Shown: positions 1 to 64,000 of the stretch, piece by piece
Position numbering within the stretch: the first letter of the stretch is position 1
Layout of the letters: every line of letters begins with the position of its first letter
Source of the DNA: a virus
Virus record (IMG/VR): IMGVR_UViG_3300030105_002498
Coordinates: 29,331 to 93,330 of that record
Reading direction: 5' to 3' (one strand)
DNA length: 64,000 bases
Made by a program: the position numbers and the translations under genes
The notes under the pieces: model-generated
What the model was told of the DNA's origin: nothing
Databases searched by the model: none
Seen by the model: the letters and a program-made list of their open reading frames with translations, nothing else

Positions 1-98
1 TCTTCCATACTCATTAAACTAACCTCTTTTGAATACTCTTCTTCATTGAGCATCATGTTGTACTCCCAGATTTCATAATCTGTGTTATAGTCTTTCAT
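1..98 (-). CDS. Hypothetical protein, N-terminal part (cut by window edge)
   Basis: The first 32 codons of a minus-strand gene are present; the rest lies left of the window. The visible peptide starts MKDYNTDYEIWEYNMML and is rich in acidic residues and Met. A candidate promoter motif lies 27-44 bases upstream of the start. No family is recognised. It looks like the first member of the row of small minus-strand genes that fills the left 3 kb. Confidence 0.55.
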   Translation of the reverse strand, partial: MKDYNTDYEIWEYNMMLNEEEYSKEVSLMSME

Positions 99-124
99 AG
101 TGTTGTTTGTTTAATGAGATAATA

Positions 125-142
125 TGCTAAAATAGGTGGAAG
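125..142 (-). promoter_or_regulatory. Candidate phage-specific early promoter motif, site 1
   Basis: Read on the minus strand this site is CTTCCACCTATTTTAGCA. It matches site 2 (588-606) and site 3 (2102-2120) over CAC-C/T-T/A-ATTT-n-TAGCA. It overlaps a GGAAGC/GCTTCC hairpin (138-143 with 156-161). Function is inferred only from recurrence upstream of minus-strand genes; it is not the host TAnnTTTG promoter type. Confidence 0.4.
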
Positions 143-257
143 CCTTATCATCATAGCTTCCAAAGTGACATTTACATGAAACCACAAAGGGCTGTCAACT
201 TTTATTGTCCTATTTCAAGACTTGATATTAATTTGTGTAATGCTCTTATTCTTAAAG

Positions 258-536
258 TTAAAATGGTGGGTCAACAATAGACTCAAAAAAGTCTTCAAAT
301 TCACTATAGTCTTTAGACCAACCATGTCCTTGTTTATCTTCATTTTCTAAAATCAATGTTTTAGACTCTTCATGATATTCTTTCACTTTGTAAACATAAC
401 CAGCTACAAACTCTTTTGTTTCTTTATGGTAATCATCTTCCATATGAACATCCTGATAACAGTACGCATAAGTAACCTTATTTTCCTTAATGTTGTTTTT
501 AAAGGTTTCAACAACTAAATCAAATTGTATGTTCAT
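258..536 (-). CDS. Hypothetical small acidic protein
   Basis: A 92-residue acidic protein. The second half (about residues 45-80) alternates hydrophobic and charged residues around GYVYKVKEYHEESKTLILEN and GWSKDYSEFEDFF, which suggests a small beta-barrel or SH3-like fold with a C-terminal acidic helix. There is no signal peptide or membrane segment. It is preceded by motif site 2 and lies in a block of single-gene minus-strand units, a typical place for early host-takeover proteins; that role is a guess from position. Confidence 0.6.
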   Translation of the reverse strand: MNIQFDLVVETFKNNIKENKVTYAYCYQDVHMEDDYHKETKEFVAGYVYKVKEYHEESKTLILENEDKQGHGWSKDYSEFEDFFESIVDPPF

Positions 537-587
537 AATAGTGGTAGTTTTAAAGGTAAAATGAATTCGCTAAACTAAACAAATAGT

Positions 588-606
588 TGCTACAAATTAG
601 TGGGGG
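588..606 (-). promoter_or_regulatory. Candidate phage-specific early promoter motif, site 2
   Basis: The minus-strand reading is CCCCCACTAATTTGTAGCA, 52-70 bases upstream of the gene starting at 536. It shares the C-run, the CAC and the ATTTnTAGCA core with sites 1 and 3. It lies between the terminator-like hairpin of the preceding gene (633-666) and the next start codon, where a promoter is expected. Confidence 0.45.
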
Positions 607-632
607 TTTTGAAGGTAGGCTAAAGGACAAAT

Positions 633-666
633 AAAGAATGCTAACCTAAAGTGGCTAACATTCTTT
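633..666 (-). terminator. Hairpin after the 671-853 gene
   Basis: AAAGAATG (633-640) pairs with CATTCTTT (659-666), with partial pairing further in. The hairpin begins five bases beyond the stop of the minus-strand gene at 671-853. The T-run behind it on the minus strand is weak, so termination efficiency is uncertain. Confidence 0.45.
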
Positions 667-670
667 GGGT

Positions 671-853
671 CTATTCTAGTCCTAATTTATCAAGTCCTAA
701 GCCATAAGATGCAAGCTTCCAGGTTAACACACCTTTCTTAATCTTATACTTATAAACTATACCATCAGCTAAAAATTGTGTCCTCCACACTTTAACTTCA
801 GAATTAAAATGCTTATTTAAAGCAAGTTGTATGTAATTATTTAAGTCAATCAT
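671..853 (-). CDS. Hypothetical small basic protein
   Basis: A 60-residue protein. It opens with a helix-like stretch (MIDLNNYIQLALNKHF) followed by a basic, beta-like segment (VYKYKIKKGVLTWKLASYG). No known family is recognised. A hairpin follows its stop, and the terminator of the upstream minus-strand gene (886-919) lies before its start, so it looks like a one-gene unit. Confidence 0.5.
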   Translation of the reverse strand: MIDLNNYIQLALNKHFNSEVKVWRTQFLADGIVYKYKIKKGVLTWKLASYGLGLDKLGLE

Positions 854-885
854 AATACTTTCCTATTTTACCTTGATTAATAAAA

Positions 886-919
886 TGGAGCAGCCAAGCA
901 TAATTGCTCAACTACTCCA
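886..919 (-). terminator. Intrinsic terminator of the 929-1264 gene
   Basis: On the minus strand TGGAGTAG and CTGCTCCA form a stem with one mismatch, followed by TTTTATT. It starts ten bases past the stop of the gene at 929-1264. The stem plus T-run make a plausible rho-independent terminator. Confidence 0.6.
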
Positions 920-928
920 CATTGGACA

Positions 929-1264
929 CTAGTAGGATATTACTCCTTCCATGTCTTCAACCACTATCTCTAAGTCTTCAGTTATGTACACAATACCTAT
1001 CTGTAGGTCTTGGCTATCATAAATCTCCATGTCAGCTTCAGGGTAATCTCTATCATCAACTATGTATGCATAGTCTAAGTAATCACCAACAAAAGTATCA
1101 ACCTCTTCTTCCACCATTCTTTCAATTGTTGTTGAAACTAACAGTTGATTTATAATAGCTTCAGATTGTTCCATACTATTTGCAGTTTCAACGTAATGGC
1201 TAGAAGAAACTAATAGGAATGCTGTAAAGAGTACGATGAGCATAATTGTTATTTTATTTTGCAT
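929..1264 (-). CDS. Hypothetical membrane-anchored acidic protein
   Basis: A 111-residue protein. Residues about 5-21 are strongly hydrophobic (ITIMLIVLFTAFLLVSS) after a short basic start, so it carries a signal peptide or an N-terminal anchor. The remaining ~85 residues are very acidic, with repeated V/I-D/E patterns (DLQIGIVYITEDLEIVVEDM near the C-terminus), and would face the periplasm. No lipobox cysteine is seen. Possible roles are envelope modification or superinfection exclusion, but nothing in the sequence proves either. Confidence 0.6.
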   Translation of the reverse strand: MQNKITIMLIVLFTAFLLVSSSHYVETANSMEQSEAIINQLLVSTTIERMVEEEVDTFVGDYLDYAYIVDDRDYPEADMEIYDSQDLQIGIVYITEDLEIVVEDMEGVISY

Positions 1265-1390
1265 GATGTTATTATTTTGTAAAATGAGTGATTATAAGTT
1301 AAGGCTATTAATAAAAAGGTTTAGTAAATAAGGTTTATTTTGAATAGTGTTTATGGTGATGAGGAGTACTAAAAGGCACTTCTACTACAA

Positions 1391-1414
1391 CTAAACTGCA
1401 AACTAAACTGCAAT
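1391..1414. repeat. 12-bp tandem repeat, two copies
   Basis: CTAAACTGCAAA (1391-1402) is followed directly by CTAAACTGCAAT (1403-1414); 11 of 12 positions agree. It lies in the noncoding stretch between the minus-strand genes at 929-1264 and 1489-1644, upstream of the former. It could be a regulator-binding iteron, but no function is shown. Confidence 0.6.
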
Positions 1415-1423
1415 TTATACAAC

Positions 1424-1454
1424 AAACACTACAATTATGTAATAAACACTACAA
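1424..1454. repeat. 11-bp direct repeat, 20-bp period
   Basis: AAACACTACAA occurs at 1424-1434 and again at 1444-1454, two helical turns apart. The second copy overlaps the stem of the hairpin at 1448-1483. The spacing would place two bound proteins on the same DNA face. Confidence 0.55.
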
Positions 1455-1483
1455 AGAACACCAGTTATGATGCCCTTTGTAGT
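1448..1483 (-). terminator. Hairpin terminator of the 1489-1644 gene
   Basis: ACTACAAAG (1448-1456) pairs perfectly with CTTTGTAGT (1475-1483). The hairpin starts five bases after the stop of the small minus-strand membrane-protein gene. On the minus strand it is followed by GTTTATT, a short T-rich tail. Confidence 0.55.
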
Positions 1484-1488
1484 ATTGA

Positions 1489-1644
1489 TTATACGAGAAA
1501 CATTACATAGACACCACAAAAGGTGCAAGCTGCAATGAGCAACCAAGTTATAACAGTTTCACCAAGCTTCTTCATATACTGCAATTGCAATGAAACAAAG
1601 AAAGCAATACCAAAGAATAGAATACCAACCATTAGGTGTATCAT
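1489..1644 (-). CDS. Small two-helix membrane protein
   Basis: A 51-residue protein. It has two hydrophobic segments, residues about 4-20 (LMVGILFFGIAFFVSLQ) and 32-51 (VITWLLIAACTFCGVYVMFL), joined by a short charged loop (QYMKKLGE). A terminator-like hairpin lies on each side: the upstream gene's at 1677-1706 and its own at 1448-1483. The frame, fold pattern and flanking hairpins support a real gene. Its size and topology resemble small holin-like or toxin-like membrane peptides, but no family is recognised. Confidence 0.6.
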   Translation of the reverse strand: MIHLMVGILFFGIAFFVSLQLQYMKKLGETVITWLLIAACTFCGVYVMFLV

Positions 1645-1676
1645 AATAAAAGTGTTTAGCAAGAGATTAAAGAAAA

Positions 1677-1706
1677 GGGATATACACCTATTATAGTGTA
1701 TATCCC
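1677..1706 (-). terminator. Strong terminator of the 1714-1986 gene
   Basis: GGGATATACAC (1677-1687) and GTGTATATCCC (1696-1706) form a perfect 11-bp stem with an 8-base loop. It lies seven bases beyond the stop at 1714 and is followed on the minus strand by TTTTCTTT. This is a clear rho-independent terminator. Confidence 0.8.
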
Positions 1707-1713
1707 AATGTAA

Positions 1714-1986
1714 TTACAACGTGATTTCAGAAGCCTTGTACTTCACAATCCTCTTAGCGGTGTATTGTCCTTGAGGAGCATCACGCAATTCAGATTGGAT
1801 AGCTAAGTCGCTAATGCTAGGGTCAGCCTGTAACTGAGCAATAAGTTCCTTGTGTAAGGACACAGCTACACGAGCCTCATTATCCCAATGGCGCATCCAT
1901 TCTGTTGGAACACCATTAGAATCATTGCTTGTGTTCAAGTTCAGAGTTGAGTAGCCGAGTTCAGATTTGATTTCATTGATAGTCAT
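1714..1986 (-). CDS. Hypothetical protein
   Basis: A 90-residue soluble protein without cysteines. It is probably alpha/beta, with a helix around residues 38-54 (ARVAVSLHKELIAQLQA) and a basic segment near the C-terminus (YTAKRIVKYKASEITL). Base composition is slightly less AT-rich than that of its neighbours. Motif site 3 lies about 115-135 bases upstream and a strong terminator follows, so it appears to be a single-gene unit. The family is not recognised. Confidence 0.6.
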   Translation of the reverse strand: MTINEIKSELGYSTLNLNTSNDSNGVPTEWMRHWDNEARVAVSLHKELIAQLQADPSISDLAIQSELRDAPQGQYTAKRIVKYKASEITL

Positions 1987-2211
1987 GATACATACTGTTT
2001 AGATAGATAGTGGTTGACAAAATTGCCAGGAATCAGAGTGGGTCTCGAAGAGAACCTTGAGAAACAAGAAGTAGATTATTCTGCCCCAAGTTTATGTACT
2101 CTGCTAAAAATAGGTGGGGGTATTTAAGTTGGGAAAATGAGAGGGGGTTTTAATTAGGGTGGCTCACAAACTCACATTTTTCTAAAAAATTTTCACAAAC
2201 CTTTAAAAAAT
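1987..2211. other. Divergent intergenic region
   Basis: No gene is seen between the minus-strand start at 1986 and the plus-strand promoter at 2212. The stretch contains motif site 3, a second G-run (GAGAGGGGGTTTTAATTAGG near 2145) that partly resembles site 2, and a small imperfect hairpin near 2041-2056. It probably holds control signals for both directions. Confidence 0.5.
2102..2120 (-). promoter_or_regulatory. Candidate phage-specific early promoter motif, site 3
   Basis: On the minus strand this reads CCCCCACCTATTTTTAGCA, the fullest version of the shared motif. It lies upstream of the minus-strand gene starting at 1986. It shows no TAnnTTTG element and may serve a different polymerase, for example the virion enzyme; that assignment is inference. 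Confidence 0.45.
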
Positions 2212-2242
2212 TTGCGTACTAAAATAATCCTCAGTACCTTGT
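2212..2242 (+). promoter_or_regulatory. Bacteroidota-type promoter, variant -7
   Basis: TTG (2212-2214), a 20-base spacer and TACCTTGT (2235-2242) approximate the TTG/TAnnTTTG promoter, with one T fewer in the -7 box. It ends 17 bases before the ATG at 2259. The first 16 bases (TTGCGTACTAAAATAA) recur almost exactly in the promoter at 2467, which supports a real element. Confidence 0.6.
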
Positions 2243-2258
2243 TTCAAATTAAAATATT

Positions 2259-2477
2259 ATGAAAGACTTCACACACATAACACAGACAGAATTTTACGAA
2301 TTATTTATAGATACAGAAAGATATTCATGGAGACAGACTGCTCCTGATATGGATTGGAGAGAAGCACACATGGATTTTGTATGGGATAATGACACTATGG
2401 AAACAGTAGGATTTAAGAGGACTTCCTCATGGGGAGAAAAAGATGAATATTTTATCCAAGAAAAACTTGCATACTAA
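2259..2477 (+). CDS. Hypothetical small acidic protein
   Basis: A 72-residue protein rich in aromatic and acidic residues (FYELFIDTERYSW, DMDWREAHMDFVWDND). It has no membrane segment. It is one of the few plus-strand genes in the left block, has its own promoter 17 bases upstream, and its 3' end overlaps the next promoter. Phage small acidic proteins of this kind often act on host enzymes, but no family can be named. Confidence 0.6.
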   Translation: MKDFTHITQTEFYELFIDTERYSWRQTAPDMDWREAHMDFVWDNDTMETVGFKRTSSWGEKDEYFIQEKLAY

Positions 2478-2497
2478 AATAAGTCTTATTATCTTGC
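2467..2497 (+). promoter_or_regulatory. Bacteroidota-type promoter before the tRNA region
   Basis: TTG (2467-2469), a 20-base spacer and TATCTTGC (2490-2497). The leading TTGCATACTAAAATAA repeats the promoter at 2212 with one change. It lies inside the 3' end of the preceding gene and points at a region with no reading frame, a terminator and three tRNAs. Confidence 0.6.
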
Positions 2498-2502
2498 AGT
2501 CA

Positions 2503-2681
2503 TAAAGGGGTTTCGCTACCTGCCTTAATTTTTAATAAATAAATAAAAAAATGTTTTTAATAACTATATATACTTATACTTGCAAATCGACTCACTACTG
2601 TGAGTAAGAGCATTTCTATATTGTTATAACAAAACAAAAATTTAGGAGACTCTTACTTTAAAATAGTAAGGGTCTTTTTTT
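2503..2681 (+). ncRNA. Possible short noncoding transcript
   Basis: A promoter (2467-2497) and a strong intrinsic terminator (2647-2681) bracket about 180 bases with no convincing reading frame. The interval contains a perfect small hairpin, CTCAC-tact-GTGAG (2591-2604), before the terminator hairpin. Either a small RNA is made here or the unit is a leader that sets readthrough into the tRNA genes. There is no homology evidence. Confidence 0.35.
2647..2681 (+). terminator. Strong intrinsic terminator upstream of tRNAs
   Basis: AGACTCTTAC (2647-2656) pairs with GTAAGGGTCT (2666-2675) over ten positions, one of them T-G, and is followed by a run of seven T. It lies just five bases before the first tRNA, so the tRNAs need readthrough or processing of a longer transcript. 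Confidence 0.8.
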
Positions 2682-2685
2682 ATTT

Positions 2686-2769
2686 GGGACAGTATGCAAG
2701 TTAGTCAAAGCAGGTGGATTGTAAATCCATTCTCTCACGAGTTCATAGGTGCAAATCCTATCTGCCCCA
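2686..2769 (+). tRNA. tRNA-Tyr (anticodon GTA)
   Basis: A cloverleaf can be drawn. The acceptor GGGACAG pairs with CTGCCCC with one A-C mismatch. The anticodon stem GTGGA/TCCAT closes a TTGTAAA loop with anticodon GTA. A long variable arm typical of bacterial tRNA-Tyr follows, and the T stem is ATAGG/CCTAT. CCA is not encoded. Confidence 0.85.
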
Positions 2770-2775
2770 CAACAT

Positions 2776-2849
2776 GGGTTTTTAGCTCAATTGGTTAGAG
2801 CACCTCACTCATAATGAGAAGGTTCTTAGTTCGAGTCTAAGGAGACCCA
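2776..2849 (+). tRNA. tRNA with anticodon CAT (Met, or Ile via lysidine)
   Basis: The acceptor GGGTTTT pairs with GAGACCC (with G-T pairs), the D stem is GCTC/GAGC, the anticodon loop CTCATAA gives CAT, and the T arm CTTAG-TTCGAGT-CTAAG is canonical. One end pair of the anticodon stem is mismatched. Elongator Met or a lysidine-modified Ile tRNA cannot be told apart by eye. Confidence 0.85.
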
Positions 2850-2855
2850 CATTAC

Positions 2856-2928
2856 ACCATATTAGTATAGTGGCTAATTACACTTCTCTTGTAAAGAAGA
2901 AACAACAGTTCAACTCTGTTATATGGTG
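2856..2928 (+). tRNA. tRNA-Thr (anticodon TGT)
   Basis: The acceptor ACCATAT pairs fully with ATATGGT. The anticodon stem CTTCT/AGAAG closes CTTGTAA with anticodon TGT, and the T arm is AACAG-TTCAACT-CTGTT. The D stem is short (GTA/TAC). Its last base directly abuts the stop of the convergent minus-strand gene at 2929. Confidence 0.85.
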
Positions 2929-3150
2929 CTACTCATAGGCATGTCCTGTTTGTTTTCTATTCTCAGCATTAGTTGCTGACCAGCCTCCTATATTAGGTAG
3001 ACCTTCTGACTCTTCATCAACTCTGGTACATTCTGTACTCTGACAAGTTGGGCATTTAAGAGGTCTTTTAAATTGATCCCTAAGTTCTCCTTTGATAGTG
3101 ATTAATCTTTGCACTTCAAATTCATGATTGTTCTCGCAAGTTATCTTCAT
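2929..3150 (-). CDS. Small zinc-finger-like protein
   Basis: A 73-residue protein with metal-ligand spacing of the zinc-ribbon type: Cys and His near the start (CENNHEFEV) and a CPTCQSTEC cluster about residues 33-41. The middle is basic and the tail hydrophilic. It overlaps the upstream gene 3122-3298 by 29 bases, so the two are translationally linked. It probably binds nucleic acid or a host protein; which one is unknown. Confidence 0.65.
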   Translation of the reverse strand: MKITCENNHEFEVQRLITIKGELRDQFKRPLKCPTCQSTECTRVDEESEGLPNIGGWSATNAENRKQTGHAYE

Positions 3151-3298
3151 CTTTTATTAATTGTTTTATTGATCCTTTTAATTCACTTGGGTGTGGTGTT
3201 GTTCCATATAGTACAAAGTCCCAGAATCGTTTATCCATCATATCTCTCCACTTTTTCTCAAACTCAGCATCTTCCTTTGACATCCATAATTTATTCAT
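3122..3298 (-). CDS. Small helical charged protein
   Basis: A 58-residue frame, MNKLWMSKEDAEFEKKWRDM through YGTTPHPSELKGSIKQLIKD. The N-terminal half is a strongly amphipathic, charged helix with aromatic residues; the rest follows a proline break. Its 3' end overlaps the start of the zinc-finger gene. The composition looks coding, and overlap with the next gene is typical of this phage. No family is recognised. Confidence 0.6.
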   Translation of the reverse strand: MNKLWMSKEDAEFEKKWRDMMDKRFWDFVLYGTTPHPSELKGSIKQLIKDEDNLREQS

Positions 3299-3551
3299 GA
3301 TTGTTATTGTTTATTAAACTCGATTACGAGTCTTATGATTAAAAGTATTATAATGTAGAGTAGCATAGTAGAATCCTTTGATTATTATTAATCCAGGTGG
3401 AGGGGGACAATTTTCAGAATTGACGTATTGACTGGATTCTCTATCCAAAATTACTCATAATTACAATACAAGTCAAGTTATAACCAATATATTTTCAAAA
3501 TAATTTTATTATAGGAAATCACATATTTCAGAAAAAAATTTAAAAGAAAGC
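3299..3551. other. Noncoding divergent region
   Basis: No gene is seen between the minus-strand start at 3298 and the promoter at 3552. The stretch holds a perfect small hairpin ACTCG-atta-CGAGT (3318-3331) in the leader of the minus-strand pair, motif site 4 (3390-3406), and AT-rich DNA. It separates the early block from the long plus-strand late block. Confidence 0.5.
3390..3406 (-). promoter_or_regulatory. Candidate early motif, degenerate site 4
   Basis: The minus-strand reading CCCCCTCCACCTGGATT shares the C-run and CCACCT with sites 1-3 but lacks the TAGCA end. It lies about 92-108 bases upstream of the minus-strand pair at 2929-3298. It is the weakest of the four copies. Confidence 0.3.
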
Positions 3552-3582
3552 TTGTTTAGGATTAATATTATACTTAACTTTG
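3552..3582 (+). promoter_or_regulatory. Bacteroidota-type promoter of the late region
   Basis: TTG (3552-3554), exactly 20 bases, then TAACTTTG (3575-3582): a full match to TTG-N20-TAnnTTTG. It lies 22 bases before the ATG at 3605 and heads the plus-strand block that runs through TerL and portal. Confidence 0.8.
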
Positions 3583-3604
3583 TTTCAAATAAAAATGTAA
3601 CATC

Positions 3605-3946
3605 ATGATAATCGAATTCAACACAGTAAGAACCAATGACCTCGAAATGTTCGAGAGAGGGCAAGAGATTCAAAAATCTCAAGAAATGGGAATGGAGTAT
3701 GTAGCTGACTTTTACAATGAAAGTGATTGGCAAGCTATTACCAGTTTAGACATGACCACAGTTATTGACTGGTCTGAAGGAACAGTATGGCTGAATGACA
3801 CAGAGCTTCCTTGTGTCTATGCAAGACTCCACGGAGGTTTTATGACTAGTGCCATACTTATTACAATTGACGACTTTAGAAAAATCTACGAAAAGATTTT
3901 CAACATTGAAGTCAAATCAGGATTAGATTACTTAAATGGACACTAA
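3605..3946 (+). CDS. Hypothetical protein heading the late operon
   Basis: A 113-residue soluble acidic protein. No motif is recognised; the middle part (WQAITSLDMTTVIDWSEGTV) looks like mixed alpha/beta. The start is set by the promoter 22 bases upstream. The stop overlaps the next start as TAATG, so it is co-translated with the winged-helix-like gene. Confidence 0.65.
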   Translation: MIIEFNTVRTNDLEMFERGQEIQKSQEMGMEYVADFYNESDWQAITSLDMTTVIDWSEGTVWLNDTELPCVYARLHGGFMTSAILITIDDFRKIYEKIFNIEVKSGLDYLNGH

Positions 3947-4377
3947 TGGAAAAAATTCAAAGAGGATTATATTTGGGTAGAAAGGAATATTATGAGAAGC
4001 ATCTCAGCATTATCAATCCTCTACTTCCTACTCAACTCACAGTAAAAGAAATTTCAGTACTGGCAGCATTTATGTCTTTGTCAGAAGAAATTACAGAGGA
4101 TGATGTATTCAATACTCTTGCGAGAAAGAAAGTTAAAAAGGCTTTGAAATTATCAGCAGGAGGATTGTCTAATTACCTAGACGCATTAATAAAGAAAGGG
4201 TTTGTAAATAAATCCGACATCACTAAGAGAATAACTATTAAAGAGTACTTAATTCCAGACCCGATAGCACAAGGGTATCAATTTAAAATCATACTTAAAA
4301 ATGAAGAAACAAAAGAAGAGAGACCCAAGCGTGATACTACAGAGACATCTGATACTAGAAGAGTTGAGGAACTTTGA
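3946..4377 (+). CDS. Winged-helix-like DNA-binding protein
   Basis: A 143-residue protein. Residues about 30-95 (LTVKEISVLAAFMSL, then KKVKKALKLSAGGLSNYLD and ALIKKGFVNKSD) read like a winged helix-turn-helix: two helices, a recognition helix and a short beta wing. The C-terminal tail is highly charged. A gene of this kind before the IHF-like gene is common in crAss-like phages. It may regulate late transcription; that is inference from fold and position. Confidence 0.6.
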   Translation: MEKIQRGLYLGRKEYYEKHLSIINPLLPTQLTVKEISVLAAFMSLSEEITEDDVFNTLARKKVKKALKLSAGGLSNYLDALIKKGFVNKSDITKRITIKEYLIPDPIAQGYQFKIILKNEETKEERPKRDTTETSDTRRVEEL

Positions 4378-4582
4378 TGTAAAGTATATTAAAGAACTTA
4401 ATCCTCACATATTAGATTCGTTCTGTGAACAAGACAAAGAAGGGAATGTAATTGAGCTTTGTGAAATTAATTGGGAGTATGCTTTATTTACAGCTCCCTT
4501 GAAAGAATTAATTTACTTGATGGAAAGACTTTTAACACATAGACATGAAAGGATTATTGAAGCAAATAATACAACTACTTAA
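4301..4582 (+). CDS. Hypothetical protein overlapping the winged-helix gene
   Basis: A 93-residue protein. It overlaps the previous gene by 77 bases in another frame; the only ATG that gives a full product is at 4301. The start is very basic (MKKQKKRDPSVILQRH), followed by mostly helical sequence ending LKELIYLMERLLTHRHERII. It ends two bases before the IHF-like gene. The non-overlapping part is clearly coding-like. Function is unknown. Confidence 0.6.
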   Translation: MKKQKKRDPSVILQRHLILEELRNFDVKYIKELNPHILDSFCEQDKEGNVIELCEINWEYALFTAPLKELIYLMERLLTHRHERIIEANNTTT

Positions 4583-4584
4583 AG

Positions 4585-4908
4585 ATGAAAATACACAGTA
4601 AAGAGTTGCTCGAAGAATTTCATAAAGAAGTAGATGAGGATTTCCCAGGTCTGACTACCCAACAGATAAGAGAGATAGCATACGGACCTTGGAGATACCT
4701 CAAAGCTCAGATGGAAAGTGGAAGCTTGATAACTGTTAGATTCAAATACTTCGGGACATTTACTGTGTATGAAGGACGAGCAAGAGGTTTACTTGAAAGA
4801 CTGAAGAAAAGGTTTCAGGAACATGGTATAGAACCAGATGAGTATTTTAGAATCAAGACTATGTTAGAAGATTACTTAAATAAAAAAGATGAAGAAGAAG
4901 GGAGTTAA
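4585..4908 (+). CDS. IHF/HU-like DNA-binding protein
   Basis: A 107-residue protein. The core around residues 24-72 has the HU/IHF pattern: a helix (TTQQIREIAYGPWRYLKAQM), then VRFKYFGTFTVYEGRA, equivalent to the beta-saddle entry G-x-F/T-V-x-x-R-x-A of HU proteins. Integration-host-factor-like subunits near the terminase and portal genes are a hallmark of crAss-like phages. It probably bends DNA for packaging, injection or transcription. The long DNA-gripping arm looks shorter than in true HU. Confidence 0.75.
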   Translation: MKIHSKELLEEFHKEVDEDFPGLTTQQIREIAYGPWRYLKAQMESGSLITVRFKYFGTFTVYEGRARGLLERLKKRFQEHGIEPDEYFRIKTMLEDYLNKKDEEEGS

Positions 4909-5236
4909 ATTTATATATGATGTAGGCTATTACATTCAAGGTAACACTAGGTATCATATCTACTACTCCTCCTACAGTTGGTTGATTAGAGATTTTATTA
5001 TGGAACAGATTAAGTTTCGGATTCTGGTGATGGATGAAGAATGCTACAACAGAGGGACTTGTGTTAAGTGTGGTTGTCGAACAACAGCATTACAAATGGC
5101 TGACAAAATGTGTGACAAACCTTGTTACCCACCAATGTTGACAGAAGAAGGTTGGAGAACTTTAGGTCCAATCTTAAAGAAAGCTTTTATAGAAGATAAA
5201 GAATTGTATAAAGAATTAATAGCTTGTCATGAATAG
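4889..5236 (+). CDS. Cys-rich, probably zinc-binding protein
   Basis: A 115-residue protein. The central part has a cysteine cluster (CYNRGTCVKCGCRT, then CDKPCYPPM) consistent with one or two zinc sites. The N-terminal third is aromatic (YHIYYSSYSWLI), the C-terminal third a charged helix. It overlaps the IHF-like gene by 20 bases and the next gene by 8. It probably belongs with the DNA-binding proteins before it; the family is not recognised. Confidence 0.6.
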   Translation: MKKKGVKFIYDVGYYIQGNTRYHIYYSSYSWLIRDFIMEQIKFRILVMDEECYNRGTCVKCGCRTTALQMADKMCDKPCYPPMLTEEGWRTLGPILKKAFIEDKELYKELIACHE

Positions 5237-5528
5237 ATGGAAAAATTATAGATTGAATGTTGGACCTATTGAAGTAGGGATGTTAATAAGTATTGTCTTT
5301 CAAGCTGAAGGACCACTTCCTGGGATTGTTTCTATAACACCTGGATGTAGTTGTAGCTCTGCTAAGTATAATAAAGATACGATGGAGTTGACAGTTAAAT
5401 ACAGAGCAGAAAGTATTCCAAAACATTTGAGACACCAAGGATGGTATCTTGCTGGAAAGAAAGTGACTGTTCTCTACACCGACAAGACTACGGATGTATT
5501 ATCATTTATCGCAAAAGTAACAAACTAA
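5229..5528 (+). CDS. DUF1573-like small beta-sandwich protein
   Basis: A 99-residue protein. The segment ITPGCSCSSAKYN followed by beta-strand-rich sequence (MELTVKYRAESIP, GKKVTVLYTDKTTDVLSFIA) matches the general pattern of DUF1573 domains, Ig-like folds widespread in Bacteroidota with a conserved C-x-C turn. There is no signal peptide, so unlike most bacterial relatives it should stay in the cytoplasm or enter virions. The stop overlaps the next ATG (TAATG). Confidence 0.55.
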   Translation: MNRWKNYRLNVGPIEVGMLISIVFQAEGPLPGIVSITPGCSCSSAKYNKDTMELTVKYRAESIPKHLRHQGWYLAGKKVTVLYTDKTTDVLSFIAKVTN

Positions 5529-6106
5529 TGGCATTCTTATTTGAAATAACAGAGAACGTAGCTTACCCAAATGCAGAGACACTACTTGTACAACCTTTTA
5601 AAGAAATTTGGGAGAGAGATGCAAGTAAGAATAAAACTTATGCATTAGAAGAATTTGCTTACATGGAGTTTATGACTTCAATGAAAAAGTCTAATCCTTA
5701 CAGACAGTATGATGAGTTGAGAAAAGAACGAGTAGTAAGGGAGGCTGTAATCACACAAGAAAATTGGAATCCTGATGGATTTATTGAAGATGGTATGAAT
5801 GCTATTAGAAAGTTTCAGACTGAAGCATCCACTACATACTCTTACTATCTTGCGGCTAAAATGGCTGCCGAGGGGATGAAGGACTTTTTTATGACTCCAG
5901 GTTTATTGTTGCAGACAAACCCCAAAAGTTTAAATCCTATTTATAAGCCGAGAGACATTACATCTGCGTTGAATGACACAGAGAAAGTTTTATCAAATTT
6001 AAAAGCACTTGAGAAGAAGGTTGAGGAAGAATTGTACGAAGAGACTAAGAATAGAGCAGATAAACAAATCTCTCCATTTGCAGACCCTAACAGTTTAAAA
6101 AGATAA
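5528..6106 (+). CDS. Hypothetical helical protein
   Basis: A 192-residue protein starting MAFLFEITENVAYP. This start was chosen because its ATG overlaps the previous stop; an upstream in-frame ATG at 5441 would cut into the DUF1573-like gene. Mostly helical and charged, with a C-terminal coiled-coil-like stretch (KVLSNLKALEKKVEEELYEE). The phrase YAxxEFxYMEFMTSMKKSNPY suggests a packaging- or head-linked phage protein, in line with its place before TerL. No catalytic motif is seen. Confidence 0.65.
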   Translation: MAFLFEITENVAYPNAETLLVQPFKEIWERDASKNKTYALEEFAYMEFMTSMKKSNPYRQYDELRKERVVREAVITQENWNPDGFIEDGMNAIRKFQTEASTTYSYYLAAKMAAEGMKDFFMTPGLLLQTNPKSLNPIYKPRDITSALNDTEKVLSNLKALEKKVEEELYEETKNRADKQISPFADPNSLKR

Positions 6107-6108
6107 GT

Positions 6109-6540
6109 ATGAATAGTATGACACCTTGGATGGACACAAAAGGAAAGATTTATGATACTTTGGATAATGAAGAGATGGTAGACTGCGTAGGATTTATCTA
6201 CGAGGTTCAATTTAACAATGGAATGAAGTACTTAGGAAGGAAAGCTTTGTATCACAACAGAACTCTCCCCCCATTGAAAGGGACAAAACGAAAGAGAAAG
6301 AAAGTAGTAGAATCTGATTGGTTGAAATACTGTGGCTCAATTAAGAATGAAGAATTTAAAGAGGGTATGAAGAGGGGAGAAATTTTTCCTATAGCTCGTA
6401 CCATACTTAGATTCTGCAAGACAGCTTGGGAGATGACTTATCACGAAACAAGAATTTTATTCATCCAGGATGCCCTACTACAAGATAGTTATTATAACAG
6501 TAATATCTTAGGGAAATTCTACAGACCCAAAGAATCATGA
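6109..6540 (+). CDS. GIY-YIG-like nuclease (Seg-like)
   Basis: A 143-residue protein. GFIYEVQFNNG (about 28-38) and KYLGRK (40-45) fill the places of the GIY and YIG strands; a glutamate in YHETRIL (E113) and asparagines after DSYYNSN fit the catalytic Glu helix and following Asn of the family. The segment with TLPPLKG and ESDWLKYCGS resembles Seg-like homing-endonuclease proteins found beside terminase genes in T4-like cyanophages. A DNA-processing role tied to packaging is as likely as homing. The last bases overlap the next start. Confidence 0.65.
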   Translation: MNSMTPWMDTKGKIYDTLDNEEMVDCVGFIYEVQFNNGMKYLGRKALYHNRTLPPLKGTKRKRKKVVESDWLKYCGSIKNEEFKEGMKRGEIFPIARTILRFCKTAWEMTYHETRILFIQDALLQDSYYNSNILGKFYRPKES

Positions 6541-7028
6541 AAAATTTATTCATTCTATTATTCACTCTGTTCACTTTCAGCACCTTTGCTCAAGTGGGAG
6601 TGAAAGATCATAACCTTATACTCAGTCTTGAAACTTACTATGAGAATGTCCAGTACCAGGGTGACTCAGGAGATATTTTTAAACATCAAGGAGGAATGGA
6701 GTTTAATGTAAAATTTGAATTTAAAAATCCAAAGCTCCAGTTTATAGGAGCAGACTTTGGAGTTGGATTTAATACTTACGAAGACTTTTTTAAACTCCAC
6801 CTTGGAGTTGCCTTTAGGAAAAAACTATTTAAAGACTTCGTTGAAGCAAGTTTAATTATCCCTAGACTTTCTGCACCTTTGGATGGTATTAAAGGTACAG
6901 GTTACAACACGCCTTGGGGATGGAGTTTAGAATTTTTAAAATCCCCTGTAAAACTAAAACTTACGCAGTACTTCTATAAGAATGCAAGTTTATCAAGAGT
7001 AGGGATTGTCTATAGATTTAACAATTAA
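6537..7028 (+). CDS. Secreted outer-membrane-like beta-barrel protein
   Basis: A 163-residue protein with a clear signal peptide (residues 1-19, ending TFSTFAQ, typical of Flavobacteriia). The mature part alternates in short beta-strands (FNVKFEF, LHLGVAFRK, RVGIVYRF) and ends YRFNN, close to the C-terminal aromatic end of outer-membrane barrels. It lies between a nuclease and TerL. An exported phage barrel could alter the cell surface, for example to block superinfection; that is speculation. It could also have been picked up from a host. Confidence 0.6.
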   Translation: MKNLFILLFTLFTFSTFAQVGVKDHNLILSLETYYENVQYQGDSGDIFKHQGGMEFNVKFEFKNPKLQFIGADFGVGFNTYEDFFKLHLGVAFRKKLFKDFVEASLIIPRLSAPLDGIKGTGYNTPWGWSLEFLKSPVKLKLTQYFYKNASLSRVGIVYRFNN

Positions 7029-7038
7029 ACAAAACTAT

Positions 7039-7383
7039 ATGTTCACACTATTTAAAAAACACACAGAGGAAGTTTATACAGAAGATGGTATAGAAACTAG
7101 CTGGTGTTTAGAATCAGGATTACTTTTAGAAATTAGTCCTGTTAAAGAACAAGAAATTGGACTGGCAACAGCCTTAATGGAATTACATAAATCCGCTGAT
7201 ATTGCAGAGGACTTAACCCTGAGTTTCAATAAGAGGAGGGAACTTCTGCAATACAAAGAAGAAGAACTAGCACGTCGTGCTTATCTAGATAGTTTAGAGG
7301 AGGGGAGATTTGTTAGTAGGCAGGAAGGAATTTTTATTAAAGACCCAACAAAAGGATTCGATTTAGCCTTTGATTTTGAATAA
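7039..7383 (+). CDS. Hypothetical protein before TerL
   Basis: A 114-residue protein from MFTLFKKHTEEVY. This ATG follows the previous stop by ten bases; an upstream in-frame start would overlap the barrel gene. The middle is a charged helix (FNKRRELLQYKEEELARRAYLD). It is separated from TerL by only a few bases, where a small terminase subunit would be expected, but no helix-turn-helix is evident. It could be a packaging partner. Confidence 0.6.
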   Translation: MFTLFKKHTEEVYTEDGIETSWCLESGLLLEISPVKEQEIGLATALMELHKSADIAEDLTLSFNKRRELLQYKEEELARRAYLDSLEEGRFVSRQEGIFIKDPTKGFDLAFDFE

Positions 7384-7390
7384 ATATAAT

Positions 7391-9619
7391 ATGGCAAAGA
7401 AAGAGATATTAGATGAATGGTTTGCAAGTGGTGCAGACTCAGAGTACAAGGAAGGTAAACTAAATTCCATCAGAAACCCTGAAGGGATTTGGATTAATAG
7501 TTCTGTGTTTAGAGAAGAGGGAGACCACTTTATGAAACATGGTTATTACTGTGCAGACCCTTGGGGTTCTCCTGCATGGTATGACTATTGGGAGGAGCAA
7601 AGGAATAGATGTATAATAGGATATACTGTTGGTGGTGTCAAGGTAACTGGAGACCATTACTCTTATCTAAATTTTTGTCCAATACAGAAAGCTGAAGATG
7701 CTGGAGCAAAAAGAACAAAGAAGATTAAAGGCTTTCCAGATTTTTGGGATGGAGATTATAATTACTTCTGGATTAGGGAGATTGCAAGGTATGGTGTATT
7801 CGAGGCTACTGAAGAGGGGCATGATGATAACCACGCCTTTCTTAAAATGGACACTATGGGACAAGCTGTTGAGATGAAGAAAAGATTTGAAAGTCTTAAA
7901 CTTGAAGTTGTCCTTGAAGCTGATTGTCTTAGTGGAGGTTGGAATTTGATTGTAGGTAAGTCAAGACGTAAAGGTTACTCTTACAAATCTGCTGCTGCTG
8001 CATCAAGAAATTATTTTACTAAGCCGAACTCCTACACTATTTTTGCAGCCTATGAAAAAAAGTATCTTTATCCAAAGGGACTTCTTACGATGGCAGTAAA
8101 CAATATTAACTTTATGAATGGTAACACAGGTTGGGCAATGCCTTCTGATGTTGTCCAAAAGCAAGACCATATTAGAGCATCTTATATTCAGTATAAGAAT
8201 GGTATCAAACTTGAGAAAGGTTTTATGTCAGAGATTCAAGGACTTACCTTTAAAGATAATGCTGATGCTGCCAGGGGAAAAGATGCTGAAGAAGTTTACT
8301 TTGAGGAGTCAGGAGCTTTTGGTACACCTGGACTATTAAAGAAAGCATATAAAGCAACGGAAGATTGTGTCATGGCTGGAGCTATAAAAACAGGGATGAT
8401 AACAATATTTGGTACATCTGGAGATATGCAAGGTGGTACTGCTGATTATGCAGACATGCACTCAAGACCTAAAGCCTTTGGATTATTACCATTTAAGAAT
8501 ATTTGGGATGAAGATATGGAAAGTACTGTCTCAGGATTCTTCCACCCTATTACATGGAACATGGAGGGGCAGGATTTACACACAGGTAAACCATTCTATG
8601 ACAAGCAAGGTAACTCAGATAAAGTTGCTGCGGATAGATTTGAGATGGAGTACAGAGCCGAACTTATTAAGAATGGAGCAACATCAACTGAGATTCAAGC
8701 AAGAATGCAGGAGAAGCCTCGTGGACCAGGAGAAGCATTTGCTTCAGTTTCCGTGAACAATTTTCCAGTAGTTGAATTGAAGAAGAGATTACAACTTGTA
8801 AAAGGTAAGCAATTACATAAGACTCATGCTACACCAGTTGAGCTATACATGGAGAAAGGTCAAGTGAAAGCTAAGATGTTACTTGATGGTAAAGCTACTC
8901 CAATAGATAGTTACAATAATGTACCCACAGATAAAAGAGGAGTTGTTCAGATTTATGAACAACCTATTTATGACCCACCAAAAGGATTATATAAAATTGG
9001 ATATGATCCTGTCAGACAAGATATTGGACCATCATTGGCAGCTATCATAGTTTATAAGAGTGTGCATACAGGAAGTCTCTATCATAATATTATTGTGGCT
9101 GAGTACATTGGGAGACGAGAATCTCCTGAAGACATGGACAGAATTGCTGCCATGTTAGCAAAATTGTACAACACTCAAATCATGCACGAGAACGAGGTGA
9201 CAGGTGTTAAGAATTATTTCAGAAGAACAAAACAATTACACCTACTTGCTGCTCAACCTGATGCAGTTATTAGTAAGAATATTAAGAAGTCTAAGGTAGC
9301 CAGGGTTTTTGGATGTCACATGAATGAGATGCTTAAAGATGCAGGAGAAAGATATGTGAAGGAGTGGTTACTTACAGTACTAGACTTTGATGAGAATGGA
9401 GACCCAGTTACAGTTATAGATAGAATCTACTCTGTAAGAATGTTAGAAGAACTTATTGCATATAATAGGAAAGGTAATTTTGATTTACTTTCTGCGTTCT
9501 TTATGTGCATGTTCCAAGTGCAAGAAGAGACACTAGGTAAAAAGCATAGTACAAACAAGAAAAATAAAAATGCAAAAAAACTTCTTAAAATGATGGATAA
9601 AATGCACAAAAAGAATTAA
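7391..9619 (+). CDS. terL: Terminase large subunit
   Basis: A 742-residue TerL, the ATPase-nuclease motor that fills procapsids. Walker A is the variant GKSRRKGYSYKS (189-200), with the extra Arg/Lys residues seen in crAss-like TerL. Walker B is VYFEES (302-307, E305/E306). ITIFGTSGD is the coupling motif. The RuvC/RNase H-like nuclease half begins at IGYDPVRQD (D539), and NEVTGVKNYFRR may supply a second acidic ligand. The start is MAKKEILDEW; an ATG seven codons upstream overlaps the previous gene and is less likely. It is followed by portal, as usual in this group. Confidence 0.9.
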   Translation: MAKKEILDEWFASGADSEYKEGKLNSIRNPEGIWINSSVFREEGDHFMKHGYYCADPWGSPAWYDYWEEQRNRCIIGYTVGGVKVTGDHYSYLNFCPIQKAEDAGAKRTKKIKGFPDFWDGDYNYFWIREIARYGVFEATEEGHDDNHAFLKMDTMGQAVEMKKRFESLKLEVVLEADCLSGGWNLIVGKSRRKGYSYKSAAAASRNYFTKPNSYTIFAAYEKKYLYPKGLLTMAVNNINFMNGNTGWAMPSDVVQKQDHIRASYIQYKNGIKLEKGFMSEIQGLTFKDNADAARGKDAEEVYFEESGAFGTPGLLKKAYKATEDCVMAGAIKTGMITIFGTSGDMQGGTADYADMHSRPKAFGLLPFKNIWDEDMESTVSGFFHPITWNMEGQDLHTGKPFYDKQGNSDKVAADRFEMEYRAELIKNGATSTEIQARMQEKPRGPGEAFASVSVNNFPVVELKKRLQLVKGKQLHKTHATPVELYMEKGQVKAKMLLDGKATPIDSYNNVPTDKRGVVQIYEQPIYDPPKGLYKIGYDPVRQDIGPSLAAIIVYKSVHTGSLYHNIIVAEYIGRRESPEDMDRIAAMLAKLYNTQIMHENEVTGVKNYFRRTKQLHLLAAQPDAVISKNIKKSKVARVFGCHMNEMLKDAGERYVKEWLLTVLDFDENGDPVTVIDRIYSVRMLEELIAYNRKGNFDLLSAFFMCMFQVQEETLGKKHSTNKKNKNAKKLLKMMDKMHKKN

Positions 9620-9639
9620 CTTGCATAAAACTTGACTTA

Positions 9640-12048
9640 ATGAAAAAAATTACTCAGAACCAACGACTAAGTACTTCTGCTAAAAAAGCAGAGGACTTTA
9701 GCTGGTATAAAGAACAGGCGGATTTATTGGACACTCAACAGAACGGAGGTACTGGGTATGGTGATATAACAGATTACAAGAGACAAAAAGTAAACTACGA
9801 TCTTTTTAATAACATTCTTAATTTATCTGACTTCGAGTATGTTTGCCAACCTTATGGTGCAGATGTAGGAGAATTGCCAGCAACAATGGTAAATAGAGAT
9901 ATTGTATCAGGAAAGATCAAAGCTATGCTAGGTATGGAAATGAAGAGGTCTTTTTCCTGGAAAGTTATTGCCACTAATCCTGAAGCCACTACACGAAGAG
10001 AAGATGAAGAGTTCAAAAGGATTAGAGAATTTGTCATTAGCTCCATCATGCAACCAATTAGGCAAGAGGCTGAAGTGAAAGCTCAACAACAAATGAAGAG
10101 TGCTGGGGAATTAAGTCAACAACAAATTGAAAAGATACAACAACAAGTAGAAGCGGAGACAAAACAAATGACTCCAGATAGTGTACGAAAGTACATGGAG
10201 AGAGACCATCAAGACCCTGCTGAAGTTTTATCCCACCAATTACTAGAATACCTAATACAAAAATGTGACCTTAAAAGAAAATTTAATGATGCCTTTAAGC
10301 ATGGTTTATTATCTGCCAAAGGTATTATGTATGTAGGTACTATGAATGGAGAGCCTGAAGCTTGGAATGTAAATTCTATTAGGTTTAATTGTGAAAAGTC
10401 TACTGACACTCCTTTTACTCAAGATGGGGAATGGGCAACTTGTGAATACAGAATGACTCCTTCAGAAGTAATTGCTAGATTCAATGATGAGTTGACTCAA
10501 AAAGAAATTGATAAAGTCTATAGTGACTTTGCAAATTATACTCAGAGTAAGCTCCGAGATAACATTTTTAGCTTTAACGATAGCGATGATGAAGAGGATT
10601 ACGCAACTGTCAGAGTATTACATTGTACCTGGAAGTCTTTAAGAAAGATTGGATTCCTTACTTTTGTCAATGAGCAAGGTGAGGAGCAGGAAGTTATAGT
10701 AGACGAAAGCTATGAGATGGATATATATTCAGGAGATATTTCTGTAGATTGGAAATGGATTCCAGAAGTATATGAAACGTGGAAGATTGGTTCAGACATT
10801 TACAAGCACATGAGACCTATTCCAGGTCAATTTAAAGATATTGAAAACTTATATTACTGTAAGCTTCCTTACTATGGAGTGATTTATGATAATATGAACT
10901 CTCAAGAGACAGCTCTTATGGATAGATTGAAAGTCTACCAGTACTACTACAACATTGTAATGTACAGATTAGAGTTGCTTTTAGCATCTGACAAAGGGAA
11001 GAAAGTGATGATGAACATTAATGCTATTCCAGATAGTGCTGGTATCGACATTGAGAAATGGAAATACTACATGGATGCATCACCAGTAATGTGGTATGAC
11101 CCTAATGAAGAAGGGGTAGAATACAATGATGTAAACACCATGGCTAAGACTATTGATTTGTCTTTAGCTTCTGATATTGGAAAATATATTGAACTTGCTG
11201 AATACTTAAAGCAACAAGCTGGACTCTCTGTAGGAATTACTCCTGGAGTTGAAGGACAAACTGGAGCTTATGAAGGTAAAGGTAATGCTCAACAAAACTT
11301 AATTCAATCATCACATATATTAGAACCTTACTTTGATTTACATAATCACTTAAAGAAAAGTGTGTTACAAGCATTACTTGAGACTGCTAAAATTGCTTAC
11401 GCTAATTCAGGTAAGAAAAAGCTAACTTACATTTTGGACGACTTTAGTAGAAAGATTATTGATTTAGACATAGCTCTATTGGATAATTCTACTCTAGGTT
11501 TATTTGTATCTAATGCAGCTAAAGCTGAAGAAGCTCAAGAATTAGTAAGAACTCTTGCTCACGCTGCACTACAGGCTCAGAAAGTTGAGTTCTCAGATGT
11601 ACTAGCTGTTGTTAAACAGACTGGAATTGTTGAAGCTGAAGAGACTCTTAAAGCTGCTGAACAAGTAAGAAGAGAACATGAACAAAAATCACAACAAGAG
11701 CAGCTACAAGCAAATGCAGAAGAGGCTGACAAAGCAAGAGAGTTTATCAAAGAGACATGGGAGCATGAAGCTAACATGATTAGACTCAAAGAAGAAGAAA
11801 GAAGAGAAACAGAGATTGTTAAAGGTGGTCTCATGGCTGCATCCTTTAATCCTGACATGGATAAAGATCAAGATGGAGTGAATGATTTCATTGAAATAGC
11901 TAGAGATGGACTTGATGCAGACATTAAACAATCTGCCCAACAACTAGCAAGAGAGAAATTTGAACATGATAAGATAGTCCATCAAGATAAAATGGATAAC
12001 GAAGAGAAAAAAATGGAAGCTAATGCTGCTAAAGCAGTACAAAAATAG
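9640..12048 (+). CDS. Portal protein
   Basis: An 802-residue portal, the dodecameric ring at the packaging vertex. Identity rests on position directly after TerL, on length and on crAss-like portal sequence (FDLHNHLKKSVLQALLETAKIAY around residue 570). It has a Gln-rich coiled coil at about 145-180 and a long helical C-terminal region (650-800). Near residue 741 it carries DMDKDQDGVNDF, a D-x-D-x-D-G-x-x-D loop like a calcium-binding EF-hand or thrombospondin type 3 loop, which is unusual for a portal. Confidence 0.85.
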   Translation: MKKITQNQRLSTSAKKAEDFSWYKEQADLLDTQQNGGTGYGDITDYKRQKVNYDLFNNILNLSDFEYVCQPYGADVGELPATMVNRDIVSGKIKAMLGMEMKRSFSWKVIATNPEATTRREDEEFKRIREFVISSIMQPIRQEAEVKAQQQMKSAGELSQQQIEKIQQQVEAETKQMTPDSVRKYMERDHQDPAEVLSHQLLEYLIQKCDLKRKFNDAFKHGLLSAKGIMYVGTMNGEPEAWNVNSIRFNCEKSTDTPFTQDGEWATCEYRMTPSEVIARFNDELTQKEIDKVYSDFANYTQSKLRDNIFSFNDSDDEEDYATVRVLHCTWKSLRKIGFLTFVNEQGEEQEVIVDESYEMDIYSGDISVDWKWIPEVYETWKIGSDIYKHMRPIPGQFKDIENLYYCKLPYYGVIYDNMNSQETALMDRLKVYQYYYNIVMYRLELLLASDKGKKVMMNINAIPDSAGIDIEKWKYYMDASPVMWYDPNEEGVEYNDVNTMAKTIDLSLASDIGKYIELAEYLKQQAGLSVGITPGVEGQTGAYEGKGNAQQNLIQSSHILEPYFDLHNHLKKSVLQALLETAKIAYANSGKKKLTYILDDFSRKIIDLDIALLDNSTLGLFVSNAAKAEEAQELVRTLAHAALQAQKVEFSDVLAVVKQTGIVEAEETLKAAEQVRREHEQKSQQEQLQANAEEADKAREFIKETWEHEANMIRLKEEERRETEIVKGGLMAASFNPDMDKDQDGVNDFIEIARDGLDADIKQSAQQLAREKFEHDKIVHQDKMDNEEKKMEANAAKAVQK

Positions 12049-12092
12049 AAAAAAGCTATTACATTAGTAAAATTAAAAATTAAGTTTTATAC

Positions 12093-12123
12093 TTGAAATT
12101 CTTAAAGTAAAATATTAAATTTG
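12093..12123 (+). promoter_or_regulatory. Bacteroidota-type promoter before the capsid genes
   Basis: TTG (12093-12095), 20 bases, TAAATTTG (12116-12123): a full consensus match. The -7 box ends only seven bases before the ATG at 12131, so the transcript would be leaderless or nearly so. It would boost scaffold and capsid expression above that of TerL and portal. Confidence 0.75.
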
Positions 12124-12130
12124 TATCACA

Positions 12131-13330
12131 ATGGCAAAACAAGAAGAAAATTTAGATGACTTTGGAGGTTGGGAACAACAGACAGAAGCAATGGACTTTT
12201 TCGGAAGTTCAGAAGAGGTAGTCAGCTACGCACCTAAAAAAGAAGATGAAGTCGAGGGAAAAGCAGCTTCATCAGAAAAGAAAGCAAAAAAAGAAGAGGA
12301 AGGTGTCCACTTCTTTGGAGAAGATGATGAGCCTGAAGCAGCTCCCAATCCAAAAGAGGATGAGGAAGAAGACGCAGTAGCAGATATTCTAGATGATTCG
12401 GAAGAAGAAGAATCTGAAGGAGGTGCTAATTTAGATGATGAATCTGAAGTTCAAACTGGTTCTCTTGGAACTTTAGCTCACTTAAAAGAGAAAGGTCTTA
12501 TGGACTATGAACTCGAAGAGGGAGAAGAGTTGACAGAAGAGAAAGCTGCAACAATTATTGAAGATAACTGGGAAACTGGTATTGAAGATAGAGTTGGAGA
12601 ATTGTTAGAAGACTTACCACAATCAGTTAAAGACTTGAATAAGTTTGCAATGGCAGGTGGAGATGTTGGAAAATTTTTTGCTGCATTCGCTAAAGGAGTT
12701 CCTTCAACAGGAGATTTAGATATGAGTATAGTAGCTGACCAAGAGTCTCTAGTAAGGGAATCTTTAAAAGCTGAAGGATATGATAAAGACTATGTTGATA
12801 CTCAATTAGACTTCTTAAAAGATTCTAATAAGTTGAAAGTCTTTGCTGAGAATAAGAAAGCTAAACAAGATCAGGCAAAAGAAACTGAAAGTGCAGAACT
12901 AGCTACGTCTCAAAGAGCTGCTGCAACAGCGAGAAAGAACCAACTCAAACAAACTAAGACTGCCCTCTCAGGAAGTATTAACAAATTAGAGGATGTAAAA
13001 GGCATTACATTATCTAAACAAGACAAGAAAGAATTACCAACCTATATGGTTGATAGAAATATAAAGCTGCAAAATGGAAGTTCAATAACTACCATGCAGA
13101 AAGATTTAATGGAAGCTTTGCAAGATGAAGGTAAAGCTCTGTTCATTGCTAAACTTTTAAGAACTGATTTTGACCTAACTGAAATTCAATCAAAAGTCGA
13201 GGAAAAGATTACCAAGAAAGTGAAGGATGGCATCCGAAGAAATACCAAGGATGTTAAGGGAGGCAAAAGCTCAAGTTCTAGAAATAGTACTAAGCCTAAA
13301 AAGTCTCTGGCGGATTATTTTAACGATTAA
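12131..13330 (+). CDS. Probable scaffolding or capsid-assembly protein
   Basis: A 399-residue protein. The first ~125 residues are extremely acidic and low in complexity (EDDEPEAAPNPKEDEEEDA, DDSEEEESEGGANLDD). The middle and C-terminal parts are helical and charged, and the last 60 residues are basic (KVKDGIRRNTKDVKGGK). Acidic helical protein with a basic C-terminus, placed between portal and capsid, is the standard profile of a phage scaffold. No protease domain is seen. It has its own promoter and probably a near-leaderless mRNA. Confidence 0.7.
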   Translation: MAKQEENLDDFGGWEQQTEAMDFFGSSEEVVSYAPKKEDEVEGKAASSEKKAKKEEEGVHFFGEDDEPEAAPNPKEDEEEDAVADILDDSEEEESEGGANLDDESEVQTGSLGTLAHLKEKGLMDYELEEGEELTEEKAATIIEDNWETGIEDRVGELLEDLPQSVKDLNKFAMAGGDVGKFFAAFAKGVPSTGDLDMSIVADQESLVRESLKAEGYDKDYVDTQLDFLKDSNKLKVFAENKKAKQDQAKETESAELATSQRAAATARKNQLKQTKTALSGSINKLEDVKGITLSKQDKKELPTYMVDRNIKLQNGSSITTMQKDLMEALQDEGKALFIAKLLRTDFDLTEIQSKVEEKITKKVKDGIRRNTKDVKGGKSSSSRNSTKPKKSLADYFND

Positions 13331-13355
13331 TTTTAAATTTTAAAACAAATTATTT

Positions 13356-14813
13356 ATGGCAACTCTTGGTAGTAAGCTAATTACTAAAGAAATGGAATGG
13401 AGTGCGAATATGACAGAGCAATCTCACTTAGGGAGAGCATTGTTAGCAAAGCCTCATAAATTCATAGACCAGATGGACCAGTTGTTTTCTGCACAAAACT
13501 ACTACTCGGATAATCCGATGTCTAGTATGTTGATGGGTAACAAGAAAACAGAGGAAACTATCGCTGCTACAGAATGGGAGTGGGATTTGAAAGGTGCAAA
13601 TACAAGACCATTAGTTGTCTTGGAAAATATTTTACCTGCTTCAGATACGACTCCTGGTAAGTTCCGAAGAACTTTCCGAATTAAATTGGATGAGAATTGG
13701 TATGTACCTGGTGATGTAATCACTCCTGGAACATCTAATAAAAGATTCCAATGTCGAATTATGGATGAAGTAGTCCGTCATGGTGATGGATGGATTTATA
13801 CAGTTCGTCTAATGTCTGATGACCCTGCTTTATCTCTCCCAGTTAAGTACTTAGCTCCTGGGACACAATGGGCAAAACTGTACTCTCAATACGAAGAGGC
13901 AGCAGAACAATCAGGTAGTACTCAATACAGCTTACCTATTTCTCTTAGAAATAAGATGGGTAAGTTTAGAAAGAAGTACAAAGTAACTGATTACGCTTCA
14001 ACAGAAGTACTTGCAGTAAAAGTACCAGATAGCAAAGGGAAATACCATGATTCATGGATTCGCTATGCAGAGGTAGAATACTGGCAACAATGGTACAGAG
14101 AGTTGGAAAGAGGGTACTGGTACTCAAGAAGTACTGATACAGTTATTGGAGCAAATGGTAGACCAGTAAGGTCAGGTCCAGGAATCCAACAACAATTGGA
14201 AGATTCTCATATTCACAGATATTCTCACTTAACTACTAAGTTAATTGAAGAGTACTTGATGGACATTTTCTACTCACGAGTTAAGCCAGGTAAAGGTCGT
14301 TCTATCAAAGGATTTACAGGTGAATATGGTATGCTTGCATTCCATAGAGCTGTACAAGACTGGATGAACAAATCTGGTTTCATTAAGAATTTCGAGATAT
14401 TCTCAAACAAAGTTGGCTCTCCTTACCATACTAATGCGTTAGAAGGTGGATTCCAATTTGTAAAATACAACATGGCAAATGGTACTAGTCTTGAATTAGT
14501 CCACAATCCATTGTATGATGACAGAGAAATCAATTTCGAGATTGACCCTATCACAGGTTTCCCTGTAGAGTCACAACGAATCACTTTCATGGACTTCTCT
14601 GGAGAAGGGAATAAGTCTAATATGAAGTTAATCAATAAAAAAGATGGATTTGCGTTCACTTATATTGAAGGACTTTATGGACCTTACGGACCTAAGAAAG
14701 GTGGAAGTTCTGCTCACTCAGGTTCTTACTATGAAATGCACGTTGAGAAATCTTGTGGACTTCACATTCACGATGTTACAAGATGTGGTGAATTGATTCT
14801 TTCAAGAAACTAA
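13356..14813 (+). CDS. Major capsid protein
   Basis: A 485-residue capsid protein, expected HK97 fold. The N-terminal region (FSAQNYYSDNPMSSMLMG, then TEWEWDLKGANTRPLVVLEN) is strongly reminiscent of crAss-like major capsid proteins, whose usual length is close to 490. Position after the acidic scaffold-like gene and the strong terminator directly after the stop fit a highly expressed capsid gene. No cleavage site for a prohead protease is evident. Confidence 0.9.
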   Translation: MATLGSKLITKEMEWSANMTEQSHLGRALLAKPHKFIDQMDQLFSAQNYYSDNPMSSMLMGNKKTEETIAATEWEWDLKGANTRPLVVLENILPASDTTPGKFRRTFRIKLDENWYVPGDVITPGTSNKRFQCRIMDEVVRHGDGWIYTVRLMSDDPALSLPVKYLAPGTQWAKLYSQYEEAAEQSGSTQYSLPISLRNKMGKFRKKYKVTDYASTEVLAVKVPDSKGKYHDSWIRYAEVEYWQQWYRELERGYWYSRSTDTVIGANGRPVRSGPGIQQQLEDSHIHRYSHLTTKLIEEYLMDIFYSRVKPGKGRSIKGFTGEYGMLAFHRAVQDWMNKSGFIKNFEIFSNKVGSPYHTNALEGGFQFVKYNMANGTSLELVHNPLYDDREINFEIDPITGFPVESQRITFMDFSGEGNKSNMKLINKKDGFAFTYIEGLYGPYGPKKGGSSAHSGSYYEMHVEKSCGLHIHDVTRCGELILSRN

Positions 14814-14846
14814 TCGAATTTTAAGTGTGAACAAATAGTTTTGTAA

Positions 14847-14887
14847 GAGAAGGGAGGAACTTAAACCTCCTCCTTTCTTCTTTTTTT
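14847..14887 (+). terminator. Terminator after the major capsid gene
   Basis: AGAAGGGAGG and CCTCCTCCTTTCTT form a GC-rich hairpin with a small bulge, followed by TTCTTTTTTT. It lies 35 bases past the capsid stop and should reduce transcription into the following genes, leaving the capsid message most abundant. Confidence 0.75.
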
Positions 14888-14913
14888 AGCATCATCAATA
14901 AATAAAAAAAATC

Positions 14914-15711
14914 ATGAGTTTAAAAGTAGAAGTAAGACCAATAGAAAGAAAGACATGGCATGGAAAAACTGGACATGAATCTTTTAAAAGACCTGTCAAG
15001 TTAAAAGCATTAGTCGATGGAGATACTATGGAGTATGCAACAGGAATGAGTCCTCAAGAAATTAAAGAGTATTCAGAGATTTTAGGACAGAATTTAAGTC
15101 CTATTTTCAATCCAGATACTCCTCACCCATTTTGGGATTCAGCTATGGCTACTATAAATTTAGAGAACAGCACATTGTTTCTCGACCCCCAAAGACCAAT
15201 TGAATTCGTGAAAATCAAATTCATGAAAGCAAGTAGATTCGTTGCAAACTCTATGAGAGAATACGAACAAGGTTTATTCCCAGATGCTACGCATGTGATT
15301 AGTGACGAAAGAGAAGAAGTGGATGCAAGAGCAAGTAAAATTGAAATGAAAAAGAACGCAGTTATTAAATCTGCGGGACTTGGAAAAGAAAGAAAGATAA
15401 GTTTGATTATGGTACTTGCAGGTAAAAACCTTAAAGGAAAATCAGACAATTTCATTGAAGTAGAATTGGACAAAATTGTTCAAGGACAATCAAGAGAAGT
15501 TTTAAGACATATTGATATGGATGCAGAAGATGTATCAGCACATGCTTTAGTCTTAGAATGTTTACAGAAAAGTGTACTTATGAAACAAGGACACAAAATT
15601 TTCTACCATGACAACTTCTTAGGAGGTGACGTATTAGATGTGATAACCTACTTAAAACAACCAGATAACCAACAATTGAAATTAAGATTGATGGCTGCTG
15701 TTAACGATTAA
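14914..15711 (+). CDS. Conserved virion or head-assembly protein
   Basis: A 265-residue soluble protein directly after the capsid terminator. The N-terminal part (HGKTGHESFKRPVKLKALVD) is basic. The middle region is helical, with DEREEVDARASKIEMKKNAV about residues 130-150. The C-terminal part includes a charged helix and LGGDVLDVITYLKQPDNQQL. A gene of this size in this place is usual in crAss-like phages. It is probably a structural or assembly protein; no specific role can be read. Confidence 0.6.
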   Translation: MSLKVEVRPIERKTWHGKTGHESFKRPVKLKALVDGDTMEYATGMSPQEIKEYSEILGQNLSPIFNPDTPHPFWDSAMATINLENSTLFLDPQRPIEFVKIKFMKASRFVANSMREYEQGLFPDATHVISDEREEVDARASKIEMKKNAVIKSAGLGKERKISLIMVLAGKNLKGKSDNFIEVELDKIVQGQSREVLRHIDMDAEDVSAHALVLECLQKSVLMKQGHKIFYHDNFLGGDVLDVITYLKQPDNQQLKLRLMAAVND

Positions 15712-15713
15712 TT

Positions 15714-16421
15714 ATGACTATAAAGGAAATGCACTTTGACGTAAAGATGAAGCTTAATAAAGTGGATAGCCAAAGCTATAGGAATCTAAAAGTTCCTGAG
15801 ATAGATTGGGCATTGAATGAAGCTTTAGAACTCTTTATTAAAATGGTAGCTTTCCCTAGGATTAAGACTCGACTAGGTTTTGAAAATGTACAAAGAAATA
15901 CAGATAATATTAGGACTCTAGTGATTTCATCAGGAACTTTACCAGTAGTTGGAAATGTTTTTCCAATTACAGGTCCTTTAAACTACTGGCACTTTATTTC
16001 TGGAAATGTTACTATAACAAAAGAGAATTGCACAAAACAAGCAAGAATAAAGATTAGACAACACGATGATGAATTTGAGTCTAGTCCTTTTGATAAATCT
16101 TCATTTGAGTGGAGAACTGTGAATGCAGTTTTTAATTCAGGAGGATTGAGTTTTTTTACCGACGGTACATTTGCAATAACAAGTGCAGAAATTCAGTACG
16201 TGAGGCGACCTGCCTATATACACAATGCTGGAGATTATGCAGGAGGGACGTATATTTTACCATCTGGTGTAACTTTATCTGGTACGCAAGATTGCGAATT
16301 GCCAATGGAGACACACCGAGAGATTGTGGATATTGCAGTTTTAATTCTATCAGGACAACTTCAAACTTCTGATTACCAATTGAAATTCAGTAAACTCAAC
16401 TTTAACAACTTAAATAACTAA
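15714..16421 (+). CDS. Conserved structural protein, probable head-tail gene
   Basis: A 235-residue protein. It starts MTIKEMHFDVKMKLNKVDSQ with a helical N-terminus (VPEIDWALNEALELFIKM), then beta-rich sequence (IRTLVISSGTLPVV, AITSAEIQYVRRPAYI) and a short helical end. A helix bundle followed by a beta domain fits head-completion or connector proteins of podoviruses. Two bases separate it from the gene before, four from the gene after. It resembles conserved crAss-type genes placed here; the exact role is inferred. Confidence 0.6.
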   Translation: MTIKEMHFDVKMKLNKVDSQSYRNLKVPEIDWALNEALELFIKMVAFPRIKTRLGFENVQRNTDNIRTLVISSGTLPVVGNVFPITGPLNYWHFISGNVTITKENCTKQARIKIRQHDDEFESSPFDKSSFEWRTVNAVFNSGGLSFFTDGTFAITSAEIQYVRRPAYIHNAGDYAGGTYILPSGVTLSGTQDCELPMETHREIVDIAVLILSGQLQTSDYQLKFSKLNFNNLNN

Positions 16422-16425
16422 CGTT

Positions 16426-17643
16426 ATGTCAATTAACAATGATGTTTTTACAGTAATTGTATCAACAGGAAACTCTGCACTTATTGCAGCAGGAAATCCA
16501 ATCTCTGCTTTAGCAGTTAACCAAATGGGATTCTTTGATGCTAAGACAAACCTCTCTATCACTACACCAGCGAGAGAATTCTTTATCGCAATTGGTAAAG
16601 ATACTACTGGTGGAGCTGTGGTAAATGAGATTAAAACTTCAGCAGGACAAAAAGTCCAAAAGGAGAACATTCGAGCTTTAAGCTTTAGAGAGCACTCAGC
16701 TTCACAACCAATGATTGTGAAAGTAGCAGATTATGCTGCTGATTGTGATTCAGACTACACTATCAGAGTGGAGTTTAGAAATCAAGAAATTTATCGAAGA
16801 CAAGGGTACAACCAATTTACAAAAGCATATTCAGTAAGAACTGCTTGTTGTGAAGATTGTGCATCATGTCCTTCAGGAGATGCTAACGAAATCACTAGTC
16901 TTTTGATTAATGAGATAGCAATTCAAAAAGATGGATTGTTGACTACAAACCCAATTGCAAGACAGGCTATGACAATTGCAACACAAGGGGTAGCTGCAAA
17001 CTATGCTGCTGGAGATGTTATTCTTGTAGCTGATTTAGCTGTAATGATTGCATACAATGCAGTTCAGACTGATGATACTTTGAAAGTATATAGTGACATT
17101 GAGTTAACTAGTACTGAATTAGCTATCAAAGCTTTCTGTGCTATTAACGTGGCTTACTTCAAACCAAGACAAACTGAATTAATCATCTCTTTAGTTGATG
17201 GATTTGGATGTACTGGAACAGTAAGTACAACTCAAAACCTTGCTTATGAAGAAGGACATGGGTATGATGTACAACAAAAAGAATACCATGCAGGTGGATG
17301 GGATAACAACCCAGGACCATACCGAGTAAATGTATCAACAGGATTAGCGAGAGCTATTAACTATGATGCAGTTGTCTCTGAAAAGTATGACCAATTTGCA
17401 TTAACTTATGACCAATACTCAGTAGCAGGTTGGGGTGAAAACCGTAACAACCTAGCAACTATTGTTGCTATTCCTGCAACTAGTACAGTTACAAGAAATA
17501 GTTTTGCTACAGTTTTAGATGCGGTTACCGCAGGATTAGGTTTTGACCCTTTAGCTAACGATGCTGCTGCGGCAAATGTTAATCCAGCAATTGTTGTACC
17601 TACGACTGATATTGATGATGTTACATTGGATGGAGATGCCTAA
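16426..17643 (+). CDS. Probable head auxiliary (decoration) protein
   Basis: A 405-residue beta-rich protein with no membrane segment. A cysteine cluster CCEDCASCPSGD sits near residue 143. It has Ala-rich strands before and after (TLVVAIPATST-like repeats near the end). The sequence YTIRVEFRNQEIYRRQGYNQ recalls capsid accessory proteins of crAss-like phages that follow the capsid gene. A hairpin comes right after its stop. It probably decorates the capsid; this is inference from position and composition. Confidence 0.6.
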   Translation: MSINNDVFTVIVSTGNSALIAAGNPISALAVNQMGFFDAKTNLSITTPAREFFIAIGKDTTGGAVVNEIKTSAGQKVQKENIRALSFREHSASQPMIVKVADYAADCDSDYTIRVEFRNQEIYRRQGYNQFTKAYSVRTACCEDCASCPSGDANEITSLLINEIAIQKDGLLTTNPIARQAMTIATQGVAANYAAGDVILVADLAVMIAYNAVQTDDTLKVYSDIELTSTELAIKAFCAINVAYFKPRQTELIISLVDGFGCTGTVSTTQNLAYEEGHGYDVQQKEYHAGGWDNNPGPYRVNVSTGLARAINYDAVVSEKYDQFALTYDQYSVAGWGENRNNLATIVAIPATSTVTRNSFATVLDAVTAGLGFDPLANDAAAANVNPAIVVPTTDIDDVTLDGDA

Positions 17644-17650
17644 TTAGGTA

Positions 17651-17680
17651 TCTTCTCCAATCTTTTAACATTGGAAAAGA
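17651..17680 (+). other. Intergenic hairpin
   Basis: TCTTCTCCAAT (17651-17661) pairs with ATTGGAAAAGA (17670-17680), with one mismatch. No T-run follows, so it is more likely an RNA-processing or stability hairpin before the ATG at 17687 than a terminator. Confidence 0.45.
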
Positions 17681-17686
17681 CCATTT

Positions 17687-18262
17687 ATGATTATAGTAAA
17701 TGACATAAACATTAGCAGCGATAGCTCATCATTAGATGTGTCTATTGCTGCTCCTGTCGGTGAAGTCTTTGTTTCAGGTAGTATTTGGACTTCAAGTACT
17801 TACAAGAGCCTTACGACTTTGATTGACCTAACATCTTTAATGAGTGGAACACTATTAGAGGTTTTTTCTATTCCAGTAGCTACTATTGGAGAAACAGCTT
17901 TTAATGGAGTTTTCTTTTTAGAGTTTACTACAGATTTGGGAACTACTAGGACTGTAGCTGTAAGTAATTTGACAATTTACAACCAATGTATTTTAGATAA
18001 ATTACTCAAGGTTACTTTAATTGATTGTACACCTGTAGAAGTTAATGATTGTAATGAATCAGAACCTTCCACTATCTCTACAATAAACACTTTTTTAGAG
18101 GGATTATATTTTGCCTTAGAGCAACAAGATTTTCTCTCAATTCAAAAAATCGAAATTTGCATACAAAAATTGTGTTGTAATGATTGTGGTTGTACTGATA
18201 CAACAAACACAGACAATCTTACAGGAAATACAATCTTTGCTAATGCCGTTGTAAAATATTAA
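17687..18262 (+). CDS. Hypothetical beta-rich structural protein
   Basis: A 191-residue protein. The first two thirds are beta-strand-rich (INISSDSSSLDVSIAAPVGE, FFLEFTTDLGTTRTVAVSN). The end has a cysteine cluster (KLCCNDCGCTDT) like that in the gene before. It lies between the head genes and the fibre genes. The helical stretch FLEGLYFALEQQDFLSIQKI ahead of the Cys motif may be a trimerisation or docking helix. It is probably a virion protein linking head or neck to fibres. Confidence 0.55.
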   Translation: MIIVNDINISSDSSSLDVSIAAPVGEVFVSGSIWTSSTYKSLTTLIDLTSLMSGTLLEVFSIPVATIGETAFNGVFFLEFTTDLGTTRTVAVSNLTIYNQCILDKLLKVTLIDCTPVEVNDCNESEPSTISTINTFLEGLYFALEQQDFLSIQKIEICIQKLCCNDCGCTDTTNTDNLTGNTIFANAVVKY

Positions 18263-18279
18263 AATAAAATAAATAAGCT

Positions 18280-19467
18280 ATGTTAAACAAAAAATTCAAC
18301 AACTTACCTCTTTTAGACCAAATTAAAAGATTACACCAACAAATTAACAAACTGAATGGTGTTTTAAATAATGGGTCAGCTAAATTCACTTCTACATATA
18401 TTCCTTTTGGACAGGGAGATGGAGACTTAACTGAAAATGCTCAATTCGTTTTAGTGAATCCTACTTCAATGACGGCTCAGAAAAGTTTGTTAATTAATAG
18501 AGAAGGAATAGGTCCTAGTAATGGTGCTTGGGGTGCTCTTGATGTATTGGCAGGGGAGTCTTACGGAATCAACTTCGGAGTAACGGATGGAGGTACTGCT
18601 ATAGATGGGTTTGGAGGTTCTGATTCTCGATCTTATTTTACAAAAGTAAAAGGAACTACTGTTCAAGCAATTGCAGGTATTGGTTCTCTAGCTCCATTAG
18701 TTAATGGAGAAAATATACAAGCCAATGAGTTTCGATCTAGTCACTCTTTAAGAATGAATGCGAGAGGTGGAATGAATAGCGTTTCCGTAAATACAATTAG
18801 AGGAGATGGAAATCATTCTGTAGATTATAAATGGTTTTCTGCTAACGCTACAAATTCTGGTTACGGAAGTCTTGCTACAGAGATATTTGTGATGAATGGA
18901 GAAACTGGACAGATAACTTTTAGTAAATACGGAACAGGTGCAATGAGTGCTGCAACGTTGGGAAAAGTAGAGTCAGGATATGTGACAGTAAGTGCAACGG
19001 ATGGAACTCAATTAGATAAACCTATTGCAGATTTAGGCGCAAAGTCGTTTGCTAGTTTTGGAATGGCTTTTAATTCGTCTGGCGTAGTTACAGGAAATGC
19101 TTTAAACTGGCAGGCTAGAGTGTCCAATAATGCAGGAATAACTTTGACTAATAGTAGCAGAACGATAACACTACCCGCAAATTCGGGATGGTACGAAGTT
19201 ACAGCAGGTTTTGGTATCAGCATGACATTGGCAACTGATTTTGTAGAATTTAATACTGCTGCCACTACAGGTGCAATTGCAAATAGTACCAAATCACGAC
19301 ACATTCCAAGCACGTCAACTAGTAACAATTCTCCTAATAATATAAACACATCTTACATTAATACTGCATCAGGAGCAGTAGCATTTGAGGTACGAGTAAC
19401 AGCTTATTCAGGTTCAATTGAAATAGAGTCAGACAACACTTTTTTAATAGTAAAACAAATAAACTAA
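18280..19467 (+). CDS. Fibre protein 1
   Basis: A 395-residue protein. The N-terminal ~30 residues (FNNLPLLDQIKRLHQQINKL) form a short coiled coil shared with the next fibre gene and with the stub at 19471. A segment FGQGDGDLTEN follows. Near residue 215 is FSKYGTGAMSAATLGKV, then SATDGTQLDKPI, modules repeated in the other fibres. The C-terminal ~120 residues are Ser/Thr/Asn-rich beta sequence. It is probably a trimeric fibre on head or tail that contacts the host surface. Confidence 0.7.
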   Translation: MLNKKFNNLPLLDQIKRLHQQINKLNGVLNNGSAKFTSTYIPFGQGDGDLTENAQFVLVNPTSMTAQKSLLINREGIGPSNGAWGALDVLAGESYGINFGVTDGGTAIDGFGGSDSRSYFTKVKGTTVQAIAGIGSLAPLVNGENIQANEFRSSHSLRMNARGGMNSVSVNTIRGDGNHSVDYKWFSANATNSGYGSLATEIFVMNGETGQITFSKYGTGAMSAATLGKVESGYVTVSATDGTQLDKPIADLGAKSFASFGMAFNSSGVVTGNALNWQARVSNNAGITLTNSSRTITLPANSGWYEVTAGFGISMTLATDFVEFNTAATTGAIANSTKSRHIPSTSTSNNSPNNINTSYINTASGAVAFEVRVTAYSGSIEIESDNTFLIVKQIN

Positions 19468-19470
19468 AAT

Positions 19471-19530
19471 ATGTTAAATAGAAAATTTAATAGCCTACCT
19501 CTATTGGAGCAAACTAAGAAACAAAGATAA
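19471..19530 (+). pseudogene. Truncated fibre-gene start (stub)
   Basis: A 19-codon frame, MLNRKFNSLPLLEQTKKQR, ends at TAA. It repeats the N-terminus of fibre 1 (MLNKKFNNLPLLDQIKRLHQ) with conservative changes and lies between fibre 1 and fibre 2. It is best explained as what is left of a duplicated fibre gene after deletion of its body. Confidence 0.7.
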
Positions 19531-19551
19531 AATTAATAAAAAAAATATATT

Positions 19552-21432
19552 ATGAATAGTCATTTTAAAAACAAACCGCCTTTAGAGCAAATTAATAGAT
19601 TGCATAAAGAAATTCATCTTTTGGAAAAAAGGTTAAATGAAAATAGTGGAAACTTTCCCTCAAACTTTACCTATAAATCTATTGTATTTGTAGATGCTAG
19701 TGGTAATGCAACAGAAGACAATGCTAATTTGAGATTTGAGTCTGCGACAATAGTGGTAGGTGATTATATGAGATTAGGTTCTAATAGAGTAAGATGGGGG
19801 TTAGCTGGAGATAATAATTTTGCAGAAGATTGGGGAGGGGATAGATTTAGAACTAAGCATACCAACAGTACTAATGGTGGTTTAACTAACGTCTCTACTA
19901 CAATTGGAGGTACAGGAGCAGTTCCTACTGAAACATCAAATGGTCAGATATTATTTCAGGACCTATATCGAACTAGGGATTCTAATAGTGAAAATTATAG
20001 AGGTGGTGTAACTACACGTCTTAGTAAAGACGGACCTGCTCATAAACTAAACTGGAAATTCGATAGTGGTAATCTTGGGGAAACTATACTTGAAATTGGA
20101 GGGGAAAATGATACTTTAAAACTTAATAAATACGGTAAAGTAAATCCAACTCAAACTATAGCGAATACTGGGGGAAATTATACCAATAATTCAACTATTC
20201 CATTTTTCAGTAACGAGGGAATATTTACGGAATCCAATGATTTTTTTACTGGGAAAAACACGTCAGGAAGTGCAAATAGTTTTCTATCAATTGGAGGAGT
20301 CAAAAACGTTCCTTTGAATACTGGAAATAGTACTTTCGTAGTTTTTGAAGCTACTAATCCTAGTTATGGAAATACCTTTGCTGTTACTGATGACCAAACT
20401 TTCTTATACAAAGGAGGTCATGGCTACCAAGCTTTTCACATAAGTGTTCATGGGGGAACTGATAACAGAAATGCAGCTACCTTTGATCCTGTTGGGAGAG
20501 CAGGGGTGAGTCCTGGAGGTTACAGAATATCAGCAGCAACTAATGGAAGTGGAACGGGGTCAACTGGGGACTTTCAAGTCTCTATGCTTGCTGAAGTAAA
20601 TGTTGAAGAGGATGGACTAAATATGAAGTTATCCAATGGTCCTTTTACAAATCAAGATACTTACACATGGATAACTCTTTTAGCTAAGAATAAAGCTATC
20701 CAGTTTGCTAGATTTAATAGACCAACTTTAGAGCAGACAACTGCTGATACAAATGGTAACTACACCAAAAGAAGTACTATACCATTCTTTTCTGATGAAG
20801 GTATAATTACTGAGAGTCCCACTTTAACGTTTGACACTACTTTAGATTATTTAGTAGTAAAATCCCCGTCAGAAGATTTTGAATCTAAGTACGGAGGACC
20901 TTCTTATGCACATTATCCAGTATCTTCTCATCATTATAGTAATGTAGGTGTATCTTCAAGTAGAAACACATACTCTAGAAGTGGAGGTACGGCTGCAATC
21001 CCAACAGATGCCCCTAATGCTGTAGTACCTATGATGAATAGATACTATGCAACATTAGGAGGAGCAGAGGTAATACAAGCTCAAGACGGACTTTATATGT
21101 CTGATGTAGCAAATAACGAAGCATTTTGGTGCTGGCAAGGGTCTTCTGGAGCTTACTCTCCTACTGGATCAAATGTAGTAGGTAGATTACACTCAATAAG
21201 TGGAGTATTTGAATTACCTAAATACGGAGCAGGTACAAAAACTGCAACTACTTTAAGTAAGACTCCTTCTACGGGTCTTGCACAATTTGCAACAGATGGA
21301 ACTGTACTTGATAAAGCTATATCTGTACAAGCTAGTACTGCTGCTGCTGCTGCTGATGGTACATTACTTACTAATGAAGTTTTCATGGTAACTAATGGAG
21401 ATGGTACTTCTGCACTACATATTAAAAACTAA
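19552..21432 (+). CDS. Fibre protein 2, with internal duplication
   Basis: A 626-residue protein. The N-terminal coiled coil (FKNKPPLEQINRLHKEIHLL) matches fibre 1. Two copies of a module are seen: NPTQTIANTGGNYTNNSTIP plus FFSNEGIFTES (about residues 198-230) and TTADTNGNYTKRSTIP plus FFSDEGIITES (about 399-427). Near the C-terminus LPKYGAGTKTATTL and FATDGTVLDKAI repeat the fibre 1 module. The internal duplication and shared ends show growth by module copying. It is probably a receptor-facing fibre. Confidence 0.7.
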   Translation: MNSHFKNKPPLEQINRLHKEIHLLEKRLNENSGNFPSNFTYKSIVFVDASGNATEDNANLRFESATIVVGDYMRLGSNRVRWGLAGDNNFAEDWGGDRFRTKHTNSTNGGLTNVSTTIGGTGAVPTETSNGQILFQDLYRTRDSNSENYRGGVTTRLSKDGPAHKLNWKFDSGNLGETILEIGGENDTLKLNKYGKVNPTQTIANTGGNYTNNSTIPFFSNEGIFTESNDFFTGKNTSGSANSFLSIGGVKNVPLNTGNSTFVVFEATNPSYGNTFAVTDDQTFLYKGGHGYQAFHISVHGGTDNRNAATFDPVGRAGVSPGGYRISAATNGSGTGSTGDFQVSMLAEVNVEEDGLNMKLSNGPFTNQDTYTWITLLAKNKAIQFARFNRPTLEQTTADTNGNYTKRSTIPFFSDEGIITESPTLTFDTTLDYLVVKSPSEDFESKYGGPSYAHYPVSSHHYSNVGVSSSRNTYSRSGGTAAIPTDAPNAVVPMMNRYYATLGGAEVIQAQDGLYMSDVANNEAFWCWQGSSGAYSPTGSNVVGRLHSISGVFELPKYGAGTKTATTLSKTPSTGLAQFATDGTVLDKAISVQASTAAAAADGTLLTNEVFMVTNGDGTSALHIKN

Positions 21433-21437
21433 ATAGA

Positions 21438-21644
21438 ATGGAAACATTACTAAAAAATATATTGTGCCAAATAGATAGAATGAAAGTTTTAGGAAAAGAT
21501 GTTGATTCAACTTCCCTAAATCTTTTATCTCTACTATTAAAATATCAGACTTACACTACTGCACACAGTCTGACTGAGTATTCTGATAAGATAGATAAAC
21601 TCCTCTTCCAACTTGAAACTTCCTGTTGTAAGATTTCAAAATAA
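21438..21644 (+). CDS. Small coiled-coil protein among fibre genes
   Basis: A 68-residue, almost wholly helical protein with heptad-like leucines (LLKNILCQIDRMKVL, LLSLLLKYQTY, IDKLLFQLETSCCKI). It lies six bases after fibre 2 and ends just before fibre 3. It may be a fibre adaptor, a chaperone or a trimerisation partner. No family is recognised. Confidence 0.6.
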   Translation: METLLKNILCQIDRMKVLGKDVDSTSLNLLSLLLKYQTYTTAHSLTEYSDKIDKLLFQLETSCCKISK

Positions 21645-21650
21645 GTGAAG

Positions 21651-23387
21651 ATGAATGATAATTTTCCAACAGGAAACTTTCAAAAACAGATAGAGTGGTT
21701 ACGAAGACAGATAATTTGCATTAAAACTGATTGCTGTGATGGAGGAGTGAATATATATACTACTTCTCTTAGTCTTGAAGATGATAGAGAGGTTACTATG
21801 GCAGAGAAGAATTTAAGTTTCTTATCTGATACAGGTACATTCTTAGCTAGTGTTACAGGAGGTACTAATAACCACTACTTTAAACTAACGAGTACTGGAC
21901 CTTCTTTACAATACTTTGATGGAGCAGTTAAGAGTTCAGTTGTAGCAACAGTTACAACCTTGGACTTAGCTTACGTTGATGGTACTGGAACTTCAGCACT
22001 CTCTATAAAAGGGACTGGCATAGATTTAACCTTGGGAGCTTCTAAAGACTTGAGGATTAATTCTAATCCAGGTACAAATGGACAGTTAATGGTTTCTCAA
22101 GGACCTAACTTACCTCCAGTATGGTCTACTGTATCTTCTCCTGCAAACAGTAACTATGCTATTGCAGATTTAGTAGCTGATAATGCTAGAGCACACACCT
22201 GGGCAGGATTTAACCTTACTGAGAACTTCACTACAGGAACTAAATTCCTTACTTTTATAAATGGTGCAGCGATAAATACAATAAGTAATTCGTCAAGTGG
22301 TCATGGGACTAGTGTAACTAATGGGACATCTACTTCAGGATTACTAATAGTTCCTGCTCTTTCACAACTCAATTTTGTAAATGGAGGAGATACTGTTCAA
22401 ATGTCAGCAAGTTCAGCAGGAGTTTCTATAAATCTTGCAGGGAACACTTCTTTACTAATCAATGCTTCAGCAGGTGTAGTAGGAGAAGTTCTTACTTCGC
22501 AAGGAAGTACTACAGCTCCCATTTGGACTGCTTTACCAGCAAGTGGAAGTAACAATATAAGTTTCATTGCTTTTGGAACTAATTATAGTATAACAGATGG
22601 GGCAGGAACTTTATCAACTCCAATAGTCAATTGGGCATACTCAAATTTGACTGTAACAACCCCTCGTACTCACACTATTGATGCATTAGTAACTTATAAC
22701 TTTGGTGCAAATAACCAAGTAAAGAATTTCACTACTGGTGGAATAGACTTTGATGCTATTGATGGAACTGAAGTAAATGGATTTACATTCCACTCTGGAC
22801 AAACTTTTATATCTACTGGAATAACTGGAGGAGATTCTACTAGTTTGAACATGATAGGAGGAGCAACTAACCTTACTCACACACAAGCTGGAGGCAGAGT
22901 TAAAAGCTTATCTTTCCAACTTAACTCAGTTGAGATGTATAGTATTCTAGCAGGGTCAAGTTCAAGAATGAAATTAGTGACAGAAGAGATTGCACAAATC
23001 TTAGTGACAAATGGAACTAAAATTTCAGAAATTGTTATAGACACAAGTACTATCAATCTGAAATTTACTGGTACAGATTTGAGGTTAAATGGAAGTGCAG
23101 GATTAGATGGAGAAGTACTAACTTCAAAAGGACCTGGAGTTGCTCCAGTATGGGGTAAGAAATTAGATTACTTTGTTATAGCAGCAGGTGCAGAAACTTT
23201 TGTAACAGTTACAGGAGCATCTTTACCAATATTAACTGCTGAAATTTTAGTTACTAAGAATGGAATAGTTCTTAGACCTGATGCAACAAATGGATATACT
23301 CACGTAGCAGCTACAGGAGTTGTCACTTTTAATGGAACAAGTTCTCCTTTAGCAACAAGTGATGAAATCTATATACAATATAAATAA
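21651..23387 (+). CDS. Fibre protein 3, with three repeats
   Basis: A 578-residue protein from the ATG at 21651 (MNDNFPTGNFQKQIEWLRRQ); a GTG two codons upstream is less likely. After a coiled-coil N-terminus with CIKTDCCDG it holds three copies of a fibre repeat: LRINSNPGTNGQLMVSQGP, LLINASAGVVGEVLTSQGS and LRLNGSAGLDGEVLTSKGP, each followed by a P-x-W turn. Such repeats are common in phage tail fibres. The C-terminus (PLATSDEIYIQYK) is a typical end strand. Confidence 0.7.
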   Translation: MNDNFPTGNFQKQIEWLRRQIICIKTDCCDGGVNIYTTSLSLEDDREVTMAEKNLSFLSDTGTFLASVTGGTNNHYFKLTSTGPSLQYFDGAVKSSVVATVTTLDLAYVDGTGTSALSIKGTGIDLTLGASKDLRINSNPGTNGQLMVSQGPNLPPVWSTVSSPANSNYAIADLVADNARAHTWAGFNLTENFTTGTKFLTFINGAAINTISNSSSGHGTSVTNGTSTSGLLIVPALSQLNFVNGGDTVQMSASSAGVSINLAGNTSLLINASAGVVGEVLTSQGSTTAPIWTALPASGSNNISFIAFGTNYSITDGAGTLSTPIVNWAYSNLTVTTPRTHTIDALVTYNFGANNQVKNFTTGGIDFDAIDGTEVNGFTFHSGQTFISTGITGGDSTSLNMIGGATNLTHTQAGGRVKSLSFQLNSVEMYSILAGSSSRMKLVTEEIAQILVTNGTKISEIVIDTSTINLKFTGTDLRLNGSAGLDGEVLTSKGPGVAPVWGKKLDYFVIAAGAETFVTVTGASLPILTAEILVTKNGIVLRPDATNGYTHVAATGVVTFNGTSSPLATSDEIYIQYK

Positions 23388-23400
23388 AGTATAGAATTTT

Positions 23401-23431
23401 TTGGACTTTAACTAAAAAATATTTATCTTTG
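23401..23431 (+). promoter_or_regulatory. Bacteroidota-type promoter of the lysis/nuclease cassette
   Basis: TTG (23401-23403), 20 bases, TATCTTTG (23424-23431): a full match. The leader to the ATG at 23503 is about 65-70 bases and starts with a hairpin (23437-23459, core GAGGA-tag-TCCTC). It gives the following cassette transcription independent of the fibre genes. Confidence 0.8.
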
Positions 23432-23502
23432 CGATGTACTGAGGATAGTCCTCCGAGTATTTTCATCAATAGAAATCATATCTTAAACTTAAATTTTAAA
23501 TT

Positions 23503-23763
23503 ATGTCAAAAGCAGAAAGTCCCGTATTAACTTTTCCAGAACCAATTCATCAAAGACTCCTTGAAATCGTTTTACAAGGCAAGCAGATTGAGCAGGAAAA
23601 AAATATTATTTTAGGTACTTACTTCTCAACCCTTAACATCGCAGACCCACAAAGTTACGATATTAATTTGGAAGCAAATACAATTACCAAACAAGAAAAA
23701 GTAGCTTCCGTTCCAGTTCCAGAATCAAAAGCACCTAAACGAAAAAGAAAAACAGTCAATTAA
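23503..23763 (+). CDS. Small hypothetical protein before the holin
   Basis: An 86-residue protein: a helical middle (IHQRLLEIVLQGKQIEQEKN), a short beta segment (PQSYDINLEANTITKQE) and a strongly basic end (APKRKRKTVN). It is the first gene after the promoter at 23401 and is joined closely to the holin gene. The pattern looks structural or regulatory; no family is recognised. Confidence 0.6.
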   Translation: MSKAESPVLTFPEPIHQRLLEIVLQGKQIEQEKNIILGTYFSTLNIADPQSYDINLEANTITKQEKVASVPVPESKAPKRKRKTVN

Positions 23764-23764
23764 A

Positions 23765-24292
23765 ATGGTGTTTAAAGTAGCTTATATAACAAAATTTTTT
23801 TTAGGAAAGAAGTCAGTTGTTCTGACTTCTTTCTTACTTAGCCTTTCCCTTGGAGGGATATTAAATCAAGTTTCAACCCGTGTCTCAACTAAAGACTTAG
23901 AAGGTTCAATCTTAGTGCTAGTAATTCTAGTTGGATTAACTGTATTCTTTTCTATTATAGATATGATTACAGGAGTTTTAGCTAGACCCAAAGGGTCAAA
24001 TATTAGTAGTGGTAAATGGGGAAACACAGTAGGAAAACTAGTATCTCTAGTTTTATACTTGAGCTTCAGTTTATTTCTAATGATTATTTTGTCAGATAAT
24101 TACTTTGTTTTAGTAGTTCTGTTCTCCCCCTTAGTTTTAAACATCCTCAAAGAATATATAAGTATTGGGGAAAACTTAGAAAAACTTAATGGAAAAAAGC
24201 CTTATTTATTTTCTGTAGTAGATAAGATATTCTTAATGCTAGAAAATAAGTTTTTCACTCACGTCACAGAAAAAATTAATAAACTAGAATAA
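23765..24292 (+). CDS. Holin (phage holin family 4-like)
   Basis: A 175-residue membrane protein with about four hydrophobic segments (VVLTSFLLSLSLGGIL, ILVLVILVGLTVFFSIID, LVSLVLYLSFSLFLMIIL, FVLVVLFSPLVLNIL). DMITGVLARPKGSNISSGKW is the D-x-x-T-G signature between segments two and three of the TcdE/Cph1-type (family 4) holins. Such holins form lethal holes at lysis. No adjacent endolysin is seen; the muralytic enzyme may be elsewhere. Confidence 0.7.
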   Translation: MVFKVAYITKFFLGKKSVVLTSFLLSLSLGGILNQVSTRVSTKDLEGSILVLVILVGLTVFFSIIDMITGVLARPKGSNISSGKWGNTVGKLVSLVLYLSFSLFLMIILSDNYFVLVVLFSPLVLNILKEYISIGENLEKLNGKKPYLFSVVDKIFLMLENKFFTHVTEKINKLE

Positions 24293-24293
24293 T

Positions 24294-25556
24294 ATGATTA
24301 ATAAAGAATTGATTAACCACATACTATCAAACTCAGGACAATTAAGAGATAAGGAAACTTGGTATGATGTGGGAGAAAAATTTCATGTTACTGCCCCCGA
24401 TGAAGACAAAGCTAAAATAGACAACACTTACAAGAAAAAAGCCGTAGCCAGGAAAGCTCAACAAATCTGGCAAAAATATATAGGTCAAAAGAATGACTTG
24501 AAATTAGACAGAGAAACTTATGTCAATGGAAAGTTAAAATTCGAGACCTTTAAGAAGAAGCCTGATTCAGCAGAAATGGATTTTGAAGGCTACAGTTTAG
24601 AGAGAGTTACCACCAATCCCTATGGTGGAATGTGGATGAAGTATAAGAAAGATGGACCAACCCCAGACAGCTTCAAAGAAATCCTAGAAGCTGGAAATAT
24701 CGAAGCTTGGAATATAGATAGAAATATAATTAAAGGAGAATCAGACTTAATGGTTCTTATCTCTGATACTCATATTGGAGCGAAATCTAGTAATGGTGAA
24801 GCTTACACTAAAGAAGTATATCAAGCTAGATTAAAATCAATCACAGACAATGTAATTAATAATCAAACTGCACCTTACAAAAGGTTGATAGTAGTTCACT
24901 TAGGAGACTGGTTAGATAGTGTATTTACTAATAGTGATTCTAAAACAGGATTGACTACAAGAGGTGGGCATGAGATGCCATCTTTATACTCTCCTGTGGA
25001 ATCTTTTAAGATGGCTTATGAAACTCACCTGAGTTTTATTAAAACACTTAGAGCAGAGGTAGAGCATGAATCTATGGAAGTTATAATGATGACCAATGCT
25101 AACCATGATTCTGATAGTGCTTTTGCAGCTTCAACTTGTTGTGAAATCCACTTAAAATACTTAGACCCTGAAATCAAATACACCACTTCAAGAGATTTTA
25201 TTGAAACTTTGAAGGTGCAAGGAGTGACTATAGGACTTTCACATGGAAAGGACAGAGAGTATTTGAATAGACCCTTACCTAGAGTGATGACAGAAAAGGT
25301 AGAGAATTACTTAATTTCCTACTGTCTGAATCATAACATTAATCCTAAAGAATTTATTTGTTTATCTGGAGACCAACATAATTGGTCAGATACTTTCTCA
25401 CAAAATTTAAGGTATATCAAATGCCCATCTCTTTTTGGGTCTTCAGAGCATTCAGAAATGAATTATGGAAGGTCTATTATTGGATTTGTAACTGCGGAAT
25501 TTAAGCCTGGAGCTACAATTAAAAATGGAGTCATTATAAAACCTGAACTATTATAA
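24294..25556 (+). CDS. Calcineurin-like metallophosphoesterase
   Basis: A 420-residue protein. The C-terminal ~270 residues hold the full metallophosphoesterase signature: D158-T-H160, G-D205-W, N270-H271-D272, S-H317-G and D360-Q-H362, which bind two metal ions. The N-terminal ~150 residues form a helical, basic domain (KKKAVARKAQQIWQKYIGQK) that may bind nucleic acid. Relatives include SbcD/Mre11-type nucleases and other phosphatases. Paired with a RecB-like nuclease, DNA processing is the likely role; the true substrate is unknown. Confidence 0.75.
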   Translation: MINKELINHILSNSGQLRDKETWYDVGEKFHVTAPDEDKAKIDNTYKKKAVARKAQQIWQKYIGQKNDLKLDRETYVNGKLKFETFKKKPDSAEMDFEGYSLERVTTNPYGGMWMKYKKDGPTPDSFKEILEAGNIEAWNIDRNIIKGESDLMVLISDTHIGAKSSNGEAYTKEVYQARLKSITDNVINNQTAPYKRLIVVHLGDWLDSVFTNSDSKTGLTTRGGHEMPSLYSPVESFKMAYETHLSFIKTLRAEVEHESMEVIMMTNANHDSDSAFAASTCCEIHLKYLDPEIKYTTSRDFIETLKVQGVTIGLSHGKDREYLNRPLPRVMTEKVENYLISYCLNHNINPKEFICLSGDQHNWSDTFSQNLRYIKCPSLFGSSEHSEMNYGRSIIGFVTAEFKPGATIKNGVIIKPELL

Positions 25557-25596
25557 TAGGTGTTTCATTTATTGATTAATTTTTGTATATTTACAG

Positions 25597-26301
25597 ATGA
25601 AATCACTTAAAAATCAAATACTATTTTTCTTCCAAGATTTAACCTTTGAAGAAAGCACACATAAATACTTTGTAAAAGGAGACCCACTTGAAAAATCGGT
25701 TTCAAAACTGATAAAGGATTTTTGTCCTTTTACTGACTTTAAGAAAATAGCACTAGCTTGTGACAAGAGGGATAATTTGCCTCTAGGTACAACTAGAACC
25801 TTTTGGAAAAACAAGTCAGATGTCTCTTTAGCTCAAGGTAACAAGGCACATTTCTTCGGAGAGTATTATCCTTTCAGAAGAAAATTGAAACCTACAGATA
25901 AACTTGAAGAAGCTGTGGTCAACTTTTGGAATGATCTTCCTGACCACATTCTTCCAGTTTTTACAGAATTGAAGATGTACCACAAAATAAGAATGTTTGG
26001 TGGTATGATGGATATTCTACTTTACAATACAAAGACGAAAAAATTTATTATAGCTGACTACAAAACTAATGAAGACCTCTTTAAAAATTTTAAAGGAACA
26101 AAGATGACAGGTCTCTTTTCACACTTATTAGACAGTCCATACAACCACTATCAACTTCAATTCAGTTTTTATCAGATACTATTTGAACAAACTGGATTAG
26201 AAGTAGAAGGTAGAGTTCTAATACATCTCAAGCGAGATGGGACTTATATAATGTATGATACAGATGACTTAACTAGTACTTTAAAACAATATTTAAAATG
26301 A
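25597..26301 (+). CDS. PD-(D/E)XK nuclease, RecB-like
   Basis: A 234-residue protein. GGMMDILLYNTKTKKFIIADYK gives the D...D-x-K catalytic core, and YQLQFSFYQILFEQTGL is the Q-x-x-x-Y motif of RecB/AddB-type nucleases; this is a single nuclease domain. A TATATTTA box 20 bases after TTT (around 25564-25594) is a weak promoter candidate. It overlaps fibre 4 by four bases. Exonuclease or recombination work on phage or host DNA is likely. Confidence 0.75.
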   Translation: MKSLKNQILFFFQDLTFEESTHKYFVKGDPLEKSVSKLIKDFCPFTDFKKIALACDKRDNLPLGTTRTFWKNKSDVSLAQGNKAHFFGEYYPFRRKLKPTDKLEEAVVNFWNDLPDHILPVFTELKMYHKIRMFGGMMDILLYNTKTKKFIIADYKTNEDLFKNFKGTKMTGLFSHLLDSPYNHYQLQFSFYQILFEQTGLEVEGRVLIHLKRDGTYIMYDTDDLTSTLKQYLK

Positions 26302-27743
26302 AAGAATTTAATCGAGAAACTTTTGAACAACTTCTAAAGACAGTTTCTTGTCTTCAATGTGAAGTAGCTAAACTTCCCTCTACTCCCAAATTTACTGCTA
26401 ATAATATTATTGTTGCTAATGCAGCAGGAAACTTATCAGAAGATGTTTCTCAAAGATTTACATACGATCTCGTTAATGGAATTCTTGATATAAAGAATAG
26501 TATAGGTTCTACTGACTACCGAATTCGACATGGAAATGACGGACTTCAATTAAACGGTTATGGTGGAGCAGGAAATGGATTGGTTAATATAAATCATGCT
26601 GCTAGTCGTGGGACTGAAGCAGTTCCAACTTCTATTGTAGGCGATACTGTTAATTCAAGAACTTTATTTTGGAGTCATGCTAATAATGCAAATGGACTTG
26701 CATCTTATAATTTAGTTGGAGAAGCTCACACAGACACTTATGAAAGAAGTGATGGATGGCATGCAGGTGCTTATACCTGGACAGTTAAACCTATATCAGG
26801 TGGAGTAAATTGGTCAACACAGACTGATGTTATGGAACTTACAAGTGTGTCTTTAAGATTGCATAAATATGGTTTAGGTAATATTACTTCTGCTTCTATT
26901 ACTGCTGCTTTAGGGGCATTAGCTAGTGGAGGTCCTGGAGCTGCTGTTGACTCTGATTTTATATTAGGTGTTAGTAATAATGGACATTTAATTGAAGTTA
27001 ATAAAACAACCCTTGGTGGTGCTAATCTTTATAATATAGATGGAGAAATAACTGGAAACAGAAATGTGGATTTAAGAAGCTTGGACCTAAACTTTAGGAA
27101 AGGTGCATCAGGTTCAGAAACTCCATTGATCTCTTTTGATGGAGGTAGTACAAGAGTTATAGTTGGTGGAACTACTTCTGAAGGCTTTGGTACACTCCAT
27201 GTTAAGTCTCAAGGAGCAGGAGATTCACAAGTCTTTATTTGTGGAGATACTACTAATACTGTTATTTTAAGACTATTAAATAGTGGTACATTCAGACTTG
27301 ATGCTTATGGTGAAGGTAATAAGAGTGCTGCGGACTTATCAGAAGTTTATACTAATGGAACAATTTTAGCTCCTGCGGATAATGGAACTATTATTGAAGT
27401 GCCTAATCCCGCAGGTGGAACTTATGTTTGGAGGACAACTACTGAAAATTCCAATATTAATAATTGGAGTCCTACTGCCCTTGACATTAGTAATGTTATT
27501 TTAAGAAATGGAACTGGAGCTATCAACTGTACAGGACTAGATGCTACTGATGCAATACAAGGTACTGAGAAACAAATACATAACAGAGGAACTGGAGTAC
27601 TTAGTCTTACTAATGCTGATGCATCATCAACTGTTGGGAATAGATTCAGACTCCCTGGAGCAACAACTCATGCTATAGCTGTAGATGCTGTGGCTACTGT
27701 GATTTATAATGGTACGGACTGGTTTTTAAAATCTTCTTCATAA
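26298..27743 (+). CDS. Fibre protein 4
   Basis: A 481-residue protein. Its N-terminal helix with cysteines (FEQLLKTVSCLQCEVAKL) is followed by a segment like those of the other fibres (NIIVANAAGNLSEDVSQRF). Two copies of the Tyr-Gly module occur: LHKYGLGNITSASI (about 190-203) and LDAYGEGNKSAADL (about 334-347). The C-terminal end (YNGTDWFLKSSS) is typical of Bacteroidota phage fibre tips. ATGA overlap with the nuclease gene couples the two. Confidence 0.7.
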   Translation: MKEFNRETFEQLLKTVSCLQCEVAKLPSTPKFTANNIIVANAAGNLSEDVSQRFTYDLVNGILDIKNSIGSTDYRIRHGNDGLQLNGYGGAGNGLVNINHAASRGTEAVPTSIVGDTVNSRTLFWSHANNANGLASYNLVGEAHTDTYERSDGWHAGAYTWTVKPISGGVNWSTQTDVMELTSVSLRLHKYGLGNITSASITAALGALASGGPGAAVDSDFILGVSNNGHLIEVNKTTLGGANLYNIDGEITGNRNVDLRSLDLNFRKGASGSETPLISFDGGSTRVIVGGTTSEGFGTLHVKSQGAGDSQVFICGDTTNTVILRLLNSGTFRLDAYGEGNKSAADLSEVYTNGTILAPADNGTIIEVPNPAGGTYVWRTTTENSNINNWSPTALDISNVILRNGTGAINCTGLDATDAIQGTEKQIHNRGTGVLSLTNADASSTVGNRFRLPGATTHAIAVDAVATVIYNGTDWFLKSSS

Positions 27744-28450
27744 TGTTAAATAGCGAAGTAATACAAAGAGTACAAAGCCTGTACTCAAGAGGGGTTCAAT
27801 CTGATGACACTAGGTTACAGGATAGGCACATATATAATAAACTACTTACGAGTAGAGCTAGACTTTTGGTCCAAAAGGCTAAGAAGAGGCAGAAGATTAA
27901 TCAATGGAACTATCAGTTACTACCTTGTGTGGAGATGATTGAAGCTGCAAAACATGAATGTCCTTGCTTACCTCCTGTTGGATGTAAGATATTAAGGACT
28001 AAAGAAGTGTTACCAAGTGTTTTAACAAACCTGGATTCTCATTTAATACAATCTGTTACTTCAATTGAAGGGAGTATTGTATTTTCTGAGATAACGTGGA
28101 AAGAGATGAAGTACAAAGCAGGGGCAAAATATACTAGATTCAAACCTGAGTATTTTCTCCGTGGAGACTATTTATACATTACTACTAAAAATGCTTCAGA
28201 AGTTATTTCTATAGAAGCTTTGTTTCAGAATCCAGAGGAGGCTGATACTTTTCCTTCTTACTGTGATGACCCAGATTGTACTGACTGTTCAGACTGCACA
28301 AGTGTTTTAGATAAAGTATTTCCTCTTGATGATGACTTAATTGATACAGTAGTTGAGATGGCAAATGCAGAACTTATATCACTCTTTACACAAATGTTAG
28401 AAGACAAAACAAATAACTCTTCTGATACAGAAGAACAAAGAACCAAATAA
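27743..28450 (+). CDS. Tail ring/connector protein A (crAss-type)
   Basis: A 235-residue protein. The N-terminal region (QRVQSLYSRGVQSDDTRLQD, RHIYNKLLTSRARLLVQKAK) and CPCLPPVGCKILRTKE are strongly like a conserved crAss-phage structural gene next to the large tail protein. It has a Cys cluster (CDDPDCTDCSDC) near residue 175. A helix-rich start followed by a beta domain fits the stacked ring proteins beneath the portal. The numbering of such rings cannot be assigned here. Confidence 0.7.
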   Translation: MLNSEVIQRVQSLYSRGVQSDDTRLQDRHIYNKLLTSRARLLVQKAKKRQKINQWNYQLLPCVEMIEAAKHECPCLPPVGCKILRTKEVLPSVLTNLDSHLIQSVTSIEGSIVFSEITWKEMKYKAGAKYTRFKPEYFLRGDYLYITTKNASEVISIEALFQNPEEADTFPSYCDDPDCTDCSDCTSVLDKVFPLDDDLIDTVVEMANAELISLFTQMLEDKTNNSSDTEEQRTK

Positions 28451-28911
28451 TGACAAACATTAGAGACAGTTATAAATTGTATAAAGAGAGTGTTGATAAT
28501 CCAGTAGACATTAAGACTTACGTAAAGTTGTCAGGATTGTACAACAAGTTTCTAATGAATAAAGTACTCGAAGGAGAGACAGTAACACTTCCTTGTAGGC
28601 TAGGTAACATCTATGTTGCAGGAAGGAAACAAAAAGTTAGGTTTGATGAAGATGGCAATGTCCAAGGACTAGCTCCAGATTGGGTAGGTACTAAAAAACT
28701 TTGGGAGTCTAATCCAGAAGCAAAAGAAAAGAAACAACTTTTATACCATCTTAATGCTCACACAGATAATGTGAGATATAAATATGTATGGAGTAAGAAG
28801 GATGTATTAGTAAAAAATAAAACATTGTATTCCTTGAGATTAACCAGGACTAATAAAAGAGCAGTTCATAAAAGGATAATAGAAGGACAACAATACATAA
28901 CTAAATATTAA
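28450..28911 (+). CDS. IHF-like small structural protein
   Basis: A 153-residue protein. Residues about 24-60 (KLSGLYNKFLMNKVLEGE, then VTLPCRLGNIYVAGRKQKV) match the HU/IHF layout of helix followed by L-G-x-x-x-V-x-x-R. The rest (GLAPDWVGTKKLWESNPEAK, then LRLTRTNKRAVHKR) is very basic. It is a conserved small gene of crAss-like phages between two ring proteins. It may be an IHF-like DNA-binding protein in the virion or a ring component that reuses the fold. Confidence 0.65.
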   Translation: MTNIRDSYKLYKESVDNPVDIKTYVKLSGLYNKFLMNKVLEGETVTLPCRLGNIYVAGRKQKVRFDEDGNVQGLAPDWVGTKKLWESNPEAKEKKQLLYHLNAHTDNVRYKYVWSKKDVLVKNKTLYSLRLTRTNKRAVHKRIIEGQQYITKY

Positions 28912-28913
28912 TT

Positions 28914-29873
28914 ATGGCTGAATCAATTCAATACATAAGTGTTACGAGAATTTTTAACAAGTTATCTCGTGACCTAAGAGGAACAGAACTTAATGAGTCA
29001 GATGTAATAGAGTGGATTGGGGAAGCTTTAGACTTTCTAAGAGTATCTGGAACTCAAGAAGAATCAATAGCATTCATTACTGTAAAAGACCACATGGCAG
29101 ATGTGCCTATAGGGTTACAGACTGTACTTCAGATAGCAAGAAACAATAACTACTCTTCTGATGAGTGTCTTACAACTGCTGACATAGCTGATACAATTGA
29201 AGATACAGTAAACAACCCAGTCTTTTTAGATTGCCAAGGTAAGCCTATTGTAGATTATGATGTTGCATACTACAGACCTTTCTTCGATTTACAATGGGAA
29301 TATGACCCTTGGAGTAGAAGTAACTTGTATGCTACTCAATACACTCCAGTAAGACTTGCTAACCATACACTATTTGGAAGTATTGTTTGTAAGGAGAAAG
29401 GCTTTGATAATTTGTACACAAGTAAAAGTGATGAGTATAATATAGTGGGAACTGATGAAAAGAAATTTAGATTCTCTTTCCGTGAGGGTTCTATTGCAGT
29501 CTCTTATTTGAAGACTGCTACAGATGAGGAAGGCTATCCATTAATTCCTGACCAGGTATCTTATATCACAGCTATAACCTACTTTGTAAAGTGGAAACTT
29601 GCAGAATGGTATGCTTGGAACAGTAGAGATGGGTCTGTTGGTAACAGAGACTACAATGAAAAGAGATGGTTAAAGTATGTAAGACAAGCTAAGAACTGGA
29701 CTAAGATGCCAAAAGGTATTGACCAGTATCAAAACTTACTTGAAGAATCTCATTACCTTATTCCAAGACTTAAAAAATATTATGGATTTTTTGGTAACTT
29801 AGGTAGATCAGAAGACAGAGTGTTCAATGACCCAGACTACAGAAAAAAATTCGAGTCTTACGACAATTTATAA
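28914..29873 (+). CDS. Tail ring/tubular protein B (crAss-type)
   Basis: A 319-residue protein. It starts with a helical region (VTRIFNKLSRDLRGTELNE, VIEWIGEALDFLRVSG), then beta-rich middle parts (FRFSFREGSIAVSYLKTA) and a Trp/Tyr-rich end (WKLAEWYAWNSRDGSVG). This helix-bundle plus beta layout recalls P22 gp4-type tail connector proteins, and its position beside the very large tail protein is standard in crAss-like phages. Three bases separate it from that gene. Confidence 0.7.
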   Translation: MAESIQYISVTRIFNKLSRDLRGTELNESDVIEWIGEALDFLRVSGTQEESIAFITVKDHMADVPIGLQTVLQIARNNNYSSDECLTTADIADTIEDTVNNPVFLDCQGKPIVDYDVAYYRPFFDLQWEYDPWSRSNLYATQYTPVRLANHTLFGSIVCKEKGFDNLYTSKSDEYNIVGTDEKKFRFSFREGSIAVSYLKTATDEEGYPLIPDQVSYITAITYFVKWKLAEWYAWNSRDGSVGNRDYNEKRWLKYVRQAKNWTKMPKGIDQYQNLLEESHYLIPRLKKYYGFFGNLGRSEDRVFNDPDYRKKFESYDNL

Positions 29874-29876
29874 ATT

Positions 29877-32800
29877 ATGGCAGAAAAAAATAATGTTAAC
29901 AGATTAAGTAAAGGAATTAGTACTGATGTTTCTCCTATTGACCAAAAGCAAGGGACTTACAGGTATGCTAAAAATGCTGTACTTGAAAGCCGAGACGGAA
30001 ATATTGGATTCCTTTCTAATGAGTTAGGGAATGAAGTTTGCGCTTTGTTCCCTACTGGTTATACACCAATAGGTAAAGAGTACATGACTAATGGAGAAGT
30101 TGCTATCTTCCTAGTGAGCTTAGATGATGCTACATCTGAGATAGGTATTCTAAAAGATAACTGTACTTATGAAACTGTAGTTAATACTAACTTAGGTTTT
30201 AAAATAAAAAATCAGATAGACGCTACTTACAGATTGAGAAGAGGTTGTGAAAGAACTGTCTACTTTACTGATGGTGCTAACAAACCAAGAATATTTAACT
30301 TTGATAGTCCAGAAGACTTTCAAGATGGAGCTGGAGCTTGGGTTGAAACTAAGTTCAATCTATTCAAGATTTATAATAGCATTCCAAGATTTTCAAATAT
30401 TGAGATTGCGGAGACAGGACAATTACCTCCTGGTTCATACAACGCTGCTATACAGTATCTTGATGAAGACTTTAATCCTACAGAATGGATTAATACTACA
30501 GACACAGTTATTATTTACAATGATAATGGTAAGTCAAAGCCTTTTAGAGATGTAAGAGGTTCTACAAATGCTATCACGGATTACCAAGACTATGGTAATA
30601 CTAATAAGTCCATCAAGTTTACACTTAGTAACTTAGATGAAACCTTTTTATTTTATAGAATAGCTATCATTGAAGCTAACAATGGTTCTGGAAATGTGAG
30701 TAGAGTTGTTTTCTCAGGAGAGATTTCTACTAAAATACTGAGTTACACTTATACTGGAACTAATGGACAGACTGAAGGTACTGTACAAGAGATACAACAG
30801 TTTAATAATATCATTGAAAGTGCTAAACATATTGAGCAAATTGAAAACAGACTAATTTTATCTAATACACAAGGTAAGCAAATTAACTATTGTAGATTAC
30901 AAAAGTATGCTTCAAGAATTAAAGCTAATCTAGTTACTGAATCAGTAGTACTTAATGATCTAACTTTTGAGAACAATCAAAAGAGACCTGAACACCACCT
31001 TGAAAAAGTAGGCTACATGCCAGGAGAGATATACTCTTTTGGGATTGTATGGGTATTTGATGATGGCACTACATCACCTGGTTATCATATTCCAGGTAAA
31101 GCTTCAACTTACAATTCTCTGATGAGTTCAGATAATGTACTAGAGAATAGTTTCTATACTGAGAATGATAGTTGTAGTGGAGAAGACTTTTGGGGATATG
31201 ATTCTCAAGGGACACCTTTAAAAAATACAGCAATTAGACATCACAGATTCCCACTAAGAAGTAAAGTTAATAAACCTTTAGTTACAAGTCTTGGTTCAAG
31301 TACTGAGTTAACTCAGAATGTTTTATCTCTTACTATTACTGGAACTATTGCTGACCCTCCTGTAAGTGCTTCGACTATGGAGGTGACTGTCAATTATACT
31401 ATTGATGCTGTTGCTGCTACAGAAGTTATTGACATAAACACAGAGACTTATGACCCAGCAACAGGAATATTAAATCTTCAGATAACTTCTAACTTAGGTG
31501 TGTTAGTATTTGTAGATGTATTAGAAACTCCTGATGCAGGTGGAGCTGGTGTTGCTCCTTCAACAAATTCAACTTTAACTTATGTTGGTACAGTTACAGA
31601 AGAAACTGTAATCTTAAATGATATAGTTTATACTTCAGACATATTTGGGATTAACTTCTCTAATATTGATGTACCAAGTGCTGATGACCTTAATGGAGAA
31701 GTTGTAGTTGGTTACTACATTGTGAGAAACAAAAGAGAAGAAGCTGAGAAGACTATTTTAGATACTGGTGTTATCACACCTTTACTTGAAGAAAAGAGAG
31801 CAGGAGTCAGTAAGTTTGTTTCCTTTGGACACATAGCACCAGAGAGTGCAGATTTAAAAGATGATGTATTTGCACTAGTTCACCCTGAACATAAATTTAG
31901 ACAAAAAGAATATACAGGTGTCACAGAGTTGATACAAGAAGGTGAGTATGTTATAACAAGTAGAAATGTTTCTTCCCGTGTTACACAAGATGTGCTACCT
32001 GGGACTTCTTACGATGCTTCTGTAAATAAAAGAAGAGAGAGGGATTCTGATGGTTTCGATTTACATACTATTACTAGAAACAACAATGTTACTTATAATG
32101 TAAAAGAAGGAACTCTTGCAGATCAAGCTGACATAAATGAAGTCTTTTATCTTGACAGTCTTTTTAGTAAGACTATTACTGACTTAGGTGGAGATAGAAA
32201 AGACATCTTCAATATGTCAGGAGATAACAAGACTGGAATCTTACACTTAAATAAAACTTTAGATACTGTTGATCTAAGAGATAATCTTCCTTATGTAGTT
32301 ATGAAGAGAACTTTAACTGACCCTTATGGGAATTTTAGAGTGCTACCTTATTACAAGGAGAATGCAAACACAATTAACCTTAGTGGAGCTACAGAGAATA
32401 CTGTAACAATCTTTAATGGAGATTCTTATATCTCTTCAATGAGATATGTTTCTTCAAGTTACTATGACCTAAGAATCAAAGATAGAGATAGAAAATCAGG
32501 AGCACTTAATTTTATTATAGGTGTTCTTGGAGTTATTACTGGAGCTGTTTTAATTGCTACAGGTGTTGGAGCTGCTGCTGGTATTGCTGTTATTGGTTTT
32601 GGAGTTACACAACTATCAACAGGATTTAAAGTTGCACAAGCTTCAAGAGTTTACCAAGATTTGTATGACCAAGGTTTACAAGATACTGTAGATGATGCTG
32701 CTACCCAACAATACTTTGCACCTGACCCACAAGATGATGAATTACAATGGATGACAGATGTTGTCACTAACCTTTGGTTTGAGAGTAGTGTGAATATGAA

Positions 32801-35393
32801 TTGGAGACAAGGGAATACTGTTGGATTAACAGATTTCTTACCTTCTCCTGGAGACGTAGATACAGAAGCTTTAAATGGTTATGCCCTGGAGAAAGTTACA
32901 AACATAGACCCTTCAGCAGATGGAGGTAGAAACTACCAAGGATATTGCAAATCTGAGATATATGAAGTGAATGCAGATTACTTTAGAAGAGATAGAGAAA
33001 AGATTTTCTTTCATCTTGCTTTAGAGTATGACTGTTGTACAAAGTGTCTTGAGCAATTTCCACATAGGACTTATAATTCAGAGCAATCTTTTCAAGAGGA
33101 GCTTACAGATAACTACAGAATCTTCTTACCTAACAACTATAGAGATATGGAAGGAGAGACTGGTATTATAACAAATGTATTCAGAATACAAAACAACTTG
33201 TACATTCATACTGAAGAAGCTTTGTGGCATTTACCACAGAACATTCAGGAAAGAGTTACAGGTGACATTATATCTTTTATTGGAACTGGGAGTTTCTTTA
33301 GCATTCCTCCAAGAAAAATATTAGATGATTCTTCAGGTAATTCCGCAGGAACACAACACAAATGGGGAATGCTTAAAACTCCTCACGGAGTGTTTTTTCC
33401 TTCTGAAAATCAAAATACTCTTTATAAATTTAATGGGAACGACCTTGTTCCTATTAGTAACTTAGGTGAGTATAGTTGGTTTAAAGAAAACATTACATTG
33501 AACCAAGATAAGACTTATTTTAATGATACAGGTAAACAGTACCCTTATAAAGATAACCCTTCCAATGATTATGGTACAGGGTTTATATTAACTTATGATT
33601 CTAAATTTGAAAGAGTCTTAGTTACTAAGAGAGATTTCTTAATTGATAGTGGTCTTTTAAATTCTACTCATGGAGACTATACGATTTGTGTATATAATGG
33701 ACAACTCCTTGCCCACCTTAACATCTCTGAAACTATTGCTGCTGAAGCTTTAGATGGATGGTATGTTACAGGAATGAATGAGAACTGTTACCTATGCTTT
33801 GAAAAGTTGACTACAGAGATTATTCAAACTGAGGTAGCAAGTACTATACCTAACGATGCAGACATTCATGTATTCTTTGATACTTCAGGTTCATTTGGAG
33901 GTATCAATGATTCTTGTTTAACGAGTATTGATGATGCTATTGATGAGTGGATTGTAAACTATGCACTAGCTAATCCTGATTGGACTGGAACAGTTTATAA
34001 GTATGAAGATAATACAGAGAGATGGATTAACTACCCTCAAATTATTGCAAGTACAACTTACTCAGGGGTTGATTTATCAACTAAAGATATTATTGTAATT
34101 TCATTTTGTAATGAAGCTACACCTATTTATCATGATTCAAGTTTAGATAGTCCAATTGCTCCACCAACAGCAGCATACCTGGCTGATTTTAATAACTTTA
34201 AGACACTCCATGGTTTGTATAAATCTTTTATCGGAGTAGCTTATCCAATAGTATTTGGAACAGATGCAGGGTCTTGTGGAACTGGTGGAGGTAGTGTACC
34301 TTCGTCAAAGAATTTCTTGTCGCATTCTATTGCTGCAACTTTTGGACTACCTCTGACTGTTGAAGAAGTAGCTTCAGAATTGGGTTCACAGAATCCAGGC
34401 TTTACTGCTGGAGAATGGGCAGACCTTAAAGTTACCTTACAAGGAATTAATCCTTACCCTGATGATGGACTAAAAGATTATGGTTGGGCAGGTAAATGGG
34501 ACAGAGCAGCTAATACTTCAGGAGAGGTAATTGATTCTGTACAGTTTCAAGTTGATATGGAAGACATTTTAGCTGGAACAATAGTGACAGAAATTGTTGA
34601 TGTAGCTGTACCAGTATTTGAAACACAATGCTTACCACCTACACCTTTAGTATCTGCAACTCTCCTTGATTGTTCTTGGACTCAGAGTTTCAATATCAAG
34701 TTTGATGCCTGGGTAAGTTTTCATGACTACACACCAAACTTCTATATAAATACTCCTGATAAATTTTACTCTTGGGATAACATTAGTGGGAGAGCTAACT
34801 TATATAAACATAATGCTGAGAACTTATATCAAACTTACTATGGTGTTAAGCATGACTTTATTGTAGAGTATGTTTCACTATCAGAACCATTAGGAACTAA
34901 AGTCTGGAATCATTTAAAACTCTTGACTGAAGCTAAGAAGTATGATGCAGTAACTAATAGTCAAGTAGATCAAAGGTTTGTGACTTTTAATAAGATGATG
35001 TTGTATAATTCAAGACAGAATAGTGGAGTTCTTAACCTAGTTTCTAAAGATACTCAAGCTGACCCTGCAAATTACATGTCTCAACAGTTGTCAAATACTG
35101 TAGGAAAGTCTTTAATAAACAGGAATGAAAGAGACTGGAGTATCAATGACTTTAGAGATATGGTTGGAGATTACAGTATTCCAATGTTTGATAAAACTAA
35201 ACTTTCTCTGCAAAGTTCAACTTACTTGGATAAAGTGTTGAATGCACCTGCTATGGATTATGGAAAAGATTGGACTCAACAGGAAGTATTCCGTGACAAA
35301 TACTTGATTATAAGGTTAATATTTAATACCTTTAATGATACGCAGTTAATATTAAACTATTCAGTAGAAAATGAAATCCCTTCACAAAGGTAA
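29877..35393 (+). CDS. Large tail hub/muzzle ('stabilization') protein with VWA-like insertion
   Basis: An 1838-residue virion protein. The N-terminus (NVNRLSKGISTDVSPIDQKQ, GTYRYAKNAVLESRDGNIGF) is typical of the crAss-phage tail 'stabilization' protein at the tail tip. A long hydrophobic stretch (about 873-915) could enter the host membrane. Residues about 1325-1480 look like a von Willebrand factor A domain: HVFFDTSGSFGG gives the MIDAS motif D1335-T-S-G-S, followed by IIVISFCNEATPIYH. Family members are usually shorter, so this domain is probably an addition, perhaps for host binding. Confidence 0.8.
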   Translation: MAEKNNVNRLSKGISTDVSPIDQKQGTYRYAKNAVLESRDGNIGFLSNELGNEVCALFPTGYTPIGKEYMTNGEVAIFLVSLDDATSEIGILKDNCTYETVVNTNLGFKIKNQIDATYRLRRGCERTVYFTDGANKPRIFNFDSPEDFQDGAGAWVETKFNLFKIYNSIPRFSNIEIAETGQLPPGSYNAAIQYLDEDFNPTEWINTTDTVIIYNDNGKSKPFRDVRGSTNAITDYQDYGNTNKSIKFTLSNLDETFLFYRIAIIEANNGSGNVSRVVFSGEISTKILSYTYTGTNGQTEGTVQEIQQFNNIIESAKHIEQIENRLILSNTQGKQINYCRLQKYASRIKANLVTESVVLNDLTFENNQKRPEHHLEKVGYMPGEIYSFGIVWVFDDGTTSPGYHIPGKASTYNSLMSSDNVLENSFYTENDSCSGEDFWGYDSQGTPLKNTAIRHHRFPLRSKVNKPLVTSLGSSTELTQNVLSLTITGTIADPPVSASTMEVTVNYTIDAVAATEVIDINTETYDPATGILNLQITSNLGVLVFVDVLETPDAGGAGVAPSTNSTLTYVGTVTEETVILNDIVYTSDIFGINFSNIDVPSADDLNGEVVVGYYIVRNKREEAEKTILDTGVITPLLEEKRAGVSKFVSFGHIAPESADLKDDVFALVHPEHKFRQKEYTGVTELIQEGEYVITSRNVSSRVTQDVLPGTSYDASVNKRRERDSDGFDLHTITRNNNVTYNVKEGTLADQADINEVFYLDSLFSKTITDLGGDRKDIFNMSGDNKTGILHLNKTLDTVDLRDNLPYVVMKRTLTDPYGNFRVLPYYKENANTINLSGATENTVTIFNGDSYISSMRYVSSSYYDLRIKDRDRKSGALNFIIGVLGVITGAVLIATGVGAAAGIAVIGFGVTQLSTGFKVAQASRVYQDLYDQGLQDTVDDAATQQYFAPDPQDDELQWMTDVVTNLWFESSVNMNWRQGNTVGLTDFLPSPGDVDTEALNGYALEKVTNIDPSADGGRNYQGYCKSEIYEVNADYFRRDREKIFFHLALEYDCCTKCLEQFPHRTYNSEQSFQEELTDNYRIFLPNNYRDMEGETGIITNVFRIQNNLYIHTEEALWHLPQNIQERVTGDIISFIGTGSFFSIPPRKILDDSSGNSAGTQHKWGMLKTPHGVFFPSENQNTLYKFNGNDLVPISNLGEYSWFKENITLNQDKTYFNDTGKQYPYKDNPSNDYGTGFILTYDSKFERVLVTKRDFLIDSGLLNSTHGDYTICVYNGQLLAHLNISETIAAEALDGWYVTGMNENCYLCFEKLTTEIIQTEVASTIPNDADIHVFFDTSGSFGGINDSCLTSIDDAIDEWIVNYALANPDWTGTVYKYEDNTERWINYPQIIASTTYSGVDLSTKDIIVISFCNEATPIYHDSSLDSPIAPPTAAYLADFNNFKTLHGLYKSFIGVAYPIVFGTDAGSCGTGGGSVPSSKNFLSHSIAATFGLPLTVEEVASELGSQNPGFTAGEWADLKVTLQGINPYPDDGLKDYGWAGKWDRAANTSGEVIDSVQFQVDMEDILAGTIVTEIVDVAVPVFETQCLPPTPLVSATLLDCSWTQSFNIKFDAWVSFHDYTPNFYINTPDKFYSWDNISGRANLYKHNAENLYQTYYGVKHDFIVEYVSLSEPLGTKVWNHLKLLTEAKKYDAVTNSQVDQRFVTFNKMMLYNSRQNSGVLNLVSKDTQADPANYMSQQLSNTVGKSLINRNERDWSINDFRDMVGDYSIPMFDKTKLSLQSSTYLDKVLNAPAMDYGKDWTQQEVFRDKYLIIRLIFNTFNDTQLILNYSVENEIPSQR

Positions 35394-35423
35394 ATAAATA
35401 AATGAACTTAACTTCAAAATAAT

Positions 35424-37181
35424 ATGAAAAAGAAAACAAGAAAAAAGTATGGGACGGGAACTGCTGTAGTAGACTACATGGAGAACCCTTACTCTGCTTT
35501 ACAACAACATAAGATCAATAATGCCAAAGCTGCTTCTGAAGCTGCGAATAATCCTTTGTGGAAAGGGATGGACATGGCTGGAAACATGGCTATGCAATAT
35601 GGTATCAGCCAAGGAGGATTTGGTGAAAGTGCTTTGGGTGAACTTGGAAATTCTGCGTTACCTATCTTAGGCAATATGGAATTTGCCAATGGAGGTCAAG
35701 TACCAAATGTTCCTGTTGAAGTTGAGGGTAAAGAAGTTGGGGAATTACCTAATGGAGAACTCTTAGATTTTAAAGGAGCTAGTCATGAAGAAGGTGGAAT
35801 CAATGTAGACTTGCCAGGAGGGACAGAAATCTTTTCTGACAGAGTTAAGATTAAAGGTAAGTCTATGGCAGACAGAAAGAAAGCTAGACAAAAGAGGGAG
35901 ACTAAAGTAACTAAGAAGTCAAAAGGTAACCCAACTGATGCTTTATTGAAGAACACATTGAAGAGAACTAAAACAACTAATCAAATGCAAGATAGATTTG
36001 ACAAGCAAGTTCAAGAGATTATTACTGGAATTCAAAATCTTGGTAGTAATACTGGACCTCCACAACAAGGTGGCGGTCTTCCACCAGAAGTAGATGGAGA
36101 GTTTGCTTATGGAGGTAAGGTAAGTTATGCTGGAGGTGGCACAGTTATTCCACCAGAGCAATGGTTACAAGACCAAGGTATTGCTGGCAACTATCAAGAG
36201 ATGTTAGCAAGTGGAGAATGGGGAGATAAGTATGGTGCTAATTACAATGCCTTTTTGAATAACCCTTTTCCAGGAGTAAATCAAAATCCACAAGTACCTA
36301 ATTCACCTGGCATACCATCTAGAAACTCACAAGCTACATTACCTAATCAAGAATTCAAAAATCCAGGAGTGGTTAATAATACTCCAGGTTTAGAGTTTAA
36401 TTTTGATAATAATGTTTTTACAGATAGTATACCTGGTGCAGACCCAATGAATGCAGATGCTTTTGCTGACATGACAACAGGAACTGAACCTAACCCTTTT
36501 CCTGGAAATGGCAGTAATGACAGTAAACGAAAAAATCCTTTTGCAGAGATGGACTTTAATGACCCAACAACTTTTGGAGATAAGGTAGGACTTGCAGGAG
36601 ATTTAATATCTACATTCTCAGGTAAGCAAAATACATTAGAGAATAGAGCACAAGATACTCCGAATATTAATCCTTATGTAAACTATGGACAAAAAGGTTT
36701 ACAGACTTTAGATAAGACTAAAGGGATGGTAGGAGAACTTAGAGATAATCAACTAGCTGATTTACAGTTATCAAAGACTGCACAGTTAAAGCGAGGAAGA
36801 AATTCTGCAAGAGGTGTAAACACTCAGAGAGCTTTAGACTTAGCAGGTACTCAACAAGCTGACCAAGCTGCGGGAAATATTAATGATGCTTATACAGGTC
36901 AACTTATGGACATCTTTGGACAGCAAGCAGGTATGGAGAATCAACAAGATCAGATAGTGATGTCAGGAGAAGGAGCAAGAGACTTAGCTGACAGACAAGA
37001 TACAGATAACTTCTATACTCAACTTGGTAAAGACAAAGCTACTATAGGAACTGGATTACAAGAGACAGGTAAAGATTTGAATGCTATCAAGCAAAATCAA
37101 ATGATTGAGAATCTTATTGGGCAGCTTTCTAAATATGGAATTACAATTGACGACAAAGGAACTTTAACAACTAATAAATAA
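35424..37181 (+). CDS. Virion cargo/internal structural protein 1
   Basis: A 585-residue protein. Near residue 90 is FANGGQVPNVPVEVEGKE, then GELPNGELLDFKGASHEEGG and INVDLPGGTEIFSDRVK, a small conserved beta domain found in internal virion proteins of crAss-like phages. The middle is Pro/Asn/Gly-rich and disordered; the C-terminal third is helical and Gln-rich (QQADQAAGNINDAYTGQLMD). The lead basic peptide may bind DNA. It is likely packaged in capsid or tail and released at infection. Confidence 0.7.
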   Translation: MKKKTRKKYGTGTAVVDYMENPYSALQQHKINNAKAASEAANNPLWKGMDMAGNMAMQYGISQGGFGESALGELGNSALPILGNMEFANGGQVPNVPVEVEGKEVGELPNGELLDFKGASHEEGGINVDLPGGTEIFSDRVKIKGKSMADRKKARQKRETKVTKKSKGNPTDALLKNTLKRTKTTNQMQDRFDKQVQEIITGIQNLGSNTGPPQQGGGLPPEVDGEFAYGGKVSYAGGGTVIPPEQWLQDQGIAGNYQEMLASGEWGDKYGANYNAFLNNPFPGVNQNPQVPNSPGIPSRNSQATLPNQEFKNPGVVNNTPGLEFNFDNNVFTDSIPGADPMNADAFADMTTGTEPNPFPGNGSNDSKRKNPFAEMDFNDPTTFGDKVGLAGDLISTFSGKQNTLENRAQDTPNINPYVNYGQKGLQTLDKTKGMVGELRDNQLADLQLSKTAQLKRGRNSARGVNTQRALDLAGTQQADQAAGNINDAYTGQLMDIFGQQAGMENQQDQIVMSGEGARDLADRQDTDNFYTQLGKDKATIGTGLQETGKDLNAIKQNQMIENLIGQLSKYGITIDDKGTLTTNK

Positions 37182-39505
37182 TGGGACGATTTTATCAAAC
37201 ATCTGAAGGGAAATTTGTAGACAATAACATGTACCAAATGCCTTATGAATTGGCAGGAGAAGTTATTGGGAATGCAGAACAGAGAGTAGACGAGCAAGTA
37301 GCAGAGACAGAGCTACTTACTGGAGCTGTAGATAGTATTCAACACTTGAATTTTGAAGCAGAGAACACAAGAGTAAAAGGAATTCAAGATAAGTATGGTA
37401 CTCAGATAGATGAGTTGACTAACACTATCATGAAGAATCCTTTAGAGTTTCAAAAGAACATGCCAGCTTTGAAGAAGATTCAAAGAGACTTGATGCAGAG
37501 TAGAGATTCAGGAGACATCTATGATATTGAACAAAGACATGGAGACTATTCAAAATGGGCAACGGAGAACAAAAAAATTAAAGAAGACAATCCTGATTTG
37601 TATAATCAAATGAGTAAGCATTGGTATAGTGATATTGAGCAGAGAGGTACAGAGAATGCTAACGCTAGATTTAAAGGTACACAGATTGTAAATAGACCTG
37701 ACCTTTCTAGTAAAGAATCTCAAGAACGTTTTAAAAGTATTAAAGCTAATCTGGTTGAGTCCATAACTCCAGATGGTATGTATAAGGTTGGTAACAAATC
37801 TGTGACTGAAGAAAGGGTAGCTCAAATTGCTATGGCAGAATTACTATCTGACCCTAGCTTCAAAGGGTACACAGAACAGATGGGAAAGACTTTAGGACAA
37901 GAAGGTTTTTTTGATGCTCAAGGTAATCCTACTAACATCTTTGATGAAAATGGCAAGTTAAATTCTGCACACCCTTTTGCAAGAGATGTTGCAAGTGCTG
38001 CAAGAACTTATGGTTTTTCTGAGAATACTTTAGATGAAGCTCCTTACCAAGCTGATAAATTAAAAGCAGGTTACAACCAACAAAGAGACAGGAAAAAAGC
38101 AGGTTATGATATAGGAGCAGCTAAAAATAAAGAAGGTACTGATGCTCGACTTGAAGATCAAAAACAAAAAGGAAGAATGGAACTTGCTAGGTTGAAAGAC
38201 TCTACAAAAAGAGGTCAGATGAAACTTGCAGTTAAGTTAGAAAAAGATGAAGCTATAGCAGTTGGAGATATTGAAACTTTAGATAGCATTAATGTTTCTT
38301 CAAGACCTTACAGAGTTGCTACTATCGCAGAACAAAAAGATATGGGGACAACCTATATGGATTTATCAGCTAAGACTTCAGCAGGTAAAACTTTAACAGG
38401 ACAAGAACAGATTGACCTTAATAAACTTGATGGTTTATATGGACCTGTTGTTGAAGCTCATGGAGATGATATTATTAGAGCAGCAGGTGAAGACCCTGCA
38501 ACTTATAAAGACCCTGCAAGGAAATCAGCGAGAGTTAAGAAACTACTTTCAGAGATATTCCAACTTAGTGACCCTGATTTTGGTATCAAGACTACAACTA
38601 GACCTTATGACCCTAAGAGAACTTTTGAGCCAACTACTAGTCAAGACTATTCAGAAAGACACAGAGTCCAAGGAATTAAAGATGGGGCGGAGAAAGTTCT
38701 TGGAAACTTTGGTGAGATGATTGCAGACAAGATGATTCTTACTAGGAGTCACATGCCAGCAGGAGGTTCAAGTGAAGTGGGTAAGACTGGGATGAAGTTT
38801 GTGAATACTTTACACTTATCTTCTACAGAACCTATTGTTCAAGATATTAATTCAACTGCTTACGATGTTCAAGGGAAGAAGAGGTCAGGAGAAAGAGTTG
38901 ATGTAGATACAAGTTCTTTTGCAACAGGAGAGACTTCTAGTCCTATGCAATCTATTATGCAAGCAACAGGTACAAACTCTCCACAAGAACTAGCTGAAGC
39001 AGGTTATGGAAAGTATACCTGGAGACAAGAAAGAGGAGATTTTATTGTAGACTTTATTCCTAACAATGCGGCTTTAAAAGCTCAGGGAGTAGATGTTACA
39101 GATAGCTATTGGAATCCAGACGGCTTCTCTTTGAGATACAATAATGTATCAGGAGATGTTTGGAAGAATTTTGATATGAGTAATCCTGAAGTGAGAAGAA
39201 TGAGAATGGAAGCTGATGTAACTTATTCTGAAGCTGCACAAGTTGTAGATACAAATATTGCAGAATTAAAAGCCACTAACTATGAAAACTCTAGACCATT
39301 TGCAATGGGAGGAATACCAGAGGCTCTTTTTAAAATTGATTATGACCAAGAGTCACAACAATACATTATGATGCAAAGCTTTGATGGAGATAAAAATCTA
39401 AACTGGTCTGATATAAAAGAGCAAGGTTTATATAGTTTTACTTCCGATCCTGAAGAATTAATCTTACTTTTACGTGAGAAAGTTATAGCTAGAAATAAAA
39501 AATAA
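37181..39505 (+). CDS. Virion cargo/internal structural protein 2
   Basis: A 774-residue hydrophilic protein without membrane segments. The N-terminal ~350 residues are long charged helices (VDEQVAETELLTGAVDSIQH; DKLKAGYNQQRDRKKAGYD); the rest is mixed alpha/beta. Its start overlaps the stop of cargo protein 1. Large, helical proteins between the tail hub and the polymerase polypeptide are expected cargo in this phage group. No enzymatic motif is recognised. Confidence 0.65.
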   Translation: MGRFYQTSEGKFVDNNMYQMPYELAGEVIGNAEQRVDEQVAETELLTGAVDSIQHLNFEAENTRVKGIQDKYGTQIDELTNTIMKNPLEFQKNMPALKKIQRDLMQSRDSGDIYDIEQRHGDYSKWATENKKIKEDNPDLYNQMSKHWYSDIEQRGTENANARFKGTQIVNRPDLSSKESQERFKSIKANLVESITPDGMYKVGNKSVTEERVAQIAMAELLSDPSFKGYTEQMGKTLGQEGFFDAQGNPTNIFDENGKLNSAHPFARDVASAARTYGFSENTLDEAPYQADKLKAGYNQQRDRKKAGYDIGAAKNKEGTDARLEDQKQKGRMELARLKDSTKRGQMKLAVKLEKDEAIAVGDIETLDSINVSSRPYRVATIAEQKDMGTTYMDLSAKTSAGKTLTGQEQIDLNKLDGLYGPVVEAHGDDIIRAAGEDPATYKDPARKSARVKKLLSEIFQLSDPDFGIKTTTRPYDPKRTFEPTTSQDYSERHRVQGIKDGAEKVLGNFGEMIADKMILTRSHMPAGGSSEVGKTGMKFVNTLHLSSTEPIVQDINSTAYDVQGKKRSGERVDVDTSSFATGETSSPMQSIMQATGTNSPQELAEAGYGKYTWRQERGDFIVDFIPNNAALKAQGVDVTDSYWNPDGFSLRYNNVSGDVWKNFDMSNPEVRRMRMEADVTYSEAAQVVDTNIAELKATNYENSRPFAMGGIPEALFKIDYDQESQQYIMMQSFDGDKNLNWSDIKEQGLYSFTSDPEELILLLREKVIARNKK

Positions 39506-39514
39506 AAATCTAAT

Positions 39515-42500
39515 ATGAGCAAAGGTAGAAAAATTAATATAAGTGTAGAAGAAGCTTTTGGAATTCCTGCCCAGAAAAAAGGACCAGACACTATCAACCC
39601 AACTACTGACCCACTTAAAAAAAGTAATGGAGGTCCTATTTCAGAAAGTTTGTCTCCTGAAAGTTTAAGAATACTAGAAGAAACTAAAGGTGCAAAAGCA
39701 GGTGGTGCTGCTATTGATAAAGGTTCTGAATTATTTAGATTACAAGGAGGAACTTTTAGTGTAGACGAAGCTATCAACTATAATGCTAACCTAGCTGCTA
39801 ACCAATCTTTTGGAGAGCAAGTAGGGAATGTGACTATGAATGCTATACCAACTTTTGCAGCAGGTTTCTTAGACAACTTTAACTATGATATACCTGACAT
39901 GGTAGGCTTAGTTAGTGGACAAGAAAAAGAATATGGTAACTGGCTCACAGATATAACTCAGTCTTTAAGAAAGGCTGGGGATGCCCCTGTTTATCAAGAA
40001 GGAGATTCTTTAGCTGACCCAACTTACTGGGCAAAACAAGCACAGAACTTTTCTTATACAGCAGGATTGATAGCAGGTACAATGGTAGAACAAGCAGCTA
40101 TGACAGCTCTTACTGTTGAGAGTTTGGGTGCTGCTGCTCCTCTGCAAGCTTTAAGTTTAGGTAACAAAGCTAAACTATTTAAGAATGCTGCTTTTGGTAC
40201 ATGGAAAGGTGTACAAGAAGGATATATTAATGCTCTTGAAACTTTTGAAGGAACAAAGAAGAAGTATGAAGGATTAGGTTACTCACAAGAAGAGGCTATC
40301 AAGTATGCTTCCGAGGCTGCTTCTATTGGATATAAGATGGAGACTGGACCATTAATGGTTTTAAATGCTCTACAATTTGGAGCAATAGGAAAACTAAATC
40401 CTTTTGGGAAAAGTGCAGGAGTTAACACAGGTTTTGGAGGTGCAGTAGAATCAGCACTCTCTCCAGCTTTTAGTAGAATTGCATACAAGCCTCTATCTAA
40501 ATTGGTAGCAGGTGGAGTTAACATTGGTTCTGAATCTGTTGAGGAGATTATTCAAACTGGTGTAGGTAGATATGCTGAACACAGACAACTAAGCAAAACT
40601 AAAGATACCTTCACAGATTTTGAATTTTGGAATAATGAAATGAGAGACTCTGCCATTGGTGGAGCTTTTGGTGGTGGTGTGTTTACTGTTGCAGGGAGTG
40701 TCTCAGATAAGATTCAAGATAAGAAGACTGGTGCAGTTCAAGGAAGAATTTATGATAACTTTATAACAAATAATAAGAAAAGAACTGAGCAACATACTAT
40801 TGAATTATCTCAAGCTATTCAAGAAGGTGATGTAGAAAAGCAAAGAAATATAGAGTTCAAGATGCAGAGAGAATCTGTATTTGAAGCTTTAAAGTTAGAT
40901 TACACTTTGAAAAAAGAAACTGCTTTTGACAGTCACATTAAAACTTTAGAAGGAGCTTTAGAAGCTATTCAGAATAAAGACGTAGAAGCACTAAAGAAAT
41001 ATGGGTTACTTGATGAAGCTTCAATAAAGAATGCTTTGCAAAGTTTCCCAAGACTTATTGCTCAATCAAATAAAATAAAAGAGACTTTCTTAAAGAACTA
41101 TGAGAAGAGTGAAGACTTTACAGTTGCAGCTACTCTTACAGATAGTCAGATGGTTAGTGACAACTCTATCCGTTACATAGAAGAAAACAAAAAAAGTGTA
41201 GAAGAATTTAAAAGAAAAAACTTCTCAGGTCTATCTCCTCAAGGTCAAGTTCACATGAACAACCTTTTAAGAAAAGAAGAGATTATGATACAAGCTGGAA
41301 TCAATAGTATTTCAGCAGCAGAGAGAACAGAATTAGAGAGTTTAGAAGAGATGATTAATACTGGAGATGAAGGCTTATCAGAACTTGATAGGAATTTATT
41401 CAAGACTTTAGATGCTAGTGAAATTCTAAACACTTACGTTGAAAACGAGAATCTTAAAAAAGTTCAGGGGACAGCTACAGAAAGAATAGAAGAGTGGAGC
41501 AAACCTGGAAAAGCAAAAGAAGTTAAAGTAAATGAAGCTGTACAAGAAATTAAGAAAGCTACATCTAAAGAGGCTTTGGTGGAAGTTAAAGAAACTTTAG
41601 AGAAAGAAAATGCTTTGACTCCTAAAGTTGAACAAGTCATTAATGCTAAGATAGTTGAAGCTGAAGTAAATGCTACTGTTCCTCCTCAAGAAGAGGGAGA
41701 GAACTTTGCAGAGATAGAAAGAGAAACAGGTCCTCCTCCGAATCCTGTAAGAGAAGAAACTGCTCAAGAGATTAATGCAATCTTTGAACAACTTGAAGCT
41801 GAATATGCAGAGACGGATAACTTTACTACGTTGTCTGATGAACAATTATTTGAGCCTGTTGATGTATCTGATATGTCAGATGGTCTTAGAAGTAAAATGC
41901 AAAAGGCTGTAGGTCAATACTATGAGAACTTGAGGACTGAAAAAGATAACCCAAGTTTCTCTGACTTCATTCAAGACTTTATTAAGCATAATGCTAAAGA
42001 CTCAACAGATAGAATCTTTAATGCTTTAGTAGAAGGTTGGAAAGCTAATGGTTTACAAGAAGCTGACTATGCACAAGTGTATGCAAATATCTTTAAGAAT
42101 AGAAAAGATATTGCTTTTGATATTCTTGGTATTGCAAATGAGATAATTGGAGAAGCTCCAACTGTAACTGAAGTTGCTAGTGAAACTAAAAAGGTTTTAG
42201 AAGAAGTTCAAAAAGAGGCTGCACCAACTGTAGCTCTTAATACAAATAATGAACCTGTATTAAAAGATACAACTCCTTTCAGAACTTCACAAGCAACTTT
42301 AAAGGCTGCTCATTTATCTATGCCTTATAATAGAGAGTTTGTAACTGATGAAGATGGTAATGTAACCGTTGTTGATACTGATGACTCTACAGAATTGCTG
42401 ACTGGCAATGATGTAAATTCAATGAAGCTTTTGAATCCTGATTTATTTAATCCAGGTACAGTACTATCTGTAAGCATCCCACCTAACTATATGAATATGA

Positions 42501-45500
42501 AAGTATCTGTATGGGAAGATGATATTACTAAGGGTAGGTCAATTACTTTTGGAGAGTGGATGGCAAAGAACAATGTGACTAAAGGTTCTCCAGAGTGGAT
42601 TGCTAAAGTTCCAATGGTAGCTACTGACCAAGATGGGGAAAATGTCTTTATGATGCATGATACTGATTGGTATAATCCTGTAAATGTTGGATTAAAAGAT
42701 AGTCCCGCAGACCAGTTTAGCATTATCCAAGAAGCTAACTTAAATCTTATGAATGTAAGAAACAAGTTACAGGATGTTGGACAAAGTTTTGAGATTACTA
42801 TTACAGTTAAAAGACCTGGGACTTGGAAGCTAGTGGATAAAAATTCACCTCCAATAACAATTAACCAAGCTAATCCACAAACTAAATTTGCTATTGCTAA
42901 TAAAGATGGGGACTTAGTTATAGAAGCTAATGAACTCTTAGAAAAAGATGATGTCAACTTATTAAATACTAAGAAAGACTTTAAAGATGGTCACACTTAC
43001 CAAATCAGGAGAGGTGTAAATAAGAATGAAGTTATTGCTTTACAAGTGTTTAGAAATAAATTATCTGAGGATGCTGTAAATACTGTCAATGGCTTAGTTG
43101 AAGCTTACTTATACCAAAAGGATGAAGGTGGTTCTGTATCTGACTTTGCTAAAACTAAAGAGGTTAGAGAACAAGTACTTACTGCTACAGGTCTTGATGT
43201 ATTTAATATGAGAGATTTTGAAACTCTTATTAATATGTATATCCCAACTTTAAGAGGTAAGTTTGGAAGTCCTGCTAGTGTATCTATAGAGGTAGAAAAG
43301 AACCCTAGAATTCCAAATGGAACTCCATACTTTGTTGTACAGAAAGGAGCTTTTGTATTTGGAGTTAAAGGGCAAGAAATTGTTCCAGGTAAGAAAGCAT
43401 ACTATATTCATCCAATGAAAATGAAGGATGAAGGTGGACCTGCACAAATGGCATTTAGACTTAGAAAGTTTACAGCTATGTTACCTAATGCAACACAAAA
43501 CATATCTAAAGAAGGTTTATCTACAGATAGAAATACAGTTGTTATTGATAAAGATAAAAATGTATTCCCTAAAGAATCTTATAGAGAATTCTTAAAGAAT
43601 ACTTTAACCACTACAGTTAAATCTTTCAATGTAGGGACAAAAGATAAACCAGTTTATGCTACTTATGTACAACCTGTAATTAATTTTGAAGTAACTGGTG
43701 AGTCTAAAGTAGATGTAGCTAATCCTACTCCTGCTAAAGTGGAAGAGATTAAAGTGAAGATGTCAGAGGCTAAAAAAGCAAACCTATCTTTAGAACAAAA
43801 AGTAGGTTGGAATGAAGGTTTTTCAGAATCGGAAATAGAATTTGCATTAAATAGTGATAACGTAGAAATTAAAGAGACTGTAGATAATCAAGGAAATTCT
43901 GAAATTAAAATTACTGAGAATGGAAATTATGTAGGGTCAATAACTTTATCTCTTGAAATAGAAGGGTATTTAGGAGTTAGCATAACAGTTGGAGTTGAGT
44001 CTCAAGGAAAAGGTATTTCAAAACATTTATATAATTTAGCTCTTGCAAGTGTTAAAGAAAAAGGAGGGAAAGGTTTATATTCTATAGACCAAGTATTAAA
44101 AACTCCTGAAAAAAGTAAAGCAAGTAGAGCAAATTTTAAAACTTCTCTTTTAGGAAAAGAAGATTCTAAGATAAGAAAAACATTACAATCAGTTTTAATT
44201 AATGAATTAAAAGGTGAAAAAGCTGTAGTTACTTTGATTACAGATGTTTCAGATTCTTTTGCAAAAAAAGGAGCAATTCAATATAAAACAGAAACTACTG
44301 AAGCTCAAGAAAGAGCTGCATCTGAGCAAGCTGAAGAAGCTATAGAAAGACAAGTTGAAGAAGGTCAAGCAGCTTTTATAGCAAATGAAGAAAGAAATAG
44401 AAGAGAAGCTGAAGATGTAGAGATGGCTGCTTTAACTAAAAAAGAACAAGCTATTGTACAAAGTTCTCCAGAGAAGTTTGAGACTGTTGAACCATTAAAA
44501 ATTGAAGAAATTACTTCTGATGTTTCTCCTGTTGACAACAATCAAGAACTTATAAAAATAGGAACTAAAACAGTATTAAATAGTAATGAAGAATTAACTA
44601 GAATTGGGAAAGATAATAAAAGACTTTCTAAAATAGCTAAGTTAATGGCTGCAAGAATTTCTAGCCTTACAAACAGGATAGTTAATGCAGATTTAGATAG
44701 TGCAGGTATTGCAATGACTAATTTTTCACAAGACTCTATTGACGAAAATGATAATTTTTTAGAAGGTTCTATTTTAACAGATGTTGCTATTGATGAAGAA
44801 GCAATTCAAACTGTAGTTTCAGCAAGAGAAGATTTAGCTGATTTAAGGGATGAAACAATAGTTCACGAAGAAATCCACAGATACACAAAAGCTTTATATG
44901 TTATAAAAGAAGCTGCTGGAGGAGGGAGTTTAACTGACTTTGGTTTTACTGAAGCAGAAGATACTTTTATGGCAGAAATTGAAGAACTTTATCAACAATA
45001 TTTAGAAACAAACAACACTAATTCTGATTTTGCACAACCTAATACTAGCATAGAAGAGTTTATAACTTACGGTTTAACTAACGCTGCTTTTATAGCTGAA
45101 ATAGATGGAATTAAAGTAGAAAATACTAGCATATTAGATAAGTTAATTGCTGCTTTATCTAAATTATTTGGAGATAAAATTTCCATTAAGCAAGCATTAG
45201 ATAAGTCTTTTGAAAATTACATGAAAGCAGAGACTCACTTAGAAAAAATAGCTGTTCAAACAGAATATTTTACAGCTAAAGAATCTGTTCCTGTTACTAA
45301 TCCTCCTGCTGTAAAAAGTGCAGCAGAAATTCAAAATCTTAAAGACTCTATTGCAATGTTGTTACACTTAGGAGTTTCTGAAAATGCTCCAGAGATGCAA
45401 ATTCTTAGAGATGAGTTAGGTATAGAATATCTTGACGAACCAACAATTATTACTTCTGAAGACATTGCTAAAATGAAGCAAGATGTTACAGGTGTACCTG

Positions 45501-48500
45501 GATTAACAATAATACAGGATTTCCAAGTGACAGATTATGTTTTCAATGAAGTCTCAAAGAGAATAGACTTTAAGTTTGGAACTAAGGTAGATAAGAATGA
45601 GATTTTAAAAGATGTCAAATCTTCTTACTTTGATTTACTCGGACCAAAGCAAAAAAATAACATGACTACTATTGCCAACTTAGAAAAGATGGTAGTAAAT
45701 AGTCCTGGCTTAGCTCCAGTAGTTGAGAGAATGAAAAAAGAAGTTCAAGTTTATACTACTATTCGAGATAACTGGAAAATGATTGAGAAAGGTGGTTTAG
45801 ATAAAGTGAGAAAATTCACAGGTATTAAGGAGACTAATGACACTATGGAAGTGTTGAATGAAAATGGGGAAGTTGAAAAGAACTATTCTAAGACTTCACT
45901 TGAAGAAGGAGGTAAAGGAACAGCTTCTTATAGATTAAAAAGATTTCTTGCAGGTATCAAAGAAGTAGATGCCAATGGAACTCCAAAGACTGGATTCCTT
46001 GGAGTACCAACTTATGTAGGTTTTGATGTAGCTTATGCAACAATTGAATCTGTATTATCTTCTCCTGTTGAGGTTGATTCTAGTTTTCAAGATATGATAG
46101 TAAGACTTGAAGAGAATGTAAAGAATCATAAATGGTTAAGACAAGTTATTGAGCAATTAAAAAGTGCTGATGAGCAAATTCAAAATGAACTTGTGTATAA
46201 CTTTACTAGACACACATTGTCTATGAAGTTTGTTATGTTCTCTAAGAATCGAGATGGTACATACAGTTTGAAAGTCTATGACACAAACTCTACAGAAATT
46301 ACAAGAGTTATTAGAACTCAATGGGATAGTAACTTAAAGAATAGTCCACTAGTATATGCTGCTAATGGTACACATAAGATCAATAAGGATAGAGCTAAGT
46401 TCTTACTAGAGCAATTTGAAGCTTTCCAATCAAGTATTGTTCCTGCAACTGCTGGGAATGTTGCTACTGTTGGAGCTACTAATGAACAGTTAAAAACTTG
46501 GTTAGAAGATTTTGGTATTGTATTATCAGAGGACACACTTAATGAGATGAGAACTAAGCAAGTGACTTACATGACTAAGGATGGTCAAGCCACTATGAAC
46601 TTTACTAAGTTGTTTAAGAATTCTTCTAATAGTGATGGAGTTTTTGGCTTGTTAGCTAACTACTTACAAAACATTATTGAGCAAGATGATACAACTTTAG
46701 ATGAGAACCCACAGAATCACCCTTTTGATAATGCAAATAATGTACTTAAAACTTTAGCTAAGATTGAAAGTAAGTACAGCTTAAATGCTACTACTAACTC
46801 CTTTAGAGATGGTGGTAAATCTATCTATGGTTTCACAGCAACTAAGCTTGCAACAGATTTATCTAAGAAGTTAAAAGCTACAGACTCAGAATACAGAGCA
46901 CAGCTTTTAGAGAAGTCTTTTAACAAGCATTCTCACATACTTAAACTACTTAACTCAAGTGAATCTTTTAGAGATAAGATGCAGATTGACCACTTAGGTA
47001 TTACTGCAATGAAAGAATTAGGTAAAGGAACTTTTGGAGATAATTCTCTTACAGGTTTATCTAACTCTGACCATGAGTTAACTAAGCTTGGTTTATTCCA
47101 GGATAGAGAACAAGGAGAACTTAAAGAGTTCTTTGATGAAGCTAAGTTTATTGGACTAAGAATGGCAAGAATGTTCTTCCCTACTATGTCAGATAAGTCT
47201 CAGATGTTAATGTTGCAAACAGCAGTATTAGATTTGAATGCCAAGCACTTCACAATAGTTGATGGTGTAGCTACTATTAAAGAACAAATAGCAGAAGCTA
47301 TGTATTCTCAAATGGTTAGACCTGAATTGGAAAGACTTACTAGTTTTGCTGCTAGAAATGAACCTACTAATATTAAAGGTTATGATATGGCTGCTAGAAT
47401 GTTCTTGATGATTCCAGAGCTTAATAACATGGTAGATGCAGACACAGGACTAAGAGTGATTGCACTAATGAATCAACAGCCTAGTGTCTACAATATGGAA
47501 TGGTTTGAAGAGAAAATTAGACCTCAAGCAAAAGAAATAATTACTAAGCTTGTTGCTAATGACTCTGCTAAGAAAATAAAAGAGTGGGAAGTAGCTGGAT
47601 TTATTGAAACAAAAAATGGAGTTAAGTCTACTAAGTTTTTAAATCAAAAGTACTTTAACAATATAAGTGCAAGTACTGTTGAGGAAAAGATTCAAGTAGC
47701 TGCAAATGATTTTGTTATTAACAGTTTAATAAGTAATGCTAACATCCACATGGTTTTTTCAGGAGATATTGCATCTTACTCACAAGATAAGATCAAGCAA
47801 TACTTTGAAGATGGAAACCCTATAGCTCCTGTTGCAGCATTAAAAGATGGAACTATTGTAGGTGATAAAGCTTATGCTATGGTTAGTAGGGACATAATTA
47901 GTGTGAATCTCGGTAAGAGACTAGCATTATTATTAGCTCCAGGTAATAAGATAGCCAATTCAAAAGGAGATAAATACACACAGATTTTCTTAAATGATTT
48001 CTTTGATATTACTTCTAATGTTCCAACCCTTGTGGAGTTGTTCTATGGGAAAGAAGAGAGTGTGAAAGCAGCTAAGATTGTCTCAGATTACAATGCAACA
48101 AAAGATGGTGCAGCTAGAAAGAGATTAGCAAAACAACTTGCTGCTGATTATCCTCAACTTGAAGACTACTTTGATATTGAGTCTACAGATGCACAAGAGT
48201 ACACAACTCTTTCAGAACATATTAATGTACTTTGGAGACAAGGTAGACTACACTCAACACAGTATGAAGCTATGAAAGCAAAAGCTGAGAGTGGTCAGAA
48301 CTTAACTTATGAGGAGTTAAGATTAGTCTTCCAACCTATTAAGCCAGTTCATACTGGATTCAGAAATGAGCCAGGGATGGACATGATGAGAATGATGTAC
48401 ATTAAGTCTTCTTCTTATCCTTTGATTCCACAACTTACTAAAGGTTTGGAATTGGACAAATTAAGATTGATGCTTGAAGACCAAGAGAAAAAGACTGGTA

Positions 48501-51500
48501 AAAAAGTTAGAGCATCTTATCAAAGTGCAAATAAAGTTGGAGCTAACAACAAAGCAATATCTATCTTCAACCCTGATGGGACATACAATACTGAGTTATC
48601 TGATTTAGAAATTAGTGAGGCTTCTCTTGTATTAGACAGAGACAACTTTAGAATCCAACAAGATGTACCTTTTAAATCTGCAAAAACTAGTACAGATAAA
48701 GTTTCATTAGGAACTCAAACTTTAAAGTTACTTTTTGGAGATGGTATGTTAGATATTGATGACTTTGAAATGGATGGAGTTAAAATGTCAGGTAAGGAAT
48801 TATATGACAAATTTGTGAATGACTATGATGGTTATATCAATCTAAAGAAAGAATCTCTATTCAAACAACTTGGAGTGGATAAGAGAGGTCAACCTATTGA
48901 TGTAGAGAAGACTATGGACAAACTTCAAAAGATGTTGAAGATTGAAGCTGAAGAGAGAGGTTACCCAAAACAAGATATTGAAGCATTAAAAATTGTGCCA
49001 AAATTAGATAAGGATGGTAACATTATTGATGTGCAATTCAGTATTCCACTATGGTTATCTCCTAATTCAAATAGGTATGAAGCACTATTGAATGCTATTG
49101 TGACAACTAGACTTGTGAATGTAAAACTTCCAGGTAGTGCTTATGTATTAGGAACTGAGGCAGGTTACAAAATGCAAGAAGATTTTAGTGGTATTAACAA
49201 ATCAAACATTGTATTTACTTCTGAGTGGCAAGGAGAACTTAAAGCTTACGAAAAGGGAAAATTAGCTCAGATATTTTTACCATCTAAGTTCAGAGACAAC
49301 GAAGGAAACTTAATTGACTTAATGTCAGATAAGTATAGCTATAGAGATGAAGATGGGTTGTTGAAGTTAAGAGAAGATATGATTGACCCTAAATTATTAG
49401 AGAGGACTTCATTTAGAATTCCTACTTCAGCTCACGTATCTATGTCTCAAGTAGTAATTGCAGGTTTCTTACCAACAGAGGTGGGTGATTTGATGATTCT
49501 ACCTAAAAACTTTACTAAGCAAAAGGGTATTGATTTTGATGTTGATAAGGAGACAACTTACCACTTGCACACTTACATGGATGCAGATGGAAAGATGAGA
49601 GCCTTTGATGAAGATGCAAGACAAGAGACTCTTAAAAAGTTTGATTCTCAACATAATGATGATACTGCTGAAGCAAAATTGATAAGAGAAATCTTTGGGG
49701 ATGATGTAAACTTCCTTGATGATGAGTTTGAACCTGGAGAGAAATTAGATAAGATTAATGATAAGCTTAAAGAGAAAATCTTTGAGAATGAACTTGTTAA
49801 AATACATGCTGCTGTTTTATCTAACCATAATCCAGAAGTCCAAAGAAAGATAAACAAAGTTTTATCTATGGACTTTGCCACTAAGCAAGCTGAATTGATT
49901 CAAAAAGAATTGAAAGGAGACCAGGATGACACTTACTTTACTATGTTATCAGACAGTTACCACAAGTCTAAAGTAGAACTTGGGGCAGCAGGGAAATTAG
50001 GTATTGGAGTTTACTCTAACTATGTAGTATTCCACTCTATGATTCAACAGTCTAGTAAGCCAATACAATTAAAGACTAGAGATGGAGAGGGTGGTCTAAT
50101 TCCACTCAAAGTTACTATTGGAAAACAAACTTCTAATGGTATGTTAGGTGGAAAGAATTCTCTTGCTCAAGGTGTTAATAAAAGAAGTATTGCAGAAGTG
50201 TTTGCGGAGAGACAAAATACTGCAACAGATAATGAGAAAGAACAGATTATGGGTAGAGTTAATGTAAATGAAGTTACTATTAATGTAGATTCATTGCTAT
50301 CTGCTCTTGGTTTTGATAAAGACACACTTGATGATGGGTCAGCAGTTTCATTACCATACTTATTCTTATCTCAACCAATTATTAGAGACTTTGTAGAAGC
50401 TTTGAGAAAAACTAACTCTAATACTACAGAGTTTTCTAGTGCTGCAAGAGAGATAGTTATTAATGAACTAAAACAAAAGTATATTAGTGAGACTGATTAT
50501 AATGCAGAGCTTGTTCCTCAAATGATGACAGGACAAACTCTATTCAATAACTTGAATACTCCTAGTAACATGATTCAACTAGAAGTTTTAGAAATGTTTT
50601 TAGGTCTTGATAAGTATGCAAAAAATATTGCCCTACTTCAAGGTAGAATGAATATTACTGGAAGTGGACTAGGAAAATCTTTCTTTGAAACTATTGACAA
50701 ACACTATGCTTTGCAGAATATTATTAAAGATAATGAAGCAAATAAGAGTGGAATCATTATTGGTAATGCAAGTAACTTGATTGGAGATTATATTAAGAAA
50801 GATAGTATTGAACCAGAACATGTAGGAAGAGATTTTGCTAGTGAAGGTTACGTTGATTTAGGTAGCTACTGGATTAAACCAAACAATCCAATTGGCTCTA
50901 TGTTAGTCAATTCAGTTGATACTGGATATAATTTATGGAAAGATTTCTTCCCTTTTGATGATTACTTTATTAAGCAAGTGATGGATGAAATTAGAAAAGA
51001 AGTTTCAAGTGAGGATGCTAGTTCTACTAAAGTTATTGAAACTCAACAGAACATTTTCAAAGAGATGAAGAAGTTCTTTGTGACTTCACAATTACTAGAG
51101 GTTATTAATGGTGACCCTGGCGTAGAAAGACAAAGATTATTCATTGATACTGAAGGTAAACAATCTTTACCTAATTACATGAATGAAGTTGTTAGAGGTA
51201 CAAGCATATTGAAGTCTAACAAGTTGTTGTCAAGATTCCAATACACTATTAACAAGAATGGTTTACCATCTCTTATTAAGTTTGATAATACTAAAGGAGA
51301 GAACTTCGATGAAGACTACTTATATTTGTCTCTAATTGAATTGATGGAAGCTAAAGAAGCTTTACCTGATTTTCAAGGAAAGCCTTATGATACAGAGATG
51401 TTAGCAAAAGATTTAATTGCTTACAACTACCTTGAAGGAGGTATTCAAGAAGCTGTCCAGTTTTCTAAATACATTTCTATATCTTATTTAAACACAATTA

Positions 51501-53551
51501 AGTTTGCTGGATTTACTAGAGAATGGAATGGTAAGTTTAGACCAGGAGTTTTCAACAAAATTTTAGGAATTAGACAAGATGATAAGCCAAGTGTCTTTAC
51601 TAGACAGTATGTGCAGAACACTCCACAAAAGTTGACCAAGGTTGACCCTAAGACTCAGATCATGGATGCTGCTTATACAGGTAATAACAAAGACTTAGGA
51701 AACTTAGTGGAATTTGCTTTGAATGAAAAAGCTTTGACTGAAGTTGAACAAGCTACATTTGCTAAAGTAAACTTTGTAACTATCTATAACTCTACGACAA
51801 AAAAAGGGTTGAAGAAGTTTCAAGTGTATGAAAGAAGTAATGATAAGTTTAGAAGAATTTCTACATTAGGTGTATTTGGAATGGCAGAATATTCTATTGG
51901 ACAAGAGAGCATGGGTAGTGTAGTTAATGACAGTTTCAGACATGCTTCACCACCTGCTAAAGCTATTGTTAAGAAAGTAGCTCAACCAAAAGTTAACAAT
52001 GCTATTGATTTGGATAATATGTCAGGGAAAGAAATTATAGCAACTGTAGCTAACTTTGATTTTGTAGAAAACCCACACTTAAAAGCTGTAGCTCAAGCTA
52101 TCATGCCTTACTTACCAGACAGTCTTGAGTTTAAGACAGATGATTTAGTAGTAAATGGAGTAAGAGTTGCAAGAGGTAGATACAATGTAGGAGAGAATCT
52201 TATTACTATTGATAAATTATACTTAGCTACTGCCACTTCAGAAGATTTAGCTAAGACTATATTACATGAAACTATTCATGCCTTAACAGCTAAGTATATC
52301 AACCAACACATTGATATAAAAACTGGAGAGTTCTTGAGTGAAAATCCACCAAAAGAGATTGTAGACTTAGTGTTACTATTTAATGAAACAAAAAGAAAGC
52401 TTGGACCAGAAATTGAAGCTTATGCTAAAAAGAGACAAGATCAACTAGCTGGAAGAACTACTGAAGGAACTACAGAGAGAGAAAGAACTGTAGCTTATGG
52501 AGGAACTAATATTAAGGAATTTGTAACTCTTGTAATGACAGAACCTAATTTCCAAAAAGAAATGATGGACACTATCTACAAGCAGTCTGACAAAAACTTA
52601 CTAGAGAAGTTAGCTGATATTGTTAAGAACATCTTACATACAGTATTAGGAGAAAGCTTTAATAAAGATGGAGTTACTTCACAAGGAATTTTAGCTTCTA
52701 TGCAAATTATTGAAAGTCAGTATGCAGGTGAAATTGATATTGATACAACTGCTGCTGAAGCTAATAGGCTAATGGACTTAATGGTAGAGCAATTGGCTCA
52801 AGGAGGTCCACCAGCTTTTAACCCAGATGAGTTTGAGAACAAACCACCTGAAGTTACTTTTGAACCTACAGATTTTATTTGGAGATTCAATAAGAAGAAG
52901 AACTTGAACTATGTAGTTGAGGGTAATTTTCCTTTAAGCATGAACCTTGTAGATAAAGTTAAGGCAGGAGAGCAAAGTATCACTATAAGAAATCCTAAGT
53001 ATAAAAACTCAGAGGGTATCTATAATGTTGATGGAACAAACCTTGCAATTAGTAGAGTTGGTAACAAACCAGTTACTATTGGAGAGATGAAAGCTAAAGG
53101 TTATACTGAAGCTGAGATTCTTAAAGCTTTTAAAGGAGGTACTATAGCTGATATTAGAGAACAATCTGTTAAAGATTGGTTCAATGGTATAGGAACTAAG
53201 AATATATATTTTGTCAAAGATGTGACGAATAAACCAGAAGTCTTGCTAGAGCCATCAGAATATGTTATCTTTGACGAAAATCAAGTATCTATTGTGCTAC
53301 ATGCAAATGAAATGCACTTTATTAAAACTAAAGATGGTAAATTTTATATGACTTCTGAAAGCCAAGATTTAAGGCAAATAACTAAGGAAACTTTTGACTT
53401 AGCTTCTAATGACCCTGCTTTTGATACCTTTGGAATTTTAGACAAAGAAGAAAGACTTAGCTTTATAGGAGGACTAAACAGTTTGACTAGAAGTATGTAC
53501 CAAGGTGAATTAGGGACACCTTTATTTAGAATACCTTTTAAATGTAATTAA
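39515..53551 (+). CDS. Giant virion RNA polymerase polypeptide (crAss-type)
   Basis: A 4678-residue protein from one uninterrupted 14-kb frame. GIDFDVDKE (catalytic D3340, D3342, D3344), preceded by FRIPTSAHVSMSQVVIAGFL, is the DFDxD metal-binding loop of the double-psi beta-barrel of YonO-like/crAss virion RNA polymerases, injected to transcribe early genes. Other parts: Ala/Gly-rich, membrane-active-looking stretches in residues 150-400; a GNAT-like motif (V-x-x-Q1497-G-K-G1500-I-S); zincin motif HEEIH (1784-1788) and another, HETIH (4251-4255), each followed by an E/K-E-F segment; and an ASCH-like segment near 4470-4530 (EQSITIR). Relatives are often split into several genes or are shorter. 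Confidence 0.85.
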   Translation: MSKGRKINISVEEAFGIPAQKKGPDTINPTTDPLKKSNGGPISESLSPESLRILEETKGAKAGGAAIDKGSELFRLQGGTFSVDEAINYNANLAANQSFGEQVGNVTMNAIPTFAAGFLDNFNYDIPDMVGLVSGQEKEYGNWLTDITQSLRKAGDAPVYQEGDSLADPTYWAKQAQNFSYTAGLIAGTMVEQAAMTALTVESLGAAAPLQALSLGNKAKLFKNAAFGTWKGVQEGYINALETFEGTKKKYEGLGYSQEEAIKYASEAASIGYKMETGPLMVLNALQFGAIGKLNPFGKSAGVNTGFGGAVESALSPAFSRIAYKPLSKLVAGGVNIGSESVEEIIQTGVGRYAEHRQLSKTKDTFTDFEFWNNEMRDSAIGGAFGGGVFTVAGSVSDKIQDKKTGAVQGRIYDNFITNNKKRTEQHTIELSQAIQEGDVEKQRNIEFKMQRESVFEALKLDYTLKKETAFDSHIKTLEGALEAIQNKDVEALKKYGLLDEASIKNALQSFPRLIAQSNKIKETFLKNYEKSEDFTVAATLTDSQMVSDNSIRYIEENKKSVEEFKRKNFSGLSPQGQVHMNNLLRKEEIMIQAGINSISAAERTELESLEEMINTGDEGLSELDRNLFKTLDASEILNTYVENENLKKVQGTATERIEEWSKPGKAKEVKVNEAVQEIKKATSKEALVEVKETLEKENALTPKVEQVINAKIVEAEVNATVPPQEEGENFAEIERETGPPPNPVREETAQEINAIFEQLEAEYAETDNFTTLSDEQLFEPVDVSDMSDGLRSKMQKAVGQYYENLRTEKDNPSFSDFIQDFIKHNAKDSTDRIFNALVEGWKANGLQEADYAQVYANIFKNRKDIAFDILGIANEIIGEAPTVTEVASETKKVLEEVQKEAAPTVALNTNNEPVLKDTTPFRTSQATLKAAHLSMPYNREFVTDEDGNVTVVDTDDSTELLTGNDVNSMKLLNPDLFNPGTVLSVSIPPNYMNMKVSVWEDDITKGRSITFGEWMAKNNVTKGSPEWIAKVPMVATDQDGENVFMMHDTDWYNPVNVGLKDSPADQFSIIQEANLNLMNVRNKLQDVGQSFEITITVKRPGTWKLVDKNSPPITINQANPQTKFAIANKDGDLVIEANELLEKDDVNLLNTKKDFKDGHTYQIRRGVNKNEVIALQVFRNKLSEDAVNTVNGLVEAYLYQKDEGGSVSDFAKTKEVREQVLTATGLDVFNMRDFETLINMYIPTLRGKFGSPASVSIEVEKNPRIPNGTPYFVVQKGAFVFGVKGQEIVPGKKAYYIHPMKMKDEGGPAQMAFRLRKFTAMLPNATQNISKEGLSTDRNTVVIDKDKNVFPKESYREFLKNTLTTTVKSFNVGTKDKPVYATYVQPVINFEVTGESKVDVANPTPAKVEEIKVKMSEAKKANLSLEQKVGWNEGFSESEIEFALNSDNVEIKETVDNQGNSEIKITENGNYVGSITLSLEIEGYLGVSITVGVESQGKGISKHLYNLALASVKEKGGKGLYSIDQVLKTPEKSKASRANFKTSLLGKEDSKIRKTLQSVLINELKGEKAVVTLITDVSDSFAKKGAIQYKTETTEAQERAASEQAEEAIERQVEEGQAAFIANEERNRREAEDVEMAALTKKEQAIVQSSPEKFETVEPLKIEEITSDVSPVDNNQELIKIGTKTVLNSNEELTRIGKDNKRLSKIAKLMAARISSLTNRIVNADLDSAGIAMTNFSQDSIDENDNFLEGSILTDVAIDEEAIQTVVSAREDLADLRDETIVHEEIHRYTKALYVIKEAAGGGSLTDFGFTEAEDTFMAEIEELYQQYLETNNTNSDFAQPNTSIEEFITYGLTNAAFIAEIDGIKVENTSILDKLIAALSKLFGDKISIKQALDKSFENYMKAETHLEKIAVQTEYFTAKESVPVTNPPAVKSAAEIQNLKDSIAMLLHLGVSENAPEMQILRDELGIEYLDEPTIITSEDIAKMKQDVTGVPGLTIIQDFQVTDYVFNEVSKRIDFKFGTKVDKNEILKDVKSSYFDLLGPKQKNNMTTIANLEKMVVNSPGLAPVVERMKKEVQVYTTIRDNWKMIEKGGLDKVRKFTGIKETNDTMEVLNENGEVEKNYSKTSLEEGGKGTASYRLKRFLAGIKEVDANGTPKTGFLGVPTYVGFDVAYATIESVLSSPVEVDSSFQDMIVRLEENVKNHKWLRQVIEQLKSADEQIQNELVYNFTRHTLSMKFVMFSKNRDGTYSLKVYDTNSTEITRVIRTQWDSNLKNSPLVYAANGTHKINKDRAKFLLEQFEAFQSSIVPATAGNVATVGATNEQLKTWLEDFGIVLSEDTLNEMRTKQVTYMTKDGQATMNFTKLFKNSSNSDGVFGLLANYLQNIIEQDDTTLDENPQNHPFDNANNVLKTLAKIESKYSLNATTNSFRDGGKSIYGFTATKLATDLSKKLKATDSEYRAQLLEKSFNKHSHILKLLNSSESFRDKMQIDHLGITAMKELGKGTFGDNSLTGLSNSDHELTKLGLFQDREQGELKEFFDEAKFIGLRMARMFFPTMSDKSQMLMLQTAVLDLNAKHFTIVDGVATIKEQIAEAMYSQMVRPELERLTSFAARNEPTNIKGYDMAARMFLMIPELNNMVDADTGLRVIALMNQQPSVYNMEWFEEKIRPQAKEIITKLVANDSAKKIKEWEVAGFIETKNGVKSTKFLNQKYFNNISASTVEEKIQVAANDFVINSLISNANIHMVFSGDIASYSQDKIKQYFEDGNPIAPVAALKDGTIVGDKAYAMVSRDIISVNLGKRLALLLAPGNKIANSKGDKYTQIFLNDFFDITSNVPTLVELFYGKEESVKAAKIVSDYNATKDGAARKRLAKQLAADYPQLEDYFDIESTDAQEYTTLSEHINVLWRQGRLHSTQYEAMKAKAESGQNLTYEELRLVFQPIKPVHTGFRNEPGMDMMRMMYIKSSSYPLIPQLTKGLELDKLRLMLEDQEKKTGKKVRASYQSANKVGANNKAISIFNPDGTYNTELSDLEISEASLVLDRDNFRIQQDVPFKSAKTSTDKVSLGTQTLKLLFGDGMLDIDDFEMDGVKMSGKELYDKFVNDYDGYINLKKESLFKQLGVDKRGQPIDVEKTMDKLQKMLKIEAEERGYPKQDIEALKIVPKLDKDGNIIDVQFSIPLWLSPNSNRYEALLNAIVTTRLVNVKLPGSAYVLGTEAGYKMQEDFSGINKSNIVFTSEWQGELKAYEKGKLAQIFLPSKFRDNEGNLIDLMSDKYSYRDEDGLLKLREDMIDPKLLERTSFRIPTSAHVSMSQVVIAGFLPTEVGDLMILPKNFTKQKGIDFDVDKETTYHLHTYMDADGKMRAFDEDARQETLKKFDSQHNDDTAEAKLIREIFGDDVNFLDDEFEPGEKLDKINDKLKEKIFENELVKIHAAVLSNHNPEVQRKINKVLSMDFATKQAELIQKELKGDQDDTYFTMLSDSYHKSKVELGAAGKLGIGVYSNYVVFHSMIQQSSKPIQLKTRDGEGGLIPLKVTIGKQTSNGMLGGKNSLAQGVNKRSIAEVFAERQNTATDNEKEQIMGRVNVNEVTINVDSLLSALGFDKDTLDDGSAVSLPYLFLSQPIIRDFVEALRKTNSNTTEFSSAAREIVINELKQKYISETDYNAELVPQMMTGQTLFNNLNTPSNMIQLEVLEMFLGLDKYAKNIALLQGRMNITGSGLGKSFFETIDKHYALQNIIKDNEANKSGIIIGNASNLIGDYIKKDSIEPEHVGRDFASEGYVDLGSYWIKPNNPIGSMLVNSVDTGYNLWKDFFPFDDYFIKQVMDEIRKEVSSEDASSTKVIETQQNIFKEMKKFFVTSQLLEVINGDPGVERQRLFIDTEGKQSLPNYMNEVVRGTSILKSNKLLSRFQYTINKNGLPSLIKFDNTKGENFDEDYLYLSLIELMEAKEALPDFQGKPYDTEMLAKDLIAYNYLEGGIQEAVQFSKYISISYLNTIKFAGFTREWNGKFRPGVFNKILGIRQDDKPSVFTRQYVQNTPQKLTKVDPKTQIMDAAYTGNNKDLGNLVEFALNEKALTEVEQATFAKVNFVTIYNSTTKKGLKKFQVYERSNDKFRRISTLGVFGMAEYSIGQESMGSVVNDSFRHASPPAKAIVKKVAQPKVNNAIDLDNMSGKEIIATVANFDFVENPHLKAVAQAIMPYLPDSLEFKTDDLVVNGVRVARGRYNVGENLITIDKLYLATATSEDLAKTILHETIHALTAKYINQHIDIKTGEFLSENPPKEIVDLVLLFNETKRKLGPEIEAYAKKRQDQLAGRTTEGTTERERTVAYGGTNIKEFVTLVMTEPNFQKEMMDTIYKQSDKNLLEKLADIVKNILHTVLGESFNKDGVTSQGILASMQIIESQYAGEIDIDTTAAEANRLMDLMVEQLAQGGPPAFNPDEFENKPPEVTFEPTDFIWRFNKKKNLNYVVEGNFPLSMNLVDKVKAGEQSITIRNPKYKNSEGIYNVDGTNLAISRVGNKPVTIGEMKAKGYTEAEILKAFKGGTIADIREQSVKDWFNGIGTKNIYFVKDVTNKPEVLLEPSEYVIFDENQVSIVLHANEMHFIKTKDGKFYMTSESQDLRQITKETFDLASNDPAFDTFGILDKEERLSFIGGLNSLTRSMYQGELGTPLFRIPFKCN

Positions 53552-53555
53552 ACTT

Positions 53556-56500
53556 ATGGCTTGTAACAGCAAACAAAATACTATAACACACCTACAAAAA
53601 GTGGGTGTGCTTGATGAATATGGTAGGGTTACTAATCCTTCCAGGTTAGATGCAATTAATGCGCACTACATGACACACATAGCTGACACCTACGGGATTG
53701 TTCCTGAAAGTGGAGTATTGCTAACATCAAGGGAAATAACTAGACAAGACGGGACTTCTCGTAGTAATACGAAGAGTTTCCATGTCCTTGAGACTAATGA
53801 TGCTGCATTTGAGCAGATTAATGAGGCTATTAATGATAACCAAGAGCTTCTTGATGAACCAATTGATTATTTTGAAGAACTTTATGCTCCTAGCAGTCCA
53901 CCACTTGTGACTCCAGCTTATGAAAAATCTATTCAATACAAGAAAAATCTATTGAATAGACTTGAAGGTAGATTAGAAAAAATAAAAGCCGACAAAAGAG
54001 AAGCTTCATCTGACCTAGTTCTATTAAAAGAGTTGATAGCTTTAGAAAATGCTATTGAAGCAAGGATAGAAGGTGTTCATGATTTAGAGATTACAGGATT
54101 AAGGGCAGAGATTATAGATTTAGAAAGTGATCCTCCAATTGCAAAATTTGAGTTCTACGCTGAGAAAGATTTTGAAAGATTGGAAGCTCTAGTAGATTCA
54201 GAAAATCCAGAGGATTTAAAAGAAGCTAGAACTATCATTGACTTCTATAAAGCTATGGGAGATTTTTCTCCTAAAGTTATTCATCCTTTATACAATGAAA
54301 CAAAGGATGTAATGCAGAATGGAAAAATGGTGAAGACTTACTATAATACAGGATTCAATGAAGACTCAGGAGTACTAGTAATTTCCCAGGAGATACAAGA
54401 CAAATTACAAGAGTTGTCACTTAGAGCTGGAGAGAAGGAAAGAAAACTCTATGAAAAAGAAAAACAAGCTATTGTTTCTAATGTAAATCAGAATACAAAA
54501 GTGCAAGGTTTGTATTCTGAAGAATTTACTCATGATGAGTTATTCTTTAAAAATACAGGTCTGAAAGATACACCTTGGATTGATATGTTTTTGATGGACA
54601 TCACCAATGGTATCTTCTCTACTAATGGAATTATTCCACAGGTGATGATGAATAACATTCAGAATGCTTTTGAAGAAAACTTAGTTAAAGCAAAGAGTGT
54701 AGAGAATAGATTGAATGAAATGCAACCACAAGTGGAAGCAGCTTTAAAAGCTCTAGGTTATGATTTAGCTGGTACAGCAGGAGTCTTTGGTCTAACAGGA
54801 GTTTCTTATGACTTGTTTAAAGCAGAAGATTCTAATGGACAATTTAAAGATGGTATAGTCCAAAGATATGATTCTAGTTTTACTGATTCTAAAAGTGGGA
54901 TGTACTATACTTTTAACAGAGATTTTGCAGCAGCTTTAAAAATAGAAGACCCTGCAAAAAAACAAGAAGCAATTAAAGCTGCTTACATAAAGAAAAGAAA
55001 TTGGTTTAAAAAGAATACTATAGTAATTGATGTAAACAGATTAACAGACCTCAATTATCAAAAAGAACTTGAAGATGTTCTTGGACCTCAAGGTTACGTG
55101 GAAGAGATGGCTAAACAAAGTAAATTAATAAGAGACTATGAAGTTAGTTTAGAGATTTACAAAGATCAAGTTATTGCAGAAGGAGGAGCATCAACTATTC
55201 AAGCTAATAAAATAGAAAGGTGGACAAAAAGAAATAGTCCTTATGAAGCTACAACTAGTTACTATGATAATACTCCTATTACAATAGGAGCAAAAACACT
55301 TGAGTCTAGTATGAAATACAATTCTGCTATACCTAGAAGAACAAAAGTATTACTAAGAGCTGGTCCTCATGGACTATCTGCTGCTGCAACCCCAGATGAC
55401 ACAGGTTTCTATGATAAGAAATTTGAAACTATTGAGAATAATCCAGTATTGAAAGAGTTTCATAACTTGACAATGGAAGTGCAACAAATGATAACTGAAG
55501 TAATGCCAATTGATGTGAGAAGAAAATTCTCTGCCAACTCTTTACCTTCATTAGAAAAGAACTTAATTGAGATATTAACTTCACCAAATATTGCATTTCT
55601 AGCTAAGATTTCAAAAGCTTATAGACACTTGATTGATAAAATCATGGGAGCTTTTGGTATGAATATCCAGAGTAGTTTAAGTAATGCCACTATTGACCCA
55701 ATTACAGGTAAACCTGAGTACAAAGTTAATTCGGAATTTCTAAAATCAAATAAAGAAGAAATTAATAAAAGATACCAAATTGAGATACTAAGATTGAAGA
55801 GAGCAATAGGAATGCGTTTAACTGCAACTATTACAGATAGAACAACTTTTGATTTAACTACTGCTAGTCCTGATGCAATAGACATTATAGCTGAAGCTTT
55901 AGGAGTAGACTCAACACTTGCAGCTATAAAAGCTAGAATTCCAGGAGACATGAAAGTTGCTGAAATAGGTAAGATGTTAAGAAGTGGTATCACTCATCAA
56001 GTGGTACAAGAAAAATCTTTTGATTTACCTAAGATTTTAAAACTGTACTCATACATGACTATGGAGTATGCTGCTAGACAAGAAGCTTTACCTTTAATGG
56101 AGATTATGAAAAGTCACTATGAAGAGATTAAAGACCCAGCACTTACTAATACAGGAGCATCTATGACTAATGTTGCAAACCAAGAAACTACATTGGAGGG
56201 GGTTAGAGTTGGAGCTATAAGACAAATGAACTCTTGGTTTGATAGAGTTATTCTTGGAGAATATGGAAGTAAAAATGAACTTGGTGACACCACTTTAAAA
56301 AGAAATATTAAATTAGGCTTCTCAGAAGAAGACCAAACTAATATTTTTAAGAGTATGGTGAGCACTACTATAACAGGTAGAATATTAAATACCCAAGAAA
56401 AGATTATAGCTAAGAAACTACCTGCTTTGATAATTGAAGCTCAATCTTTAGTAGACACAGCACCTAACCCTGAACTTCAAAAACAAGCTCAAAAAGTGTT

Positions 56501-58232
56501 GAGTAATTTAGTATACACTCAAGACAATCTTGGAAAGCATTTCTCAGTAACTAAAATGTTTGATGCAATATTCAACTTTATTAGATTGAAAGGTCTTGGT
56601 TGGAATTTATCATCTTCTGTAACAAACTTTATGGAGGGTCAGATAGCTAACATAACTATAGCTGCAACTGGTGATTACTTTACACCAGAGAATATTTACA
56701 GAGCAAATGGCATTATTAAAGGTTCATTTATGAAAACTTTAGCAATGGGTAAGTACTCAACTAATGGGGCAAAACTTACTAGGACTTTGATGGACAGATA
56801 CAGAGTGTTGCAAGATGCTTCTAATGAATTGCAGAAGGCATCAAGTAAGTCAGCTTTCTCCAAGTTTCAGAACTTAGACCCTTATGAAATTACAAGAAGA
56901 ACAGAGTACTTGAATCAAGGACCACTTATGATTGCTATCTTAATGGACCAAAAAATAACTGGTACAGATGGTACAGTAAGTAATGTATGGGATGCTATGA
57001 ATCCTGATGGAACTTTAAAAGACAATTTTAGAAGTGAGAGTAATATTGCTAACTGGGAAAATGCTGATGGACAACAGTACAATGATTTTGCTACACACTT
57101 AAAAAAGACTATTGTAAATGCTCATGGTGATTATGATGAGTTGAGAGGAAACATGGCAACAGAGACAATTTCTGGTAAAGCTTTATTAATGTTTAAGAGA
57201 TGGATGGGAAAACAATTCTATCAAAGATTTGCAATGGTGGAACAACCTGACCTTGAGGTTGGGATTAAAGAATACAAAGGTAGGTATTTATCACACACTA
57301 AGTCTACAGGATTTACTCATGGAGCAATCATTGGATTCTCTGCTTTTGGGTTACTTGGAGCAGGTCCATTAGGCTTTTTAATTGGAGGTGCTGCTGGATT
57401 TGCAACAGCACAAGGCTTCGGAGCAAACACAGGAATTAATTTTTTAAAGGAATTAGCTTTCACTTCTAAAGAATTATTCTTAAATTTGGTAAGAATTCCT
57501 ATAAATAACACAATGGGAAGAGAAGTTGTGACTGATTTAGGCTTAAATAAGCTGTTTGTTAAAGCTGGATTACCTTCTACTTATGCAAGTTTAAAGTTAG
57601 AGGAGAGAGATATGAGGAACTATAAAGCTAATATGATAGATATGTCTATGACTTTAGCTTGGATGGGACTTATGTTATTTACTAAAGCTTTACTTTGGGA
57701 TGATGAAGATGATTCTGAAGACCCTAGAAGAAAAGCTCACAATTTACTTGCAAATAGATTCATGCAATTAGCAGGTGCAGCAACAATGTACACTAATCCT
57801 GTTGAAGCTTGGGGGAGTACAGTAGGTAATTTACCTGTTATTACTTTTTTCACAGATGTAGGAAAGCTTGCTAACGCAGCTTCAGGTGCATTTAGTGATG
57901 ATGATATTTTAGCAAGTGGACCTAATGCAGGTCAATCTAAGTTTGGAAACCAATTTGAAAAAACTTTCTATCCTGGAGTCGTTAAAGGAGGAGTTGGATT
58001 TGAGAAAGCCATGAATAGACAATTTAGACCTCACGCTTTTGATTCATGGTTTCATAGTGATGAGAAGAAAGCTAAAAAAGTGACTAAGGCTATCAGAGCA
58101 CAAGCACTTAATGGTCATCTTTTAGATGGAATGAGTAAAGAGGACGCTAAAAAAGCAGTTAAGAAAAAATACAGATATAAAAAGAAGGATGAGACTTACT
58201 TAGACCTTCTAAAAGTTTATAAGAATTTCTAG
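53556..58232 (+). CDS. Large internal virion protein, polymerase-associated
   Basis: A 1558-residue protein starting four bases after the polymerase gene. A long coiled coil spans about residues 128-200 (KKNLLNRLEGRLEKIKADKR). The middle is helical and charged. Near residue 1255 is a Gly/Ala-rich hydrophobic hairpin (HGAIIGFSAFGLLGAGPLGF, LIGGAAGFATAQGFGANTG) and near 1370 another (MSMTLAWMGLMLFTKALLW), so part may insert into membranes. The tail is strongly basic (KAVKKKYRYKKKDET). It is likely a co-injected cargo protein forming a channel or partnering with the polymerase. No catalytic motif is seen. Confidence 0.65.
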   Translation: MACNSKQNTITHLQKVGVLDEYGRVTNPSRLDAINAHYMTHIADTYGIVPESGVLLTSREITRQDGTSRSNTKSFHVLETNDAAFEQINEAINDNQELLDEPIDYFEELYAPSSPPLVTPAYEKSIQYKKNLLNRLEGRLEKIKADKREASSDLVLLKELIALENAIEARIEGVHDLEITGLRAEIIDLESDPPIAKFEFYAEKDFERLEALVDSENPEDLKEARTIIDFYKAMGDFSPKVIHPLYNETKDVMQNGKMVKTYYNTGFNEDSGVLVISQEIQDKLQELSLRAGEKERKLYEKEKQAIVSNVNQNTKVQGLYSEEFTHDELFFKNTGLKDTPWIDMFLMDITNGIFSTNGIIPQVMMNNIQNAFEENLVKAKSVENRLNEMQPQVEAALKALGYDLAGTAGVFGLTGVSYDLFKAEDSNGQFKDGIVQRYDSSFTDSKSGMYYTFNRDFAAALKIEDPAKKQEAIKAAYIKKRNWFKKNTIVIDVNRLTDLNYQKELEDVLGPQGYVEEMAKQSKLIRDYEVSLEIYKDQVIAEGGASTIQANKIERWTKRNSPYEATTSYYDNTPITIGAKTLESSMKYNSAIPRRTKVLLRAGPHGLSAAATPDDTGFYDKKFETIENNPVLKEFHNLTMEVQQMITEVMPIDVRRKFSANSLPSLEKNLIEILTSPNIAFLAKISKAYRHLIDKIMGAFGMNIQSSLSNATIDPITGKPEYKVNSEFLKSNKEEINKRYQIEILRLKRAIGMRLTATITDRTTFDLTTASPDAIDIIAEALGVDSTLAAIKARIPGDMKVAEIGKMLRSGITHQVVQEKSFDLPKILKLYSYMTMEYAARQEALPLMEIMKSHYEEIKDPALTNTGASMTNVANQETTLEGVRVGAIRQMNSWFDRVILGEYGSKNELGDTTLKRNIKLGFSEEDQTNIFKSMVSTTITGRILNTQEKIIAKKLPALIIEAQSLVDTAPNPELQKQAQKVLSNLVYTQDNLGKHFSVTKMFDAIFNFIRLKGLGWNLSSSVTNFMEGQIANITIAATGDYFTPENIYRANGIIKGSFMKTLAMGKYSTNGAKLTRTLMDRYRVLQDASNELQKASSKSAFSKFQNLDPYEITRRTEYLNQGPLMIAILMDQKITGTDGTVSNVWDAMNPDGTLKDNFRSESNIANWENADGQQYNDFATHLKKTIVNAHGDYDELRGNMATETISGKALLMFKRWMGKQFYQRFAMVEQPDLEVGIKEYKGRYLSHTKSTGFTHGAIIGFSAFGLLGAGPLGFLIGGAAGFATAQGFGANTGINFLKELAFTSKELFLNLVRIPINNTMGREVVTDLGLNKLFVKAGLPSTYASLKLEERDMRNYKANMIDMSMTLAWMGLMLFTKALLWDDEDDSEDPRRKAHNLLANRFMQLAGAATMYTNPVEAWGSTVGNLPVITFFTDVGKLANAASGAFSDDDILASGPNAGQSKFGNQFEKTFYPGVVKGGVGFEKAMNRQFRPHAFDSWFHSDEKKAKKVTKAIRAQALNGHLLDGMSKEDAKKAVKKKYRYKKKDETYLDLLKVYKNF

Positions 58233-58248
58233 GTACTAGAAATTTTTT
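58224..58248 (+). terminator. Terminator overlapping the stop codon
   Basis: AATTTCTAG (58224-58232) and CTAGAAATT (58236-58244) form a perfect 9-bp stem with a 3-base loop, followed by a T-run to 58248. The TAG stop of the 1558-residue gene is inside the left arm. It closes the long late transcript. Confidence 0.8.
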
Positions 58249-58297
58249 AGTAAGCCGAGTTTTATGAATTTATTGAAATAATTAAAACAACTTTATT

Positions 58298-58594
58298 ATG
58301 ATTACAATTGGAGCAGTTATTGCTTTTTTAATTGGAGGTGCTGGAGCATACTTCATCTACAAGAACCTGGATAAAATTTATGATGGGATTGAATTCCCTT
58401 CAAATGGAGCACAAGCTGTTCTATTGAAGTTTGCAATATTAATAGACATCATGGTGGTTACGGCTTCTTCAGGTGCGTTATTTACAGGAGTTCCTGTTGC
58501 TGAGTTTGCTATGCCATTGGTATCTTTTGTAGCAGGTTTCTATTTTTTCTTGTACAAACCTACAAGTTGGACAAGTAAAAAGAAATCTAAATGA
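58298..58594 (+). CDS. Small membrane protein
   Basis: A 98-residue protein with three hydrophobic segments (about 2-20, 42-62 and 66-88: IGAVIAFLIGGAGAYFIY, LLKFAILIDIMVVTASSGAL, VAEFAMPLVSFVAGFYFFLY) and a basic tail (TSKKKSK). It overlaps the next gene by four bases (ATGA). It lies just after the late terminator, so it needs readthrough or an unrecognised promoter. Possibly a second holin or pinholin partner; the family is not recognised. Confidence 0.6.
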   Translation: MITIGAVIAFLIGGAGAYFIYKNLDKIYDGIEFPSNGAQAVLLKFAILIDIMVVTASSGALFTGVPVAEFAMPLVSFVAGFYFFLYKPTSWTSKKKSK

Positions 58595-59016
58595 TTTATT
58601 TATTTTTTCTAGCCAGTTTCTTTATTTTTATGGGCAAGAGTGTCGCTGACATTGTTTCCGTAGATAGTCATTGGAAACAATCGTGGTTAGGGAAAAAATT
58701 TAGTGAGCCATCATTCTTTGGACCAAAATCCAAGACAGCTCAAAGAAAAGAAAAGGTTGGTACTTGGATTAGTACCAACCTTTATCTGTCTATTAAAATA
58801 GCTAACTATTTAGCACATACAATTCTAGTTTCATTTAGTGACATTTGGCATCTTGCCAATACAGTTAGAAGAATTGGAATCTACCTTGGTATTTTTACTG
58901 CATTCAATCTGACAGGATATAATTCTTACGTCTTAACTGGGGGGTTTGCAGCTTCAAATATGATAGGATTTTGGCTAATGTATAACTATGTATTAAGAAG
59001 TTCTGATTTAACCTAA
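58591..59016 (+). CDS. Membrane protein
   Basis: A 141-residue protein with an N-terminal hydrophobic segment (IYLFFLASFFIFMGKSV) and further ones in the C-terminal half (IGIYLGIFTAFNLTGYNS, MIGFWLMYNYVL). The central loop is basic (GPKSKTAQRKEK). Its coding sequence contains a perfect 13-bp inverted repeat. It ends overlapping the convergent minus-strand gene by four bases. Together with the upstream gene it may act in lysis or membrane protection; unproven. Confidence 0.6.
   Translation: MIYLFFLASFFIFMGKSVADIVSVDSHWKQSWLGKKFSEPSFFGPKSKTAQRKEKVGTWISTNLYLSIKIANYLAHTILVSFSDIWHLANTVRRIGIYLGIFTAFNLTGYNSYVLTGGFAASNMIGFWLMYNYVLRSSDLT
58752..58783. repeat. Perfect 13-bp inverted repeat inside a gene
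   Basis: AAAGGTTGGTACT (58752-58764) is the exact reverse complement of AGTACCAACCTTT (58771-58783), with a 6-base loop. A stem this stable within a coding region could stop or stall transcription from either strand, act as an RNA-processing site, or bind a dimeric regulator. Confidence 0.65.
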
Positions 59017-59243
59017 TAGTCAATATGAATCAGAACTTTTTCATCCTCTTCACACCCTAACTCTATGAGTTTGTTTGCTACTGGGTCATTACCAAAACCA
59101 CCTTTAGCTAGTCCCTCTTTTGAATTAGCTGTATAATCAACATAACAGTCAGTACCTCTTTCCAGAGTAATATAATCAATTAAATCCTCCTCTTCTCTAA
59201 AATCTTCAGAGATGGAGAATACTTTTGTTCTTATAACTACCAT
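59013..59243 (-). CDS. Hypothetical small acidic protein
   Basis: A 76-residue protein. The first half is beta-like then acidic (FSISEDFREEEDLIDYI); the second part includes KGGFGNDPVANKLIELGCEE and ends VLIHIDY. It is the last gene of the minus-strand operon and overlaps the start-stop junction of the gene before (TAATG). Its 3' end overlaps the convergent membrane-protein gene by four bases. The family is not recognised. Confidence 0.6.
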   Translation of the reverse strand: MVVIRTKVFSISEDFREEEDLIDYITLERGTDCYVDYTANSKEGLAKGGFGNDPVANKLIELGCEEDEKVLIHIDY

Positions 59244-59674
59244 TATTTATTAGCATCTCTGATTCGACCAAGTTCCATCCCTAACCACATTCTTGCTTCC
59301 ATTGTTTTTTGGGTTAAAGCTACAATCACAGTACTTGTATGTGGAGAAGGCTCTTCTTCTAAAGCAAGCCTCATCATAGGTGTCAATCCTTTTAGTATTT
59401 GCCTCATTTCATCAAGGATAGCAATTTTTCCCTTTGTTTCCAAGACTTCTGAATGGGATTCATTAAAGTTTTCAATATCTTCTACTGACTTTCTTTTTCC
59501 ATCATTGACATAAGGACTAGGACGACCTGAAAGCACACCATGTAAAGCTCCTGAATACATCATTGCCTCTTGCAACTTAGTTTTTACAGTTGAGATTTCT
59601 CTACTCCTCCCTTCTACGGAGTCTAGAGTGTTAATGAGTGTGATAAATTTTGCTCTTACTTCTGAAAAATCCAT
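59243..59674 (-). CDS. Probable Acb2/Tad1-like cyclic-nucleotide/gcADPR sponge
   Basis: A 143-residue all-helical protein. SREISTVKTKLQEAMMYSGA (about 24-43) has the R-E...K-L-x-E-A-x-M-[WY] pattern of the Acb2/Tad1 hairpin family, phage proteins that soak up CBASS cyclic oligonucleotides or Thoeris gcADPR signals. A second similar segment, VALTQKTMEARMWLGMELG (118-136), suggests two hairpins in one chain. Between them is a charged linker. No enzyme motif is seen, as expected for a sponge. Similarity is judged by eye; other helical hairpin proteins could look alike. Confidence 0.55.
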   Translation of the reverse strand: MDFSEVRAKFITLINTLDSVEGRSREISTVKTKLQEAMMYSGALHGVLSGRPSPYVNDGKRKSVEDIENFNESHSEVLETKGKIAILDEMRQILKGLTPMMRLALEEEPSPHTSTVIVALTQKTMEARMWLGMELGRIRDANK

Positions 59675-59692
59675 AATATAAATTTTAAATGT

Positions 59693-60454
59693 TTAAAATA
59701 CTAACTTAAATAAAACTCCAGCTCCAGCTTGAAAGCCAGAACTAATAGTGCCATCTTTATTCCTGGTAAAACCATAACCTCCATAAGTACCCAATGAAAA
59801 CTTACTCCCTTTTGTGTCAGTAACTTTATAAGTTCTGACAGATTTAGTTGTTGAGTAAGGATTAAAATTGGAGACATCAACAAAAGGTTTAGGTTTCTTA
59901 AAGAGGTTTTTGAGACCTTTCTTTTTCTCTTTGCCAATTACAACAGAGTACTCATTGAGTATCTTCTGTTTTAAGAATAGACTATCAAATCCCATAGTAA
60001 TATCACCTTCAACCCAAGTCTTACCTTTATCAATAAGTTTAAAGTCTCTGTGATAAATAGGATAAGTAAGACCTTCCACGACAGTTTCACCTACAATCTT
60101 AATCCTATCAGTAAATACTGTGTCAATTCTAAACTCAGTTTGCACATAAGTTACATTGCCACCTTTCTTCAGCTCTTTGGAGAACTTTTTTACTTGTACT
60201 TGAAGTGCCATGATTAATGAGTCAGTAGTCTTAGCTTTGAGGAAGTCTTTTGTCCTCGCTGTTTCTATTGCCTGGATTCTAGCTCGGCTTACACCATCTT
60301 TATCTATCCAGGTGTCTAGTGTATCATTCATGGCAGCTACCATATTTTTTTGCTCTTGGAGTTTATTATCTGCCCTGTTACCTAGATAGAAAAAAAGACC
60401 TAGTAAAACTAAAAGAACTAAAATTACAATGTTTTTAACCCAGTCCTTACTCAT
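59693..60454 (-). CDS. Membrane-anchored, spanin-like protein
   Basis: A 253-residue protein. An N-terminal transmembrane helix (VKNIVILVLLVLLGLFFYLG, about 6-25) is followed by a coiled coil (NRADNKLQEQKNMVAAMND; QVQVKKFSKELKK), a beta-rich periplasmic part and a C-terminal barrel-like hairpin (GTYGGYGFTRNKDGT, then GAGVLFKLVF ending in Phe). Inner-membrane anchor, coiled coil and outer-membrane-directed end fit a one-piece spanin that fuses the membranes at lysis. The start overlaps the gene before by four bases. Confidence 0.55.
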   Translation of the reverse strand: MSKDWVKNIVILVLLVLLGLFFYLGNRADNKLQEQKNMVAAMNDTLDTWIDKDGVSRARIQAIETARTKDFLKAKTTDSLIMALQVQVKKFSKELKKGGNVTYVQTEFRIDTVFTDRIKIVGETVVEGLTYPIYHRDFKLIDKGKTWVEGDITMGFDSLFLKQKILNEYSVVIGKEKKKGLKNLFKKPKPFVDVSNFNPYSTTKSVRTYKVTDTKGSKFSLGTYGGYGFTRNKDGTISSGFQAGAGVLFKLVF

Positions 60455-60816
60455 AAGTCAGCTATTTTACAGTCATCTAAATAAGTCTCTACTGTGTGCC
60501 ATGTAATTCCTAAGTTTGCATCATGATTACTCATCATACTTTCTAAAGCTCCATAGAATTCTTTTTCATCATAAAAAGCTCTCCAGTATTTACCTTTATT
60601 TTGTTCAGCTTGACTCTCAAAATCTGCAACAGACCAGTAAACTCCTAGCACTCCTGGAGATAACATCTTAATTTGTGCTGGAGGTCCTGTTTGCATACCC
60701 AGAGTAATCTCACTAAAAATTGTAGTTTCAACACTTTGAACCTCTCCTAAATTAGGGAAGCTAGTAATAAAATTTTTTACTATAGCTAAAGCTGATGTTA
60801 AAATAGTTAGTTTCAT
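60451..60816 (-). CDS. Hypothetical protein with hydrophobic N-terminus
   Basis: A 121-residue protein. The first ~20 residues (MKLTILTSALAIVKNFITSF) are moderately hydrophobic and could be a weak signal or simply an amphipathic helix. The rest is soluble, with aromatic-rich C-terminal sequence (GKYWRAFYDEKEFYGALESM). Four-base overlaps on both sides show translational coupling. The family is not recognised. Confidence 0.55.
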   Translation of the reverse strand: MKLTILTSALAIVKNFITSFPNLGEVQSVETTIFSEITLGMQTGPPAQIKMLSPGVLGVYWSVADFESQAEQNKGKYWRAFYDEKEFYGALESMMSNHDANLGITWHTVETYLDDCKIADL

Positions 60817-61082
60817 AATTCTGAATTTTGAGATGAATAATAAGTTGCATAAGTTTCTAAGTCTCCACTAGTAACAGAAACTTGTGTTCTTCCTACTGAC
60901 CAACCTTCAGAATCTAAAAATCGGATATTCTTAGAGTGTAAGTTTACAACTATTTGACATCCTTTTAAATTGTTGGTAAAATACAGACTTCTTGTTCCTG
61001 CTACATGAGCATGCCTATAACCAATCATTTTGATATAGTCAAGAAATCTTTGGTCTGCTTTAAAATGAATTAATTTTTTCAT
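60813..61082 (-). CDS. Hypothetical small basic protein
   Basis: An 89-residue protein with alternating beta-like segments (TRSLYFTNNLKGCQIVVNLH, NIRFLDSEGWSVGRTQVSVT). It has no membrane segment. It is preceded by a 52-base gap after the MazG-like gene, the second largest gap in this operon, but no host-type promoter is seen there. The family is not recognised. Confidence 0.55.
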   Translation of the reverse strand: MKKLIHFKADQRFLDYIKMIGYRHAHVAGTRSLYFTNNLKGCQIVVNLHSKNIRFLDSEGWSVGRTQVSVTSGDLETYATYYSSQNSEL

Positions 61083-61134
61083 TTCATAAAAATTTTGTGC
61101 GTTAATAAATAGAAAACTTATTCGGAGATAAAGC

Positions 61135-61599
61135 TCATACTGTTGTCAGATTGTCGTAGCTATCTTGTAAAGCTTCTTCAACGTTAACTCCATAGTCAGA
61201 TGCAATCCTACATACAGCAATGGAAAATTGACATAAGATGCCACTTAAATTAATAAAGTCTACATAATTTTCACCTTTGTAATGGTCTTTTGTCATTTCT
61301 GCTATCTCCCCTAAAAGTCTATTTGCAGTATTAATGCAAATAGTTCGGGAAAGTCCCCTAGGCATGAATTGCATATCACTAGGGGCAAAAACTATAAGAA
61401 AAGGCATTTCAACCTCTTTACAAAGAGCTGCTGTGAACCAGCAAACACTTCCAAATTTTTCTGTAAGTCTTTCTTCTGTAGATGCTTGTAAGAATCGTTG
61501 GTACTCTCCCATGAGTCCTAATGTCAAATACCCTAATCCAAATTCTTTAGGGTAATTTGCTGTGGCTTTTACCATCTCTTGGTAATCGTGTAAGTTCAT
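61135..61599 (-). CDS. MazG-like protein lacking catalytic residues
   Basis: A 154-residue helical protein. YQEMVKATANYPKE, YLTLGLMGEYQRF (about 24-36) and EKFGSVCWFTAAL (47-59) follow the all-alpha MazG NTP pyrophosphohydrolase pattern. However, the usual G-E-x-x-E is here G-E-Y-Q-R, and E-x-G-D-V-L-W has become K-F-G-S-V-C-W, so metal-binding Glu and Asp are missing. It may be a non-catalytic binder, for example of nucleotides or signalling alarmones, or be decaying. Confidence 0.55.
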   Translation of the reverse strand: MNLHDYQEMVKATANYPKEFGLGYLTLGLMGEYQRFLQASTEERLTEKFGSVCWFTAALCKEVEMPFLIVFAPSDMQFMPRGLSRTICINTANRLLGEIAEMTKDHYKGENYVDFINLSGILCQFSIAVCRIASDYGVNVEEALQDSYDNLTTV

Positions 61600-61690
61600 C
61601 TCTAACTTTGTTTATTCTATCCTCTCTTTCTAAATTCTCTTCAGTCCAACCTAGTTCTTTTTCTAGGTCAGCTAAAGAGGATTTAGTCAT
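61547..61690 (-). CDS. Small charged protein (candidate)
   Basis: A 47-residue frame, MTKSSLADLEKELGWTEENL, then EREDRINKVRDELTRLPRDG. The first 35 residues form a clear amphipathic, charged helix. The 3' part overlaps the MazG-like gene by 53 bases. It fills the only gap between two operon genes, which supports reality. The low-complexity end in the overlap lowers confidence. Confidence 0.45.
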   Translation of the reverse strand: MTKSSLADLEKELGWTEENLEREDRINKVRDELTRLPRDGKSHSKLP

Positions 61691-61724
61691 GAGAGAATAA
61701 AGTTTTTTTAAATAAATTGACATA

Positions 61725-62060
61725 TTATACCAAGTCGATAGGTGATTCCTTAATTACCTGGTCTTCACCTGGAGCAGGATTATCAATAGCAATGACATCA
61801 TCAAAATGAATCACACTAAAAATAATTCCATGTTCAGGAGTTCTCTTGATAGTCTTACTCGATAAGAATTGGACATAAGTTGGAAATACTACATGGTCTC
61901 CAATTTCTACAAGACCTTCAGGACAGTCAGGACCTATTTGCTCTACTGTTTGTACAATGTCAAATAAATCTTGGTCATCTTTAGCAGTCCCAATTAATAA
62001 TTTTTTCTTACCGAATAACTCCTGCTTAATAAGCAATCTTTTTCCTAATACTTTAATCAT
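61725..62060 (-). CDS. GroES-like co-chaperonin
   Basis: A 111-residue protein from MIKVLGKRLLIKQE. It has the cpn10 layout: an N-terminal strand with V-L-G-K-R-L-L-I, a loop at about 17-30, IVQTVEQIGPDCPEGLVEIG then DHVVFPTYV (the G-D-x-V-x-F motif), and a C-terminal strand FDDVIAI. Phages such as T4 (gp31) carry such proteins to fold their capsid with host GroEL. The loop LFGKKKLLIGTAKDDQD is where GroEL contact would be expected. An earlier in-frame ATG overlaps the HD gene and is less likely. Confidence 0.7.
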   Translation of the reverse strand: MIKVLGKRLLIKQELFGKKKLLIGTAKDDQDLFDIVQTVEQIGPDCPEGLVEIGDHVVFPTYVQFLSSKTIKRTPEHGIIFSVIHFDDVIAIDNPAPGEDQVIKESPIDLV

Positions 62061-62061
62061 G

Positions 62062-62580
62062 TTACGATTTTTTAAGTTCATTAAATCTTTTCAAAAACTC
62101 TCTTTTAGCTTTGGCAGGATTCCAAAAATCAAATCCTTGGAACATCGAGCCATCAACTTTAAAACTCTCCCATTCATACACTAAAGCACTTCTGTCAGTA
62201 GTTTTTACATCTGGGTCATAAGGATAATCAAAATTAAACTTACATGCAATTTTTTTCTGAAGTAAATCTTCTAATCTTTGATAATTAGGTAATAAAGCTT
62301 TTAGTGGAGATGGAACATCCCCCATGTAAGCTTCACTAGCATCATGCATCAAAGCTTGAAGCTTAACACTATCCTTAGTAACTTTGTCACAACACCAACA
62401 AGAATGTTGGGCAACACTATATAATCCTGGAGTATGTCCCATCCACCTAGGTATCAAACTAAGTGCATGGGCAATATCTTCAATTATAATAGTGTCTTCC
62501 TCCATTTCAAGATAGTTAAAGAACAAACCACTTTCAGTCATTATAGAGTTCGGAGTGAATAAGCCATTTGTTACTATCAT
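62062..62580 (-). CDS. HD-domain nucleotide phosphohydrolase (YfbR-like)
   Basis: A 172-residue protein starting MIVTNGLFTPNS. The start is fixed by ATGA overlap with the zinc-ribbon gene. HD residues: H59 in SVAQHS, H79-D80 in ALMHDASEAYMGD, D130 in VKTTD. The phrase EAYMGDVPSPLKALLPNYQR closely matches the YfbR/YfdR 5'-deoxynucleotidase group, which dephosphorylates dNMPs. It probably tunes nucleotide pools during replication. It sits next to the GroES-like gene with one base between. Confidence 0.75.
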   Translation of the reverse strand: MIVTNGLFTPNSIMTESGLFFNYLEMEEDTIIIEDIAHALSLIPRWMGHTPGLYSVAQHSCWCCDKVTKDSVKLQALMHDASEAYMGDVPSPLKALLPNYQRLEDLLQKKIACKFNFDYPYDPDVKTTDRSALVYEWESFKVDGSMFQGFDFWNPAKAKREFLKRFNELKKS

Positions 62581-62699
62581 AGTTCTCTTGTTTTTGTAAC
62601 ACAAGATTCACATCGTAAAGGTAAGTGTAATTTATATTTTGGTACATAAACTATATTCTTACAGTTCAGATGGATACAATCTTTTGGTTTAGTGTTCAT
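62577..62699 (-). CDS. Zinc-ribbon miniprotein
   Basis: A 40-residue frame, MNTKPKDCIHLNCKNIVYVP, then KYKLHLPLRCESCVTKTREL. Four cysteines (C8, C13, C30, C33), the last two as C-x-x-C, give a compact zinc-ribbon. It starts one base after the helicase stop and ends with ATGA overlap into the HD gene, so it is embedded in the operon. It may bind RNA/DNA or a host polymerase. Confidence 0.65.
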   Translation of the reverse strand: MNTKPKDCIHLNCKNIVYVPKYKLHLPLRCESCVTKTREL

Positions 62700-62700
62700 G

Positions 62701-64000
62701 TTAAATATTTAAAAAGTAAAGTTCCTTCTTAGCTCTAGTTCTTGCAACATACTTCAGGTTCATTTCCTGCTTCTGTTGTTCTTCAGTTATGGCAAAGTTA
62801 GAAGGAATTAAATTCTCATTCACAATATATACTGTATCAGCTTCAAGTCCTTTTGACTTGTGGATAGTACATAACATAATTGAATCTTTCTTTCCTACAA
62901 ATAAAGATTTTACCTCTTGGATAAAACTCTTCATTCCTCCTGTACCAAAGTAACCAAGACCTTTAGCTAGTCTGTTAAAATTCGTAAAATTCTGTTGAAA
63001 GACCCAAAGATTTAGTTCGGCTTTATCACCTTTCTTATTCTCTAAAGTCTTCAACTTAACCAACATCTTAGCTTTTGCAATTTGAATACTCCCTCCAGCA
63101 TAAGGATTTAAAAACCTAACAACTGAAGTCAAAATATCTTCTCCTTTAATGTAAGCTGACTTACCATTGAGTATAAGCTGAAAGTACAAGTCAATTAAAG
63201 GACTTGAGTTTCTACAAATAACCATGGCTTTATCTTTAATTAAAAGAGGGTCACCAATAGTCTCTACTATTCCTTCATTTTTAGAGTGAGGTAACATTAC
63301 ATTGTACACTTCATTCGCTGAGTTGATTATTGAAGTATCACATCTATAGCAAATATCAAGTACACATTCTTGTACATTACCTTTATCTAAAAACAAATCA
63401 AAAGACTTTGAGTAAGCTCCACTAAATCCATACACACTTTGATTTCTATCTCCAACTGCAATCCATTTTTCAATACAACCTTGTCCTAATAACTTATCAA
63501 TAAGAGCATGTTGGCATAAGTTTAAATCTTGTGCCTCATCAATCATCAAGTAAGTTGGAGCTATTGGTATTGTTAAATCCATTGCAACAGGGAGATAAAC
63601 CATGTCTGTAAAATCAATAGTAATTGTCTTACCTTTGTAACTCTCTGCTCTAAGTTCAAGAAATCCTTTCCAAAAATGAGCTAAATTAGGAGCTATAAAT
63701 AGATTCTTCCCTATCCCAGCAGCATTCTCCATTATAGTTTGCATGTCATCAGTTAAGAATAGTCTTGAAATGTCATTCATATCCATAAGGGTATAAGTTA
63801 ACCTCAATTTATCCTCCCAAGTCATCATTCTAAATTTTACTTTCTCCTTTTTCTGTAATTCTTTGATTAAATCAAAGTTCTTCCCTTTGTTTACTACACA
63901 TCTTTTCCATTTCTTCACAGCAGAGAATCCTAAACTGTGAACTGTAAGTGATTTCCCTTGGTCAAGACCTCGACTCTCAATTTGATTTTGAATCTCCTCA
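62701..64000 (-). CDS. UvrD/Rep-family superfamily 1 helicase (5' end beyond window)
   Basis: At least 433 codons; the frame runs on to the window edge (TVHSLGFSAVKKW upstream of the GTG at 63918), so that GTG is not the true start. Visible SF1A motifs: TVHS (Ia), LMIDEAQDLN (II), VGDRNQSVYGFSGA (III), CTIHKSKGLEADTVYI (V), YVARTRAKKELYF (VI). Walker A must lie past 64000. This is a 3'-5' DNA helicase for replication or recombination and the most upstream visible gene of the minus-strand operon. Confidence 0.85.
   Translation of the reverse strand, partial: EEIQNQIESRGLDQGKSLTVHSLGFSAVKKWKRCVVNKGKNFDLIKELQKKEKVKFRMMTWEDKLRLTYTLMDMNDISRLFLTDDMQTIMENAAGIGKNLFIAPNLAHFWKGFLELRAESYKGKTITIDFTDMVYLPVAMDLTIPIAPTYLMIDEAQDLNLCQHALIDKLLGQGCIEKWIAVGDRNQSVYGFSGAYSKSFDLFLDKGNVQECVLDICYRCDTSIINSANEVYNVMLPHSKNEGIVETIGDPLLIKDKAMVICRNSSPLIDLYFQLILNGKSAYIKGEDILTSVVRFLNPYAGGSIQIAKAKMLVKLKTLENKKGDKAELNLWVFQQNFTNFNRLAKGLGYFGTGGMKSFIQEVKSLFVGKKDSIMLCTIHKSKGLEADTVYIVNENLIPSNFAITEEQQKQEMNLKYVARTRAKKELYFLNI

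Follow-up and report, generated by a model that had tools for sequence, protein, structure and literature searches.

Judged from its homology, the giant open reading frame studied here encodes a chain that is the virion RNA polymerase (RNAP) of a crassvirus from the clade of Flavobacterium phage Fpv3. Across relatives of this chain, cysteines are kept at the boundaries of the injected proteins, are absent where these proteins are fused, and are excluded elsewhere in most lineages. We consider it likely that the frame is an injected crassvirus RNAP chain and that the cysteine pairs at the junctions are inter-chain disulfides, which join the proteins called here 'first', RNAP and 'last' as one thread.

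The window, i.e., the whole 64-kb stretch of DNA that was analysed, is the final part of a 93.3-kb virus record. It encodes the crassvirus major capsid protein, ring proteins 1 and 2 and the muzzle protein, and was on these markers assigned to the Crassvirales. Among annotated phages, its nearest relatives are Fpv1-4 and FPSV of Flavobacterium (Fipvunavirus), with 34-35% identity over 1997-4399, a lineage that lies outside the five gut crAss-like clades of Yutin et al. (PMC7886860). The features discussed below are collected in Table 1. By position and profile, the 'last' protein is also the counterpart of phi14:2 gp65 and crAss001 gp49. Relatives of the giant chain have been detected as virion proteins by mass spectrometry, and the giant RNAP is probably delivered into the host by injection, as a product of a crAss-like phage. 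Three tRNA genes (Tyr, Met, Thr) are located close to the start of the window, at 2686-2929.

Table 1. Features of the 64-kb window; positions are counted from the first nucleotide of the window.
Feature	Position	Strand	Basis or remark
Crassvirus major capsid protein	13356..14813	+	Pfam Crass_capsid, E=2.7e-151
Crassvirus muzzle protein	29877..35393	+	Pfam crAss_MUZ, E=8.9e-53
Cys-free protein, 585 aa	35424..37181	+	By analogy, matches crassvirus cargo protein gp45/gp46 in position
Cys-free protein, 774 aa	37181..39505	+	Crassvirus cargo protein counterpart by position
Giant chain of 4678 aa uniting 'first' protein and virion RNAP	39515..53551	+	PHROG 16227 virion structural protein
'First' region, aa 1-1990, ends approximate	39515..45484	+	Separate protein in split relatives, e.g., 1740-aa ORF of L010
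Predicted GNAT module, aa 1414-1618	43754..44368	+	L077 homologue, fold matches
Probable zincin-1, aa 1669-1886; HEEIH 1784-1788 at 44864-44878	44519..45172	+	Zincin-2 profile; low-confidence model
RNAP core, aa 2881-3747	48155..50755	+	Homologous to phi14:2 gp66 / PDB 6VR4
Catalytic loop DFDVD, aa 3340-3344	49532..49546	+	Motif and conservation
Zincin-2, aa 4140-4405; HETIH 4251-4255 at 52265-52279	51932..52729	+	Conservation, model
C-terminal segment formerly called ASCH-like	52772..53260	+	Unsupported
Codon of C4677, sole Cys of the chain, C-end half of junction pair	53543..53545	+
'Last' protein of 1558 aa with a single Cys (C3)	53556..58232	+	Counterpart of Fpv3 gp33
Codon of C3 of 'last' protein, N-end half of junction pair	53562..53564	+

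The initial annotation of this DNA, made from the sequence alone, had described one 14-kb frame with a DFDVD loop at D3340-D3344 and had read it as a crAss-type virion RNAP. This was borne out. The region 39515-53551 is one uninterrupted frame of 4678 codons, and a phmmer comparison with PDB 6VR4 gave E=3.7e-13 over aa 2881-3747, the alignment spanning the polymerase core. The DxDxD catalytic loop that characterizes crAss-type virion RNAPs is located within this homologous core, and D3340, D3342, D3344 and K3345 are unchanged in all 11 relatives. The expected number of chance occurrences in the chain is about 0.05 for DFDxD and about 0.04 for HExxH. Matches in the window analysis to the Pfam families VAPB_antitox and Toxin_ToxA, as well as HA2-like matches in the PDB, were below the cut-off and were rejected as chance. 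In one relative, a 580-aa insert within the RNAP region (L007:13679-15436) shows a possible nucleotidyltransferase motif with unconvincing family matches. As the inserts of L007 and L010 sit in or near the RNAP core, inteins were considered; for the L007 insert this was rejected, no intein or homing endonuclease family being matched.

Two HExxH motifs had also been noted, and both are present. The one at 4251 belongs, on solid grounds, to a domain of the zincin metallopeptidase family: H4251, E4252, H4255, Y4328, E4335 and F4336 are invariant in 13/13 sequences, and the motif and a downstream acidic ligand lie on a conserved fold. The AlphaFold model of this domain is good (pLDDT 82.5); its top 12 Foldseek matches are all small metallopeptidases, with weak E-values (0.3-1.4). 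The motif at 1784 stood as claimed, and its domain is likely to be a divergent copy of that family, in view of a weak match of the zincin-2 profile to aa 1669-1886 (12.9 bits vs at most 5.2 in 300 shuffles) and a low-confidence model. It was also compared with the zincin of crAss001 gp47, and this assignment was rejected, as a profile of 46 segments of that type gave no match at 1784. Among the loci, zincins occupy either of two chain positions and seldom both (2 of the 98 loci without an N-end Cys).

The presence of a GNAT acetyltransferase at about 1414-1618, proposed from an acyl-CoA-binding motif, is supported by sequence and model comparisons. The motif reads QGKGIS, with S at the last position instead of the G/A of [QR]xxGx[GA]. 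The segment is missing in close relatives and is 48% identical to part of the 'first' protein of the distant locus L077, and this homologue clears the Pfam GNAT cut-off (E=2.2e-6). The segment's top 50 Foldseek matches are all GNATs, the whole model being poor, which is consistent with an acyl-CoA motif placed on the beta-alpha fold of this family. The same module (L077:4652-5269) is thus common to the window and a distant crassvirus lineage, which suggests module exchange among injected proteins. On the other hand, the ASCH-like end of the initial annotation had to be abandoned: no Pfam or NCBIfam profile matched the chain end at E<=1, and relatives of the C-terminal segment were found neither in the PDB nor in any of the loci.

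Homology to 6VR4, conservation and fold matches therefore support the proposed fusion of a crAss-type virion RNAP with a zincin and a GNAT. Since it combines several enzymatic domains that are not related to each other, the giant chain resembles polyvalent proteins in its domain content. These are injected chains that combine N4-type RNAPs, zincin peptidases and GNATs (Iyer 2017, PMC5512222), and the transcription proteins of crassviruses have been described as large and multidomain (PMC7886860); the statement that such domain content was not described was therefore too strong. Nor is the single chain a special feature, since relatives split the same content into two, three or four proteins, and the protein boundaries in the transcription block are known to differ among close relatives, as in the zeta group (PMC7886860). 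Fusion is one of several equivalent states, every junction in the relatives bearing a cysteine pair. Lineage-specific modules vary among the relatives, examples being the L007 insert and the C-end of the RNAP chain of L005. The latter (L005:17486-20758) is extended by a circularly permuted YpsA/SLOG domain (cpYpsA), A1S_2505 and an SF1 helicase, and here one chain, which is probably injected, carries both a polymerase and a helicase.

The giant chain contains one cysteine, C4677, among its 4678 residues, where about 45 would be expected from the neighbouring genes (P ~6e-19). The next gene (53556-58232) likewise has a single cysteine, C3, in 1558 residues. This pattern went unnoticed in the earlier reading of the DNA. 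It recurs in cultured phages. In Fpv3, the only cysteine of gp32 is C4286 (position -2) and gp33 has C3 and one more at 1461. The three proteins of phi14:2 have C1797, the final residue (gp67), C3 and C2179 (gp66), and C3 (gp65). Those of crAss001, in which the gp47 gene lies on the opposite strand, have C2339 (gp47), C5 and C2404 with one inner cysteine (gp50), and C5 (gp49). In L010, where the chain is divided at a point at which that of the window is fused, there is a cysteine on each side of the split. The Cys-free proteins encoded at 35424-39505 have no end cysteines and would therefore not belong to the thread. No cysteine is found in the virion RNAP of N4 (L257:9524-20026, 3500 aa) or in gp15 and gp16 of T7 (L258:3326-9552; 747 and 1318 aa), and exclusion of cysteine may be general among ejected proteins.

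To examine the rule systematically, the injected set was defined as 'first', RNAP and 'last', and test loci from one viral collection were picked by RNAP homology only and dereplicated to 170. The state of each junction, split or fused, was assigned by profile HMM and synteny, and loci with interrupted RNAP frames were set aside. At the junction between RNAP and 'last', a cysteine is present at the C-end of the RNAP in 119/119 split loci vs 0/10 fused ones. At the junction between 'first' and RNAP, the corresponding numbers for the N-end of the RNAP are 59/59 and 1/40. A separate 'last' protein has an N-end cysteine in 139 of 141 cases, the remaining two being start-codon ambiguities. The outer ends behave in the opposite manner, with a cysteine at the C-end of none of the 143 counted chains that bear 'last' and at the N-end of 0/36 'first' proteins. 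Nine chains fused from end to end (L171, L162, L160, L245, L178, L180, L186, L079 and L080; 4799-5711 aa) are entirely Cys-free.

The end cysteines are found at +3 to +9 and at -1 to -9. Inner cysteines amount to 0.2-0.6 per 1000 aa vs 6.0 in the remaining genes at these loci, and of the other complete genes there, 19/192 have a cysteine within the first 10 aa and 25/192 within the last 10 aa. The rule also holds in 11 loci whose 'first' gene is convergent and on the opposite strand; this excludes translational coupling or gene overlap as its cause. Kin sequences are counted repeatedly in these plain tables, and therefore tree-based contrasts were added. A tree built from 139 RNAP cores shows six or more changes of gene structure for each junction, and the independent split/fused contrasts, five per junction, are all in the expected direction (10/10). 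In three loci an extra chain protein beyond the RNAP has a cysteine at both ends (L116:16426-19527, L113:17891-19672 and L219:14374-16635), and these proteins are candidates for additional injected cargo.

There are exceptions. L113 has a cysteine at +2 of the outer N-end, and the C-end cysteine is located further in, at -24, in L064 and, at -18, in L224. L035, L234 and L248 fit the rule only with an inner ATG, and L049 is without a fitting ATG. Some gut lineages are rich in other cysteines (up to 40; e.g., 23 inner ones in L025) and have kept the end cysteines, so that depletion is not universal. In L130, L133, L217, L233 and L249, which were left out of the junction table, the RNAP frame is broken after the DFD and no cysteine pair is present at the break. 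The breaks are probably introns, frameshifts or assembly errors, and they may be true splits. In both L217 and L249 the frame stops about 122 residues past the DFD motif, and an intron, a frameshift or a split polymerase could produce this.

From the pattern at the junctions we infer a disulfide between the paired cysteines. It also seems probable to us, if somewhat less so, that the early transcription machinery is delivered as a 'protein train', in which gene products are linked by reversible head-to-tail disulfides, fusion is interchangeable with linkage, and reduction in the host releases the parts. In the oxidising virion, the C-end cysteine of the upstream protein and the N-end cysteine of the next one would form an inter-chain disulfide, and 'first', RNAP and 'last' would be stitched head to tail into a single covalent thread, the parts of which would therefore pass the narrow tail jointly and in order. 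Gene fusion and disulfide stitching would be interchangeable routes to such a thread, and the Cys-free, single-chain virion RNAP of N4 agrees with this expectation. The cytoplasm of the host is reducing, and therefore the disulfides would have to form in the particle or after lysis; after delivery, the cytoplasm would reduce the bonds and free the enzymes. As its homologue phi14:2 gp66 suggests, the RNAP would then start early transcription; the zincin may cleave fused parts from each other or target host proteins, and the GNAT would be a swappable passenger module. Three RNAP-associated proteins are present in virions of crAss001, each in an estimated six copies at most, the constrictions of its tail (<50 A) make partial unfolding necessary, and its tails are held by disulfides (PMC10172136). 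A scan of genome contigs for the 'last' protein found nothing.

Since the split/fused rule is compatible with any pairwise chemistry at the junction, the terminal cysteines could instead jointly bind a metal or an Fe-S cluster, or the chains could be joined through them by some unknown kind of ligation. We regard this as unlikely. There is one cysteine per end with no further conserved residue noticed near the ends, and its position floats over the ranges given above, unlike a metal site. Native-chemical-type peptide ligation requires an N-terminal cysteine, whereas the junction cysteine is found at +3 or later.

The chain might also be a polyprotein, a fused toolkit that its own zincin cleaves, in which case cysteine depletion would be general in ejected proteins and the terminal cysteines would have no special role. 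The injected proteins of N4 and T7 are indeed Cys-poor, a zincin is found in the chain of many relatives, and autoproteolysis has been suggested for polyvalent proteins (PMC5512222). However, general depletion predicts zero cysteines at the ends, while they are seen at about 100% of the junction ends and 0% of the outer ends, which makes this explanation improbable. We find it very improbable that the two cysteines are separate signals, that at the C-end for encapsidation or portal binding and that at the N-end for something else, their co-occurrence being incidental. The MPTase-containing region of the N4 virion RNAP is required for packaging (cited in PMC5512222), but the fully fused chains also need packaging and have no cysteine, which contradicts such a signal; moreover, 'last' never has a C-end cysteine, 'first' never an N-end one, and the inserted extra link bears one at both ends. 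Finally, although many junctions, that of the window included, join adjacent genes a few bases apart, a gene-calling artefact or DNA-level signals at overlapping stop and start codons are hardly credible, being refuted by the 11 convergent-strand loci and opposed by L228, whose downstream gene begins MSC past inserted genes (no profile match to 'last'), and by annotated proteins of public phage records that have the pattern.

The proposed disulfide thread can be compared with known systems. The crAss001 proteins gp47, gp50 and gp49 share the terminal cysteines and are virion cargo by mass spectrometry (PMC10172136), but come from three genes, with that of gp47 on the other strand. phi14:2 gp66 with gp67 and gp65 (PDB 6VR4) has the homologous DFDxD core, the order first-RNAP-last and the terminal cysteines; unlike in the window, these are three separate proteins, no GNAT was seen, and the HExxH is in gp65 and not in the RNAP chain. 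Fpv3 is like the window in its fused architecture, its zincin-2, the cysteine at -2 and that at +3 of the next protein, while gp32 has DYDID instead of DFDVD, has neither GNAT nor the first HExxH, and is annotated as a structural protein only. N4 differs from the window in having an RNAP that belongs to the single-subunit T7-like class, and we know of no stitched junctions among polyvalent proteins, N4 included. Polyvalent proteins, among them the N4 virion RNAP with its zincin and without cysteines, are alike in being injected and multidomain with RNAP, zincin and GNAT (PMC5512222). In P23-45, a virion RNAP of the two-barrel type shares a chain of 5 kaa with a peptidase domain, but is fused to the tail tape measure protein (PMC10770324). 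The disulfide networks of phage Milano (PMC10811340) and of the crAss001 tail (PMC10172136) show that disulfides form in phage particles; they stabilise tails, however, and none of them is reported as an end-to-end link between injected proteins. In the literature searched on crassviruses and disulfides we found those of the tail and portal vertex only, and an earlier mention of the end cysteines elsewhere is possible.

The cysteine rule provides a simple guide to real protein ends and to extra cargo links, and the disulfide thread, if true, suggests for engineered protein delivery a coupling with redox release. Crassviruses are the most abundant human gut viruses, and the ordered passage of their folded enzymes of 150-600 kDa past constrictions of <50 A is a puzzle (PMC10172136). 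A disulfide-linked thread would answer it. If true, it would be a new way of building a delivery chain and would help to explain the shifting protein boundaries among close relatives.
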